From: Clostridiales bacterium
Lineage (GTDB): Bacteria; Bacillota; Clostridia; Christensenellales; Pumilibacteraceae
DNA: 51,171 nt
Reading direction: 5' to 3'
NCBI GenBank assembly: GCA_022508485.1
Contig: JAFLVD010000012.1
Span: forward strand, 9,830-61,000
The notes beneath the pieces are model-generated. The model was not told the DNA's origin. It saw nothing but the letters and a program-made list of their open reading frames with translations, and ran no database searches. Shown here one piece after another: positions 1 to 51,171 of the stretch. A program made the position numbers and the translations under genes. Every line of letters starts with the position of its first letter. Within the stretch, counting starts at the first letter, position 1.

Positions 1-37
1 GCTTTACTTCGGCGCAGGTCGCTTCTTGGGTGATATC

Positions 38-76
38 AAAAAAGAACGGAATACCTTTGGTATTCCGTTCTTTTTT
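38..76 (-). terminator. Intrinsic terminator after tRNA-Glu, probably bidirectional
   Basis: A perfect 18-bp inverted repeat (38-55 with 59-76, 3-base loop) has an A-run on one side and a T-run on the other. It begins at the last base of the tRNA CCA end, so it would stop the minus-strand tRNA transcript. It can also stop plus-strand transcription arriving from the left. Bases 1-37 are too few to assign to any gene. Confidence 0.85.
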
Positions 77-150
77 GGCACCACCACCGGGAATCGAACC
101 CGGGTCTTCGGCGTGAGAGGCCAACGTCCTAACCTCTAGACTATAGTGGC
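76..150 (-). tRNA. tRNA-Glu, anticodon CTC
   Basis: The minus strand folds as a 75-base cloverleaf including an encoded CCA. The acceptor stem is GCCACTA against TGGTGGT, with a G-U pair at the first position. The anticodon stem is TTGGC/GCCGA around a CTCTCAC loop, and the T arm is CCGGG-TTCGAAT-CCCGG. Loop positions 34-36 read CTC, which decodes GAG (Glu). A sigma-A type promoter lies just upstream and a terminator follows immediately, so this looks like a single-gene unit. Confidence 0.92.
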
Positions 151-163
151 AAGTTCATTTATG

Positions 164-192
164 ATTATAGCACAGGATAATATTTTTTGCAA
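164..192 (-). promoter_or_regulatory. Promoter of tRNA-Glu
   Basis: On the minus strand TTGCAA (-35, 187-192) and a perfect TATAAT (-10, 164-169) are separated by 17 bases. The -10 box ends 13 bases before the tRNA 5' end. Confidence 0.8.
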
Positions 193-244
193 CCGTTTTT
201 AATGTGTTTTTTATACTAATTGTAAAACGGTATTATTTCATCGA

Positions 245-272
245 AAAAGAGATGCCGTTTGACATCTCTTTT
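245..272 (-). terminator. Intrinsic terminator of tig-clpP-clpX
   Basis: A 10-bp stem (245-254 with 263-272, 8-base loop) is followed on the minus strand by a T-run. It lies 13 bases after the clpX stop codon. It closes the tig-clpP-clpX unit before the tRNA promoter. Confidence 0.8.
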
Positions 273-285
273 ATTGTCTTTTTAT

Positions 286-1581
286 TTATGCCGCTTCTTT
301 TACGACCTGAGGGGGGTCGCCGTTTTCTATCGTGCCGCGAGTAATGATTATCTTTTTAATCGACTTGTCGCTCGGCACTTTGTACATTGTGTCGAGCAGT
401 GCGTTTTCGACAATCGTCCTAAGTCCCCTCGCGCCGGTATGAAGCGAAATCGCTTTATCGGCTATCGCGGAAAGCGCCGCCGCGTCGAATTCGAGCTTTA
501 CTCCGTCGAGGTCGAGAAGCTTAACGTACTGCTTGACGACGGCGTTTTTAGGCTCGGTTAGCACGCGGATAAGGTCCTCGGATTTAAGGTCGTGAAGCGC
601 TACCGTAACGGGCACGCGGCCGACAAGCTCGGGAATAAGCCCGAACTTAATTAAATCCTGAGGCTGGACCTGAGGAAGTAACGAGTCGGGGTCCTTTTTG
701 TCGCTTCTCACCGCGCCGCCGAAACCGATTTTGGTTTTACCCAGTCTGTCGCTTACTATCTTATCGAGGCCTACGAACGCGCCGCCCAGAATAAACAGAA
801 TGTTGGTCGTATCCATGTGGATAAATTCCTGCTGGGGGTGCTTTCTGCCGCCGTTGGGCGGAATTGCGGACACGGTGCTCTCTATAATCTTTAACAGCGA
901 TTGCTGAACGCCCTCGCCCGACACGTCGCGAGTTATGGACACGTTTTCGCTTTTCCTCGCGATTTTATCAACCTCGTCGATATAAATAATGCCGCGCTCT
1001 GCGCTTGCTATATCGTAATCGGCGTTTTTAATAAGGCGAAGCAGTATGTTTTCGACGTCCTCGCCGACGTAGCCGGCTTCGGTAAGAGTGGTCGCGTCGA
1101 CCATTGCAAACGGCACCTTCAGTATCTTGGAAAGCGTTTGAGCGAGCAAGGTTTTGCCGCAGCCCGACGGGCCGAACATTAAAATATTGCTCTTGTTAAG
1201 CTCAACCTCGGCGTCCGTTCCGCGCTCGGAAATGGTACGCTCGTCGTCGGCGCCCTTTTTGGGCTTAACGGCGTTTTTAAGGTTGTAGTTAACGCGCTTA
1301 TAGTGATTGTACACGGCGACGGAAAGAACTCGTTTCGCTTCGTCCTGACCGATAATATACTTATCGAGTTCCTCTTTCATCTGCTCGGGCGGAAGAAGCG
1401 CGACGCTGTCGGAGACAGGCTCTACGCGTTCTTCGAGCTGGTGGCGGCAAATTTCCACGCAATCGTCGCAAATATACACCCCGTCGCCGGGCGCGGCGAT
1501 GAGGTGTTCTACTTTGGATTCCGTCTTGCCGCAAAACGAGCAACGCGGTTCACTGTAAGAAGTACCGTTCTTTTTTGTCAT
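286..1581 (-). CDS. clpX: ATP-dependent Clp protease ATP-binding subunit ClpX
   Basis: AAA+ unfoldase that recognises substrates and threads them into ClpP in the cytoplasm. It has 431 residues, the usual length. The N-terminal zinc-binding domain has Cys14, Cys17, Cys38 and Cys41. Walker A is GPSGCGKT (137-144) and Walker B is [10 protein letters not shown] (198-207). The pore loop GYVGED is at 170-175, the RKH loop at 246-248 and the ClpP-docking IGF tripeptide at 285-287. The start ATG follows CGGAG. It is the last gene of tig-clpP-clpX, 29 bases after clpP, with a terminator behind it. All key residues are present, so this should be a working unfoldase. The ClpP partner is encoded next door. 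Confidence 0.97.
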
Positions 1582-1610
1582 TTAATACTAACTCCGAAAT
1601 AAATAGCTTA

Positions 1611-2219
1611 CTAATTGCGTTTTTCGACGATTCCGTCGATAATGCCGTACGCCTTTGCTTCCTCCGCAAACATGTAGTAGTCGCGGTCGACGTCCTTTTC
1701 GATTTTTTCGAGCGGCTGATTGCAGTTTTTTGCAAGAATGGCGTTCATGCGCGCTTTTACCCTAAGAATGTGCTTGGCGGTAATCTCGATATCGCTCGCC
1801 TGACCCTGCGCGCCGCCCAAAGGCTGATGTATCATTATCTCGCTGTTGGGAAGAGCAAAACGCTTGCCCTTAGCGCCGCTCGATAAAAGGAACGCGCCCA
1901 TAGACGCCGCCATACCCACGCAGATGGTTTCCACGTCGCACTTGATGTAGTTCATGGTGTCGTAAATCGCCATGCCGGCCGTAACCGATCCACCCGGGCT
2001 GTTAATATAAAGCGATATGTCTTTGTCGTCGCCCTTGCTTTCGAGATACATTAACTGCGCGACGACAAGGTCGGCGGTAACGTCCGAGATTTCGCCGGTG
2101 AGGAAGACGACGCGGTCCTCGAGCAGCCTCGAAAAAATATCGTAGGAACGCTCGCCGCGGTTGGTCTGTTCGACGACCATAGGTACAAGATCGTTTAAAA
2201 TGATATCACGTTTGCTCAT
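1611..2219 (-). CDS. clpP: ATP-dependent Clp protease proteolytic subunit ClpP
   Basis: Serine peptidase that forms the tetradecameric barrel degrading ClpX-fed proteins. It has 202 residues. The catalytic triad is visible: Ser106 in GMAASMGAF, His131 in MIHQPLGG and Asp180 in DVDRDYYM. The N-terminal LVPMVVEQT segment with [13 protein letters not shown] is the standard mature start region, so a short propeptide of about 12 residues precedes it. The ATG is preceded by AAGGAAG at 8 bases. It lies 26 bases after tig and 29 bases before clpX and shares the promoter upstream of tig. Confidence 0.97.
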
Positions 2220-2245
2220 TTTTTAATCTTCCTTATGTTTATATT

Positions 2246-3664
2246 TTATTCGGCTTTATCTGTGGACTTAGCCTTTTTTGCCGCAGGTTTTTTCGCGGAT
2301 TTTTCCTTTGTCTCGCCCTCCGCTTTTTCCGTCGACTTTTTGGCGGCGGACTTTTTGGCAGGGGCTTCCTTCTTTTCCTCGTCCAGAACGAACTCGTTGT
2401 TAGCCAAGAGAAGATCGAAGAACTTTTCGGAAAGCACGTCGTTTTTGACGTACTCGACGGCGGTGCCGCCGTGCTCTTTCGCTTCCGCCTCGCACTCGCG
2501 CGCAAGCGCCGGATCGCTGTCGAGCTTGGCCTGAGCTTCCTCATCGGTAACCTCGATTTTTTCCGCCTCGATTATAGCGCGCATTACGAGCCGCATTTTA
2601 ATCGTCTTAGCGGCGTTTTCACGACGTTCCGACTTGAACTGCTCGACGGACGAATTGTTGTATTTAAGGTAGTCCTCGGCGTTCATGCCGTAGTGGGAAA
2701 GCTGATGCTCGAGCTCGTGGTACATTCTGTCCACTTCCATATTGACGAGCTTGTCGGGAATGTCGCACTCCGCCTTGTCGGTGATGGCGTTCATGGCGGC
2801 GTCGATTCTCTCGTTGCGCGTGCGGCGCTCTGCCATTTTTTCGAGGTCGGCTTTTAATCCCTTCTTGTACTCGTCCACCGTTTCGTACTTGGTGTGGTCC
2901 TTTACGAACTCGTCGTCAAGCGCGGGAACTTCCTCGTAGCGCACTTCGTGAACAACTACGTGGAAAACGGCGTCCTTGCCTTTTAATTCCTCGGCGTGGT
3001 ACTCGTCGGGGAACTTAACCTTGACGTCGCGCTCTTCGCCCTCTTTAACGCCGACAAGTCCGTCCTCGAAGCCGGGGATAAACGTATTGCTGCCGAGTTT
3101 AAGATCGTAGCCTTCCGCCTTGCCGCCGTCGAACGCAACGCCGTCCACCGTGCCGAGATAGTCGATTGTAACGGTGTCGCCGAGCTGCGCTTCGCGCTCA
3201 GCCTTAACAAGCCTCGAAGCGTGTTTAAGGTCGTCGTTTATACGCGCTTGAACGTCGTCGTCGCTTACATTATACTCAATCTTGGGAAGTTTAATACCTT
3301 TATAATCGCCGAGCTTTACTTCGGGATAGAGCGACACCTTTATGGAAAACGCAAAAGCTTCGCCCTCTTCCGCCTTTTCGAAAGAAACCTCGGGCTGGCC
3401 GTAGGTGTTAAGCTCGGGATGAGCGCTCATCTGCTCAACGTAGGTGCGCTCGATGCACTCGTCTACCGCGGCGTCAAAGAACACGCCCGGGCCGTAATGC
3501 ATCTCTATCATGCGGCGCGGCGCCTTGCCGGGACGGAATCCGGGGATTTTATACTTCTTTTTCGTGCGGTTATACGCCGCGTCCAGCTCGACGTTCCACT
3601 CGTCTTGATTGAGCGAGCAAACAAAAACCGCTTCTTGGTCTTTCTTCTCAAATGTAACTTTCAT
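2246..3664 (-). CDS. tig: Trigger factor (ribosome-associated chaperone / prolyl isomerase) with a Lys-Ala-rich tail
   Basis: It binds the ribosome exit tunnel and assists folding of nascent chains. The start was set at the ATG at 3664, which has GGAGG six bases upstream and restores the usual N-terminus (MKVTFEKKDQ), giving 472 residues. The ribosome-binding domain carries GFRPGKAPR (42-50). The FKBP-type isomerase domain spans about 160-242, and the chaperone arms run to about 429. About 43 extra residues follow, made almost only of Lys, Ala, Glu, Ser and Thr (PAKK, SAAKK, PAAKK motifs). The usual family length is about 430, so this tail is an addition. It is the first gene of tig-clpP-clpX behind a consensus promoter. 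Confidence 0.96.
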   Translation of the reverse strand: MKVTFEKKDQEAVFVCSLNQDEWNVELDAAYNRTKKKYKIPGFRPGKAPRRMIEMHYGPGVFFDAAVDECIERTYVEQMSAHPELNTYGQPEVSFEKAEEGEAFAFSIKVSLYPEVKLGDYKGIKLPKIEYNVSDDDVQARINDDLKHASRLVKAEREAQLGDTVTIDYLGTVDGVAFDGGKAEGYDLKLGSNTFIPGFEDGLVGVKEGEERDVKVKFPDEYHAEELKGKDAVFHVVVHEVRYEEVPALDDEFVKDHTKYETVDEYKKGLKADLEKMAERRTRNERIDAAMNAITDKAECDIPDKLVNMEVDRMYHELEHQLSHYGMNAEDYLKYNNSSVEQFKSERRENAAKTIKMRLVMRAIIEAEKIEVTDEEAQAKLDSDPALARECEAEAKEHGGTAVEYVKNDVLSEKFFDLLLANNEFVLDEEKKEAPAKKSAAKKSTEKAEGETKEKSAKKPAAKKAKSTDKAE

Positions 3665-3695
3665 AAATTCCTCCGAAATAATTGCATACTCGGTT

Positions 3696-3724
3696 ATTTT
3701 ATCACGATAGCGTTTTATTGTCAA
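3696..3724 (-). promoter_or_regulatory. Promoter of tig-clpP-clpX
   Basis: On the minus strand a perfect TTGACA (3719-3724), a 17-base spacer and TAAAAT (3696-3701) preceded by TGA (extended -10). It lies 32 bases before the tig ATG. Together with the divergent rqcH promoter it fills the 187-base gap. Confidence 0.85.
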
Positions 3725-3771
3725 TCTTTTATAAGCTCTTAACAAATCTTTTGTTTATCCGCTCTTCCCCG

Positions 3772-3800
3772 TTTACTTTTACTGTTTTGTGTGATATAAT
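3772..3800 (+). promoter_or_regulatory. Promoter of rqcH
   Basis: TTTACT (3772-3777), a 17-base spacer and a perfect TATAAT (3795-3800) with an extended TGA just upstream. The rqcH GTG start is 51 bases downstream. Confidence 0.75.
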
Positions 3801-3851
3801 ATGTTATCTATATCATAAGTTGAAAAGCAAAATAATTAAAAGGATCAATCT

Positions 3852-5534
3852 GTGATTGTGCCGAAGGACGCGCTTACAATTTACCGCAGCGCCGAAGAAC
3901 TCGAATTTCTTTGCGGCGGACGAATAGACAAGGTAACGATGCCGGATAAGGACACGCTTATCCTGCTTTTTCACACGTCTTCTTTCGGCAACCACAGACT
4001 GCTGTTATCGTGCAACCCGTCGCTGCCGCGCGTTCACATTACTACGTACCAGTACAAAAACCCGGATACGGCTTCGGGCACGCTCATGTATTTCAGGAAG
4101 CGGCTTTCGGGCGCGGTGCTTACCAAAATAGAACGCGACCGCGAGGAACGCATAATCACCTTTTACTTTTCGGCGCTCAGCGAGCTTAAAGAACGCGTCG
4201 AGTACACGCTGTACGCCGAGCTTACCGGTAAGGCGGCAAATATCGTATTTACGGAAAACGGTATAATAGGCAACTGCCTGCGCCGCGTTGCCGCCGAAGC
4301 GCCCGGCAAACGTGCCGTTTTAATCGGTCTTAAATACTCTCTTCCGAACGCTACGGGCAGAGTCGGCATATCGCACAGCGAGGATCTTATTGCCGCCGCA
4401 GGCGCGTTTACGGGCCTCAGCGCGCGCGCCGCGGTAAATAAATGCGTCGCCGGTCTTGCGCCGATTACGGTAGACGAACTGTTTAACAGTCTCGGTATAG
4501 ACGACGCTACGCCGCCCTCGACCGAGGTCGTAAACAGGTTTATCGAAGCCGCGGAAGACCTATACGCCGGCGAAAAAAATCCGTGCGTTACATTTGACGA
4601 GAGCGGAAAGCCGATAGACTTTTTCATTAAACCGTACAAAACCTGCGGCGGAGAACTGCGCTGCTATCCCAGCGTAAATGCGGCTATGGATGCGTACTAT
4701 TCGGCGCTGTTTTCGGCGTCCGACTTTGCGGCGTACATAAAGCCTTTAAAAGCCGCGGTAAAGTCCGCGGTAACCAAAAACAAAAAACGGCTCGCGGAAG
4801 CGACCGTTAAGCTTGGAGAGTCGGAAAAGTGCGAAACAGATAGGCTTTGCGGCGAGCTTATAACCGCTAACATCTACCGCATTAAACGCGGCGACAAGCT
4901 TGTTACCGTCGAAAACTACTACGACGAAAACAAGCCGATTACGATACCGCTCGACGAGACCAAAACTCCGCAGGCAAACGCGGCGGCGTACTTTAAGTCG
5001 TATTCCAAAAAGAAAAAAGCGGCGGTGTACGCGCAGTCTGCGATAGACGCGGCAAATTCCGCCCTGTTCACCCTCGAAGCGATTTCGACCGAGCTTGAGC
5101 TTTGCACCGAAAAACGCGAGCTTGACGAGGTGAAGGACGAGCTTATCTCGCTCGGGCTAATGCACCCCGATACCAAAAAGAAGAAAAAGGAAAAACCCGT
5201 CCCGTCCGAGCCGTACAAATTCGACGTCGAGGGCGCCGTTCTTCTTGTCGGCAAAAACCACGTTCAAAACGACATGATAACTCACCGCGCGCTGCGTACC
5301 GAGATATGGCTGCACGTAAAGGACGCACACGGCTGCCACGCTGTGCTTAAAACCGAAAACCCCACCGACTCGCAAATAGTCCGCGCGGCGGAAATCGCCG
5401 CCTACTATTCGAGCGCAAGGTCGTCATCACACGTTCCGGTCGACTACACTCAAATTAAATTCGTCTATCCGCACGGCGGCGGAAGAGTTGACTACAAAAA
5501 CTACAAAACCGTTTTCGTAACGCCCAAAGCATAA
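3852..5534 (+). CDS. rqcH: RqcH / NFACT-family ribosome quality control protein
   Basis: Bacterial Rqc2 homologue. In the family it binds stalled 50S-nascent-chain complexes, recruits tRNA-Ala and adds a C-terminal alanine tail that marks the chain for proteolysis. It has 560 residues, close to the Bacillus protein. The NFACT-N domain includes CGGRIDK near residue 22 and an Asp96-Arg97 pair at the position of the DR motif needed for Ala tailing. A helical/coiled-coil middle follows. The NFACT-R domain fills the last ~105 residues (GKNHVQND, EIWLHVKD, SSSHVPVDYTQ). The start is GTG at 3852 with AAGGA seven bases upstream, matching the family N-terminus. It has its own promoter and terminator and is divergent from tig-clpP-clpX. 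Confidence 0.93.
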   Translation: MIVPKDALTIYRSAEELEFLCGGRIDKVTMPDKDTLILLFHTSSFGNHRLLLSCNPSLPRVHITTYQYKNPDTASGTLMYFRKRLSGAVLTKIERDREERIITFYFSALSELKERVEYTLYAELTGKAANIVFTENGIIGNCLRRVAAEAPGKRAVLIGLKYSLPNATGRVGISHSEDLIAAAGAFTGLSARAAVNKCVAGLAPITVDELFNSLGIDDATPPSTEVVNRFIEAAEDLYAGEKNPCVTFDESGKPIDFFIKPYKTCGGELRCYPSVNAAMDAYYSALFSASDFAAYIKPLKAAVKSAVTKNKKRLAEATVKLGESEKCETDRLCGELITANIYRIKRGDKLVTVENYYDENKPITIPLDETKTPQANAAAYFKSYSKKKKAAVYAQSAIDAANSALFTLEAISTELELCTEKRELDEVKDELISLGLMHPDTKKKKKEKPVPSEPYKFDVEGAVLLVGKNHVQNDMITHRALRTEIWLHVKDAHGCHAVLKTENPTDSQIVRAAEIAAYYSSARSSSHVPVDYTQIKFVYPHGGGRVDYKNYKTVFVTPKA

Positions 5535-5563
5535 AAAACCGCTTTACTTAAAAGCGGTTTTTT
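5535..5563 (+). terminator. Intrinsic terminator of rqcH, usable from both sides
   Basis: An 11-bp stem (5535-5545 with 5551-5561, 5-base loop) directly follows the rqcH TAA and ends in a T-run. The other strand also ends in T6, so it could stop minus-strand transcripts from the TraX-family gene. Bases 5564-5692 hold nothing else I can identify. Confidence 0.85.
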
Positions 5564-5692
5564 ATATCGTCTGCTACCCTCTTTAATCGTATAATTAAAC
5601 CGCTCGTAATAACCCGATAAGCCGCACAGCTATAAATCAGCTATACCGAACGATTGTGAGATAAATTGAAACTTATATCATTTAGAACAAAA

Positions 5693-6475
5693 TCAAAAAA
5701 AAGGAAAAACGCCGAAATATAACAAGAGCCCTATAACAGTCAAATGTAACGGATAGTATATATAAAAAACCCATTTCAAAAACTTGTTTATCTTTGCAAA
5801 TTTTCCACGCTGTCCGTTATATAACAGCAGTATAGGTATCGCAAGGCAAACGGCAAGCTGTAAAACTCCGTAAATTTTATCTAATGCAAAAAAGTAAACG
5901 ATACCGTATACTAATACCCAAGTCATTAAACCGAGCATTTGTTTTGCAAAACGCCCTCGGTTTAGCCAAAAAGTCAGTATCACCAGAGGCGCAATACAAC
6001 TCCAATCGGCGGGGAATGAAATTGCAAGAATTAAAAACGTCAGTAAAATTTTTATCGGCATTTTTAATTTTGAGTCATATACCTTTATTAAAACCAAACC
6101 CCAAGCAAAGCCCCACAGAACTCCCGTTTGATTAAAAGGCGAACCGTGCGCAAACGGAAGAAACGACCAAGCGTCTATATAGCTGAACGAACAAAACACA
6201 TACGGAAAATGCGAAATAACGGCAAATAGAAACATTCTGCCTATATACTTTTTCAAATTTTTCGTGTAGTGGTACCCTTCCGCAATAAAATAGCACATAA
6301 TCGGGCAAGTCAATCGTCCTATTATGTGGAATATCAAAGCAATCGGGTTGGTGGAAAACCCCGACCAAATTGCCCAAGCCAAGTGGTCTAACGTCATTGC
6401 GATTATAGCTATAATCTTCAATACATTTGAATTCAGTTTTTTATATTCTGCCTTTATTATAGCTTCTGTGTCCAT
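5693..6475 (-). CDS. TraX-family multi-pass membrane protein
   Basis: A 260-residue hydrophobic protein matching the TraX family. The F-plasmid member acetylates pilin; chromosomal members in Firmicutes have no firm role. Family features seen are an N-terminal LKIIAIIAMTLDHLAW, then GRLTCPIMCYFIAEGYHYTKN near residues 53-73, followed by about six further membrane segments. A clear AGGAG lies 15 bases before the ATG, which is too far. An in-frame ATT closer to it is a possible rare start, so the N-terminus is uncertain by about four residues. The gene is visibly richer in A and T than its neighbours, hinting at separate ancestry. It lies 112 bases after the RNA methyltransferase gene and is convergent with rqcH. 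Confidence 0.8.
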   Translation of the reverse strand: MDTEAIIKAEYKKLNSNVLKIIAIIAMTLDHLAWAIWSGFSTNPIALIFHIIGRLTCPIMCYFIAEGYHYTKNLKKYIGRMFLFAVISHFPYVFCSFSYIDAWSFLPFAHGSPFNQTGVLWGFAWGLVLIKVYDSKLKMPIKILLTFLILAISFPADWSCIAPLVILTFWLNRGRFAKQMLGLMTWVLVYGIVYFFALDKIYGVLQLAVCLAIPILLLYNGQRGKFAKINKFLKWVFYIYYPLHLTVIGLLLYFGVFPFF

Positions 6476-6587
6476 TGTGAAAATACATTTCTCCTATCGG
6501 CTTAAAATGTTAGAAATTATAAATTACTGTTTATCGTTCAATTATTATAAGATATAAAAAAAGCCGCCGCTTCCGCGCGCCGCAATA

Positions 6588-7286
6588 TTACGACGAATAC
6601 AGCTTATACAGCGCAACCGCCGCCGCGACCGAAAGGTTTAGGCTGTCCACCTTGTCGGACTGTTCTATCCTAACCGCGCCGTATTTTTTAAATCTTTCGG
6701 GTAATCCCGTCGCCTCGTTGCCGAACGTGAGCGAGTATTTTTTGCTGCCCGAAAACTCGGCATTTTTAAACGGCGATCCGCACAGCATAAACGGCACGAC
6801 TTCCCTGCCCGGAAACTCGCTTAAATAGTCGTCGAAGCTGTCGTAGCATTTAAACCCGATATTAAAAATCGCGCCCATGCTCGCGCGCACGGTCTTAGGG
6901 TCGAACGGGTCGGCCGCAGGACGGATAATAACGAGGTCGGCACAGTCGAATGCCGCCACCTCTCTCATTATCGTGCCGAGGTTGCCGCAATCGGACGGAT
7001 TTACGAGCACGACGTGATGTCTTTCGCCGCTTATCTTTTGCTCGAACTTATCGAAAACGCCTATAACGAAACAGTTTTCCTTAGGGCTTAATATATTAAA
7101 CGCCTTGTCGCTTTCTATTATCTCGACGCCCAATCTTTCGGCAAGCTCGATTGCTTTGCCGTCCGACGCTTTTTTGGAAACGTAAACGCACCTTGCCGCG
7201 TCCGGCTTGTTTTTTAGAAGCTCGACGACGAGCGCGCCGCCGAGCGCATACGAATATGTATCGTCCTTTTTGTATTTTTTAACCAT
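6588..7286 (-). CDS. TrmH/SpoU-family RNA 2'-O-methyltransferase
   Basis: A 232-residue SPOUT-class enzyme expected to methylate a ribose 2'-OH in rRNA or tRNA using S-adenosylmethionine. The three knot motifs are visible: NPSDCGNLGTIMR, then LTFGNEATGLP, then SLNLSVAAAVALY close to the C-terminus. The N-terminal part resembles the substrate-binding domain of RlmB-like proteins but begins with a short basic stretch. The RNA target cannot be told from sequence alone. The ribosome-binding site before the ATG is weak. No clear terminator follows; the TraX-family gene is 112 bases further on. Confidence 0.88.
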   Translation of the reverse strand: MVKKYKKDDTYSYALGGALVVELLKNKPDAARCVYVSKKASDGKAIELAERLGVEIIESDKAFNILSPKENCFVIGVFDKFEQKISGERHHVVLVNPSDCGNLGTIMREVAAFDCADLVIIRPAADPFDPKTVRASMGAIFNIGFKCYDSFDDYLSEFPGREVVPFMLCGSPFKNAEFSGSKKYSLTFGNEATGLPERFKKYGAVRIEQSDKVDSLNLSVAAAVALYKLYSS

Positions 7287-7332
7287 TATAAACCGAAACG
7301 CCTATATTGTCTGTCGAAAAAATCCGCGCATA

Positions 7333-7359
7333 ATAAAACCGCGCAAGAGCTTTGCGCGG
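7333..7359 (-). terminator. Intrinsic terminator ending the yggS-pyrE operon
   Basis: An 8-bp GC-rich stem (7339-7346 with 7352-7359, 5-base loop) is followed on the minus strand by TTTTATTAT. It comes 7 bases after the last small membrane-protein gene. Confidence 0.8.
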
Positions 7360-7366
7360 CCACGAA

Positions 7367-7687
7367 TCAACCCAATACCGTCCAGAGCAGACCGAACAGA
7401 GAAAGAGCGAAAAGAACGCCCATAATTGCAACGTTTATAAGCGCGTTTTTAAACGCCGGGTCGCGGTGATTCTTTGTCGTAACGAGTATCTTTACGCAAA
7501 GCGCTACCGACGCGAGCGCGCCGACGCAGTAGCAAATAAATCCGGCAAGCAGTACCGCCTCGTTCGTGCAAAGTCCGACGATAAGAAGGACAAAGCCGAC
7601 AAGCATAACCATGTCGCAGGTTTGTTTCAGTCCGAACGGCGTAAAGTACCGAACGATTATATTCTTTTTCTTTTTTGTGCGTTCCAT
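7367..7687 (-). CDS. Small membrane protein, unknown (106 aa)
   Basis: I do not recognise this protein. A basic N-terminus (MERTKKKK) is followed by three predicted membrane helices, roughly at residues 26-42, 46-68 and 82-105. A short basic loop lies between the second and third. The ATG has GGAAG seven bases upstream. It is the last gene of the long pyr operon, 22 bases after another three-helix protein of about the same size, and the operon terminator follows. The pairing suggests a two-part membrane complex. Transport is only a guess from position. Confidence 0.75.
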   Translation of the reverse strand: MERTKKKKNIIVRYFTPFGLKQTCDMVMLVGFVLLIVGLCTNEAVLLAGFICYCVGALASVALCVKILVTTKNHRDPAFKNALINVAIMGVLFALSLFGLLWTVLG

Positions 7688-7709
7688 ATTAACTTCCGAT
7701 TAATGTATT

Positions 7710-8024
7710 TTAGAGAAACCAAAGGATTCTGAACACGAGGCCTACAACAATAAGCACTACGAATATTACCCAAAGCACTTTCCAAAGCGTGTTCTTGTAC
7801 TTAGCCACCTGCCAGGACATAGACACGGGAATGAACATTCCTATGGCGAAGCAAATGTTTTGAACCCAGCTTGCCATTGCGCTTGCCCAACCGGCGTCCT
7901 TAAAAACATAGTTAAGTATTGCCGCGACGCTGAGCGCTACTCCGATTACTACTACCAGCCAGAACGCCAGCTTAAACTGCCACGTCTTTGCCGAATAGGT
8001 GTGATGAATAGGTTTTTTAGACAT
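7710..8024 (-). CDS. Small membrane protein, unknown (104 aa)
   Basis: I do not recognise this protein. It has a polar N-terminus with KKPIHHTY, then three hydrophobic segments at about residues 18-40, 50-70 and 82-103. The ATG has AGAGGT six bases upstream, a good ribosome-binding site. It lies 45 bases after pyrE and 22 bases before the second small membrane protein, inside the same transcription unit. Aromatic residues cluster near the membrane borders, as in real membrane proteins. I see no signal peptide or catalytic motif. Confidence 0.75.
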   Translation of the reverse strand: MSKKPIHHTYSAKTWQFKLAFWLVVVIGVALSVAAILNYVFKDAGWASAMASWVQNICFAIGMFIPVSMSWQVAKYKNTLWKVLWVIFVVLIVVGLVFRILWFL

Positions 8025-8069
8025 ATTATTACCTCTTTAAGGTTTTATATTCTCAAAGCGACCGCCAAA

Positions 8070-8642
8070 TTATTTAAGACCTTTCGAGCCGGGCTTTACC
8101 GCGGCCGTTCCGGCCTTACACATGGGGCACTCGTCGGGATTGTACGTTTTGACGTCGATTTGCAGTAGCGACTCGTTGGGAACGCCGAAGTCCACCTTTC
8201 CGCCGCTTCGGTCGACAACTTCGACAACCGCGGCGACCGTGCAGCCGAGCGACTTAACAAGCTCTATAACTTCCTTAACCGATCCGCCCGTCGTAACGAC
8301 GTTTTCGGCGATTATAACCTTGCTTCCCTTTTTAAGCTCGAAGCCGCGGCGAAGATTAAAGTTGCCGTCCTTTTCGCGCTCTGCGAACATGTTGGGAATG
8401 CCGAGCTGTTTACTTAATTCGTAGCCGAAGATTATTGCGCCTACCGCCGGGGAAACCACGGCGTCGGCATTGTATTTACGCACCTTTTCGGCAGCCATTA
8501 CGCAAAGCTTTTCGGATATGTCGCCGAATTCAAACAGCTTTGCGCACTGCATGTACGTATCGGAGTGAAGCCCTGAAGTAAGAATAAAGTGGCCGTGTAA
8601 TACCGCGCCCGACTTTTCGAAAAGATCCATTACTTTATTCAA
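8070..8642 (-). CDS. pyrE: Orotate phosphoribosyltransferase
   Basis: It converts orotate and PRPP to orotidine 5'-monophosphate in de novo pyrimidine synthesis. It has 190 residues. The PRPP-binding loop reads IIAENVVTTGGSV, with Glu-Asn where Glu-Asp is more usual. The C-terminal CPMCKAG and KPGSKG resemble the subgroup found in Clostridia and Thermus. The start is TTG at 8642, placed seven bases after a strong GGAGGA; the ATG four codons later is too far from it. The start overlaps the end of pyrD by 8 bases, which suggests translational coupling. It follows pyrD and precedes two small membrane-protein genes. Confidence 0.93.
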   Translation of the reverse strand: MNKVMDLFEKSGAVLHGHFILTSGLHSDTYMQCAKLFEFGDISEKLCVMAAEKVRKYNADAVVSPAVGAIIFGYELSKQLGIPNMFAEREKDGNFNLRRGFELKKGSKVIIAENVVTTGGSVKEVIELVKSLGCTVAAVVEVVDRSGGKVDFGVPNESLLQIDVKTYNPDECPMCKAGTAAVKPGSKGLK

Positions 8643-9543
8643 CGGTAAGTCCTCCGATTAAAGATTGTACAGATTGTATTTTATCACGTTCAAGGAGTGT
8701 TGTCAACTCATTTACAATGTTAAGTGCCGCGTACGGGTCAAAAATATTGGCAGAGCCGACCTCGACCGCCGACGCACCGCAAAGCAGAAATTCGCCTACG
8801 TCCTCGCCGGTCATTATGCCGCCCATACCGATAATGGGGATTTTAACCGCCTTGTAGCAGTCGTACACCATCTTTAACGCAATCGGTTTTACGCACGGTC
8901 CGCTAAGTCCGCCGTGTCCCACTTTAAGAACGGGTCTGCGCTTTTTAAAATCGACCGCCATTCCAGTAACGGTGTTGATAAGGCTTATCGCGTCCGCACC
9001 CGCCCTTTCGGCTGCGAGCGCGTTTTCGGCTATGTTCGACACGTTGGGGGTAAGCTTAACTATTAGCGGCTTTTTGCACACTTTCCGCACCGCGCGAACG
9101 ATTTGCTCGACGCTCTCCGGCTTTACGCCGAAGCTCATACCGCCGGCGCGCACGTTGGGACACGAGATATTAAGCTCTATCATATCGATTTTCGTGCCCG
9201 ACAGAATCTTTACAAGCTCGACGTAATCGCTTTCGCACGAGCCTGCGGCGTTTGCTATAATCACGGTGTTAAGCGAGAGCATAAACGGCAGCTCGTGCTC
9301 TATAAACGCTTCCACGCCGGGATTTTGAAGCCCTACGGAGTTAAGCATGCCGCTCGGCGTTTCGGCTATCCTGACCGGCGGATTTCCAAGCCGAGGCTTT
9401 AATGTAATGCCCTTGCTCACTATTCCGCCTAATAAGCTTACGTCGTAAAACTTATTGTACTCGCGCCCGAAGCCGAACGTTCCCGACGCTACGATTACCG
9501 GATTTTTAAACTTTACGCCTGCGACGGTCGTTTCCAATTTCAT
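8635..9543 (-). CDS. pyrD: Dihydroorotate dehydrogenase B, catalytic subunit
   Basis: FMN enzyme that oxidises dihydroorotate to orotate. The 1B type works with PyrK and passes electrons to NAD+. It has 302 residues when started at the ATG at 9543, which has GGAGGAG upstream. Motifs are ASGTFGFG near residue 20, ELNISCPNV with Cys128 as the expected active-site base, NTVTGM, and the FMN phosphate site IIGMGG with ASAVEVGSA. The start overlaps the pyrK stop (ATGA), and pyrE overlaps its end. The tight coupling to pyrK supports a heterotetrameric PyrK2D2 enzyme. Confidence 0.95.
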   Translation of the reverse strand: MKLETTVAGVKFKNPVIVASGTFGFGREYNKFYDVSLLGGIVSKGITLKPRLGNPPVRIAETPSGMLNSVGLQNPGVEAFIEHELPFMLSLNTVIIANAAGSCESDYVELVKILSGTKIDMIELNISCPNVRAGGMSFGVKPESVEQIVRAVRKVCKKPLIVKLTPNVSNIAENALAAERAGADAISLINTVTGMAVDFKKRRPVLKVGHGGLSGPCVKPIALKMVYDCYKAVKIPIIGMGGIMTGEDVGEFLLCGASAVEVGSANIFDPYAALNIVNELTTLLERDKIQSVQSLIGGLTVE

Positions 9544-10304
9544 AGTACCAACTCCTCCAACGGGAACACAGGCCCGTCCGCGCACGCGCGAAGCATACTT
9601 TCTTTCCCGTTCCTGATTGTCTTAACGACGCACACAAGGCACGCGCCCACTCCGCAGCCCATTCGCTGTTCCATGCTCGCAAAGCCGAGCACGCCGCGGT
9701 CCGCGCAGAACTTTTGCGCCGTTTTTACCATGCCGGGCGCGCCGCACACGTAAAGCACTTCGGGTGCGACCTCGGTAAGCAGCTCGGTGGGAAAACCGCG
9801 GTAGCCGAGCGTGCCGTCGTCGGTACAATAGCATACCTTTTTGCACACCTTGTCAAAGTCGTCGCGGTACGCTTCCTTAGCTTTTGCGGTGGGAAAACCC
9901 AAAAGCGCCGTGCAGTTAAGCGACGGATTGTCCTTTGCTATTTTCAGTAGCGGCGCACAGCCCGTACCGCCGCCGAGCAGTACGATATTCGTCTTATCGG
10001 GAAGTATGGGAAAGCCGTTTCCGAGCGGCAAAACGGCGTCGAACTTATGCCCTGCCTTTTGGGACAAAAACGCGTCCGTGCCGCTTCCCACCCTCGCGAT
10101 TATAAACGTAACGGAATTCTCGTCGTTGTCGTAAATGCAGATGGGACGGCGTAAATCCTTACCCGGCACCTTTAACTGAGCAAAGTTGCCTGCGGACAAA
10201 TTGGGCAGCTTTTTTTCGCTCTCGCAGCGCACCCTGTAAATATTGCCGTTATATTCTTCTATCGAGGCAATCGTAAGATTGTATTTATCTGTTATTTTTT
10301 CCAT
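9540..10304 (-). CDS. pyrK: Dihydroorotate dehydrogenase B, electron transfer subunit
   Basis: FAD and [2Fe-2S] subunit that carries electrons from PyrD to NAD+. It has 254 residues. The FAD-binding motif is RRPICIYD. The NAD-binding segment begins VLLGGGTGCAPL. The C-terminal cluster site is CGVGACLVC plus a later Cys in LRACADGPVF. The gene starts 5 bases after pyrF with only a weak ribosome-binding site, so it probably relies on coupling. Its stop overlaps the pyrD start. Confidence 0.94.
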   Translation of the reverse strand: MEKITDKYNLTIASIEEYNGNIYRVRCESEKKLPNLSAGNFAQLKVPGKDLRRPICIYDNDENSVTFIIARVGSGTDAFLSQKAGHKFDAVLPLGNGFPILPDKTNIVLLGGGTGCAPLLKIAKDNPSLNCTALLGFPTAKAKEAYRDDFDKVCKKVCYCTDDGTLGYRGFPTELLTEVAPEVLYVCGAPGMVKTAQKFCADRGVLGFASMEQRMGCGVGACLVCVVKTIRNGKESMLRACADGPVFPLEELVL

Positions 10305-10309
10305 AGTTA

Positions 10310-11194
10310 TTACTTGTTTTTAAACGCTTTACTTAAATCTTCGCGCATATCGATTGCGGCGGCGCGCGCCGCTGCCGAGTACGTCATGCCCTTGTATTTT
10401 TCGTTTTTGTACGCGGCTATAATTCCGCGCGAATTGTTTACTATCGCGCCGCGACCGTTACCGTCGAAAGACGCCGCCGCGTCCGCGCCCTTTCCGCCCT
10501 GCGCGCCGTAGCCCGGCACGAGGAAGAACACGGACTTGTATTTAGCGCGAAGCATACGCGCCTCGTCGGGGCTTGTGGCGCCCACGACCGCGCCCACCGC
10601 GCTGTAACCGTACTCGCCTATAAGCTCGCTTCCCCAATTCTCTATAAGCTCGCCCACGTGCATGTAGAGCGGTTTATCGCCCACCGTAAGGTTTTGAAGC
10701 TGCGAAGCCGTCGGGTTGGACATACGCGCAAGCACGAAAATGCCTTTATTGTTTTCCTTGCACTTATCGGTGAACGGCTTTATTCCGTCGTAGCCCGGGT
10801 ACGGATTGACGGTGATATAATCGTAGCCGTCCTTTCCGAGATACGCGGCGGCATACGCTTCCGCAGTCGCGCCTATATCGTTGCGTTTAACGTCCGCCAT
10901 TACGATAAGCCCCTTTTTGGAAGCGTACTCGGCGGTATCGAACATAGCCTTAACGCCGTAATGCGCGTACATCTCGTAGTACGCGGACTGAATTTTCACC
11001 GCAGGAACGACGTCATAGAGCGCGTCGATAAGACCTATATTGTATTCCAAAATCGCCTTCGAGATATCCTCGGGGGTTTTGGCGCGGCTCTTCATATCGT
11101 CGGTGAGAAAATCGAATTTCGTATCGATACCGGCGACAGTCGGGTTGCCTTTTTTTTCAATCGCTTCAATGAGCTTATCGGTGATATTTTTCAT
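10310..11194 (-). CDS. pyrF: Orotidine 5'-phosphate decarboxylase (type 2)
   Basis: It removes CO2 from OMP to give UMP. It has 294 residues from the ATG at 11194, which has AAGGAG five bases upstream; an ATG eight codons earlier has no such site. The active-site motif MADVKRNDIGATAEAYA holds the catalytic Asp-Lys pair. PAVKIQSAYYE, VNPYPGYDG and the phosphate-binding VPGYGAQGG are also seen. The length and these motifs place it in the longer type 2 family rather than the ~240-residue type. It lies between pyrC (37-base gap) and pyrK, an order that differs from Bacillus, where pyrF follows pyrD. Confidence 0.94.
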   Translation of the reverse strand: MKNITDKLIEAIEKKGNPTVAGIDTKFDFLTDDMKSRAKTPEDISKAILEYNIGLIDALYDVVPAVKIQSAYYEMYAHYGVKAMFDTAEYASKKGLIVMADVKRNDIGATAEAYAAAYLGKDGYDYITVNPYPGYDGIKPFTDKCKENNKGIFVLARMSNPTASQLQNLTVGDKPLYMHVGELIENWGSELIGEYGYSAVGAVVGATSPDEARMLRAKYKSVFFLVPGYGAQGGKGADAAASFDGNGRGAIVNNSRGIIAAYKNEKYKGMTYSAAARAAAIDMREDLSKAFKNK

Positions 11195-11231
11195 ACTGTC
11201 TCCTTCGTGTAATAACATGTTGAGTATTTAA

Positions 11232-12494
11232 CTAAATCTCTTTTTCGACGCCGCCGACAAAAACCTTGATGACTCTGCCTTTAAGCCGCCAGCCGTCGAA
11301 CAGCGTGTTTTTGCCTTTGGATTTAAACGCCTGCGGATCGACGGTATATTCCTCGTCGGGGTCGATAACGGCGATGTCGGCGCGCGCGCCTATCTTTATC
11401 TCGCCGCCCGGAAGCCCCAAAATCTCCGCCGGCTTTTTACTCATAAGCCGAGCGACGTCGCTGAGCGACAAAACGTCGTTCATAACAAGATTGGTGTACG
11501 CGAGCGAAAATGCCGTTTCAAGCCCAACCGTACCGAACGGCGCAAAGTCGAACTCGCGCCGTTTTTCGTCGGCGTGGTGCGGCGCGTGATCGGTAGCAAT
11601 CACGTCGATTGTGCCGTCGGCAAGGCCTGCGATTATCGCCTCGACGTCGCTTTCGGTGCGAAGCGGCGGATTGATTTTCGCATTGGTGTTGTAGGAAAGA
11701 ATCTCGTCGTCGGTCGCCGAAAAATAATGCGGACATGTTTCGCACGTTACGCTGACTCCGCGCTTTTTGGCGTTTCGTATAATGTCTACCGACTGCGCGG
11801 TGGATACGTGCGCTATGTGGATACTCGCTCTCGCTTCCTCCGCAAGCAGCACTTCGCGCGCGATTGCCGCACTTTCGGCAGAGCGCGGAATACCTCTAAG
11901 ACCGGACGCGGTTGCGTTTTCGCCCTCGTTTACTACACCGTTACCGCTTATGGTTTTGTCCTCGCTGTGCGATATTACGGTGAGACCGAAGGTTTTGGCG
12001 TATTTAAGCGCGTTAAGCATTACCGCACCGTTTTGTACTGGAAGCCCGTCGTCCGATATCGCTACCGCGCCGGACGCCTTCATCATGCCGTACTCGCAAA
12101 GCTCTTTGCCTTCCATTCCGCGCGTAATGCAACCGATTGGATAAATCTCGGCGCCGCCCACTTCGTTCGACTTCGTTCTTACGTAGCTGACAAGCGCCGC
12201 GTTATCGATAGGCGGCTTAGTGTTGGGCATACAGCATACCGCGGTATAGCCGCCGGCAAGCGCCGCCTTAGAGCCGCTTTCTATATCTTCCTTATAGGTC
12301 TGCCCGGGGTCGCGAAGGTGGCAGTGCATATCGATAAAGCCGGGGAATATAAGCTTGCCGTAGCAATCGATTACCTCCGCGTCGTACACGTTTACGTCGC
12401 GCTCGACCGCTTTTATTACGCCGTCCTCTATTACGACATCGGCTTTGACTATTGAATCCGCGTTAACGACGGTTCCGTCTTTAAGTATTATCAC
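11232..12494 (-). CDS. pyrC: Dihydroorotase (type I)
   Basis: Zinc amidohydrolase that closes carbamoyl-aspartate to dihydroorotate. It has 420 residues. Metal ligands are visible in FIDMHCHLRDPG (His57, His59), ISHSED, HIAHVST and IATDHAPH. The start is GTG at 12494, with GAGGA seven bases upstream. Only 2 bases separate it from pyrB, so the two are probably translated together. The C-terminal KGRVIKVFVGG matches the family's closing strand. Confidence 0.95.
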   Translation of the reverse strand: MIILKDGTVVNADSIVKADVVIEDGVIKAVERDVNVYDAEVIDCYGKLIFPGFIDMHCHLRDPGQTYKEDIESGSKAALAGGYTAVCCMPNTKPPIDNAALVSYVRTKSNEVGGAEIYPIGCITRGMEGKELCEYGMMKASGAVAISDDGLPVQNGAVMLNALKYAKTFGLTVISHSEDKTISGNGVVNEGENATASGLRGIPRSAESAAIAREVLLAEEARASIHIAHVSTAQSVDIIRNAKKRGVSVTCETCPHYFSATDDEILSYNTNAKINPPLRTESDVEAIIAGLADGTIDVIATDHAPHHADEKRREFDFAPFGTVGLETAFSLAYTNLVMNDVLSLSDVARLMSKKPAEILGLPGGEIKIGARADIAVIDPDEEYTVDPQAFKSKGKNTLFDGWRLKGRVIKVFVGGVEKEI

Positions 12495-12496
12495 AA

Positions 12497-13411
12497 TCAG
12501 TTCCTCGCTTCGATAAGTAGTTTAAGCACGGCCATTCTTACGGCGACGCCGTTTGTAACCTGCTCTTCTATTACGCTCTTGTCCCCGTCGGCTACGTCGC
12601 CGGCTATTTCCGCCTCGCGGTTAATGGGGCCGGGGTGCATAACGATTGCGTCGGGCGAAGCAAGTTTAAGCCGCTTGCTCGTTATGCCGTAAAACTTGTG
12701 GTATTCCTCTATCGACGGGAAAAGCGCTTGGTTCATTCGCTCGAGTTGTAAGCGAAGCGGCATTACTATGTCGGCGCCGGCAATAGCGGTGTCCAAATCC
12801 GTTTCGTACTTTGCGCCCAGGCGCTCTACCATTTCGGGAAGAAGTGTGTACGGCGCGCAAAGCGTTACGAAAGCGCCCATTTTTCCGAACGCTTCAACGT
12901 TGCTTCTTGCGACTCGGCTGTGTTTAATGTCGCCCACGATAACCACTTTAAGCCCGGCCAGCGAGTCGAAATGCCGTAGCGCGGTCATGAGATCGAGAAG
13001 CGCCTGCGTGGGATGCTCGTTCATTCCGTCGCCCGCGTTAAGCACCGAGGCGCGGACGGTCTCCGCAAGAAGGCGCGGCGCGCCTGCAACCTGGTGCCGT
13101 ATTATCATCGCGTCCATGCCGAGCGCGTCGAGCGTTTTGCCGGTATCGACAAGGCTCTCGCCCTTTTGCACCGACGAAACAGCTACCGAAACGCTTGTGG
13201 TCGTTGCGCCGAGGTTTTTTGCGGCAAGCTCGAACGAGTTTCGCGTTCTCGTCGAATTCTCGTAGAACAGAGTCGCAACGTTCTTGCCGCGAAGCGAATT
13301 ATCCTTTTCGCCGCGGTCGATAATATCGCGCATATAAGTTGCGAGATCGAGTATTTCGGTAAGCTCGCCGCGCGACAAATCTTTTATTCCGAGTAAATCC
13401 TTATGTTTCAT
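12497..13411 (-). CDS. pyrB: Aspartate carbamoyltransferase catalytic chain
   Basis: It joins carbamoyl phosphate and aspartate, the first committed pyrimidine step. It has 304 residues. The carbamoyl-phosphate loop is ENSTRTRNSF (51-60). Further motifs are RHQVAGAPR, NAGDGMNEHPTQALLDL and the aspartate-side VMHPGPINR. No pyrI regulatory-chain gene is present, as in Bacillus, so a simple trimer is likely. The ATG has GGAG five bases upstream. It lies 18 bases after rluD and leads the pyrBCFKDE block. Confidence 0.96.
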   Translation of the reverse strand: MKHKDLLGIKDLSRGELTEILDLATYMRDIIDRGEKDNSLRGKNVATLFYENSTRTRNSFELAAKNLGATTTSVSVAVSSVQKGESLVDTGKTLDALGMDAMIIRHQVAGAPRLLAETVRASVLNAGDGMNEHPTQALLDLMTALRHFDSLAGLKVVIVGDIKHSRVARSNVEAFGKMGAFVTLCAPYTLLPEMVERLGAKYETDLDTAIAGADIVMPLRLQLERMNQALFPSIEEYHKFYGITSKRLKLASPDAIVMHPGPINREAEIAGDVADGDKSVIEEQVTNGVAVRMAVLKLLIEARN

Positions 13412-13429
13412 GTCCTCTCCGTGTCGGGA

Positions 13430-14329
13430 CTAATTTGCGTTTTTCAGTTTGTCGAGCGCGTTTAAAAAATCGCTCGGCTCGCTTGCCGTAAAGCTCATTG
13501 CCTCGCCCGATATTGGGTGCGTAAAGCTGAGTGAATACGAATGAAGAAGCTGACCGCCGCAACCGAGCGCCGTCGAACCGCCGTAAAGCGCGTCGCACGA
13601 CACCGGGTGCGATATGTACGCGGCGTGAACGCGTATTTGATGAGTCCTGCCTGTTAAAAGCTCGAACTCGACGTAGCTGTTTCGTTTAAAGCTTTGGATA
13701 ACGGAGTACTTTGTGGCGGCGTGCCTGCCTTGCGGCGTAACCGCCATTTTTAGTCTGTTGCGGCTGTCTCTGCCTATCGGCGCGTCTATCGTGCCGCTGC
13801 CGCTTTTGGGCGTGCCGTCGAGTATCGCGCGGTACAGCTTTTTAACCGTCCGCGAAGAAAACTGCTCGCAAAGCCGCGTGTGCGCAAGATCGGTTTTGGC
13901 GACGACGATAAGCCCCGTCGTGTCTTTATCCAGTCTGTGGACTATCCCTGCGCGCACCGCACCGTACACCGTGGAAAGGTTTTCACCGTACCTAAACCTA
14001 AGCGCGTTTACCAACGTGCCGTCGCGATTGCCGGCGCCCGGGTGAACGACAAGGCCGCGCTGCTTGTTTATAACCGCCACCGCATCGTCCTCGTAGACTA
14101 TATCGAGCGGAATATCCTGCGCAATAATATCCGTCGAGGCTACCTCGTCCTCGAAGGACACCTCGTCGCCTGCCTTTACCGTGCGCCCTGCCTTAGTTAC
14201 GGGCACGCCGCAGATTGTTACGAGTCCGCCGTCGATAAGCTTTTTAATGTGCGAACGCGTAAGATCCGTTTCGTCGCTTAAAAAAACGTCGAGCCGCGCG
14301 CCGCCCTCCGTGCAGTACACCGTCGTCAT
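13430..14329 (-). CDS. rluD: RluA/RluD-family RNA pseudouridine synthase
   Basis: It isomerises uridines in RNA, most likely 23S rRNA. It has 299 residues. An S4 RNA-binding domain covers about residues 14-60. The catalytic motif is HRLDKDTTG with Asp134. GRTHQIRVH and the C-terminal HPISGE are also present. It is the counterpart of Bacillus ylyB, which also lies between lspA and the pyr genes. The ATG overlaps the lspA stop (TAATG), so translation is probably coupled. The exact target uridine is not determined. Confidence 0.92.
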   Translation of the reverse strand: MTTVYCTEGGARLDVFLSDETDLTRSHIKKLIDGGLVTICGVPVTKAGRTVKAGDEVSFEDEVASTDIIAQDIPLDIVYEDDAVAVINKQRGLVVHPGAGNRDGTLVNALRFRYGENLSTVYGAVRAGIVHRLDKDTTGLIVVAKTDLAHTRLCEQFSSRTVKKLYRAILDGTPKSGSGTIDAPIGRDSRNRLKMAVTPQGRHAATKYSVIQSFKRNSYVEFELLTGRTHQIRVHAAYISHPVSCDALYGGSTALGCGGQLLHSYSLSFTHPISGEAMSFTASEPSDFLNALDKLKNAN

Positions 14330-15120
14330 TACGGCGCGTCCTCTTGGGAAGCGGCTTCGACCTGTTCCGTCATCTCTTCCGAGCCGGCGTTTTCGTCGTC
14401 CTTTTTGTCGTTAACCGCGCCGTCCGTTTCTTGAACGCTCTCGTCCGCCGCGACGGCGCTTACGCTTTCGCCGTCCTCGCCTTCCTCCGCAGCCTCGGCA
14501 GAAGTCGCTTCGACCGGCTTATGCTCTTTTTCCTTTTCTCGGTAGAAAAAGATAAAGTACACCATTATCATTATCACGCCGATAACGAGCGCGGCGTCAG
14601 CAATGTTAAACACGTAGAAAGACTGCTTGCCGAAAATGGTCAGTCCGAAGTAAACGATCTCGATAAAATCGCGAACGTAATGGTAAACCATTCTGTCTAT
14701 GCAGTTACCCATAGCGCCTGCGGCAAGCATACCCAGCGCGACGCGGAATAAAAGGCTTCCGTGCCTGTTTTTAACCATAAAGAATAAAAACGCCGCGGTC
14801 GCAACTATCGCAAGAATAGAAAACACTACAATAGAGCCGGTGTCGCCCAGTAGGTCGTTCATAAAGTTAGAGCCGAATACCGCGCCGTCGTTATGAAGAT
14901 TGGTAAAGCGCAAAAAGTTGGGAATGATCGTTACAGAAACGGGATTGTACTTGTTATATTCTATCGTCGAGTTTACAATCGACTTGGATATTAAGTCTAT
15001 CGCAAAAAGAGCTATCATTACGATAAGCTCGATTTTTGCAATCTTTATATATTCCCAAACGGTTTTTAGGAATTTTTTTATTGCGACAGACGCGCTTTTT
15101 GTTTCTTCGTTGTTTTCCAA
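14329..15120 (-). CDS. lspA: Lipoprotein signal peptidase with acidic C-terminal tail
   Basis: Membrane aspartyl peptidase that cuts the signal peptide from diacylated prolipoproteins. It has 263 residues against about 150-170 for most members. Four membrane helices are seen, with the conserved GNCIDR and the catalytic pair Asp151 (VRDFI) and Asp175 (NIADAAL). About 28 extra residues precede helix 1. About 70 residues follow helix 4, rich in Glu, Asp, Ala and Ser, and should lie in the cytoplasm. The start is TTG at 15120. The best purine run (GGGGG) is 12 bases upstream, inside the sepF end, so the exact start is less certain. Confidence 0.93.
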   Translation of the reverse strand: MENNEETKSASVAIKKFLKTVWEYIKIAKIELIVMIALFAIDLISKSIVNSTIEYNKYNPVSVTIIPNFLRFTNLHNDGAVFGSNFMNDLLGDTGSIVVFSILAIVATAAFLFFMVKNRHGSLLFRVALGMLAAGAMGNCIDRMVYHYVRDFIEIVYFGLTIFGKQSFYVFNIADAALVIGVIMIMVYFIFFYREKEKEHKPVEATSAEAAEEGEDGESVSAVAADESVQETDGAVNDKKDDENAGSEEMTEQVEAASQEDAP

Positions 15121-15127
15121 GTCCGTA

Positions 15128-15748
15128 CTAATCCCCCTCGGGTGTGGCTACGTCTATGCCCTCCGGCACTATTAAAAACATGTTTTCCCTAAATCCTATA
15201 ATCCTGCCGCCGAGCGCATACACCGCACCCGACGTAAAGTCAAGCACGCGCTGCGCGATTGGATCGTCGGAAATGGGATCGAGGTCGATTATCGCCGGTT
15301 CTCTGCGCCTAAGGTAGTCGATAAGCCGCTCGACGTCGTTAGACGTTTTCGGCGAGTATATAACCATGTTTTGGTACATTCTCGGCGCGATATATTGGTC
15401 GATTTTGGGAAGCGGCGTCGCGCGCTGCTCTTGCGGAGGCGGAACGTCGTAATGCTGCAGCTTGGGCGGATTGCTGAAATCGCGTTCCATTCTCGCGGCG
15501 CGTTCCTCCGGCGTGGGGCCGAAGTGCGGCTGAGTATACTGCGGCTGAGTGTAAAGAGGCTGCTGGGGCTGCGGCGGCGTGCTTACGGCAGGTTGAGAAA
15601 ACACCGGGCCTTTCGGACCGGCAGGCTGAGCCTGACGAGGGCCGGTATAGTTACCCATAGCGTCGTGCGTATCCTCGTAATAATCGGGATTACCGCCGCG
15701 ATAGTTGCTTGCCCGCCTCAAAAAGGCGTCGAGATCTTCATTTGCCAT
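15128..15748 (-). CDS. sepF: Cell division protein SepF
   Basis: FtsZ-binding protein that tethers and aligns FtsZ filaments at the septum. It has 206 residues. The C-terminal core, about residues 125-200, shows VERLIDYLRRREPAIIDLD and VYALGGRIIGFRENMFLIVP, the family's dimer and FtsZ-contact region. A long Pro/Gln/Tyr-rich linker occupies about 35-120. The N-terminus (MANEDLDAFLRRASNY) is not a clear membrane-inserting helix, unlike Bacillus SepF. It lies 10 bases after yggS and 7 bases before lspA. Confidence 0.9.
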   Translation of the reverse strand: MANEDLDAFLRRASNYRGGNPDYYEDTHDAMGNYTGPRQAQPAGPKGPVFSQPAVSTPPQPQQPLYTQPQYTQPHFGPTPEERAARMERDFSNPPKLQHYDVPPPQEQRATPLPKIDQYIAPRMYQNMVIYSPKTSNDVERLIDYLRRREPAIIDLDPISDDPIAQRVLDFTSGAVYALGGRIIGFRENMFLIVPEGIDVATPEGD

Positions 15749-15758
15749 AACCGAATAC

Positions 15759-16439
15759 CTACCTATTATTTCTCTGTCCGAATATGCTCGAGCCGACGCG
15801 CACCATGTTACTGCCGAAGAGTATTGCCTTTTCGTAGTCGCCGCTCATACCCATCGACAAAATGTCGACTTTGTTTTGCGCGTACCGAGAATAAATCTCG
15901 AACGCCGTTTTGTACATGCCGTCGTCCGCACCGATAGGAAGAATTGCCATAATGCCGCGGAAATTAACCCTATCGCTTTTTGTAACGGCGTTTACGACGT
16001 CCTCGACGGCATTTACGTCCGCGCCGGTCTTACTCGTCTCACCGCCTACGTTTACCTCGACGAGGACGTCCTGCGTAACGTTACGGACGGCGCACAGCCT
16101 TGCTATTTCTTCCGCGAGCGCGACCGACGACACCGACTGAATAAGCTTAACTTTCCCTACAAGGTACTTTGCCTTATTGGACTGTAACGAGCCTATAAAG
16201 TGCCAATCCGCGCCGTGTACGAAGTCGTACTTTTCTTTTAACTCCTGCGCGCGGTTTTCCCCGACGTCGGTAATGCCGAGCTTTATCGCCGCGCCTATTG
16301 TTTCCGCAGGCACCGTTTTGGTAGCGGCGACGAGCGTAACGTTTGGGATAACTCCCGTCTTTTCCGCCCGAACGATAGCGGCATGAGCTATGCGCTCACG
16401 AACGAGCGAAATGTTGGAATAAAGCTGCTGCTCATTCAT
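15759..16439 (-). CDS. yggS: YggS/YlmE-family pyridoxal phosphate homeostasis protein
   Basis: PLP-binding TIM-barrel protein that buffers pyridoxal phosphate; no catalytic reaction is established for the family. It has 226 residues. The PLP lysine is Lys41 in LVAATKTV. Family motifs are GENRAQEL, WHFIGSLQSNK and LSMGMSGDYEKAI, followed by VRVGSSIFG. It is the first gene of the long operon, 19 bases downstream of a clear -10 box. In Bacillus the homologue ylmE also precedes sepF. Confidence 0.94.
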   Translation of the reverse strand: MNEQQLYSNISLVRERIAHAAIVRAEKTGVIPNVTLVAATKTVPAETIGAAIKLGITDVGENRAQELKEKYDFVHGADWHFIGSLQSNKAKYLVGKVKLIQSVSSVALAEEIARLCAVRNVTQDVLVEVNVGGETSKTGADVNAVEDVVNAVTKSDRVNFRGIMAILPIGADDGMYKTAFEIYSRYAQNKVDILSMGMSGDYEKAILFGSNMVRVGSSIFGQRNNR

Positions 16440-16457
16440 GACAATTTACCGACTACC

Positions 16458-16486
16458 ATTATACTACAATCTTTACCGTAAATCAA
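16458..16486 (-). promoter_or_regulatory. Promoter of the yggS-sepF-lspA-rluD-pyr operon
   Basis: On the minus strand TTGATT (16481-16486) and a perfect TATAAT (16458-16463) are 17 bases apart. It is the only strong promoter seen before the terminator at 7333, so ten named genes and two small membrane proteins may share it. I saw no pyrR gene and no pyr-type attenuator. Confidence 0.8.
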
Positions 16487-16509
16487 CTGATTTATAAAAA
16501 TCTTTTATT

Positions 16510-16695
16510 TGCGCATCTCGGGCTTTACAGATGATGCGGCGTATCTCCCCGTATTATTACCGAAGTTTCTCGCCGCTTCGATTAGAGCCGAGTAAGACAA
16601 AGCGCGCGAGGAAAACCCGAAGGAGTGTATGAGACGTAAATGACCGAGGGTTGCCACAACGCAACGCCGTATTTCGTCGGCTATAAGACAAGCCG
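16510..16695. other. Hairpin-rich noncoding element, possible repeat or structured RNA
   Basis: This stretch lies between the hyd terminator and the yggS promoter and encodes no believable protein. It holds several short inverted repeats close together: 16561-16565 with 16576-16580, 16650-16654 with 16661-16665, 16666-16669 with 16678-16681, and 16679-16682 with 16691-16694. The dense packing of stems suggests a structured RNA or a dispersed intergenic repeat. Strand and function are unknown. Confidence 0.4.
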
Positions 16696-16698
16696 GTA

Positions 16699-16730
16699 TA
16701 AAAAACGCGGCGAATTTCTTCGTCGCGTTT
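16699..16730 (-). terminator. Intrinsic terminator of the hyd operon
   Basis: A 12-bp stem with one mismatch (16703-16714 with 16719-16730) and a 4-base loop is followed on the minus strand by T6. It begins 8 bases after the hydA stop. Confidence 0.82.
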
Positions 16731-16738
16731 AACGTAAT

Positions 16739-18484
16739 TTAATATCTCTTGCGTTTTACATAAGTGGTGTGAAGCGCGTGGTGAGCATTTTCGCTGCCGG
16801 GCGCGCCGAAGTACTCGGAATAAAGCGTCTTGATGATTGGATTGTCGTGCGACTTTCTGAGCGTATCCTTTTTGTCCTTGCTGTAAAGAACCTTTGCTCT
16901 CGTCTTTTTGACGTCGACAAGATTTCTCGTAGCGCTCGAAACGATAGGCTGACCGCCGCCGTTTACACAGCCGCCCGGGCACGCCATAATCTCGATAAAG
17001 TGATACTTGCTCTTGCCGGCTTTAATCTCGTCCATAATCTTACGAGCGTTACTAAGTCCGCTCGCCACCGCAATATTTATCGTCTTGCCGGCGAGAGTAA
17101 CCGAAGCTTCCTTTATGCCCTTCGTGCCGCGGACCGCTTTAAAGTCGATGTTTTCGAGCTTCTCGCCCGTAACGGTTTCGGCAACGGTGCGAAGCGCAGC
17201 TTCCATAACGCCGCCCGTCGCGCCGAAGATAAGACCGGCACTGCTGCCCTTTCCGATCGGGTTGTCGAATTCGGTCTTAGCGTCGAGCGAATTAAAGTCG
17301 ATGCCGTAGTTTTTAATCATGCGCGCAAGCTCGCGAGTGGTAATGGACTCGTCGACGTCGGGAACGCCTGCCGCCGACAGGTCGTCGCGCGTAAGCTCGA
17401 ACTTTTTGGCGATACAAGGCATAACGGTAACTACCGCAAGGTCCTTAGGATCTATTCCGACCTTTTTGGCGTAGTACGTTTTCATTATCGCGCCGAACAT
17501 CTGCTGGGGCGATTTGCACGAAGAAAGGTGCGGCAACAGCTCGGGATAGTTAAACTCGATAAAGCGAATCCAACCGGGCGAGCACGACGTAATCATGGGA
17601 AGGGTCGCGTTCGGATCGTTTAGCCTGTGGATAAACTCGGTGCCCTCTTCCATAATCGTCATATCCGCCGCCATATTGACGTCGAACACCTTGTCGAAGC
17701 CGAGCGCTTTGAGCGCGGCAACCATCTTGCCCTCGGTATCGGTGCCGATAGGAAGGCCGAATTCCTCGCCGAGCGCGGCGCGGACCGCGGGCGCGGTGCC
17801 GACGATAACCGTCTTGGTCTTGTCGGCAAGAAGCTTTTCCACAGCGTGAATGCTGTCCTTTTCGTGGAGAGCGCCCGTCGGGCATACGTTAATGCACTGA
17901 CCGCACGCCACGCACGGCGTTTCGCCGAGCGAATGACCGAACGGACTCATAATCGCGGTTGCAAAGCCGCGGTTTACCGCGTCGATAACGCCGACCGACT
18001 GAACGGAGTTACACGCCGCAACGCATCTGCGGCAGAGTATGCACTTGTTGTTGTCGCGAACGAGATATTCGGACTTATCGTCGGGCTTGTAGGAATTAAG
18101 CTCGCCGTCGTACTTGGCGCTGTCGCAGCCGTACTCGGTGGAAAGTGCCTGAAGCTCGCACGAGCCGCTTCTTACGCAGCTGAGGCACTCTTTGTGGTGA
18201 TTGCTCAGCATAAGCTCGAGCGTTACCTTGCGCGCGGCACGTACCTTAGCGGTATTGGTGAACACTTCCATGCCCTCGGCGACGAGGGTCGAGCACGCGG
18301 TAACGAGCTTGCGGTTGTTCTTGACTTCGACCACGCAAACACGGCAGCTGCTCTCGTTACAGAGATCTTTCATATAGCACAGCGTAGGGATTTTGTAGCC
18401 GGCTTTAATCGCCGCGTCGAGAATACGCGTTCCCTCGGGAACGGTAACGTCTACGCCGTTTACTTTAAGATTAACGTTTTTCAT
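16739..18484 (-). CDS. hydA: [FeFe]-hydrogenase catalytic subunit HydA
   Basis: It reduces protons to H2 at an H-cluster; as part of HydABC it is expected to couple NADH and reduced ferredoxin oxidation (electron confurcation). It has 581 residues from the ATG at 18484, which has GAGG five bases upstream. In order: a plant-type [2Fe-2S] domain (Cys36, 47, 50, 64), a His/Cys [4Fe-4S] site (His near 96, Cys100, 103, 109), and two [4Fe-4S] sites (Cys148-158 and Cys191-201). The H-cluster motifs are TSCSPGW (299-305), MPCIAKK (355-361) and ACPGGCVNGGGQ (501-511). A small-subunit-like C-terminus follows. It is the third gene of the hyd operon, 11 bases after hydB. Confidence 0.95.
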   Translation of the reverse strand: MKNVNLKVNGVDVTVPEGTRILDAAIKAGYKIPTLCYMKDLCNESSCRVCVVEVKNNRKLVTACSTLVAEGMEVFTNTAKVRAARKVTLELMLSNHHKECLSCVRSGSCELQALSTEYGCDSAKYDGELNSYKPDDKSEYLVRDNNKCILCRRCVAACNSVQSVGVIDAVNRGFATAIMSPFGHSLGETPCVACGQCINVCPTGALHEKDSIHAVEKLLADKTKTVIVGTAPAVRAALGEEFGLPIGTDTEGKMVAALKALGFDKVFDVNMAADMTIMEEGTEFIHRLNDPNATLPMITSCSPGWIRFIEFNYPELLPHLSSCKSPQQMFGAIMKTYYAKKVGIDPKDLAVVTVMPCIAKKFELTRDDLSAAGVPDVDESITTRELARMIKNYGIDFNSLDAKTEFDNPIGKGSSAGLIFGATGGVMEAALRTVAETVTGEKLENIDFKAVRGTKGIKEASVTLAGKTINIAVASGLSNARKIMDEIKAGKSKYHFIEIMACPGGCVNGGGQPIVSSATRNLVDVKKTRAKVLYSKDKKDTLRKSHDNPIIKTLYSEYFGAPGSENAHHALHTTYVKRKRY

Positions 18485-18495
18485 ATTAGCCTCGC

Positions 18496-20385
18496 TTATT
18501 TGGAAATAGCCTTTACAGGGCATTGAGCTTCGCAAGCGCCGCACTTGATGCACTTTTTGGGTTCAATCGCATACGAAGCGAGCTTGTGATTGGGTGCGGT
18601 GTAATCGGTCTTTTCGATTGCCGCAACGGGGCAACCGCGCGCGCACTTGCCGCAGCCGATACACTTATCCTTATCTATTTTGTAACTTAACAGAGCTTTA
18701 CATACGCCTGCCGGGCAAGTGCCGTTTACGTGCGCTATGTACTCGTCGCGGAAATAGTGAAGCGTGGAGAGTACGGGGTTGGGCGCAGTCTGGCCGAGAC
18801 CGCAGAGCGAGTTTTCCTTAATGTAGTTACAAAGCTCTTCCATCTTGTCGATGTCTTCCATTGTCGCTTCGCCCTTCGTAAACTTGTCGAGCATTTCGAG
18901 AAGGCGCTTGTTGCCTATACGGCAAGGCGTGCACTTTCCGCAGCTCTCGTCGACGGTGAATTCGAGGAAGAACTTGGCTATATCGACCATGCAGTTGTCC
19001 TCGTCCATGACGATAAGACCGCCGCTGCCCATCATCGAGCCGATAGCCATAAGGCTGTCGTAGTCGATGGGCGTGTCGATAAGCGACGCCGGTATGCAGC
19101 CGCCGGACGGGCCGCCGGTCTGCGCCGCTTTAAACTTCTTGCCGTTCGGGCAGCCGCCGCCGATATCCTCTACAATCGTGCGGAGAGTGGTGCCCATAGG
19201 GATTTCGACAAGGCCGACGTTTTCGAGCTTGCCGCCGAGCGCAAACACCTTTGTGCCCTTGCTCTTTTCGGTGCCTACGCTGGAAAACCACGAGGCGCCG
19301 TTAAGAATAATCTGAGTAATGTTGCCGTAAGTCTCGACGTTGTTTATAAGCGTCGGCTTACCGAACAGACCCTTAACCGCAGGGAAAGGCGGACGCTGAC
19401 GAGGCTCGCCGCGCTTGCCTTCCGAGGAATTGAGAAGAGCCGTTTCCTCGCCGCAGACGAACGCGCCGGCGCCGAGACGAAGCTCGAGATTGAATTTTTT
19501 GCCGAGTCCTAAGCAGTTAGAGCCGAGTATGCCGTAAGAAAGCGCCTGCTTAATTGCTACTTCGAGACGGTGTACCGCAATCGGGTACTCCGCACGAACG
19601 TAGATAACGCCGTGCTCTGCGCCTACCGCATAGCCGGCAATCATCATCGCCTCTATGACGGCATGGGGATCGCCTTCGAGAAGCGACCTATCCATAAACG
19701 CGCCGGGGTCGCCCTCGTCCGCGTTACATACGACGTACTTGTCCGTGCCGGGCGCGTCGTGGGTAAACTGCCACTTCATGCCCGTCGGGAAGCCCGCACC
19801 GCCGCGACCGCGAAGTCCGCTCGCCTTAACCTCGTCTATAACCTGCTGCTGGCTCATCGTGGTTACAGCCTTTTCGTACGCCTTATAGCCGCCGTACGCA
19901 AGGTACTCGTCGATGTTTTCGGGATCGATAAGACCGCAGTTTCTGAGGACTATACGGCGCTGGCTCTTGTAGAACGCAGTGTCGTTAATCGACTTAAACT
20001 TGCCGCTCGCGTCCTTTTCCGCATGGAGAAGGCGCTCGACGGGAACACCGTTTTTAATGTGCGACTCGACGATTTCGTCAACGTCGTCGGGCTGAACGTG
20101 GGTGTAGAACGCGTCGTCGGGATAGACAACGACGATAGGACCCTTCGAGCAAAGTCCGAAGCAGCCGGTCATTATAACCTTAACGTCCTTGTCGAGCTTT
20201 GCCTTTTTAAGCGCGGCGTTGAGACGCTCGCCGATAACGGTGCTGTTACCGGACGTGCAGCCGGTACCGCCGCAGATAAGAACGTGGCGCTTGACCGCCG
20301 CTTCCGCCGTCGATTTTGCCGCACGGTTAGCGATCTGCGCCTGCATTTTATCGCGAATTTCCTGTAATTGCGCTAAAGTTTTCAT
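18496..20385 (-). CDS. hydB: Hydrogenase subunit HydB (NuoF-like, NAD(H)- and FMN-binding)
   Basis: Flavin subunit of the trimeric hydrogenase that handles NAD(H). It has 629 residues. The N-terminal thioredoxin-like [2Fe-2S] domain has Cys in CGGTGC and TGCFGLC. The NuoF core carries the FMN/NADH motifs GRGGAGFPTGMKW and CNADEGDPGAFMDR, then an SLBB region and the [4Fe-4S] motif CGKCTPCRIG. The C-terminus adds two ferredoxin-like clusters, CIGCGKCARGCP and CIKCGACEAQCP. This three-part layout is typical of bifurcating hydrogenases and NADP-reducing relatives. NAD against NADP preference was not determined. Confidence 0.95.
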   Translation of the reverse strand: MKTLAQLQEIRDKMQAQIANRAAKSTAEAAVKRHVLICGGTGCTSGNSTVIGERLNAALKKAKLDKDVKVIMTGCFGLCSKGPIVVVYPDDAFYTHVQPDDVDEIVESHIKNGVPVERLLHAEKDASGKFKSINDTAFYKSQRRIVLRNCGLIDPENIDEYLAYGGYKAYEKAVTTMSQQQVIDEVKASGLRGRGGAGFPTGMKWQFTHDAPGTDKYVVCNADEGDPGAFMDRSLLEGDPHAVIEAMMIAGYAVGAEHGVIYVRAEYPIAVHRLEVAIKQALSYGILGSNCLGLGKKFNLELRLGAGAFVCGEETALLNSSEGKRGEPRQRPPFPAVKGLFGKPTLINNVETYGNITQIILNGASWFSSVGTEKSKGTKVFALGGKLENVGLVEIPMGTTLRTIVEDIGGGCPNGKKFKAAQTGGPSGGCIPASLIDTPIDYDSLMAIGSMMGSGGLIVMDEDNCMVDIAKFFLEFTVDESCGKCTPCRIGNKRLLEMLDKFTKGEATMEDIDKMEELCNYIKENSLCGLGQTAPNPVLSTLHYFRDEYIAHVNGTCPAGVCKALLSYKIDKDKCIGCGKCARGCPVAAIEKTDYTAPNHKLASYAIEPKKCIKCGACEAQCPVKAISK

Positions 20386-20399
20386 ATTCGCTTTTCTCC

Positions 20400-20867
20400 T
20401 TAGATCTCGTTGTACTTAGCGAGTATCTCGTCGACGCTCGCCTCGGTAACCTTGCCGTACACCTCGCCGTTGACGGTGAGAACGGGCGCAAGGCCGCAGC
20501 AGCCTATGCAGCGCGTAGCTTCGAGTGTGAAGCGACCGTCGTCCGTCGTGTGTCCGGGTTCGACTTTGAGAAGCCTTTGGAACTTTTCGATAACGCCGCC
20601 GCTTCCCTTTACGTAGCACGCCGTACCGAGACAGACGGCAATCCTAATCTGTCCGGGCTGCTCGAGACGGAACTGCGAGTAGAACGTCGCAATGCCGTAT
20701 ACTGTGGAGAGCGGAACGCCGAAATAATCGGCTATTTTTAGCTGAACTTCGAGCGGAAGGTACCCGTAGATTTCCTGGGCCTTCTGCATCGCCATCATGA
20801 CGGGGCCGGGAACATCTTTTAAACTCTCGAGCGCCGCGTCAAACTGCTTGTCCTTATCTTCGGCCAT
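20400..20867 (-). CDS. hydC: Hydrogenase subunit HydC (NuoE-like [2Fe-2S] protein)
   Basis: Small electron-transfer subunit of HydABC. It has 155 residues with a thioredoxin-like fold. The [2Fe-2S] ligands are in CLGTACYVKG and CIGCCGLAP. The ATG has AAAGGAG ten bases upstream. It is the first gene of hydC-hydB-hydA, 14 bases before hydB, about 80 bases downstream of an extended -10 promoter. Confidence 0.94.
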   Translation of the reverse strand: MAEDKDKQFDAALESLKDVPGPVMMAMQKAQEIYGYLPLEVQLKIADYFGVPLSTVYGIATFYSQFRLEQPGQIRIAVCLGTACYVKGSGGVIEKFQRLLKVEPGHTTDDGRFTLEATRCIGCCGLAPVLTVNGEVYGKVTEASVDEILAKYNEI

Positions 20868-20944
20868 GATATATAAACTCCTTTTGGATTTTTTAAATTA
20901 AGCGGCGTACGCAATATATAGCGTAACAGCGCACATACAGCACT

Positions 20945-20973
20945 AATATATCATATATTTCGCCGCATTTCAA
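20945..20973 (-). promoter_or_regulatory. Promoter of hydCBA
   Basis: On the minus strand TTGAAA (20968-20973), a 17-base spacer and TATATT (20945-20950) with TGA just upstream (extended -10). The leader of about 70 bases to hydC shows no obvious operator. I did not find a clear inverted repeat of the kind expected for a redox repressor. Confidence 0.75.
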
Positions 20974-21066
20974 GTGTTCCCGCCTTTATAAAATAAAAGT
21001 TCGCAGTTGCTAACTTAAATATTTTTTATCGGCGGTTTTTTAACGCCGAGTCGGCGGCTGTAAAAC

Positions 21067-21088
21067 AAAAAAGACCGCGAAGCGGTCC
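21067..21088 (-). terminator. Intrinsic terminator of nfnAB
   Basis: A 6-bp GC-rich stem (21073-21078 with 21082-21087, 3-base loop) is followed on the minus strand by T6. It lies 126 bases beyond the nfnB stop codon. The stretch between contains the repeats listed separately. Confidence 0.75.
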
Positions 21089-21198
21089 TTAATTATTATC
21101 AATTCATTTTTATCTCTTATCTATCAAAAATCTCTCGTTCACTTTTCACAATTACCTATTCCCTACTTAATAATAACCGCCGCAGGCGGTCCTTAATT
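21082..21198. repeat. Duplicated 13-bp hairpin flank and second hairpin downstream of nfnB
   Basis: The same 13 bases (GCGGTCCTTAATT) occur at 21082-21094 and 21186-21198, 104 bases apart. Each copy forms one arm of a GC-rich hairpin; the second hairpin pairs 21176-21181 with 21185-21190. Each is followed by TTATCTC-like sequence. This looks like an imperfect duplication of a small intergenic unit. Confidence 0.6.
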
Positions 21199-21199
21199 C

Positions 21200-21234
21200 T
21201 TATCTCTTATCTCTTATCTCTTATCTCTTATCTC
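21200..21234. repeat. Five-copy heptamer tandem repeat (TTATCTC) across the nfnB stop codon
   Basis: Five perfect copies of TTATCTC run without a break from 21200 to 21234. On the coding strand the unit reads GAGATAA. The nfnB stop codon at 21214-21216 lies inside it, so the last residues of NfnB (EIRDKR) are encoded by the repeat. Part of the same motif also occurs near 21107-21122. Confidence 0.9.
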
Positions 21235-22626
21235 GCCTCCTGCGGCGTAGCGGCGCTTTATATACTCGTCTATGCTCTCCGCGGCGGATTTCCCGGCGCC
21301 CATTGCGAGTATTACCGTTGCGGCGCCCGTTACCGCGTCGCCGCCGGCATAGACCCCTTCGCGCGACGTCATAAGAGTTTCGTCCACGACTATTCCTCCC
21401 CACTCTTGCGTTTCTATCCCGGGCGTGGTGTTTTTAATAAGCGGATTGGGCGAGGTGCCGATAGCTACGATTACCGCGTCCGCGTCGACGGTAAACTCGC
21501 CGCCATCTATCGGAACGGGACGGCGCCTGCCCGACGCGTCCGGTTCGCCGAGGGTCATTTGATTGCATCTAAGCCCGATAACGTTTTTGTTGTCGTCGCC
21601 CAATACCTCTACGGGTGCGGTTAAAAACTTAAAATCGACGCCCTCTTCCTTTGCGTGTTCGACTTCCTCTTTGCGCGCAGGAAGCTCGGCTTCGCTTCGC
21701 CTGTAAACGACGGTAACCTTGTCGGCGCCCAGTCGAAGCGCACAACGCGCGGCGTCCATTGCGACGTTTCCGCCGCCGACCACCACGACCGACTTGGCGT
21801 GCTTAATGGGGGTGTCTGCGCCATCGCGGTACGCCTTCATAAGATTTATACGCGTTAAATACTCGTTGGCGGAATACACGCCGTTGTTTTCTTCGCCCTT
21901 CACCCTCATAAAATTGGGCAGCCCGGCGCCGCTTCCGATAAACACCGCGTCGAATTTGCCTAAAAGCTCGTCGATAAGAAGCGTGCGCCCCACTACCGTA
22001 TTCGTAACGAACTTAACGCCGCGCTCTTTTAGGTTTTCTATCTCGGACGCGACAATCGCTTTGGGAAGCCTGAATTCGGGAATGCCGTACACAAGCACGC
22101 CGCCGGCAATATGAAGCGCCTCGTACACGGTAACGGCATAGCCTCTTAATGCAAGCTCGCCGGCGCACGCAAGCGACGCCGGTCCCGAACCTACGACGGC
22201 TACGGCGTGTCCGTTGGTCTTTATCTTTTCCGTAGTCGGCGCTTTATGCGCGTTGTGGTAATCGGCGACAAACCGCTCGAGCCGCCCGATACCGACAGGC
22301 TCGCCTTTTATGCCGCGAACACATTTACACTCGCACTGGGTTTCCTGCGGACATACTCTGCCGCACACCGCTGCGAGCGAGCTGGATTTTTGTATAATCT
22401 TATACGCCGCTTCGTAGTCGCCGCAAGCAACCTCGCGGATAAACGACGGAATGTCTATACCGACTGGACAGCCGGCCTTACACGGCTTGTTTTTACAGTT
22501 AAGACAGCGTTCCGCCTCGCTTTTTGCCGCGTCCTCGGTGTAGCCGAGCGCAACCTCGTCAAAGTTATGCGCGCGGTTTTTCGGGTCCTGCGTGGGCATA
22601 GGATTTTTCTTTAAAGAATTGTTCAT
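21214..22626 (-). CDS. nfnB: NfnB / GltD-like NADPH oxidoreductase subunit
   Basis: Large subunit of the NADH-dependent ferredoxin:NADP+ oxidoreductase; homologous to the glutamate synthase small subunit. It has 470 residues from the ATG at 22626. Two N-terminal [4Fe-4S] sites are seen in CLNCKNKPCKAGCP and CGRVCPQETQCECKC. The FAD motif is VAVVGSGPASLACAG and the NADPH motif is VVVVGGGNVAMDAAR, with the closing GVYAGGDAVTGAATVILAM. The start overlaps the nfnA stop (TGATG). No glutamate synthase large-subunit gene is nearby, and pairing with nfnA supports the transhydrogenase role. The last residues lie in a tandem repeat. Confidence 0.9.
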   Translation of the reverse strand: MNNSLKKNPMPTQDPKNRAHNFDEVALGYTEDAAKSEAERCLNCKNKPCKAGCPVGIDIPSFIREVACGDYEAAYKIIQKSSSLAAVCGRVCPQETQCECKCVRGIKGEPVGIGRLERFVADYHNAHKAPTTEKIKTNGHAVAVVGSGPASLACAGELALRGYAVTVYEALHIAGGVLVYGIPEFRLPKAIVASEIENLKERGVKFVTNTVVGRTLLIDELLGKFDAVFIGSGAGLPNFMRVKGEENNGVYSANEYLTRINLMKAYRDGADTPIKHAKSVVVVGGGNVAMDAARCALRLGADKVTVVYRRSEAELPARKEEVEHAKEEGVDFKFLTAPVEVLGDDNKNVIGLRCNQMTLGEPDASGRRRPVPIDGGEFTVDADAVIVAIGTSPNPLIKNTTPGIETQEWGGIVVDETLMTSREGVYAGGDAVTGAATVILAMGAGKSAAESIDEYIKRRYAAGGEIRDKR

Positions 22627-23465
22627 CACCGCGCCCCCTTTATCAGATTGCATTCCTTTTCGTAGGCGCGTTTTTCGAACTCGGCGTAAATCCTTCCGCG
22701 CTGAATGGCCTCGTCAAAGTCCACCTTGTGCCCGTCGAAGTCAGGCCCGTCCACGCACGCAAACTTCATCTCGCCGCCGACGGTGAGCCGACAGCCGCCG
22801 CACATACCTGTGCCGTCTATCATAATGGGGTTCATGGATACGACCGTTTTAATCCCGTACTTTTCGGTCAACTTGCAAACAAACTTCATCATTACGAGCG
22901 GACCTATCGCTATAACTTCGTCGTAAACGTTACCCGACTTAACCAAATCCTCGAGCGCGGCGGTAACAAGCCCTTTACTTCCTGCGCTGCCGTCGTCCGT
23001 CATAAGCTTAAACACGTTCGAAACGGCGCGGAAATCCTTTTCGAGTATGACTAAATCCTTGTTCCTAAACCCGATAATCGAGTGAACCTCCGCGCCGAGC
23101 GCGTGAAGTTTTTTTGCGGTGGGAAGCGCAATCGCACAGCCCACGCCGCCGCCGACAACGGCTACCTTTTTAAGCCCTTCAAGCTCGGAAGGTCTGCCGA
23201 GCGGCCCCACAAAGTCGCGGATAAATTCGCCGGCGCAAAGTCTATCCAGCTTGTGCGTCGTCGCGCCCACTATCTGATAAATAACCGTAACGGTGCCTTT
23301 AACTCTGTCGAAGTCGGCAATGGTAAGCGGAATTCTTTCGCCCTCGTCGTCCACGCGCAAAATAATAAACTGCCCCGGTTCCGCCTTTTGTGCCACCGCC
23401 GGACAGTGCACGACAATTTTTGAAACGGTCGGGTTAAGCGACTCTTTTTCGAGGATTTTGTACAT
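22626..23465 (-). CDS. nfnA: NfnA / ferredoxin-NADP+ reductase-like subunit
   Basis: Small subunit of the electron-bifurcating NfnAB complex, with FAD and a [2Fe-2S] cluster. It has 279 residues from the ATG at 23465 (AAAGGA eight bases upstream); a TTG six codons earlier is less suited. The family is related to PyrK. Seen are GERIPLTIADFD (FAD side), VAVVGGGVGCAIALP (nucleotide side) and the cluster motif GMCGGCRLTVGG with a later Cys in KFACVDGPDFDGH. It has its own promoter and is followed directly by nfnB. Confidence 0.9.
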   Translation of the reverse strand: MYKILEKESLNPTVSKIVVHCPAVAQKAEPGQFIILRVDDEGERIPLTIADFDRVKGTVTVIYQIVGATTHKLDRLCAGEFIRDFVGPLGRPSELEGLKKVAVVGGGVGCAIALPTAKKLHALGAEVHSIIGFRNKDLVILEKDFRAVSNVFKLMTDDGSAGSKGLVTAALEDLVKSGNVYDEVIAIGPLVMMKFVCKLTEKYGIKTVVSMNPIMIDGTGMCGGCRLTVGGEMKFACVDGPDFDGHKVDFDEAIQRGRIYAEFEKRAYEKECNLIKGAR

Positions 23466-23506
23466 AGTCCGTATCCTTTGCAATGCGATAACGCAAAGCC
23501 GTAATC

Positions 23507-23535
23507 AATATAGCACAATCGAGCCTAAATATCAA
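23507..23535 (-). promoter_or_regulatory. Promoter of nfnAB
   Basis: On the minus strand TTGATA (23530-23535), a 17-base spacer and TATATT (23507-23512) with an upstream TGC (extended -10). It lies between the SPOR-like gene stop and the nfnA start. No terminator was seen between the SPOR-like gene and this promoter. Confidence 0.75.
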
Positions 23536-23549
23536 GTAAAAAAATATAT

Positions 23550-24257
23550 TTATAAAACGGACAGCGCATAATATATCTCAACCGTGGCGCGAACGTGCAC
23601 AAACCGTATGTACGACAAAAGCGACCTACTGTCCCCCACCGCGTCGTATTCGGACGCTATATCGAACGCTCGGGACAGCGCCGCGTTTTGAACGGATAAC
23701 GATAACGTCTTTAACTTTCTGCAAGCGAGCGCGGCGGCGCAGTCGGCGGCGGAATCGGTAATCGTTCCGCGGTCAAGCTCTTTTGCCGCGTCGGTAAGCG
23801 TAATAAAAAACTCGCCTACTGCGTAGGAAAGCGCGGACTTGTCTTTTTCTTTCAGCGACGACGACGAAAAAGCAAGCGAAAAGTAGGACGCGCCGTCGTT
23901 AACCGCCGCCAAATCCTTTGCGTCCGATTCCCTGTCGTACACCGCGGCAACCGAGCGGTAGGTTCCGTCGTTAAATAAATACCCTGCGCCACCTCGCGCG
24001 GAACATTCCTGCACCATAAGAAGCGCCGTGGTTAATTCGCCCGACTCGCCGGTAACCAAGTAATAAAACTTTTTTTCGCCGTTCGATACAGGCGCGCCGG
24101 CAGTGTTGCCGTCGTCCGTTCTTTTGGGCAAAAACACGGCGAGAAGGATTATGCCTGCGGTAAGGGCAAGAAGCACGATTACAAGTATCGCCGCACCCTT
24201 TCCGCCGCCGCCGTTTTTTCGTTTAATAAAATACGCACCAGAACCGTATTCCGCCAT
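23550..24257 (-). CDS. Single-pass membrane protein with SPOR-like domain
   Basis: A 235-residue protein with a short cytoplasmic N-terminus, one membrane helix at about 22-43 and an outside part. Residues about 62-120 resemble a SPOR domain (KFYYLVTGESGE at the start, YDRESDAKDLAAV near the end); SPOR domains bind denuded peptidoglycan at division sites. The rest is helical and unassigned. The SPOR match is judged by eye and is only moderate. It is divergent from the DUF6062 gene across a short A/T-rich gap and precedes nfnAB on the same strand. A link to cell-wall or spore work is possible but not shown. Confidence 0.6.
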   Translation of the reverse strand: MAEYGSGAYFIKRKNGGGGKGAAILVIVLLALTAGIILLAVFLPKRTDDGNTAGAPVSNGEKKFYYLVTGESGELTTALLMVQECSARGGAGYLFNDGTYRSVAAVYDRESDAKDLAAVNDGASYFSLAFSSSSLKEKDKSALSYAVGEFFITLTDAAKELDRGTITDSAADCAAALACRKLKTLSLSVQNAALSRAFDIASEYDAVGDSRSLLSYIRFVHVRATVEIYYALSVL

Positions 24258-24262
24258 AGACC

Positions 24263-24291
24263 TTGCCTTTTATATTTTTTTGTGTTATAAT
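24263..24291 (+). promoter_or_regulatory. Promoter of the DUF6062 gene
   Basis: TTGCCT (24263-24268), a 17-base spacer and a perfect TATAAT (24286-24291) with an extended TGT upstream. The start codon is 44 bases downstream. Confidence 0.7.
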
Positions 24292-24335
24292 ATTCGTACA
24301 TTATATTCACGAAATATTGTATGCAAGGGGTGAAT

Positions 24336-24989
24336 ATGCAATACCACATTCAGACCGCGCCGTTATGGGACGCATACAGAGAGGACGGCTGTCCGATATG
24401 CAGACTGTACGGCATGCGAGAGGACAAGCTTATAAGTCAGTACCTATCCGACAACGTAATGGATCCCGATTTTCGCGTTGCGTCAAATGACAAGGGCTTT
24501 TGCAAAAAGCACATAGACATGATGTACGGCGGACAAAACAAGCTCGGTCTTGCGCTTCAGCTCGAAACGCGCGCCGCGGCGGTAAACGCGCTAATCAAAG
24601 CGCCGACCGACAAAAAATCGGCAAAGAAATTCGCGGACAAGCTAAAAGCGCACCGCGGCTGCGTTATCTGCGACGCCCTTGACGAGCTTATGCCCAGATA
24701 CTATATGACGGTAGCGCAAATGTACTCTAACGAGCCGGAGTTTCCCGAGCTGTTTTTAAACGCCGAGCACTGTCTGTCCCACGCAATAGAACTGTACGCG
24801 GCGGCTGAATTCGCAGGGAAAAGCGCTCAGGCCTATTGTGCCGCGCTGTCGTACTCGCTAAAACGCGACCTTAAACGCACCGAATCCGAGCTTAGAGATT
24901 TTGCGGACTGCTTCGATCACAAAAACGCCGGAAGCCGCCCCGATCCCACCGCAATTCCGCGCGCAATTAAACTGCTAATTACAAAATAG
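24336..24989 (+). CDS. DUF6062 family protein, function unknown
   Basis: A 217-residue protein recognised as DUF6062, common in Firmicutes and without a known activity. Features include an N-terminal MQYHIQTAPLWDAY, two CxxC pairs (CPIC near residue 20 and CVIC near 108), single Cys-His pairs (FCKKH and HCLSH), and a closing FDHKNAG. The Cys/His spacing suggests metal binding. The ATG at 24336 was chosen because it restores the family start and follows AGGGG; an ATG five codons earlier overlaps that site. The gene has its own promoter and terminator, so it is monocistronic. Confidence 0.8.
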   Translation: MQYHIQTAPLWDAYREDGCPICRLYGMREDKLISQYLSDNVMDPDFRVASNDKGFCKKHIDMMYGGQNKLGLALQLETRAAAVNALIKAPTDKKSAKKFADKLKAHRGCVICDALDELMPRYYMTVAQMYSNEPEFPELFLNAEHCLSHAIELYAAAEFAGKSAQAYCAALSYSLKRDLKRTESELRDFADCFDHKNAGSRPDPTAIPRAIKLLITK

Positions 24990-25009
24990 CCAAAACAAAA
25001 AACCGCACA

Positions 25010-25048
25010 AAAAATCCCGAAGGCGCTCTTACCGCCAACGGGATTTTT
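25010..25048 (+). terminator. Intrinsic terminator of the DUF6062 gene
   Basis: A 10-bp outer stem (25010-25019 with 25039-25048) encloses a short inner GGCG/CGCC helix and ends in T5. The gene's stop codon is 21 bases upstream. Confidence 0.8.
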
Positions 25049-25086
25049 ATTTCTATGATTATTTTTCTTGCGAAATTTTCCCAAAC

Positions 25087-25281
25087 AAAAATCCCGCCTG
25101 TGCCGCAGAGTAAACCGTTTTCAAACCCGCTTTTTGGCAGGTGGGTTGGCTGATCCGTTGTTCTGTCTTCCCCTGCTTACTTTCGTAAAATTACTGAGGC
25201 CCGACATAGTACCGCATACGCGCCATCCCTTTTATGAATTGAGGTTATAAATATGGTCGCTTCTCGAACACCGCAGGATGT
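25087..25281 (-). ncRNA. ssrS: Candidate 6S RNA
   Basis: A noncoding stretch on the minus strand with its own promoter predicts an RNA of about 195 bases, the size of 6S RNA, which binds the sigma-A RNA polymerase. The predicted 5' end contains ATCCTGC (25273-25279), which pairs with GCGGGAT near the 3' end (25091-25097), closing one long rod. T5 follows at 25087-25091. An inner stem pairs CCACCTGCC with the GCAGGGG segment, leaving an unpaired middle, as in 6S. The 5' CCTGCGGTGTTCG and the CCCACCTGC/GCGGGTTTGAAA blocks resemble clostridial 6S from memory. No folding program was used. Confidence 0.6.
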
Positions 25282-25287
25282 ACATAT

Positions 25288-25316
25288 AGTATATCCTCTT
25301 CCGAGCGAAAAAACAA
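25288..25316 (-). promoter_or_regulatory. Promoter of the 6S-like RNA
   Basis: On the minus strand TTGTTT (25311-25316), a 17-base spacer and TATACT (25288-25293). The predicted first base is near 25281. Bases 25317-25398, between this box and the stop of the DUF4241-TPR gene, hold nothing else I can support. Confidence 0.7.
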
Positions 25317-25398
25317 TACCGACCGTAAAAATTTTGTAAGCAATATTTTTAAAAAACCTATTGACAAAACGAAAAAAGTATGTTATGCGCCGTAATCG

Positions 25399-27552
25399 CT
25401 ATCCTTCTGGCTCGCCGTCCTCGCGCCCCACTTCTATAACCACGCCGGGTGCGTCTATTTTATCCGATTTTTCCGATTCGCTCTTTATAATATCGGTTCT
25501 GCCGAGGTTTATCTTTAATATTTCGGCTTGGTCGGCGTTTAGCTTTCCGTCCAGAAACGTCTTTACGTAATAATCGAAAAACGAGTCGAAAAGCTTGTAG
25601 TCTCCCACCTTTGCGGCGATACGCATCTGCTGCGCAACAACGTCGTAGGTCGGCACGCCGCTACGCGACAGCACGTTAAGAAGATGCGACGCCGCCGACA
25701 CGCTGTCGCTTTCGGTTAGGAAAACCGCGAGTTGAAGCATAAACTCGTCGTCGCTGTGAAGTTTATAAACAAACTTAGACATGGACGAATCGCGTTTTCT
25801 GTGGCGCTTAGCGTCGATTGCGTACATTGCGCCGTAGTAATACTCGTTTCTTTTACGCCTCAGCTTTTTAAGCAGCGACGATCTTCTTCTTCCGTCGCCC
25901 AGCCGCGCCGCGGTGATTGCGGCAAGCGCGGCGTATTTATCGTCTTTTTTTATCTTGTCGTAAATGTAGTAGTAGTTTCGCGAACACTCGGATATATTTC
26001 CGAGGATTAGGTGCGCCTCGGCGCAGACGTCGTAGCCGTACTCGCCGTCCGGCCGAAGCTTTTTGTATTCCTCGGCGTACCGTGCGACGGCGTGATATTC
26101 TTGTAAAATCGACTCGATATCGATAAGCAGATACAGCGCCGGCATATATTCGGGGTCGAGACTATGCGACTTGTCCGCCTTGACAAAAGCCTCGGTGTAA
26201 TCGCGCCGCTTAAAATCGATATACGCCTTGTAGTACCAGTACTGCTCGTTGTATTCTTTGGACGGATAGCTTTCGAGCGCCGCCGTCGCCCCGTCGAGGT
26301 CGTCCAACTCGATTAAGCACGCCGCCTCGTCGAAGAAATTCTCAAACAGCTTAAACTCTTCGGCAAGCCGCTTGTACGTTTCGGCCGCCTTATCGTATTC
26401 CATCTGCGACACGCAAACCTCGGCGTACTTAACGATTGCGGCAGGGTCGTCCGGGCGGCTTAATATCATACTCTCCGCTATCTCGAACGCCTTGTCGCCG
26501 TTTTTGGTTACAAGGTACAAATCGATAAGCCTGAAATACGCGCCTGCATAAAAGTTGTCGCGGATAGACAGCGCCGCCTGCATCAGCTTAATCGCCGAAT
26601 GAAAATCGTTTTTTTGTATATACAGGCTTGCGGCGTTTTCGTACACAGACCACGCGCGAAGCAGCTCGCCCCTATCGGTAACGCGCGAGCATTCCGCTGC
26701 CGCCGCCTCGTAGTCGGATAACGCCGCGTCGAAGTTACCCATGGAATGGTAAGCGTAGCCGCGCCGCGAATATGCCGTAAGCTTTTCGGCAGGGTCGGTT
26801 GCGCGCTCGAGCGCCTGCGTCCAGCGCGCTACGTTGTTTTCCGATTCCGACTTAGTCGGGTCGTAAAGATACGCGTCCTCTTCCTCTATTTCGACCTCGA
26901 CGGTCTCGTCGGAGGGCGGTGGATATTCTATCATGCCGAAGTCGACGATAATATTCATCACTCTGCCGTCCTCGGTAAGCCCGGCGTAGGCGCGGAACAC
27001 CCCGTCTCCCCAGCCCGTCGAAAACACTGCGTAATCATGCCCGAACAGCTCGACCGTGGTGTGCGTCTGTCCGTTAAGAATGATATGCCCGGCGAGTGGG
27101 TGTACGTCGTCCGACAGATGCGAAGCGTACTCTTTGTATGCGATTTCGTCCGCGATACAGCACACGCCCGAAAGAATGGAGGTCGCCGCGGCGTCGGCGG
27201 AAAAACCGAGCTTGCCGATAACCTTATCGCGATCGCCCGAAATGCAAAGCTGCCACCTGTCTATTTTTTCCTCGCCGAACCTAAGACCGCAGTACGCGAC
27301 GCGCTCGCCGCTGTCGGTCATACAGCTTAATGCGTACGGAAACCCCACCACGCCGAATTCGCGGTTAAACGGCGAATATTTGTGCGCAGACGAATACGCG
27401 TCGAATAAAACAAGCTTGTTCGACGCGAATTGCACAAAGCCGTATTCCGTATAAGTAAGGTTAACGTCGCACGCTCTACGGGAGGAAATTGCCTCGCCGA
27501 AGTCGATTGGCGCATACAGTCGGCTCTTTGGTATTTTAATCTTTTTTTTCAA
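25399..27552 (-). CDS. DUF4241 + tetratricopeptide-repeat protein
   Basis: A 717-residue protein. Residues 1 to about 215 match DUF4241: ERVAYCGLRFGEEKIDRW, then GVCCIADEIAYKEYASHL, then VFSTGWGDGVFRAYAG and VMNIIVDFG. From about 240 to 560 it carries a row of TPR-like helix pairs (AYSRRGYAYHSMGNFDAAL is the clearest). A basic patch (RRRSSLLKKLRRKR) follows near 560. No signal peptide or membrane helix is seen, so it is cytoplasmic. TPRs usually bind proteins; DUF4241 has no established activity. The best start is TTG at 27552, 14 bases after dapL, but no clear ribosome-binding site precedes it, so the N-terminus is uncertain. It is the last gene of the operon. Confidence 0.8.
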   Translation of the reverse strand: MKKKIKIPKSRLYAPIDFGEAISSRRACDVNLTYTEYGFVQFASNKLVLFDAYSSAHKYSPFNREFGVVGFPYALSCMTDSGERVAYCGLRFGEEKIDRWQLCISGDRDKVIGKLGFSADAAATSILSGVCCIADEIAYKEYASHLSDDVHPLAGHIILNGQTHTTVELFGHDYAVFSTGWGDGVFRAYAGLTEDGRVMNIIVDFGMIEYPPPSDETVEVEIEEEDAYLYDPTKSESENNVARWTQALERATDPAEKLTAYSRRGYAYHSMGNFDAALSDYEAAAAECSRVTDRGELLRAWSVYENAASLYIQKNDFHSAIKLMQAALSIRDNFYAGAYFRLIDLYLVTKNGDKAFEIAESMILSRPDDPAAIVKYAEVCVSQMEYDKAAETYKRLAEEFKLFENFFDEAACLIELDDLDGATAALESYPSKEYNEQYWYYKAYIDFKRRDYTEAFVKADKSHSLDPEYMPALYLLIDIESILQEYHAVARYAEEYKKLRPDGEYGYDVCAEAHLILGNISECSRNYYYIYDKIKKDDKYAALAAITAARLGDGRRRSSLLKKLRRKRNEYYYGAMYAIDAKRHRKRDSSMSKFVYKLHSDDEFMLQLAVFLTESDSVSAASHLLNVLSRSGVPTYDVVAQQMRIAAKVGDYKLFDSFFDYYVKTFLDGKLNADQAEILKINLGRTDIIKSESEKSDKIDAPGVVIEVGREDGEPEG

Positions 27553-27566
27553 TTTTTTGTTTTCGC

Positions 27567-28778
27567 TTATTTTTTAAGCGGTTTAAATATGGAACCGCGC
27601 ACTTCGATAAAGTCCTTCCAGAACATCTCGAAGCGTTTAATCGCCTCGGCGGTGCGCGCCGGCGTATTGAACGCGGTAATCCTTATCCAGCCGTTGCAGT
27701 TTTTGCCGAAGCCCGAGCCGGGAGTGCAGACGATTTTAGCCTTTTTAAGAAGGTAGTCGAAAAACTCCCACGAGTCCACGCCGGTATAAAACCAGATGTA
27801 AGGAGAGTTTACTCCGCCGGTAAACTCCATACCGAGCTTTTTAAACTTATCGGTAATCAGCTTTGCGTTGCTTTTATACACGCCGAGCGACTTTACTACC
27901 TCGTCGTATCCGCCCTTTAACGCAGCCTCCGCCATGCGCTGAACGATATATCCCGTGCCGTTGGATTTAATGGATTGGCGTTTATACCACATGCGGTTGA
28001 CGTTTGTAAGATTGCCGCCGGGTATAACCGTCCAGCCGCACCTGACGCCGGTAAAGCCAGCTATTTTGGAAAGCGAGCAAATTTCAATAGCGCAGTCGCG
28101 CGCGCCGTTTACCTGATAAATGGACCGCGCGATATTCTTTTCTTCCGCGAACGCTTCGTAAGCCGCGTCGTAAATAATTATCGCGTCGGTGTCGAGCGCA
28201 AACTTGACCCATTCTTTAAGTTGGTCAACCGTGTACGCCGCGCCCGTAGGATTGTTGGGCGAACAAATGTAAATGAGGTCGGCTTTTATCTTTTTAGACG
28301 GCATGGGAAGAAAACCGTTTCCCCTATTTCCCTCGACGTAGACTATTTTATGCCCGGCCATTACGTTGGCGTCGACGTACGCCGGGTACACCGGATCGGG
28401 AATCATAACGCTTACGTCCGAATCAAATATGTCGAGAAGGTTACCTACGCCGTTTTTGGCGCCGTCGGTTACAAACACGTCGTCGATGTCTATCACGACG
28501 CCGCGCCGCTTATAGTAATCGACAATCGCCTGCTTTAAAAAAGGATAGCCGTCGTACGGTCCGTAACCTCGGAAAAACTTATCGGTGCTCATCTCGAAGG
28601 CGGCATCGTTGCACGCCTTAATCACCTTTCCGACGAGCGGTTGAGTGGCGTCGCCTACACCGAGGCTTATAATATCTGACTGAGGGAAATCCGCTTTGTA
28701 CTTTTCGACTGCGGCAGACACTTTGGCAAAAAGATAATCATCGGCAAGAAGATTAAAATTTTTGTTAAGCTTTTTCAT
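27567..28778 (-). CDS. dapL: LL-diaminopimelate aminotransferase
   Basis: PLP enzyme that converts tetrahydrodipicolinate directly to LL-diaminopimelate, using glutamate as amino donor. It bypasses the succinylase or acetylase steps of lysine and cell-wall synthesis. It has 403 residues. The PLP lysine is Lys238 in CSLSKIAGFTGVRCGW. SPNNPTGA, IYDAAYEAF and the C-terminal GWIRITAFN are also present. It begins 1 base after the pyrG stop, with AAAGGGG upstream. DapF, the next enzyme in the pathway, is fused to CarB two genes away. Confidence 0.93.
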   Translation of the reverse strand: MKKLNKNFNLLADDYLFAKVSAAVEKYKADFPQSDIISLGVGDATQPLVGKVIKACNDAAFEMSTDKFFRGYGPYDGYPFLKQAIVDYYKRRGVVIDIDDVFVTDGAKNGVGNLLDIFDSDVSVMIPDPVYPAYVDANVMAGHKIVYVEGNRGNGFLPMPSKKIKADLIYICSPNNPTGAAYTVDQLKEWVKFALDTDAIIIYDAAYEAFAEEKNIARSIYQVNGARDCAIEICSLSKIAGFTGVRCGWTVIPGGNLTNVNRMWYKRQSIKSNGTGYIVQRMAEAALKGGYDEVVKSLGVYKSNAKLITDKFKKLGMEFTGGVNSPYIWFYTGVDSWEFFDYLLKKAKIVCTPGSGFGKNCNGWIRITAFNTPARTAEAIKRFEMFWKDFIEVRGSIFKPLKK

Positions 28779-28779
28779 T

Positions 28780-30423
28780 CTATTCCCCTTTTTTATTTTT
28801 CTTTTTATCGTCGCGGTGCGCTTTAAACGTCTTTGAAGCGGCTATAAACTCTCTGAAAATAGGCTGAGGGTTTGCGGGACGGGATTTAAACTCCGGGTGG
28901 TACTGAACGCCTACATGGAACAGCTTATCGGTTATTTCCACCGCTTCCACAAGGTTGCCGTCCGGCGAAATGCCGCTCTGGGTAAGACCGGCTTTACTCA
29001 TCGCCTCGCGCACGGCGTTATTAAACTCGTAACGGTGGCGGTGGCGTTCCATTACGGAAGTAACGTTTTCGCCGTAGCAGCGCGAGAGCGTGGTGCCCGG
29101 CTGAATAACGCACTCGTACGCGCCGAGACGCATTGTGCCGCCCGTGTTTTCGTAGCCGATTTGATCGTCCATTATGTCTATAACCTTGTGCTGCGACGAA
29201 GGGTCGAACTCGCGGCTGTTGGCGTCGGTATAGCCTAACACGTTACGGGCAAACTCGATTGTGGCTATTTGCATTCCCAAGCATATTCCGAAGTACGGCT
29301 TATTATTCGTCCTGCAATACTTGGCGGCGGTAATCATACCCTCGATACCGCGGTCGCCGAAGCCGCCGGGGACAATAATGCCATCGGCAACGTCGAGGTA
29401 GGTTTTTACGGTGGAGTCGTTAAGCTTTTCGGCGTCAACCCATTTAAGGTCTATTTTAACGCCGTTAGCAATTCCGGCGTGAGTAAGTGCCTCCGCAACG
29501 GAAAGGTACGAGTCGTACATCTGAACGTATTTTCCCACAAGCGCAATGGTAACCGACCCGTCGCGCGCCTTTGCACGCTCTACCATGCTTCGCCATTCGC
29601 TAAGCTCGGGCGGAGTTTCGTCAAGGCCAAGCTCGCGCGTAACGATTCCGTCGATGCCGGCTTCGAGAAGCAGCAGCGGCACCTCGTAAAGAAGTTCCGC
29701 GTCGATATTTTCTATAACGCAATCGGGTTCTACGTTACACGATAAAGCAAGCTTTCTTTTAAGCTTGTCGTCGATATGCTTATTTGTACGGAGAACAATC
29801 AAATTCGGCGAAATGCCGAGCGAGCGAAGGGTCTTTACCGAGTGCTGCGTGGGCTTGGTCTTAACCTCGCCGTAGCTCGACAGCGTGGGGGCAAGCGTAA
29901 CGTGAACGAAAAGACAGTTGTCTCTGCCCACGTCGTTGCTTACCTGGCGAATGGCCTCGATATACGGCAGACTTTCTATATCGCCCACCGTGCCGCCTAT
30001 TTCGGTAATAACGACGTCCGCGTCTATCTTTTTACCGACCGAGTAGATAAACTTTTTAATCTCGTTGGTAACGTGAGGAATGACCTGAACGGTCTCTCCG
30101 TCGTAAACGCCGTGGCGCTCGTTGTACAGCACCTTTTCGTAAACTCTGCCCGTAGTAAGATTACTGTACTTATTGAGATTTTCGTCTATAAACCTTTCGT
30201 AGTGTCCGAGGTCGAGGTCGGTTTCCGCACCGTCCTCGGTTACGAACACCTCGCCGTGCTGATACGGACTCATGGTGCCGGGGTCTACGTTGATATAAGG
30301 GTCAAGCTTTTGCGCGATAACCCTAAGTCCTTTGGCTTTGAGAATAACGCCGAGGCTTGCCGCAGTTATGCCCTTTCCGAGTCCGGATACAACTCCGCCC
30401 GTTACAAAAATATACTTTCTCAT
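28780..30423 (-). CDS. pyrG: CTP synthase
   Basis: It aminates UTP to CTP using glutamine and ATP. It has 547 residues from the ATG at 30423 (GGAG nine bases upstream), the usual length. The N-terminal synthetase domain has the P-loop-like [17 protein letters not shown]. The C-terminal class I amidotransferase domain has the nucleophile motif GICLGMQIA and the His-Glu pair in [10 protein letters not shown]. The C-terminus adds a short Lys-rich tail. It lies 45 bases after carB-dapF and 1 base before dapL. Confidence 0.97.
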
Positions 30424-30468
30424 TTCTCTTTTCTCCGTCTTTTGATTTTTATTTAGCAATACGTGTAA

Positions 30469-33400
30469 TTACAATTTAACAATTCCGCGGTACACCTCGT
30501 GCGCCTCGCCGGTAAGAAACACCGCTTCGTCTGTGTAGCGAATAATAAGCTCGCCGCCCGGAAGCCTTACCGTTATATCCGTATCCTTATCGCAATGTCC
30601 GTTAAGCACCGCGGCGACCGCGCTTGCGCACGCGCCCGTGCCGCACGCCATAGTCTCGCCAGTGCCGCGCTCGTACACGCGAACTTTAATGTGCGTTCTG
30701 TCTATCACCTGGACAAATCCTACGTTAACGCCCTCGGGGAACAGCTTGCTGTCCGAGCCGATAGCCTTACCCATGCCCTCTACGTCGTAGCTCATAAGAT
30801 CGGGAACAAACAGCGTGCAGTGCGGATTGCCCATAGACACGCAGGTAACCTTAACCTTGCCGAGAGCGGTATCTATCTCGCGGTCGACCACTTTACCGTC
30901 CGAATCCGCTTCAAGCCTTACAGGCACGTTTTTCGGCTCGAAAACGGCAGGCCCCATATCGACCTTAACGGAATTGACCTTTCCGTCGCGTGCAAACAGT
31001 TTTAGCTTACGCACGCCCGAAAGAGTTTCCACGGTGATGTCGAGCTTGTCGGTTTTTCCGTTGTCGTAAAGGTACTTACCGACGCAGCGTATACCGTTGC
31101 CGCACATCTTTCCTTCCGAGCCGTCGGAGTTAAACATGCGCATTTTCGCGTCGCACGTCGCCGACGGATAAATGAATATAACGCCGTCGCCGCCCACGCT
31201 GTAATGTCTGTCCGAAAGATTGACCGCAACCGACTCCATATTGGTTATGGGGTGAGCGAGGCAGTCGACGTAGATATAGTCGTTGCCGCAGCCCTGCATT
31301 TTTATAAACCTGAGCTTTTGCCGTTCCGTGCGCATGTCGTTTATGTCGACAAGCTCGGTGTTGTTTTGGCTGTACCTGCTCTTTAACGCAAGCGACAGCG
31401 CGTTTGCGGTGTCTATTGCGGTAAGGCACGGAATGGCGAGCATTGTCGCGCGGCGGCGAAGCTTAACGTCGTCGAGCGTCGGAATTCTGCCGCGAGTGGA
31501 CGTCGACACGAGATAGTCGACCTTGCCGGAATTCAATAATTCCATAGTCGTCATTCTCTCGCCATTAGCGGAGTTTATCTTGTCGACGACGGTAACCTGC
31601 ATACCGGCGCGCTCAATAAGCTTAGCCGTTCCCTCGGTTGCGTACAGACTGAAACCGAGCTCGTAGTAATTTTTGGCTACGTTTACAATCTCGGGCTTAT
31701 CGGAGTTGCGGACCGAAAGAAGTATGCCGCCGGTACGGTGCATTTTGTAGCCTGCCGCCACAAGACCTTTATAGAGCGCTTCTTCGAGCGTTTTGCCGAT
31801 GCCGAGCACCTCGCCCGTCGACTTCATTTCGGGACCTAAGTGGGTGTCGAGGTCGGTAAGCTTTTCGAAGGAGAAGATAGGCACCTTGACGGCGACGTAC
31901 GGCGCGGATTTATAAAGTCCCGTGCCATAGCCGAGCTTTTTGAGCTTTTTGCCTATCATACACTCGGTAGCAAGCTTAATCATGGGAACGCCCGTAACCT
32001 TAGAAATGTACGGAATCGTTCTCGACGAGCGAGGGTTAACCTCTATGACGTAAATCTTTCCGTCGCTTATTATATACTGGATATTAACAAGTCCCCTCGT
32101 GTCGAGAGCAAGCGCAAGCTGACGGGTGTATTCTATTATTTCCTCTTTGTTCTTGTCCGAAATATTCTGCGAGGGGTAAACCGCGATAGAGTCGCCGCTG
32201 TGAATGCCGGCGCGCTCGATATGTTCCATAATGCCGGGGATAAGAATATCCTCGCCGTCGCAAATAGCGTCCACTTCCAGCTCGGTACCCATTACGTACT
32301 TATCGATAAGAACGATATTGTCGGGGTTTTCGTCGAGTATTATCGACATATATTCGTTAACGTCCTCGTCCGAAAACGCGATTATCATATTCTGTCCGCC
32401 GAGAACGTACGACGGGCGGAGTAGTACCGGGTAACCGAGGTCGTTGCCTGCCGCGAGCGCCTCTTCCGTCGTCTTAACGGTATGGCCCTTCGGACGGGAA
32501 ATGTTAAGTTTTTCAAGAAGCGCGTCGAACCGCTCTCTGTCCTCCGCCGCGTCTATCGAATCGGCGGAAGTGCCGAGGATTTTAACGCCGCTGTCGTGAA
32601 GGTGCTTGGTAAGCTTAATAGCCGTCTGACCGCCGAACGCCACGACGACGCCGTACGGACGTTCGGTCGCGATAACGTTATCTACGTCCTCTTCGGTAAG
32701 CGGCTCAAAGTACAGTCTGTCCGCCGTGTCGAAGTCGGTGGAAACGGTTTCGGGGTTATTGTTTACGATAGCGACGTCGTAGCCGAGCGCTTTAAGTTCC
32801 CACACGCAGTGGACGGAAGCGTAGTCAAACTCGATGCCTTGCCCGATTCGGATAGGTCCCGAACCGAAAACTATAACGCGCTTTCTGTCGCTCTTTTTGT
32901 TCTCTATGTATTCCTTCGCCTCGTTTTCGGAGTCGTACGTCGAATAGAAGTACGGCGTTTCGGCGGAGAACTCCGCGGCGCAGGTATCGACCGTTTTAAA
33001 CACGGCGCGTCTGTGCGTGGGAAGCGGATGACCGCTTAACGCGAGCAGAGCTTTGTCGGGATAGCCGAGTACCTTACCGTCGAGGTATTCCTCTTTCGTT
33101 ATCTTGCGCCCTCTTATCGAATTTTCGTAATCGACAAGGTTTTTGATTTTGAGCAGGAACCAGTTATCGATTTTTGTTACAGCATTGATTTTTTCGAGCG
33201 GCATTCCGCGCTTAATCGCCTCGTACAAGACAAACAGACGGTAATCGGTCGCCGGCATGAGCATGCTCTCAATTTCCTCGTCGGTACGCTCTGCATAGTG
33301 CGAATTTTCGAGCGTGTACGAGCCGAGCGCACCGCGCACGGCCTTTAACAGACCGGCTTCGAAGTTGGTTGCAATCGCCATGACCTCGCCCGTCGCCTTC

Positions 33401-34527
33401 ATCTGCGTGCCGAGCGTGCGTTTTGCGTATACGAATTTATCAAACGGCCACTTGGGCAGTTTTACGACAACATAGTCGATAGCAGGCTCGAAGCAGGCGC
33501 AGGTCTTGCCGGTAACGGCGTTTTGAATCTCGTCGAGGGTGTAGCCGAGCGCGATAAGCGTGGTAACTTTGGCAATGGGATAGCCGGTAGCCTTACTCGC
33601 AAGCGCAGAGGAACGCGAAACGCGCGGATTGACCTCGATAACGGCATATTCGCCGGTGTCGGGGTGAAGCGCGAACTGGCAGTTACAGCCGCCCTCTATC
33701 TTTAAGTGCGTAATTATATCGAGCGCCGCTGTGCGAAGCATTTGGTACTCGGAGTTACTCAGCGTCATTGTAGGCGCCACGACGATTGAATCGCCGGTAT
33801 GTATACCTACTGGATCGAGGTTTTCCATCGAGCAAACGCAAATAACGTTGCCCACGTGGTCGCGCATAACCTCGAACTCTATCTCTTTCCAGCCGTAAAT
33901 GCTCTTTTCGATTAACGCCTGGTGTATAGGCGACATTTCGAGTCCGCCGCGCACGATTTCTCTAAGCTCGGCCTCGTTGTCGGCAATACCGCCGCCCGCG
34001 CCGCCGAGCGTAAACGCAGGGCGAACGATTACCGGGTAGCCGATAGACGCCGCAAAGGTTACCGCGCTTTCTATATCGTTAACTATGTCGGACGGAACGC
34101 ACGGCTGGTTTATCTCGAGCATCGCCTTTTTAAACTGCTCTCTGTCCTCGGCCTTGTCGATTGTGTCCGGCTTAATGCCGAGAAGGCGCACGCCGTGCTT
34201 TTCCAAAAACCCGGACTTTGCAAGCTGCATGGAAAGCGTAAGACCGGTCTGACCGCCAAGTCCCGGAAGAATGCTGTCCGGTTTTTCGAGCGTGATTATA
34301 CGCTCGAGCGTGGGGATATCGAGCGGCTCGATATAAATGGAATCCGCCATTGCCTTATCGGTCATTATCGTCGCCGGGTTGGAGTTTACGAGTACGACCT
34401 CTATCTTCTTGCTCTTTAACGTTCTGCAAGCCTGCGTGCCGGCGTAGTCGAATTCCGCCGCCTGCCCTATCGTAATAGGGCCGGAACCTATGACCAAAAC
34501 TTTTTTAATACTCTTATCCTTAGGCAT
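30469..34527 (-). CDS. carB: Carbamoyl-phosphate synthase large subunit fused to diaminopimelate epimerase (CarB-DapF)
   Basis: One uninterrupted 1352-residue reading frame. Residues 1 to about 1060 are a complete CarB: two ATP-grasp halves and a C-terminal MGS-like allosteric domain ending near SLALKSRY. It makes carbamoyl phosphate from ammonia supplied by CarA. From about 1065 a full 288-residue DapF follows, with both catalytic cysteines: Cys1142 in MCGNGIRC and Cys1295 in ACGTGACAS. DapF converts LL- to meso-diaminopimelate. The ATG at 31335 at the junction has no ribosome-binding site, so separate translation is unlikely. The gene's ATG has GGAGG six bases upstream and overlaps the carA end by 8 bases. 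No linker longer than about 15 residues is seen. Confidence 0.93.
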   Translation of the reverse strand: MPKDKSIKKVLVIGSGPITIGQAAEFDYAGTQACRTLKSKKIEVVLVNSNPATIMTDKAMADSIYIEPLDIPTLERIITLEKPDSILPGLGGQTGLTLSMQLAKSGFLEKHGVRLLGIKPDTIDKAEDREQFKKAMLEINQPCVPSDIVNDIESAVTFAASIGYPVIVRPAFTLGGAGGGIADNEAELREIVRGGLEMSPIHQALIEKSIYGWKEIEFEVMRDHVGNVICVCSMENLDPVGIHTGDSIVVAPTMTLSNSEYQMLRTAALDIITHLKIEGGCNCQFALHPDTGEYAVIEVNPRVSRSSALASKATGYPIAKVTTLIALGYTLDEIQNAVTGKTCACFEPAIDYVVVKLPKWPFDKFVYAKRTLGTQMKATGEVMAIATNFEAGLLKAVRGALGSYTLENSHYAERTDEEIESMLMPATDYRLFVLYEAIKRGMPLEKINAVTKIDNWFLLKIKNLVDYENSIRGRKITKEEYLDGKVLGYPDKALLALSGHPLPTHRRAVFKTVDTCAAEFSAETPYFYSTYDSENEAKEYIENKKSDRKRVIVFGSGPIRIGQGIEFDYASVHCVWELKALGYDVAIVNNNPETVSTDFDTADRLYFEPLTEEDVDNVIATERPYGVVVAFGGQTAIKLTKHLHDSGVKILGTSADSIDAAEDRERFDALLEKLNISRPKGHTVKTTEEALAAGNDLGYPVLLRPSYVLGGQNMIIAFSDEDVNEYMSIILDENPDNIVLIDKYVMGTELEVDAICDGEDILIPGIMEHIERAGIHSGDSIAVYPSQNISDKNKEEIIEYTRQLALALDTRGLVNIQYIISDGKIYVIEVNPRSSRTIPYISKVTGVPMIKLATECMIGKKLKKLGYGTGLYKSAPYVAVKVPIFSFEKLTDLDTHLGPEMKSTGEVLGIGKTLEEALYKGLVAAGYKMHRTGGILLSVRNSDKPEIVNVAKNYYELGFSLYATEGTAKLIERAGMQVTVVDKINSANGERMTTMELLNSGKVDYLVSTSTRGRIPTLDDVKLRRRATMLAIPCLTAIDTANALSLALKSRYSQNNTELVDINDMRTERQKLRFIKMQGCGNDYIYVDCLAHPITNMESVAVNLSDRHYSVGGDGVIFIYPSATCDAKMRMFNSDGSEGKMCGNGIRCVGKYLYDNGKTDKLDITVETLSGVRKLKLFARDGKVNSVKVDMGPAVFEPKNVPVRLEADSDGKVVDREIDTALGKVKVTCVSMGNPHCTLFVPDLMSYDVEGMGKAIGSDSKLFPEGVNVGFVQVIDRTHIKVRVYERGTGETMACGTGACASAVAAVLNGHCDKDTDITVRLPGGELIIRYTDEAVFLTGEAHEVYRGIVKL

Positions 34528-35596
34528 GACATTCCTCCATGAGTTTTTCGAATCTTCCGAATAGGAATTCGGTGTCCTGCGGTCCGCCGCACGCTTCGGG
34601 GTGGAACTGTACGGAGAACTGAGGTCCTACGTAGTCTATTCCCTCTACCGTCTTATCGTTGGCGTTAACAAAGCGCACGGTACCCTTTTTGGGGTCGAGC
34701 GTATCGCCCTTAACCGCATAGCCGTGGTTTTGGCTTGTTATGTACGTTCTGCCCGTAACAATGTCCTTAACGGGCTGGTTGGCGCCGCGGTGGCCGTATT
34801 TAAGCTTAACTGTACGCGCGCCGTTGGCAAGCGCCAAAAGCTGATGCCCGAGGCATATTCCGAACATCGGGATATTAGCCGCGATAAGCTTTTTAATCTC
34901 GCCTATAATTTCGAGGTTGTCCGCAGGGTCGCCGCCGCCGTTACTGAGCATAATGCCGTCGGGTTTAAGCGCAAGCGCTTCCTCCGCCGTCGTGTGCGCA
35001 GGAACGATAATTACGTCGCAGCCGCGTTTAACGAGCACACGCTCGATATTCTTTTTTGCGCCGAAGTCGTACAGCACTACGCGAGGGCTTGTGTTTTCGG
35101 ACTCGACCCGGGAAACGGCCTTGCACGTCGTGTTTTCTACTGCGTTTTTAACGCGGAACTTCTTTAATTCCGCAAGCTTTTCGGGCAGGTTTTTAAGATC
35201 GCTCGTAATCATAGCGTTCATAACGCCGCCCGAACGGATTTTACGCGTCAGCGCGCGCGTATCTATTCCGCATATACCCACAACGTTATTCTGTTTAAGG
35301 TACTCGTCAAGCTCTAACTTTTTGCGGTAGTTGGATCCTTCCGCACAAAGCTCTCTCACTATGTACCCGGCAAGATACGGTCTGTCGCTTTCCGCGTCCT
35401 CCGGTATAGCGCCGTAGTTGCCGATAAGTGGGAATGTGTGCATTACAAGCTGACCGTAGTAGCTGGGGTCGGTCAGCGTTTGAATATAACCGCACATAGC
35501 GGTCGTAAAGACCGCCTCTCCAATCGCCGTGCCTTCGGCGCCGATGGCTTTGCCCGTTAGCACTGTTCCGTCCTTCATGATAAGGTATCTGTCCAT
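34520..35596 (-). CDS. carA: Carbamoyl-phosphate synthase small subunit
   Basis: Glutaminase subunit that channels ammonia to CarB. It has 358 residues. The N-terminal CarA domain includes TAMCGYIQTLTDPSY. The C-terminal class I amidotransferase domain has the nucleophile motif GICLGHQLLALA and a His-Glu pair in VQFHPEACGG. The ATG has GAGG five bases upstream. It lies 8 bases after purF and overlaps carB-dapF. Confidence 0.96.
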   Translation of the reverse strand: MDRYLIMKDGTVLTGKAIGAEGTAIGEAVFTTAMCGYIQTLTDPSYYGQLVMHTFPLIGNYGAIPEDAESDRPYLAGYIVRELCAEGSNYRKKLELDEYLKQNNVVGICGIDTRALTRKIRSGGVMNAMITSDLKNLPEKLAELKKFRVKNAVENTTCKAVSRVESENTSPRVVLYDFGAKKNIERVLVKRGCDVIIVPAHTTAEEALALKPDGIMLSNGGGDPADNLEIIGEIKKLIAANIPMFGICLGHQLLALANGARTVKLKYGHRGANQPVKDIVTGRTYITSQNHGYAVKGDTLDPKKGTVRFVNANDKTVEGIDYVGPQFSVQFHPEACGGPQDTEFLFGRFEKLMEECHA

Positions 35597-35604
35597 AATT
35601 ACCT

Positions 35605-37029
35605 CTATTTATCTTTCGGCGAGTTAACGTCGTCGAATGTGTTTTTTAGCGTAGGATTGACCGGCGCGGGATAGTCGCCGGTAAAGCAGCCCGTGCAAAA
35701 TCCCGTTTCGGGGGAAATAGCTTTAAGGTTTTCGAGCGAAAGATATTCGAGGCTGTCCGCGCCTATCTTCTCGCAAATTCCCTTCGTATCGTAATAGTTG
35801 GCCACAAGATGCTCGGGGCTGTCTATGTCGACGCCGAAGTAGCACGGGTACTTAAACGGCGGCGAGGAAATGCGCATGTGTACCTCTTTCGCCCCGGCGC
35901 GGCGCAGCATTTTTATTATGCGCGTGCTCGTGGTGGACCGCACTATCGAGTCGTCGATAAGTACGACTCGCTTGCCGGCAACGGTCGAGCGAATGGGGTT
36001 TAGCTTAATGTCGACCGCGTGCTCGCGCTTTACCTGGTCGGGCAGTATAAACGAGCGGCCTATGTATTTGTTTTTTACAAACGCCTGAACGACGGGAATA
36101 CCCGATTCCAGCGAGTACCCTTGCGCCGCCTGAAGTCCCGAGTCCGGCACGCCGCAAACGCAGTCGGCATCGGTGGGCATTTGGCGGTAAAGTGCGCGCC
36201 CCATCATAACGCGCGCGTCGTACACGCTTATGCCGTCGATAACCGAGTCGGGCCGCGCAAAGTACACAAACTCGAACGAGCACAATCCGCTCTGCGACGC
36301 GTTATCCAGTCTGTACGACTTCATGCCGCCCTTTAAATCGCAGCAAAGCACCTCGCCCGGCTTAATATCGCGCACGAATTCCGCACCGAGGGCGTCGAGC
36401 GCGCACGTTTCGGAAGCGAACACCGTCGATTCGCCAAGCTTACCCATGCACAGCGGACGGAAGCCGTTGCGGTCGCGGACGGCTATGAGCTTGTCCTTTG
36501 TGGCTATAACTATGGAAAACGCGCCGTCTACAATGTTCATGGACTTGACTATGGCGCGCTCTAAGTCGTTGGTCTCGAGCATATTGCGAACGATAAGAAT
36601 ATTTAATATTTCGGTGTCGTTCGTGGTGTGCATTATCATGCCCGACTGAACAAGCTCGTTTCTTATTCTGAGCGAATTAGTCAGGTTGCCGTTATGGGCA
36701 AGAGCCAGCGATATTTTGGAATGGACTGTTTCTATGGGCTGTGCGTTTTCGATGTTGCACGAGCCGGTTGTTGAATATCTTACATGACCTACCGCAATTT
36801 TGGTGTTTGCGACAAATTCGAGATAGTCGTTATTAAAAACGTCGGATACAAGCCCCATGCCCTTTTTGCATTTGAGCGTTCCGTCTACAAAAGTGGCGAT
36901 ACCGGCGCTTTCCTGACCGCGGTGTTGAAGCGCAATCAGTGCACTTGCCGTGAGCGGAACGGACGGTATAGCCTTGGGCGATATTATTCCGAATACGCCG
37001 CATTCTTCACTTAGTTTAGTTAGCTTCAC
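35605..37029 (-). CDS. purF: Amidophosphoribosyltransferase (PurF)
   Basis: It commits PRPP to purine synthesis using glutamine. It has 474 residues. The catalytic Cys10 lies after a nine-residue propeptide ending in SEE, as in class II amidotransferases that mature by N-terminal cleavage. The PRPP loop is VVLIDDSIVRSTTS. Cys residues in YPCYFGVD and FCTGCFTGDYP fit the Fe-S-binding Bacillus type. The start is GTG at 37029, with GAGG eight bases upstream. It begins 3 bases after the ANTAR gene and ends 8 bases before carA. No other pur genes are in the window. Confidence 0.95.
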   Translation of the reverse strand: MKLTKLSEECGVFGIISPKAIPSVPLTASALIALQHRGQESAGIATFVDGTLKCKKGMGLVSDVFNNDYLEFVANTKIAVGHVRYSTTGSCNIENAQPIETVHSKISLALAHNGNLTNSLRIRNELVQSGMIMHTTNDTEILNILIVRNMLETNDLERAIVKSMNIVDGAFSIVIATKDKLIAVRDRNGFRPLCMGKLGESTVFASETCALDALGAEFVRDIKPGEVLCCDLKGGMKSYRLDNASQSGLCSFEFVYFARPDSVIDGISVYDARVMMGRALYRQMPTDADCVCGVPDSGLQAAQGYSLESGIPVVQAFVKNKYIGRSFILPDQVKREHAVDIKLNPIRSTVAGKRVVLIDDSIVRSTTSTRIIKMLRRAGAKEVHMRISSPPFKYPCYFGVDIDSPEHLVANYYDTKGICEKIGADSLEYLSLENLKAISPETGFCTGCFTGDYPAPVNPTLKNTFDDVNSPKDK

Positions 37030-37032
37030 TTG

Positions 37033-37596
37033 TTATGCCTCGTAGGTTTTAAGAATATCCATTGCGACTTTTCTGCGCGACATGCGCATATCCATCGATT
37101 TTTTTTCTATAAACTTGTGCGCCTGCTCTTCCGAATAGCCGAGGGAATGCATAAGCGCTATTTTTGCGCGCGAGATGTACTTTAAGTCGTCGAGCTTTGC
37201 GTTAAGCTTTTCGTTTTGCTCTTTAAGCGCTCGCACTCTCGCGTTGGCTACCGTTACTATTCTGACCGTTTCGGCAAGCGTCGACTTTGTTATAGGTCTT
37301 ATCAGCGACACCACGCCGCACTCGCCGAGGTCGTCGGAAAACATATCCACCTTAACGTAGTCGTCGATATAAATTCCGCCGCAGTCGAAACTGTCCGCAA
37401 GGAACGCCGCAAGCTCGTTTCCCTGCTCGTCCGACAGCCCGCCGTTAATTATAAAGATATCAAAAGGGCGCACAAGAGCCGCACGCCGCGCCTCTGCGGC
37501 GTTGGAACATACCGTACAATCTATCTTGACCCGATTAAGAACGTCGGATATGGCAAACTGCATTTTGGTCGTATCCGCTACGATCAGTGCGTCCAA
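37033..37596 (-). CDS. ANTAR-domain RNA-binding antiterminator with degenerate receiver
   Basis: A 187-residue protein with a receiver-like N-terminus, a coiled coil at about 115-140 and a C-terminal ANTAR domain at about 132-187 (ISRAKIALMHSLGYSEEQAH, then MDMRMSRRKVAMDIL). ANTAR domains bind paired RNA hairpins and prevent termination. The receiver looks unable to take a phosphate: Asn51 stands at the phospho-Asp site (FDIFIIN) and Arg100 replaces the usual Lys. The layout recalls AmiR. The start is TTG with a strong AAAGGAGG six bases upstream. It lies between the glutamine synthetase homologue (32-base gap) and purF (3-base gap). Confidence 0.88.
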   Translation of the reverse strand: MDALIVADTTKMQFAISDVLNRVKIDCTVCSNAAEARRAALVRPFDIFIINGGLSDEQGNELAAFLADSFDCGGIYIDDYVKVDMFSDDLGECGVVSLIRPITKSTLAETVRIVTVANARVRALKEQNEKLNAKLDDLKYISRAKIALMHSLGYSEEQAHKFIEKKSMDMRMSRRKVAMDILKTYEA

Positions 37597-37628
37597 AAAA
37601 TACCTCCTTTAAAAATATTATTGACTGA

Positions 37629-38831
37629 CTAAATATCGGAATAGAAATCGAAAAGCTCTCTATCCGTTTCGAGCGCATGAGCGTCGTCGCGACGCTTTTG
37701 AATGGTGTCGAGTACGCCGTCGAGATGGACGGGAATTTGCTTGTGCAGCCACTCGCTACCGCGCGCAAACTTAATCGCGTCGCCAACCGAATCGAACAAG
37801 TAGTCGTTGCATTCGGATACGGGACGAAGTGAATAACCGTTTTCTATACCCTCTCTGCCGGCCGCGAAAATAAGCGACAACGCGACGAAAAGATTGCACG
37901 TCGAGTCGGGTGTTCTAAGCTGAATGGTATTGTCGTCAAATATACGAATAGCGGTACTGCGGTCGTCTGCGTATTTAATCTTGTAACCTTTCCCCAAACG
38001 CTTGTAGCTGTTTTGAGTGGGGTTTGCAAGGCAGGTTATCTCTTTGTATCTTCTCAAAATGCCTTCCGCAAACGCCCTGCTCGCCTTTTGCGAATTCTTG
38101 CCGGACAGCGTTATCGAAAGATGAAGTCCGCTTCCCGGCTGATTGGATAACGGCTTGGGCATAAAGGACGCCACGCAGCCGCTTATCGCGCTTACCGTCT
38201 TGACCGCCGCCTTAAACATAACAAAGTTACGCGCCGCGGAAATGGGGTCGGCGGACTCAAAGTCTATTTCGTTCTGGCCGGGTCCGCGTTCGTGGTGCGC
38301 GGAAATGGGTTTAAGCCCCATGTCCTCAAGACTCAATATTACGTCGCGGCGCAGCGTCTCGCATTTATCGAACGGATAGCTTGCGCAATAGTCGGCGTTA
38401 TCGATAGGCTCTAAAATGTCAGCCTCGTCCTTCATAACGTAAAACTCGCACTCCGTGGCGACCTTTGCGCTGTAACCGAGCTTAGCAAGTGCTTTAACTT
38501 CCGAATCGAGAAGCACCATAGGGTCGCAGACAAACGGCGTGCAATCGAGGTTGCCTATATTGCAAAACACGCTCACCACTCTGCCGGAATGAGGACGCCA
38601 CGGCAAATCGCTCATAAGCGCCGATACAGGCATGAGCTTTAAGTCGGTTCCGCCGACGCCTGTAAGCGACGAGCTGTCTATGGACACGCCGTGCTCGAAC
38701 GAATCCTCGAGCTGTGAGCTTAACACTGAAATATTACGCTGTCTGCCGAAAAAATCGCAAAACGTAAGCTTAACAAACTTTACGTCGTTTTCCCTAACGT
38801 ATTCGAGAAGCTCGCTTTTGGTCGAAATCAT
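37629..38831 (-). CDS. glnA: Glutamine synthetase type I homologue, possibly catalytically impaired
   Basis: A 400-residue GS-I relative, shorter than the usual ~440-470. The start is the ATG at 38831, with GGAGG six bases upstream. Conserved are the Asp52 loop (DSSS), Glu127 and Glu129 (ECEF), Glu181 and Glu188 (HHERGPGQNEID), His237, NPTQNSYKRL and the Arg pair in RSTAIRI. Compared with E. coli GlnA, the flap Glu327 (GYEAP) is replaced by Lys284 (GYKIK). The metal ligand Glu357 (RIEVR) is replaced by Gln304 (TIQLR). Loops near both sites are shortened. It may be a weak enzyme, a relative acting on another amine, or a sensor. It sits 30 bases after pgm and 32 before the ANTAR gene. Confidence 0.85.
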   Translation of the reverse strand: MISTKSELLEYVRENDVKFVKLTFCDFFGRQRNISVLSSQLEDSFEHGVSIDSSSLTGVGGTDLKLMPVSALMSDLPWRPHSGRVVSVFCNIGNLDCTPFVCDPMVLLDSEVKALAKLGYSAKVATECEFYVMKDEADILEPIDNADYCASYPFDKCETLRRDVILSLEDMGLKPISAHHERGPGQNEIDFESADPISAARNFVMFKAAVKTVSAISGCVASFMPKPLSNQPGSGLHLSITLSGKNSQKASRAFAEGILRRYKEITCLANPTQNSYKRLGKGYKIKYADDRSTAIRIFDDNTIQLRTPDSTCNLFVALSLIFAAGREGIENGYSLRPVSECNDYLFDSVGDAIKFARGSEWLHKQIPVHLDGVLDTIQKRRDDAHALETDRELFDFYSDI

Positions 38832-38861
38832 ATTATTCCTCCGAAAAATCAACCCTTCGAT

Positions 38862-40487
38862 TTACTGCATGAATTTATTGGCTTCGGCCAAAATGGTGTC
38901 TATGCGTTTTTCTCCGCCATTCGCCGCAGTAATGTAAACCTTGATAAGCGGCTCTGTGCCAGACGGGCGAATAATAAGCTTACTGCCGTCCTCCGCCTTG
39001 TACGAAAGCACGTCCGCTTTGGGAAGGTCTGTTACCGTTTGCGTTAAGTAGTCGATACTTTCCACCACCTTGGACCCGTCAATCGCCACGGGCGGCTTGC
39101 GCCTGATGCCGGATAAAACGTCCTTCATCTTTTGCGCGCCTTCCGCGCCCTCGTAGGTAAACGAAACCGTTCTGTGATAGTATCTGCCAAACTTTGAATA
39201 AATACCTTCGAGAACGTCGGATAACGTTTTGCCCTGCTTTTTATAGCTCGCCGTCATTTCGGCAACGAGCATTGCGGCAAGCACCGCGTCCTTATCTCTT
39301 ACGTACGAGCCGGAAAGATAGCCGTAGCTCTCTTCGAAGCCTAAAATAAATCTGTCGCTCTCGCCGACCTTTTCGAGCTTTTTAATTACCTCGCCTATGT
39401 ACTTAAAGCCGGTAAGTACGTCCCTGACCTCCGCGCCGTACAACTCGGCGACAACCCTTGCAAGGTCGGTGGAAACAATGGTTTTTACCACAACCGGATT
39501 TTTGGGAAGGTCCTTTTTGTGCGAGAACAGATAGTCGATAAGAAGCACGCCCATCTCGTTACCGGTTATAAGCCGATACCCGTCCGCCGTTTTTACCGCG
39601 GCGCCGAGCCTATCCGCGTCGGGGTCGGTGCCTATTACGATGTCGGCACCCAGCTTTTTCGCAAGTTCTATGCCAAGCTTAAGCGCCTCCGCCTTTTCGG
39701 GGTTGGGATACGAGCACGTGGTAAAGTTTCCGTCCGGCCGCGCCTGCTCGGGAACAACCGTAACGTTTTTAAAACCGCGCTCAAAAAGCATTTGCGGCAC
39801 GATGTCGCAACCCGTTCCGTTAAGCGGCGTGTACACTATGGAAACGTCGTTACCTCCCCCGACCGACCGCTCGTATACCTTGTCGAGGTATTCGCGAGTA
39901 ACGTCGATAAACTTAATCGTTTTATTTTTAAGCGCGGCGTTAAAATCGGCCGCCTTAACGTCGAAGTAGTCGACCTTGTTAACGTAACCGAGGATTTCCG
40001 CTGCGGCGGAGTCGGTAACTTGGCAACCGTCCGGACCGTAAACCTTGTAGCCGTTGTACTTGGCAGGGTTATGGCTTGCGGTTATCATTATTCCGGCGTC
40101 GCAGGAAAAGTGCCTGACCATAAACGAAAGGTACGGCGTAGGTTTAAGCTTGTCGCTTATGTACGAGCTTATTCCGTTTTGCGCAAGAACCGCCGCGGCA
40201 TAGCGAGCGAATTCCTCCGAGTAATGACGGGAATCGTAGCTTATGGCTACCGACAGCTTTTTGGACTTAGACAGCAGGTAGTCGGCAAGTCCTTGAGTTG
40301 CGCGTCCCACCGTATAGTTGTTCATGCGATTTGTGCCTGCGCCTATCACGCCGCGAAGTCCGGCCGTGCCGAATTCGAGATCCTTATAGAAGGCGTCGAT
40401 TTTGGCGTCCTCGTTCATTGCGGCAAGTTCGGTCTTGAGGTCGTTAGCCTTAGCAAGCCATTCCGAGTACTTTTTAGCGATATCCAT
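38862..40487 (-). CDS. pgcA: Phosphoglucomutase / phosphomannomutase
   Basis: It interconverts glucose 1-phosphate and glucose 6-phosphate through a phosphoserine enzyme. It has 541 residues from the ATG at 40487 (GGAGG five bases upstream). The catalytic serine is in MITASHNPAKYNGYK, the metal loop is GTDPDADRLG, the sugar-binding loop is GFEESYGYL, and the phosphate-binding RPSGTEPLIKVY closes it. The length fits the Bacillus PgcA group better than the ~450-residue phosphoglucosamine mutases. It is the first gene of the operon leading to glnA, so the leader hairpin would control it too. The name is the closest match, not proven. Confidence 0.9.
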   Translation of the reverse strand: MDIAKKYSEWLAKANDLKTELAAMNEDAKIDAFYKDLEFGTAGLRGVIGAGTNRMNNYTVGRATQGLADYLLSKSKKLSVAISYDSRHYSEEFARYAAAVLAQNGISSYISDKLKPTPYLSFMVRHFSCDAGIMITASHNPAKYNGYKVYGPDGCQVTDSAAAEILGYVNKVDYFDVKAADFNAALKNKTIKFIDVTREYLDKVYERSVGGGNDVSIVYTPLNGTGCDIVPQMLFERGFKNVTVVPEQARPDGNFTTCSYPNPEKAEALKLGIELAKKLGADIVIGTDPDADRLGAAVKTADGYRLITGNEMGVLLIDYLFSHKKDLPKNPVVVKTIVSTDLARVVAELYGAEVRDVLTGFKYIGEVIKKLEKVGESDRFILGFEESYGYLSGSYVRDKDAVLAAMLVAEMTASYKKQGKTLSDVLEGIYSKFGRYYHRTVSFTYEGAEGAQKMKDVLSGIRRKPPVAIDGSKVVESIDYLTQTVTDLPKADVLSYKAEDGSKLIIRPSGTEPLIKVYITAANGGEKRIDTILAEANKFMQ

Positions 40488-40503
40488 GAAACCCTCCGTT
40501 TTG

Positions 40504-40538
40504 AAAAAAGAGAAATGTATACTATTATACACTTCTCT
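40504..40538 (-). terminator. Leader hairpin with U-run: possible attenuator of the pgm-glnA-purF operon
   Basis: On the minus strand a 13-bp stem (40526-40538 with 40509-40521, one G-U pair, 4-base AUAG loop) is followed by U6. It lies between the promoter and the ribosome-binding site of pgm, so it is in the leader rather than at the end of a gene. The stem is A/U-rich, so its strength as a terminator is uncertain. I did not see a second hairpin of the kind ANTAR proteins usually bind. Confidence 0.6.
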
Positions 40539-40573
40539 CTATTTCTTTTTCGCCGTTTCTTTCATTGAATTCC

Positions 40574-40602
40574 ATTTTATCAAATTATCGTCATTCTGTC
40601 AA
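40574..40602 (-). promoter_or_regulatory. Promoter of the pgm-glnA-ANTAR-purF-carAB-pyrG-dapL operon
   Basis: On the minus strand a perfect TTGACA (40597-40602), a 17-base spacer and TAAAAT (40574-40579) with TGA upstream. The leader to pgm is about 80 bases and contains the hairpin listed separately. Nothing else that I could identify lies between 40603 and 40742. Confidence 0.85.
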
Positions 40603-40742
40603 GCGGAATACGGATATAAGAGAAAAGCACATTTCATCAAGTTGTCCCAGAGCGTAAACGTTATCCATCTATACCGTATCAAAAAAAGTTTTTCCTTCGT
40701 GCCTTTTCCAAACCGAAATTACGTTTTTATTTATACTATTAC

Positions 40743-40777
40743 ACAAAATAAAGGGTATGGCGATTGCCATACCCTTT
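40743..40777 (-). terminator. Intrinsic terminator of the giant surface protein gene
   Basis: A perfect 12-bp stem (40750-40761 with 40766-40777, 4-base loop) is followed on the minus strand by TTTATTTT. It lies 26 bases after the stop codon. Confidence 0.82.
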
Positions 40778-40803
40778 TATGCTTCGCGCCGAGGCGCTAC
40801 ATA

Positions 40804-43800
40804 TTAGAAGTTGTCGGGATCGAAACCGTCCGGTGCGGTCGGAGGAGTTTGAGGTCCGGGACCGCCGGGGGCTTGAGTTCCGAATGTGTCGCCGGTGCCG
40901 GCACCGAGCTGCAAGCTGTTGGGCTGAGGCGCACTTTGACCGCCGCCTAACATAAGGCCGGGATCCTGCGCGGACTGCATTGTGGGAGGCAGATAGCCGT
41001 AAGACTGATAGCCTGCCATGCCGCCGCCGGACAGACGCATCATCTCTTGCTCAAGCTCAAGCTCGGAGTTAAGCAGCGCTTCTATCTCGAGGCGGAGTCT
41101 CCTACGCTTACGTACAACTGCGACTATGATTATGATAGCGATTATAATGAGAAGGATTGCGCCTGCGATAATGCCCCACATAATCGGATTGGACTGGACG
41201 GACGCCATAAAGTTCATCCACAGCGACGGTTCTTCCATATCCGTGCAGTTAATAACGATGGTGTGGGTGTACAGGGTGTTGCTAAGGTCGGTTATCGTAA
41301 AGGTGAACTCGGTCTCGCCGCGCGCTTTAAAGAGCAGTACGAGGTTGCCGTTGTCGACGTGCGCTTCCGCGTACGAGGAAATCTTTACTTCGACCGGGGT
41401 TATGAAGCGCATTACGTCCTCGGTATCGGGATCGGTAAACCAATCCTGAGGGCGAATGGTTATCATGTTGTTCTGATTGAGGTCCGCCTTACTGTACGTA
41501 CCCATGTTCTCGATCTTTCTCATAACCGGCGCATGGTTTTGAGTTATCTTAATCGGCAGAGTCTTTCTTACGTCCATGCCGCCGATTGTAAACAACACGT
41601 CGATTGTCGCGTCGGGATCTATGTAGTTGGCGGTAATCTTCCAGTCGCCGCTCTCACCGTCCGCGGACTTATCGACAAACGCCGAGGTAAGTATGTCGCC
41701 GTTCGGGTTGATAACCGAGATCGCGCCCGAAGTAGGCGTAATGCTCTTAATCGAGTAGCCGTCGGCGTTGTTCGGCTCGGTGGTCGAGTTGAGAAGCAGT
41801 GCCGGCGTAACGACGCGCGTTACCCTATTGGCTATCTCGAATTCGGGCAACGCCATATCCTCGATAGGCCTGGATACTGTGATATAAACGTTAATCGTGG
41901 TAAGTATGCCATCCTCAATCGGTATCGCCGCGCCGCGCATGTAACCGCTATCCACGACGGTAAACGATACGAGCTGAGTACCGTAAACGCCGGGAGTAAG
42001 AATGATTGCAAACTTCTGGTGGTGTTCGCTTGCGTCCCAGGTTACGTCGCAGACGGTGTTAATCTCGATTATGCCGCCCTTTCCGTCGTCGATACCGTCG
42101 GCGTTAGGACCGTAGATGGTCGGAGGGAAGTTAAGGTCGGTCTTTTCGTAAACACGCATGTCTGAGATGTAGATAAAGGTGTTGGACGACTCGTCCTCTT
42201 CCGCATTTGCGTCGTCGCCTTCGTTGATGTCGGTTACGAAGTCGAGTATGGATCGGATAATAGGCTGGGTCTCCCCGTCCTTGCCGACACCCATGACGTT
42301 TATACTCATGTTGGAGGATTTAGGCGCAGGCGCGGTGTTACCTACCGTAAGGTGGATACGCATAATGCTCGTTCTTGCGGTAAGTACCGAGTCGCGAATC
42401 TGCATTTCCACTTCCGCGCTCGAACCGCGCGCCGTGCTTATGCACTTAAACCTAATGGACTGCATGGTCGACACGCCGTACTTGTTTGTTCCGGGAGGCG
42501 CCGAGAAGCTGAACAGCGGACCGCTTGCGTTGCTAATCGTCGTCGTCGAGCTTGTCAGACAGTTGGCGACGCCGGTATTGACAAAGAAGTAAGCGTCCAT
42601 ATCGATGTCGGCGTCCTTGATGATACCGGTGCTTATAAGCTGACCCTGCGCATTGTACTGATCGGCAAAGTTGATTACAAGCGTTTCGTTGTAAGGAATG
42701 GTCGCGTACAAATCGTAGCCGCCAAGCTCGGAATAAGTGATAGTAAAGCCGTCGGTAGGTATAGTCGTCTTAGCGAACTCAGGAACGCTGTTTTCCACTT
42801 CCACATAGATGATTGTGGAAATAGTTTGCGCGTTGCGGCCCGACGAAGCGGCACGGGAGTTAAGGGTATCGCGGCAGTTAATCCTTACCGGGATAGTCGT
42901 CGTTGCCGGAACGCCTTCCTGCGACGGTTGACCGATGTTAATCTTACGGTTAACGGTAACCTTTACGCTCTTAATGATGTTGCCGTTGCCGTCGTCCACG
43001 TTGGTCGCACCTATCGAAAGAACGGGGTCGTTTGCGATAGTGGGATTGTACGCGTCGGTAGGAACGGGCTGACCGTTAAACGACTGCAGTATCTCGTGCG
43101 AAACGTACGTGAGCGTTTCCTGTCCGGTAGGCGCCCTAAGCATGTCGTAATCGTAGAACAGACCGAAATCTTCGGTAAGCCTGGAATCCTGGTTGTAAAG
43201 ACTCCAAATAATGGACTCGCCGGCTTTGCCGCTGAACACATTAAACGCGGAACCGCGGAGTGTCTTATCGGGATTGAGCGGATAGCCGTAGTTGATGTTG
43301 GTCGCCTCTACCGCGACGGGCAGGGAGTTGCTTACCGAAACGTCGACAAACGCGTCCTGCGCGGTGCCTGCGGTCGTACCGCACTTTTTGGAAACCCTAA
43401 CGTACAGAGGAATGTACCCTTCCGTATACTCGGAGTAGAATATCGTCGCCGAGTTGGGATAGAACGTAAGAATCTTGCCGTCGTCGGATATTTCGATTGT
43501 AAAGAAGCGCGAAACGTAGTCGTAAATATCGCCGTTACCGTTATAGAAGCTGCCGTTACTCTGGTTAAGGCTTACAATCAACTGTTCCTCGGAAAGGTTG
43601 CTTGAGTTGAAAGCTGTTGCGGTAAACTGGCCGTTTTCGAGCTTGGTGAGAAGCGCGTAAACGGAGACGCTGTACAGTGCGGAAGGCGCCGTCGCGTCTA
43701 CGTCCACAACGATTGCGGTATTGCTGTTGGTTTCCGTAATGAGCGCGATATCTTCGGGCGTACCGTCTACAACGTATTCGGCATAGCTCTTTAAGTTAAC

Positions 43801-46800
43801 CGTACGGTGATTTCTTGCCGTGGCTTTAACGTCGAGCGTCTTAGGCTCGATGTAAACCCTAATGAAAATCTCTTCCGACTGCGCGCCGTGCGGATCTGCC
43901 ACACGGAAGGATACGAGCGAATACTCGTCCGCTGCGCCGATAAAGTCGACCGCCGTAATGCGAATGCACATAACGGTCGCCTGCTCTATTTCTTCAACGG
44001 TAACCGCGTTAACTCCGTCGGGGTTGGTAATGGTGTACTTTTGACCGTCGTAAATGGCGGGCATGGAGAGGTTGTTGTTATCGAGGAAGTCGATATCGTT
44101 CATGAACGTGTTAAGCTGACGCATAAACGTTCCGCCGTAAGCGAGGTTGACGCGGAAAGTGTTGCTCTCGCCGGCAACGGGTATAAGGTCGGAAGGAAGT
44201 CCCGTTGTCTTTACGGAAGGCGCGGTAGGAATAACGGTAATGTTAATCGTAACCTCGACCTTTTCTTCCATGCTGCTGTCGTAAACCGTTACGACAAACG
44301 TCGCGTTGGTAACGACGCCCTTTGCGGTAATGGTTGCACTCATCGGAAGCGTGCTGTTGCCGTCGTCGGTATCGAGGAAGTTGAATCTCTCGGATATTTC
44401 GAGACGGCCTTCCGTGCCCTCGGAGAACTCGCCGATGGAAGCGTTAAAGCGCAGCGTGCTCGGCGCGTCGTCCGTAGCGAGTATAAGGTTGCCGAGCGAG
44501 CCGACTACCCTATCGGAAGGATAGGTGCTTTCGGTAAAGAACTTAAACGAATTCTTTAACGTTTCGGCGTCGTCGGTAGGATAGTTGCGGATAGTGCCGT
44601 TTCTTACCGCCGCGTCGAACATGTCGGGCGAGTTGTAGCCGCCCTTGCGGTCGTCGTCAAACGTCGTAGCGTCCGCGGCGTGGATAGTAAACGAGTCGCC
44701 CGTCTTCATGACTATGGAAAGCGACGATGAAGAACCGAACGTGTCGGGATTAAGCGAAGGCGCTTCGTTAATGTTTTGCATTACGAATACTACTTCGACG
44801 CGCGATCCGGACGAGTCGGCAAATTCGAGCTTAATTGCAATCTTGCCCCTGAACGCGGATGTTGCAAGGAATATAAGCGTAGTGCTCGATTCCTCGGACA
44901 CGGTAAGCGTTATCGGGAAGTTTGCGGCGGTCATGCCGGTCTTGTCGCTCTCGCGTTCCCAAAGCGTCTTGGCGAAGAGGTCGTCCGCGCCGCCGATGTT
45001 GGGCATTACGAGATAGTCTGTAACAAGCGTGCGGTTGGTGTCAACCGTGTTGCCGCTGGCAGGAAGGCGCGTCCACGCCTCGTCGCTCTGGGTAACCATC
45101 GACTGACCGTCGAGAAGTATATCGAGGTCGCCGAGGATGCCGGAAACGTCAAGCGAGTACTGAACGTTCTTCGCTAAGTTAAACGAGTTAACGTTGTTGT
45201 ACCTGCCCGACTGGTAGTCGTTGAAATACGATCCGTCCGCGGCGGAATACTTGATTGCGTCGTTCTCGATGCAAATGTTTATTCTGACGAGATCCCAGAA
45301 TCCGTTCTCAAAACCGGAGTCGTCGCAGTCGTCGAATATAAGTACTCTGTACTCGTAGAATATCTTTGTGATGTTGCCCTGACTGTCCCTCGTCGCTTTA
45401 AGGTTGTTGTCTTTAAGTATTTGCTCTACCTCGGAGGTCGACTTACCGGCGATGTTAAGCATCGTCTTGGCCTTCGGAACAATCTGAAGCTTATCGGTCG
45501 TGCCCGATTCGGGCGTTACCGAGAAGAACTTTTCGTAGCCGGGGTTAGGTACAAATTCGGTAGGTACGGGCGAGCTGTCCGTATAGTGTCCGCCGTTGTC
45601 GTTTGCCCTGCCGTAGTAGTAAGCAAGGTAACTGCTCGCGTCTATCAGGTTGGACTTGTTTGCGAGCGCAGATTTCTGCTCGTCGGTAATAAGGCCGGAC
45701 GAGAACAGATCTTGGTTGGTCGCGGACGGCATAAAGAATTTGAGCCTATCCTCGGAGTCAGCGTCGTTGTAGTTAATAACAACGCTGCCGTCAACCTTCT
45801 GACCTTCGGTGGAACGAAGCAGCTCGACGGTCTTGCCTATCTGAGCCGAAGGTCCCACAGCCACCGAATTTTCCATGGTCATATTTACGTCCACGGTAGG
45901 AATGTTGCCTACCTGCGGCGTAAGGTTGTTCGGTTTCGAGTTTTCGATATTTATCTCGATTGTCGCGTACTGAGTCTCCGCGCCTTCGGCAGTGGATCTA
46001 AGCGCAACGGTAAGCTTAAGCGGAACGCTCGGACGGCCTTTACCGCCGGCGGCTTTGGTTATCTCGAAGCCGAAACGATCCTCGATATAGTTACTTACGC
46101 CGCTGCTTTCGCCGTCGCCGTCCGTCCACCAGGTTACAGGCGTAAGACCGCCGTTTTGGCCGAGGGTCTGGCGCTTGACTATATAACCGCGGCTGCTTCT
46201 GCCGAGAGCAAGAGTAAGCGGATTGTTAAGCGTCTGGCCGTTAACGGTACGCCTTCCGCCCAAGTACTTGAACGTAACGAAACCGTTGTTGTTGAGGTTT
46301 GCACCCGACCAGCTCTGTCTGCCGTAGGTAAGCGTGAGGTTGGCAAATACGTCGGTATTGTACTCGTCCCACGTCGTGTACGCGGCATAGTCGAGAGGGT
46401 GATTAGCGTCGTGCTCGTCCCGAGTTACGTACGCATTGGCAAACGTAACCTTATTGGAACTGCTCGAAACGGTACCGTTAGCTACGTCGTAACCGAAAGG
46501 CAATGCAAAGTAACTTATAGGTACTACCGCGCCGCCGCTCGCGTCCGCGCCTACGTCGATGCTGCCGTAATAGAACGGGTTGGTATGGTCGTAGGTTTTG
46601 GGTTTATAAGTCAATGTGTTGCCGTCGTTGTAAGTGTTTACAAAGTACTGGCTTGCAAAGCGCTTGGTAAATCTGGCGGTGGCAAGCCCTGCCTGAGTGG
46701 TGGGCATTACGCCGTCTTCAAACTGGTAAGGTTGCAGGTTGGCGTAGCTTACGGAATAAGTATTTTTGGTGAAATCGTCGTCCTCTTCCTGTTGCTCTTC

Positions 46801-49800
46801 GCCCTGAACGACAATTCTCGACTCGGCGTTACCGTCGGTCTGGTAGAATTCGTTCATTATGATAAGGCGCGCCGCCGGGTACTGATAATAGAAGTTATCG
46901 AGCACCAGCTTTTGAGTTCCTTCGGAAGGAATAACGTTGTCGCCTCTCGTTCCTCTGTAAATATTCTGGCCGTAGTGATCGTCGGTTACGGAAATCGCTA
47001 TTTGTATAGGCGACGCTTCCGTAGCGTCGGTAACGCCGTCTCTTATGACGATTGCCCAGTACGGCGTCATTATGCTGTTGCTTGCCGACTCGACAAATAC
47101 GCCGTCCGAACGTTTGTTATAGAACTGAACCTTTACTTGAACGTAGCCGTTGGTAGTTACACCGTTGGGGCTGGTCGTTCCGTCGACGTAGGTCTTGCCA
47201 TAAATAATAGCCGCGGACTTATTGATGCCGAAATCGGTTTCGGTAATGGGCGAAGCTTGGTCGCCTACCCAGCCGCCCCTTGCGACAAGGCTTTCCACGT
47301 TGGTAAACGCTTCGGGGTTAAGGCGAACGGTCTGACGGGTATCTGCGTCGTTAAACAGCAATAGCTTGTTTGCGGCGGTCGCAGATATAGCGCTGGAGTT
47401 ATAAAGCTCTTCGTCGTTAACGAGGTAACGCGCAAAGTTCTTTTCGGAAGGATCGGTGTACGATATCATCCAAGTGTTGGTATCGGTAACCGTGTTAACG
47501 GAAAGATTGTCAGTAACGATTGCGGCGGTAGAGTTTATAATCTCTACCTGGAACATAAGCGTAGCCGTCTTTACGTCCGTTCTGTAACCGTCGGTTACCT
47601 GGAACTCGATGAATACTTTGTAAGGCAACATCTGAGTCGAGGAGTGTGCGGTAACTTTAAGCACGTCCTGCCCCATCAAGCCACCCGTACCAGCGGTAAT
47701 AACCGCGCTTACAAAAGCGGAAAGCGGTACTCTATTCGAGCTTGACGAAACGATGCCGGACCCGTTCCAGGAAGCGACTTCGGTAATATCGATCTCGTCG
47801 ACGTACTGACCGTCTACAAGCGCAAGCGTTCTCGGCGCCGCGTTAATGATATACGCAAGACCGGGGTCTTGGTCGCGGTCGTAAGCGAGCGTGCCTACGG
47901 CATACTCTTTAATCTCACCGGCGGCCATCTCTTCCCAGTGCGGCTGACCGAAGGTAGGTTGAAGCTCGGGCGCCGCGTTCTCTACGATAAGCCTTGCTAT
48001 GCAGTTTACGTTGGTCAAGCCGTCGGTAACGGTAAACCTTATAAGCACCGATACCGAAGCGGTACGGCTGAGCGTTCTGAACGAGATGCAAGGCACGCCG
48101 TTACGCGCGTCGTAGCTGATAGAATCGACGTCGAGGTACTTGTCATACTGCGCAAGCGACGCCGTTATGGACGACGTATTGACAAAGGTAAGCTGATCGA
48201 GTGTTGTGGCTGTAGGCGTAAGGTTGCCCGAATAGCTCGCCGTCTCGGTGCGCTTAACCTGATAGGTCTGCGTTATCCTTGCCGCGGTTGCGAGGTAATC
48301 GGGGTCTCTCGGGTTGGTGTTGTATACGCCGTTTGCGTTAAGCCCGTCCACTGTGTCGAAGTCGTAAACGAAGTCGTACGGGGTGATAATAAATTCCTCG
48401 TTGACTTTAATTGTAAACTGAATGTAGTTTTCGCTCGTTACAAGGCTGCGAACAAACACGCCGTTGCTGCCGATGTTAAAAGGATATGCCGTATCGGTAG
48501 GCTCTACCGAACCGGTCCAGTCGGAGGATACGGGTCTGCGCAGGTTGACAGAGCGGTTTTCCACCTTTATAAGCACCTTAATCGATGCAGTCGCCGGCGT
48601 TACGCCGCTGTCCTTAACCTTTACTTCTATCTCGAAGTAGTATTTACCCGTCGATTTAAGCGGAGTTACTTTAAGGCCTTTAAACGAAGCGACGTTATTC
48701 GAGTCGACCGAAATTCCGAGCTGCGATTTTTGCAGTCCGGTAAGGTGCGAGAACACGGACGCGTTCGCGTACAAGGTAACAAGCTCTACTTTGAAGAACG
48801 CCTCGGTGTTGTTGGCTACGACAGCCTGGGTAACGAGTGGATCGTTATAGTCGAGGTTAAGCGCAACAATCTGGTTAAGCTCGCTGTTAAACGCCGAGCT
48901 TGTATTGTACGAGAACACGTCGTCGTCCACAAGGAAGGGGCGCGCATTGTGTCCGCCTGCGCTGTTTATGGAACCGGCGTTGTCCGTTCCGATACCGTAC
49001 GCGACACCGTTTTGGGTATAGCTTACGGGCGTGAGAAGTATAGAGTCGCCGGTGGTATCGCCGTTGTTGGCGTCCTTACCGAGGTAAGACTTTTGCGTGT
49101 CGGACGCGTCGCCTCTTACAGCCGCGGGGGTGCCTTCGGTGTAGTTGTTAAACGCGAGCGAGAAGGAAGATATAGGGGTCGTGGCACGCGCCGCCGTGGA
49201 ATTTACCTGTACCGCAATCGGGAACCAAATTCCGTCGTCGGTGGAGTCGCCCTGGTCTATTACACGTACGAGAACATAGAAGTGCCCGAGACGGTTTTCG
49301 GTGTTGTACAAGTACTTGGTCGCCGCACGCGCGGTAAACTTAATTCCGCTTGCGGAAACAGTGTACGTTACGCACGCCAAAGCGGACTTGGCAGCGTCCG
49401 AAGCCGCGCAGATAATACGCGTGTCGTTGGCAAAGCCGGTAGCGGTATTGCCCTGACCTGTCTGGTAGGTCGTGGCGACGGTAGCGCCCTTATTGTAGTT
49501 GTTTCCGTTCAACGGAACGACTATGTTTTCCCTTGTAACCTGGATGTACTCGTTTGTGGGAAGCACAACCGTCGAGCCGGAGGTGGCAAACGTAATGGGC
49601 GTGCCGTCGGCGTCCTTTGCTACCTGCTCGGGAGTAACGGTAACCGATTGTCCGGCGGTAAGCGTTACAAGCGGCTCGCTTGCGATTCCGGTAGCGTAGC
49701 CGGACGACGAGGCAAAGTACGGCCTCGTATTGGAAATCTTAAATACCAGCTTAACCGTCGCCGTGCCGCCTATGGTTGCGCCTGCCGCCTTTTCTCCGAT

Positions 49801-51171
49801 ATAGCCGGTTAGCGTAAGAACCACGTACGTCGCCGCGTTCGGTTTTAAGCTTGTCGGTTTAATTGTAATCGACTTATAGATATTAGCCGAGCCTGCGGCC
49901 GTCTCCGTCGTGTACGACAGTGCATAATACGACGATGCGCCTGTATAGCCCGAATCTACCGTAGCCGCCTTAAATCCTGCCACGTCGTATGTAGGCTCGG
50001 ATACCTTAAATACGTCCGCGGCGTTAACTGTAAAGCCGCCGGTACGGTTAGGGGTAAGAGGCTGAGGAATGTAAACGGTGTTCACATTCAACGTAGGATT
50101 GTAAACGTAGCCGTTACTTATGTAGTTGAAGTTTGCGTCGTTCTTGGTAGATAGTCCGACGCGGTACTGGTAAGCGTTCTCGCCGGAACCGTAAGAATAC
50201 TGTACGTACGTTCCTGCGGTGGTAACCTTAGTGCCGCTCGAGTTTGCCGGATCGGTTACCATCGAAATGGTAGGCGTAGTTACGTTTAGATAGAACAGTA
50301 TAACGCCTACGCCTCGCGTCGTGCTTGAGTTGTAATTATCTCGCACCCTACAATACAGCGTTAGTCGGCCTGCCGAAGTACAGCCGTCCACGCCGTTTCG
50401 AGGATACTTTTTAATGTTGGTTATGTTAACCTGTGAGGTGCTCGCTACGGTGTAGTCGATGTACGCGTCCGCCGTAGCCGTGCACGCCGAGTTGGTATAG
50501 AACTTAAATGTGCCCTGCGTGCAGGTATCGTAGTTAGAAGAAGTGTTGTTGGTAAAGTAAACCGCAGTCGCAGTACCGTCGGGGTCCTTTGCGATTTCGG
50601 AAGCCTTTACAGCAATAGACTTACCGGTGCCGCGAGAGCCGCCCGTGTACGTTTTATTAAGAGTTACAGGTTCTTGATTGGCCTTGACAACGTAAATCTG
50701 GAAATAGCCGTTGCCTGAGCGGTTGCCGTTGGTAATACTCGCGCTCGTTACGCCGGAGGTGTAGTTACCGCCGCCGCCACCGCCGCCGCCTGCGCCGCAG
50801 TAGTACGCGTAGCCGGACGTTGCGCCTGCGCCGCCGGCACCGCCCTGTCCGGACGAGCCCGAGCTGCCTGCGGAACCTTGACGGTTGTTGCCGCTGCCGT
50901 AAATACCGCCGCCGCCGCCACCGCCGCCGCCGTAGTAGCCGCCGCCGCCGCCACCGCCGCCTGCGGGATAGTAAGTACGGTCGCTACCGCTACTTGTAGT
51001 GGTAGCACTCGCGCCGCCCGATCCGGCCGAAGACGCCGAGCCGGGGTTACCGCCTCTGCCCTCCGCAGAAGTTCCCGATCCGCCGAGACCGCCGGCCGTA
51101 GCGCTTGCGCCGCCCACGCCGCCGTTAGTGCCTTTCGAGGAACCGCCGCCCTGGCTGCCGCCGCCCGAGCC
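40804..51171 (-). CDS. Giant cell-surface protein: Gly-rich region, Ig/cadherin-like repeats, C-terminal membrane anchor (5' end outside window)
   Basis: The frame is open to the right edge, so the start and any signal peptide are missing; 3,455 residues are visible. Residue numbers count from the GTG at 51117. Upstream of 51117 and up to residue ~137 the protein is very Gly/Ser-rich, with runs of eight or nine Gly and Tyr between them, ending in GNGYFQIYVVK. Then come roughly a dozen long repeats, many closing with a strand and V/I-x-N-x-x-P (VENSVPEF, VENAAPEL, IENSKPNN, ISNTRPYF), as in Ig or cadherin-like modules, with many Asp-rich turns. One helix at about 3311-3333 (IMWGIIAGAILLIIIAI) and RKRRR give a membrane anchor. 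A ~100-residue tail has a short helix and a Pro-rich end. Likely an adhesin or surface scaffold; no enzyme motif seen. Confidence 0.8.
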   Translation of the reverse strand, partial: GSGGGSQGGGSSKGTNGGVGGASATAGGLGGSGTSAEGRGGNPGSASSAGSGGASATTTSSGSDRTYYPAGGGGGGGGYYGGGGGGGGGIYGSGNNRQGSAGSSGSSGQGGAGGAGATSGYAYYCGAGGGGGGGGNYTSGVTSASITNGNRSGNGYFQIYVVKANQEPVTLNKTYTGGSRGTGKSIAVKASEIAKDPDGTATAVYFTNNTSSNYDTCTQGTFKFYTNSACTATADAYIDYTVASTSQVNITNIKKYPRNGVDGCTSAGRLTLYCRVRDNYNSSTTRGVGVILFYLNVTTPTISMVTDPANSSGTKVTTAGTYVQYSYGSGENAYQYRVGLSTKNDANFNYISNGYVYNPTLNVNTVYIPQPLTPNRTGGFTVNAADVFKVSEPTYDVAGFKAATVDSGYTGASSYYALSYTTETAAGSANIYKSITIKPTSLKPNAATYVVLTLTGYIGEKAAGATIGGTATVKLVFKISNTRPYFASSSGYATGIASEPLVTLTAGQSVTVTPEQVAKDADGTPITFATSGSTVVLPTNEYIQVTRENIVVPLNGNNYNKGATVATTYQTGQGNTATGFANDTRIICAASDAAKSALACVTYTVSASGIKFTARAATKYLYNTENRLGHFYVLVRVIDQGDSTDDGIWFPIAVQVNSTAARATTPISSFSLAFNNYTEGTPAAVRGDASDTQKSYLGKDANNGDTTGDSILLTPVSYTQNGVAYGIGTDNAGSINSAGGHNARPFLVDDDVFSYNTSSAFNSELNQIVALNLDYNDPLVTQAVVANNTEAFFKVELVTLYANASVFSHLTGLQKSQLGISVDSNNVASFKGLKVTPLKSTGKYYFEIEVKVKDSGVTPATASIKVLIKVENRSVNLRRPVSSDWTGSVEPTDTAYPFNIGSNGVFVRSLVTSENYIQFTIKVNEEFIITPYDFVYDFDTVDGLNANGVYNTNPRDPDYLATAARITQTYQVKRTETASYSGNLTPTATTLDQLTFVNTSSITASLAQYDKYLDVDSISYDARNGVPCISFRTLSRTASVSVLIRFTVTDGLTNVNCIARLIVENAAPELQPTFGQPHWEEMAAGEIKEYAVGTLAYDRDQDPGLAYIINAAPRTLALVDGQYVDEIDITEVASWNGSGIVSSSSNRVPLSAFVSAVITAGTGGLMGQDVLKVTAHSSTQMLPYKVFIEFQVTDGYRTDVKTATLMFQVEIINSTAAIVTDNLSVNTVTDTNTWMISYTDPSEKNFARYLVNDEELYNSSAISATAANKLLLFNDADTRQTVRLNPEAFTNVESLVARGGWVGDQASPITETDFGINKSAAIIYGKTYVDGTTSPNGVTTNGYVQVKVQFYNKRSDGVFVESASNSIMTPYWAIVIRDGVTDATEASPIQIAISVTDDHYGQNIYRGTRGDNVIPSEGTQKLVLDNFYYQYPAARLIIMNEFYQTDGNAESRIVVQGEEQQEEDDDFTKNTYSVSYANLQPYQFEDGVMPTTQAGLATARFTKRFASQYFVNTYNDGNTLTYKPKTYDHTNPFYYGSIDVGADASGGAVVPISYFALPFGYDVANGTVSSSSNKVTFANAYVTRDEHDANHPLDYAAYTTWDEYNTDVFANLTLTYGRQSWSGANLNNNGFVTFKYLGGRRTVNGQTLNNPLTLALGRSSRGYIVKRQTLGQNGGLTPVTWWTDGDGESSGVSNYIEDRFGFEITKAAGGKGRPSVPLKLTVALRSTAEGAETQYATIEINIENSKPNNLTPQVGNIPTVDVNMTMENSVAVGPSAQIGKTVELLRSTEGQKVDGSVVINYNDADSEDRLKFFMPSATNQDLFSSGLITDEQKSALANKSNLIDASSYLAYYYGRANDNGGHYTDSSPVPTEFVPNPGYEKFFSVTPESGTTDKLQIVPKAKTMLNIAGKSTSEVEQILKDNNLKATRDSQGNITKIFYEYRVLIFDDCDDSGFENGFWDLVRINICIENDAIKYSAADGSYFNDYQSGRYNNVNSFNLAKNVQYSLDVSGILGDLDILLDGQSMVTQSDEAWTRLPASGNTVDTNRTLVTDYLVMPNIGGADDLFAKTLWERESDKTGMTAANFPITLTVSEESSTTLIFLATSAFRGKIAIKLEFADSSGSRVEVVFVMQNINEAPSLNPDTFGSSSSLSIVMKTGDSFTIHAADATTFDDDRKGGYNSPDMFDAAVRNGTIRNYPTDDAETLKNSFKFFTESTYPSDRVVGSLGNLILATDDAPSTLRFNASIGEFSEGTEGRLEISERFNFLDTDDGNSTLPMSATITAKGVVTNATFVVTVYDSSMEEKVEVTINITVIPTAPSVKTTGLPSDLIPVAGESNTFRVNLAYGGTFMRQLNTFMNDIDFLDNNNLSMPAIYDGQKYTITNPDGVNAVTVEEIEQATVMCIRITAVDFIGAADEYSLVSFRVADPHGAQSEEIFIRVYIEPKTLDVKATARNHRTVNLKSYAEYVVDGTPEDIALITETNSNTAIVVDVDATAPSALYSVSVYALLTKLENGQFTATAFNSSNLSEEQLIVSLNQSNGSFYNGNGDIYDYVSRFFTIEISDDGKILTFYPNSATIFYSEYTEGYIPLYVRVSKKCGTTAGTAQDAFVDVSVSNSLPVAVEATNINYGYPLNPDKTLRGSAFNVFSGKAGESIIWSLYNQDSRLTEDFGLFYDYDMLRAPTGQETLTYVSHEILQSFNGQPVPTDAYNPTIANDPVLSIGATNVDDGNGNIIKSVKVTVNRKINIGQPSQEGVPATTTIPVRINCRDTLNSRAASSGRNAQTISTIIYVEVENSVPEFAKTTIPTDGFTITYSELGGYDLYATIPYNETLVINFADQYNAQGQLISTGIIKDADIDMDAYFFVNTGVANCLTSSTTTISNASGPLFSFSAPPGTNKYGVSTMQSIRFKCISTARGSSAEVEMQIRDSVLTARTSIMRIHLTVGNTAPAPKSSNMSINVMGVGKDGETQPIIRSILDFVTDINEGDDANAEEDESSNTFIYISDMRVYEKTDLNFPPTIYGPNADGIDDGKGGIIEINTVCDVTWDASEHHQKFAIILTPGVYGTQLVSFTVVDSGYMRGAAIPIEDGILTTINVYITVSRPIEDMALPEFEIANRVTRVVTPALLLNSTTEPNNADGYSIKSITPTSGAISVINPNGDILTSAFVDKSADGESGDWKITANYIDPDATIDVLFTIGGMDVRKTLPIKITQNHAPVMRKIENMGTYSKADLNQNNMITIRPQDWFTDPDTEDVMRFITPVEVKISSYAEAHVDNGNLVLLFKARGETEFTFTITDLSNTLYTHTIVINCTDMEEPSLWMNFMASVQSNPIMWGIIAGAILLIIIAIIIIVAVVRKRRRLRLEIEALLNSELELEQEMMRLSGGGMAGYQSYGYLPPTMQSAQDPGLMLGGGQSAPQPNSLQLGAGTGDTFGTQAPGGPGPQTPPTAPDGFDPDNF

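Follow-up and report, generated by a model that had tools for sequence, protein, structure and literature searches.

The locus described here raises the question of what a glutamine synthetase (GS) homologue does when it is encoded directly upstream of an ANTAR antiterminator and departs from the known enzymes in its active site. Control of ammonium assimilation in clostridia by NitR and antisense RNA is described as "not yet fully understood" in a review (PMC6316151), and ANTAR leaders have been predicted at glutamine synthase and glutamate synthase genes (PMC3369931, PMC3369936). The window, that is, the whole stretch of 51,171 nucleotides analysed here, carries the two genes in a putative operon on the minus strand, with the following features:

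40574..40602, minus strand: promoter-like TTGACA / TAAAAT, upstream of the attenuator
40504..40538, minus strand: attenuator-like intrinsic terminator in the leader of the putative operon, without an AANGNC hexaloop
38862..40487, minus strand: phosphoglucomutase/phosphomannomutase (PGM), first gene of the putative operon, with a presumed ATG at 40487
37629..38831, minus strand: GS-I-like gene, ATG at 38831 and stop at 37629, 400 aa
37033..37596, minus strand: ANTAR gene, TTG start at 37596 behind AAAGGAGG, 187 aa
35605..37029, minus strand: purF, glutamine amidotransferase, 3 bp past the ANTAR gene
34520..35596, minus strand: carA, glutamine-hydrolysing subunit of carbamoyl-phosphate synthase
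30469..34527, minus strand: carB-dapF fusion, last gene of the putative operon that was read

The order PGM, GS homologue, ANTAR, purF, carA and carB-dapF is separated by gaps of 30, 32, 3 and 8 bp and then an overlap, so that the GS homologue lies 32 bp upstream of the ANTAR gene. The PGM reading frame as listed runs from 38862 to 40532, and its listed start at 40532 falls inside the terminator. This terminator (40504-40538) is conserved in sequence in 18 of the 19 genus leaders seen; an ANTAR hexaloop was looked for in it and none was found, and an Rfam scan of the whole window returned only tRNA and 6S. That the pair shares its putative operon with purF and carAB, whose products consume glutamine, is compatible with glutamine sensing, though it is no proof of it.

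The GS homologue belongs to the type-I GS fold family, both Pfam domains being found above their cut-offs (Gln-synt_C, 1.2e-49, 169.6 bits, cut-off 24; Gln-synt_N, 3.2e-14, 52.8 bits, cut-off 33.4), and it aligned to solved GS with an E value of 1e-60. Residues are named here by the Salmonella numbering as given in two papers (PMC6529630, PMC5403932). The preliminary description had reported Lys284 in place of the flap Glu (E327), Gln304 in place of the metal ligand E357, and shortened loops around both, and the phmmer alignment to the solved GS 8s59 bore this out: GYK of the window protein lies opposite GYE (K284 = E327), TIQLR lies opposite RIELR (Q304 = E357), the flap and the following loop are shortened, and the structural template put no acidic residue back at either column. 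The same alignment showed a three-residue deletion in the D50 loop that had gone unmentioned. Alignments differ in what they set at the flap column, K in one MAFFT run and the preceding Y in a larger run, and the protein had no Glu there in either.

The window protein retains E129, E131, E212, E220, H269, R321, R339, R344 and R359, along with D50 and Y179. Nine of the 11 core residues are thus retained, and among the six metal ligands and the flap Glu the changes are E357 to Gln and the flap Glu to Lys, with the five other ligands in place. The protein scored 210 bits with the NCBIfam GlnA equivalog, below the cut-off of 429, compared with 434 bits for an intact linked relative (L126) and 573 bits for a standalone GS (L003). 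Among the 20 genomes of the genus, the E357 column contains Q in 12 and M in eight, and the flap column contains K in eight, Q in seven, E in two, and R, H and G in one each. The gene is under purifying selection and is not a relic: its dN/dS was 0.018-0.097 in eight species pairs, two of which had dS above 1, and lies within the range of 0.017-0.113 obtained for its neighbours ANTAR, PGM, purF and carA in the same pairs. A second, complete glnA elsewhere in the genome had been suggested as a point to look for. GS matches in the source genome (2.07 Mb, 96% complete) number two: the window copy and, on contig 26, a separate GSIII. All 20 genus genomes, this one included, have such a further GS match whose frame marks it as GSIII, a partial one in G008.

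The product of the neighbouring gene consists of a pseudo-receiver, a coiled coil, an ANTAR domain and a C-terminal tail, KTYEA. Its membership among ANTAR regulators follows from the Pfam ANTAR domain (1.8e-14, 53.7 bits, cut-off 27.3), while the receiver domain gave only a match below the cut-off (17.6 of 30.2 bits). In this receiver, Asn51 stands at the phospho-Asp column, Arg at the conserved Lys column and Asp at the Thr/Ser column, and the acidic pair is reduced to one Asp; the protein does not have the features of a phosphorylated response regulator. The protein resembles the structures 1s8n and 6wsh, which we take to be Rv1626 and EutV, and AmiR (1qo0). E160, M172 and R175 of EutV are kept, with His at the Tyr164 column. 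The source genome has one ANTAR gene above the family cut-off. Asn51 and the replacement of Lys by Arg, both reported before, hold up, and the receiver is degenerate across the 96 ANTARs paired with a GS, in which the phospho-Asp column is occupied by Asn in 79 and by Asp in 10. The RNA-binding residues E160 and M172, together with His at the Tyr164 column, are found in 96/96, and 83/96 end in a tail with Tyr followed by E, D, K or N, mostly TYE.

The pairing that the preliminary description proposed to look for in related genomes is widely kept. In a 61-genome sample, both genes are present in 20/20 genus genomes and adjacent in 19; in the remaining one (G013) each sits at a contig end, on separate contigs. 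Among 17 other members of the family, five have both a GS of the linked clade and the ANTAR (G020, G022 on separate contigs, G026, G028 and G031), two have the ANTAR only (G023 and G033, where it likewise lies between PGM and purF), none has the linked GS only, and 10 have neither, a class that includes some incomplete genomes (Fisher p 0.003 for co-occurrence). In other families of the order, 11/11 genomes with the linked GS have the ANTAR beside it, with a gap of 462 bp in G049. A linked-clade GS without an ANTAR gene was found in 0 of the 36 genomes of the sample that have such a GS. The neighbourhood varies, with PGM-purF-carAB in the window genus and GSIII nearby in several other families of the order, and GSIII shares a cluster with the pair in many loci of the class.

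In a wider search, an ANTAR profile (A1, 14 of whose 16 rows come from GS-linked ANTARs) recovered loci in Clostridia and some spirochaetes. Of the 110 loci fetched, which comprise the best 80 of 579 confirmed GTDB loci and the best 30 of a class sample, 96 have a GS-I of over 300 aa as the immediate upstream neighbour in the same orientation, mostly at a distance of 0-60 bp. Because the profile consists mostly of GS-linked rows and the best 80 of 579 loci were kept, 96/110 overstates the linkage for ANTARs at large; GS-I adjoins the ANTAR in 11/20 loci with more distant matches. Of the 14 loci without an upstream GS-I, four are cut by a contig edge (L117, L150, L153 and L169), one is fragmented (L162), four follow a GOGAT-subunit-like frame, one follows a purA-like frame and four follow nothing recognised; the GOGAT-subunit and purA-like frames carry the names we presume for them. 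A scan of 19 loci with an unpaired ANTAR gene, several of them with short upstream sequence, showed no degraded GS remains upstream. By a hand tally of the class sample of 148 genomes, 42 have strong ANTAR matches (E<=3e-52), a GS adjoins in 36 of these, and 19 of the 36 adjoining GS are decayed. The partnership is not obligate, because the ANTAR occurs without a GS neighbour in G023 and G033 and in 6/42 class genomes. With its two genes side by side, and kept so in related genomes, the pair has the arrangement of a NitR-type module; the adjacency alone could be explained by co-expression.

Among the paired GS, all 11 core residues are kept in 44/96, and at least one is changed in 52/96, with a metal ligand altered in 27 and the flap Glu alone lost in 22; regulation without catalysis is not the rule among paired GS. 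The patterns of decay differ by lineage and include E327K, E327S in Sedimentibacter, E129K, E212K, H269T and E327G in Ruminococcus, E131N, E212A and E220Q in one genus, and the flap change with E357Q/M in the window genus. One unpaired decayed GS of the linked clade (L054, from G022) has the ANTAR gene on another contig of its genome. All 11 GS-I found beside more distant ANTARs (20 loci fetched) are intact and have Arg62, which is present in 1/96 paired GS, and decay in 52/96 versus 0/11 gave a Fisher p of 0.0006 on rows that are related to one another. The complete canonical GS-I of the order used as controls are likewise intact (10/10; eight standalone and two beside unlike ANTAR frames). 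On a FastTree tree of 125 rows, the linked GS form one clade (115 rows, support 99) apart from the 10-row canonical set, and the intact/decayed label changes at least nine times on it, a rough count, since a method of this type easily joins long branches.

What is lost and what stays was compared over 71 decayed rows. Retention is highest at the pocket residues R321 (70), R359 (68) and E131 (68), followed by E220 (67), R344 (66), R339 (59) and E357 (54), and it falls to 51 at E212, 50 at H269, 44 at E129 and nine at the flap Glu; in this alignment the flap column of the genus is shifted by one, and by another alignment L038 also has Glu there. Loss is therefore heaviest at the flap, then at the metal ligands, and the arginines of the glutamate pocket stay, a pattern that supports ligand binding without ligation as the probable function. 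The name R339 for that site, and the assignment of each metal ligand to the n1 or the n2 site used below, are our presumption.

We judge it rather likely that the GS homologue of the window is non-synthesising and persists as a regulatory subunit, through which the level of glutamine or glutamate is signalled to the adjoining ANTAR antiterminator. The flap Glu is also missing from GlnA3, GlnA4 and PauA7, which act, or are assumed to act, on amines (PMC5403932, PMC6529630), and the 22 paired GS that have lost this residue alone would be in keeping with an active ligase of another kind, a gamma-glutamyl-amine synthetase that does not use ammonium and whose adjacency to the ANTAR would be mere co-regulation. 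Such an activity appears quite unlikely for the window protein. According to the same two papers, D50 is missing from GlnA3, GlnA4 and PauA7, whose loops are larger, Y179 is missing from PauA7 and GlnA3 as well, and at least five metal ligands are reported throughout, six being kept in GlnA4 and PauA7 and reportedly five in GlnA3 (PMC5403932, PMC6529630). The window protein has shorter loops and keeps D50 and Y179, as do 92/96 and 96/96 paired GS, respectively; E357 is lost in 20/20 genus members, and the Ruminococcus relatives have Lys at E129 and E212. The gamma-glutamylputrescine synthetase model gave 132 bits against a cut-off of 650, and identity as a gamma-glutamyl-amine synthetase was given little weight on D50, E357 and the loops.

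It is slightly more improbable that the gene is a plain second GS that makes glutamine slowly or under special conditions, with K284 and Q304 tolerated: Q or M occupies E357 in every one of the 20 genus members, the GlnA score stays below its cut-off, the flap and D50 loop are shortened, and a GSIII-type second GS accompanies the gene in all 20 genus genomes sampled, even though the nine retained core residues, the strong purifying selection and the Glu at the flap column of two genus members would suit a residual synthetase. The homologue might also be a structural or metabolic subunit, such as an inhibitor or scaffold of GSIII, that has no link to the ANTAR and shares its operon through a common nitrogen response. 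The ANTARs that remain without an adjoining GS in G023 and G033, and the presence of GSIII in the cluster of the pair in many class loci, agree with this; direct adjacency in 96 of the 110 loci (best 80 of 579 plus 30) despite surroundings that differ between a GSIII cluster and PGM-purF-carAB, and the lack of any genome with a linked GS and no ANTAR gene among the 36, speak against it, and we hold it to be unlikely.

In the regulatory-subunit reading, the GS homologue would no longer make glutamine, as the residue losses suggest. It keeps much of the amino-acid pocket (R321, R359 and E131) and the n1 metal site, and lacks the ammonium flap and one of the ligands of the n2 metal; therefore, it probably binds glutamate or glutamine without ligating it. 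The state of the ligand would decide whether the GS holds the pseudo-receiver ANTAR protein or releases it for dimerisation and binding of hexaloop RNA, a switch in the manner of NasS-NasT or AmiC-AmiR. The conserved tail of the ANTAR protein perhaps docks on the GS ring, and is a candidate GS contact by analogy with the GlnR tails in Bacillus GS. The free ANTAR protein would open the leader terminators of nitrogen genes. In most of the genus this would be the terminator of GSIII and, judging from the position of the gene, perhaps also that of its own operon with the glutamine users purF and carAB. More tentatively, the proposal may extend to Clostridia and some spirochaetes, where an old GS-I paralogue could be the ligand receptor of a pseudo-receiver ANTAR antiterminator, reporting glutamine or glutamate and setting GSIII readthrough via a hexaloop-terminator leader. 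Catalysis would then have been lost many times, with different residues in each lineage and the pocket kept, and the enzyme would be dead so many times over because its job is sensing; we regard this wider reading as possible, yet somewhat doubtful.

The leaders of GSIII genes in relatives contain an ANTAR-type hexaloop. In the class, a stem of four pairs or longer encloses AANGNC ahead of a T-run in 8/12 GSIII leaders, compared with 0.03 in dinucleotide shuffles, and among GS leaders 8/88 have an AANGNC stem-loop before a T-run, compared with 0.3; this single-hexaloop form was spotted by eye and the AANGNC definition was set after viewing the leaders, so that the counts are descriptive. The hexaloop overlaps the terminator in the GSIII leaders of relatives. 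Twenty aligned leaders, picked for having it, share C-AANGNC-G. In their terminator, presumably in competition with the loop, 94% of cells are paired and 8/14 pairs are changed on both sides; in the stem of the hexaloop, one pair never varies, another shows four double changes, and the outer pairs are weak. A leader model (R1) found the GSIII leader in 15/20 genus genomes, nine of which were used to build it, and weakly in G011. Only matches upstream of GSIII were counted, because R1 is dominated by its terminator and also matches two-way terminators elsewhere.

R1 gave no match at the GSIII leader of the window species, its sister G015, G018 or the partial G008, and none in the window itself; in the window genome, 0 matches at E<=1 were obtained with 150 of 953 candidates scored. 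The loop of the GSIII leader in the window species is GGGGTT, in which G4 is kept and A1 is not, and it may still be a target there. As a separate observation, the window species and its sister share changes at two ANTAR residues, which are not EutV contact residues, together with the divergence of the GSIII loop. Strict dual hairpins were absent from the window and gave seven weak matches in 53 sources scanned; they numbered seven in class loci and three in order loci, compared with three and two, respectively, in reversed sequence, and were not enriched in leaders (0/12 for GSIII and 1/71 for GS). An Rfam scan of three leader loci returned only tRNAs.

The occurrence of decayed GS beside ANTAR genes in many gut and anaerobic bacteria suggests that the enzyme has repeatedly been turned into a nitrogen sensor. 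The repeated loss of catalysis beside the ANTAR, together with a window copy under selection, points to the linked GS as the sensor, a question that two small proteins and a 50-nt RNA would suffice to test directly. If true, the GS family would offer a clear example of enzymes recruited many times over as a signalling subunit, and the Bacillus GS-GlnR circuit would have a protein-to-RNA counterpart. A decayed GS is also readily labelled as glutamine synthetase, and metabolic models of gut bacteria would be led astray by such a label.

Several known systems share parts of this arrangement. NasS and AmiC, neither of which is known to have a GS fold, are the ligand-binding partners in the closest mechanistic parallels. 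In NasS-NasT and AmiC-AmiR, the partner holds the ANTAR protein until the ligand arrives (PMC3795266), and the pseudo-receiver of AmiR is not phosphorylated (PMC3369936). The ligands in these systems are nitrate/nitrite or amides and the complexes have been shown, whereas the complex proposed for the window is deduced from sequence. EutV contacts a single hexaloop, the minimal binding motif, in which it reads G4, and the hexaloop overlaps the terminator (PMC8934654); the GSIII leaders are alike in having a hexaloop with G4 that overlaps the terminator, and the window protein keeps E160, M172 and R175. EutV differs in being phosphorylated and in its Tyr164, a position held by His in 96/96 of the linked family, for which leaders mostly show one hexaloop, not two.

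Bacillus GS reports glutamine status to TnrA/GlnR (PMC9249791), and the preliminary description had taken this feedback-inhibited GS as its analogy. The comparison fails for the window protein, which has lost Glu304 of the flap, its counterpart of Arg62 and parts of the E flap and D50 loop used in docking; Arg62 is also nearly absent from the paired GS, and the Bacillus regulators bind DNA. A Bacillus-type feedback-inhibited GS was therefore rejected. The designation of the locus as a candidate for an undescribed system was likewise too strong. In C. saccharobutylicum, NitR turns on GS/GOGAT genes through antitermination when nitrogen is limiting (PMC6316151), and a cluster described in C. thermocellum contains the ANTAR gene Clo1313_2030 and the GS-annotated Clo1313_2031 under consecutive tags (PMC4676874). 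The published clostridial arrangement and the window have in common an ANTAR gene with a GS gene as neighbour; in the window genus, by comparison, the GS copy is decayed and the pair lies between PGM and purF-carAB, not with GOGAT. In C. saccharobutylicum, nitR presumably adjoins glnA. A search of the openly accessible literature found no report of a decayed ANTAR-linked GS. The link between ANTAR and GS is already known from NitR, and what appears to be new is a decayed, Arg62-less GS clade as the probable partner of the ANTAR protein.

The putative operon of the window, in which PGM is followed by the decayed GS-I homologue, the ANTAR gene, purF, carA and carB-dapF, carries a terminator in the leader and has a fused gene as the last one read:

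40504-40538, minus strand: near-invariant terminator (GAGAAGTGTA..ACATTTCTCTTTTTT), between a promoter-like element and PGM
30469-34527, minus strand: carB-dapF fusion, two domains in a single 1352-aa frame

The terminator was present upstream of PGM in 18 of 19 genus leaders inspected, and its sequence is almost constant. In the fused frame, residues 1-1052 correspond to the CPSase large subunit and residues 1073-1350 to diaminopimelate epimerase.

The gene content of the operon varies among relatives. Five members of the genus (L036, L037, L041, L046 and L049, from genomes G004, G005, G009, G013 and G016, respectively) have no purF between the ANTAR gene and carA. In loci L059 and L060, the ANTAR gene is retained between PGM and purF and the GS gene is absent, and no GS remnants were found within 2.5 kb upstream of ANTAR.

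Two odd ANTAR-domain residues, His for Arg and Phe for Tyr, are common to the window species (ANTAR gene at 37033-37596) and its sister (L048), and the loop of the GSIII leader has diverged in both. In two Ruminococcus loci, clean tandem AAAGNN hexaloops with a terminator lie just 3' of the ANTAR gene:

L129, 7294-7326: tandem AAAGNN hexaloops and terminator
L133, 8769-8801: tandem AAAGNN hexaloops and terminator, with a 601-aa frame beginning 40 bases past them

Two other features were recorded in the window:

40804-51117, minus strand: 3437-aa frame with a Gly-rich start
25087-25282, minus strand: 6S RNA (Rfam, 56 bits)

The long frame had no NCBIfam match at 1e-10 and appears to carry a membrane helix near the C-terminus.

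In class genus g60 (L193, L194 and L266; three genomes), the GS is changed at E131N, E212A and E220Q; the flap Glu is retained and n1 metal ligands are lost instead. L073 and L079 represent a second type of GS-ANTAR neighbourhood, in which an intact canonical GS-I adjoins either a dissimilar ANTAR protein or a short frame containing nothing but ANTAR.
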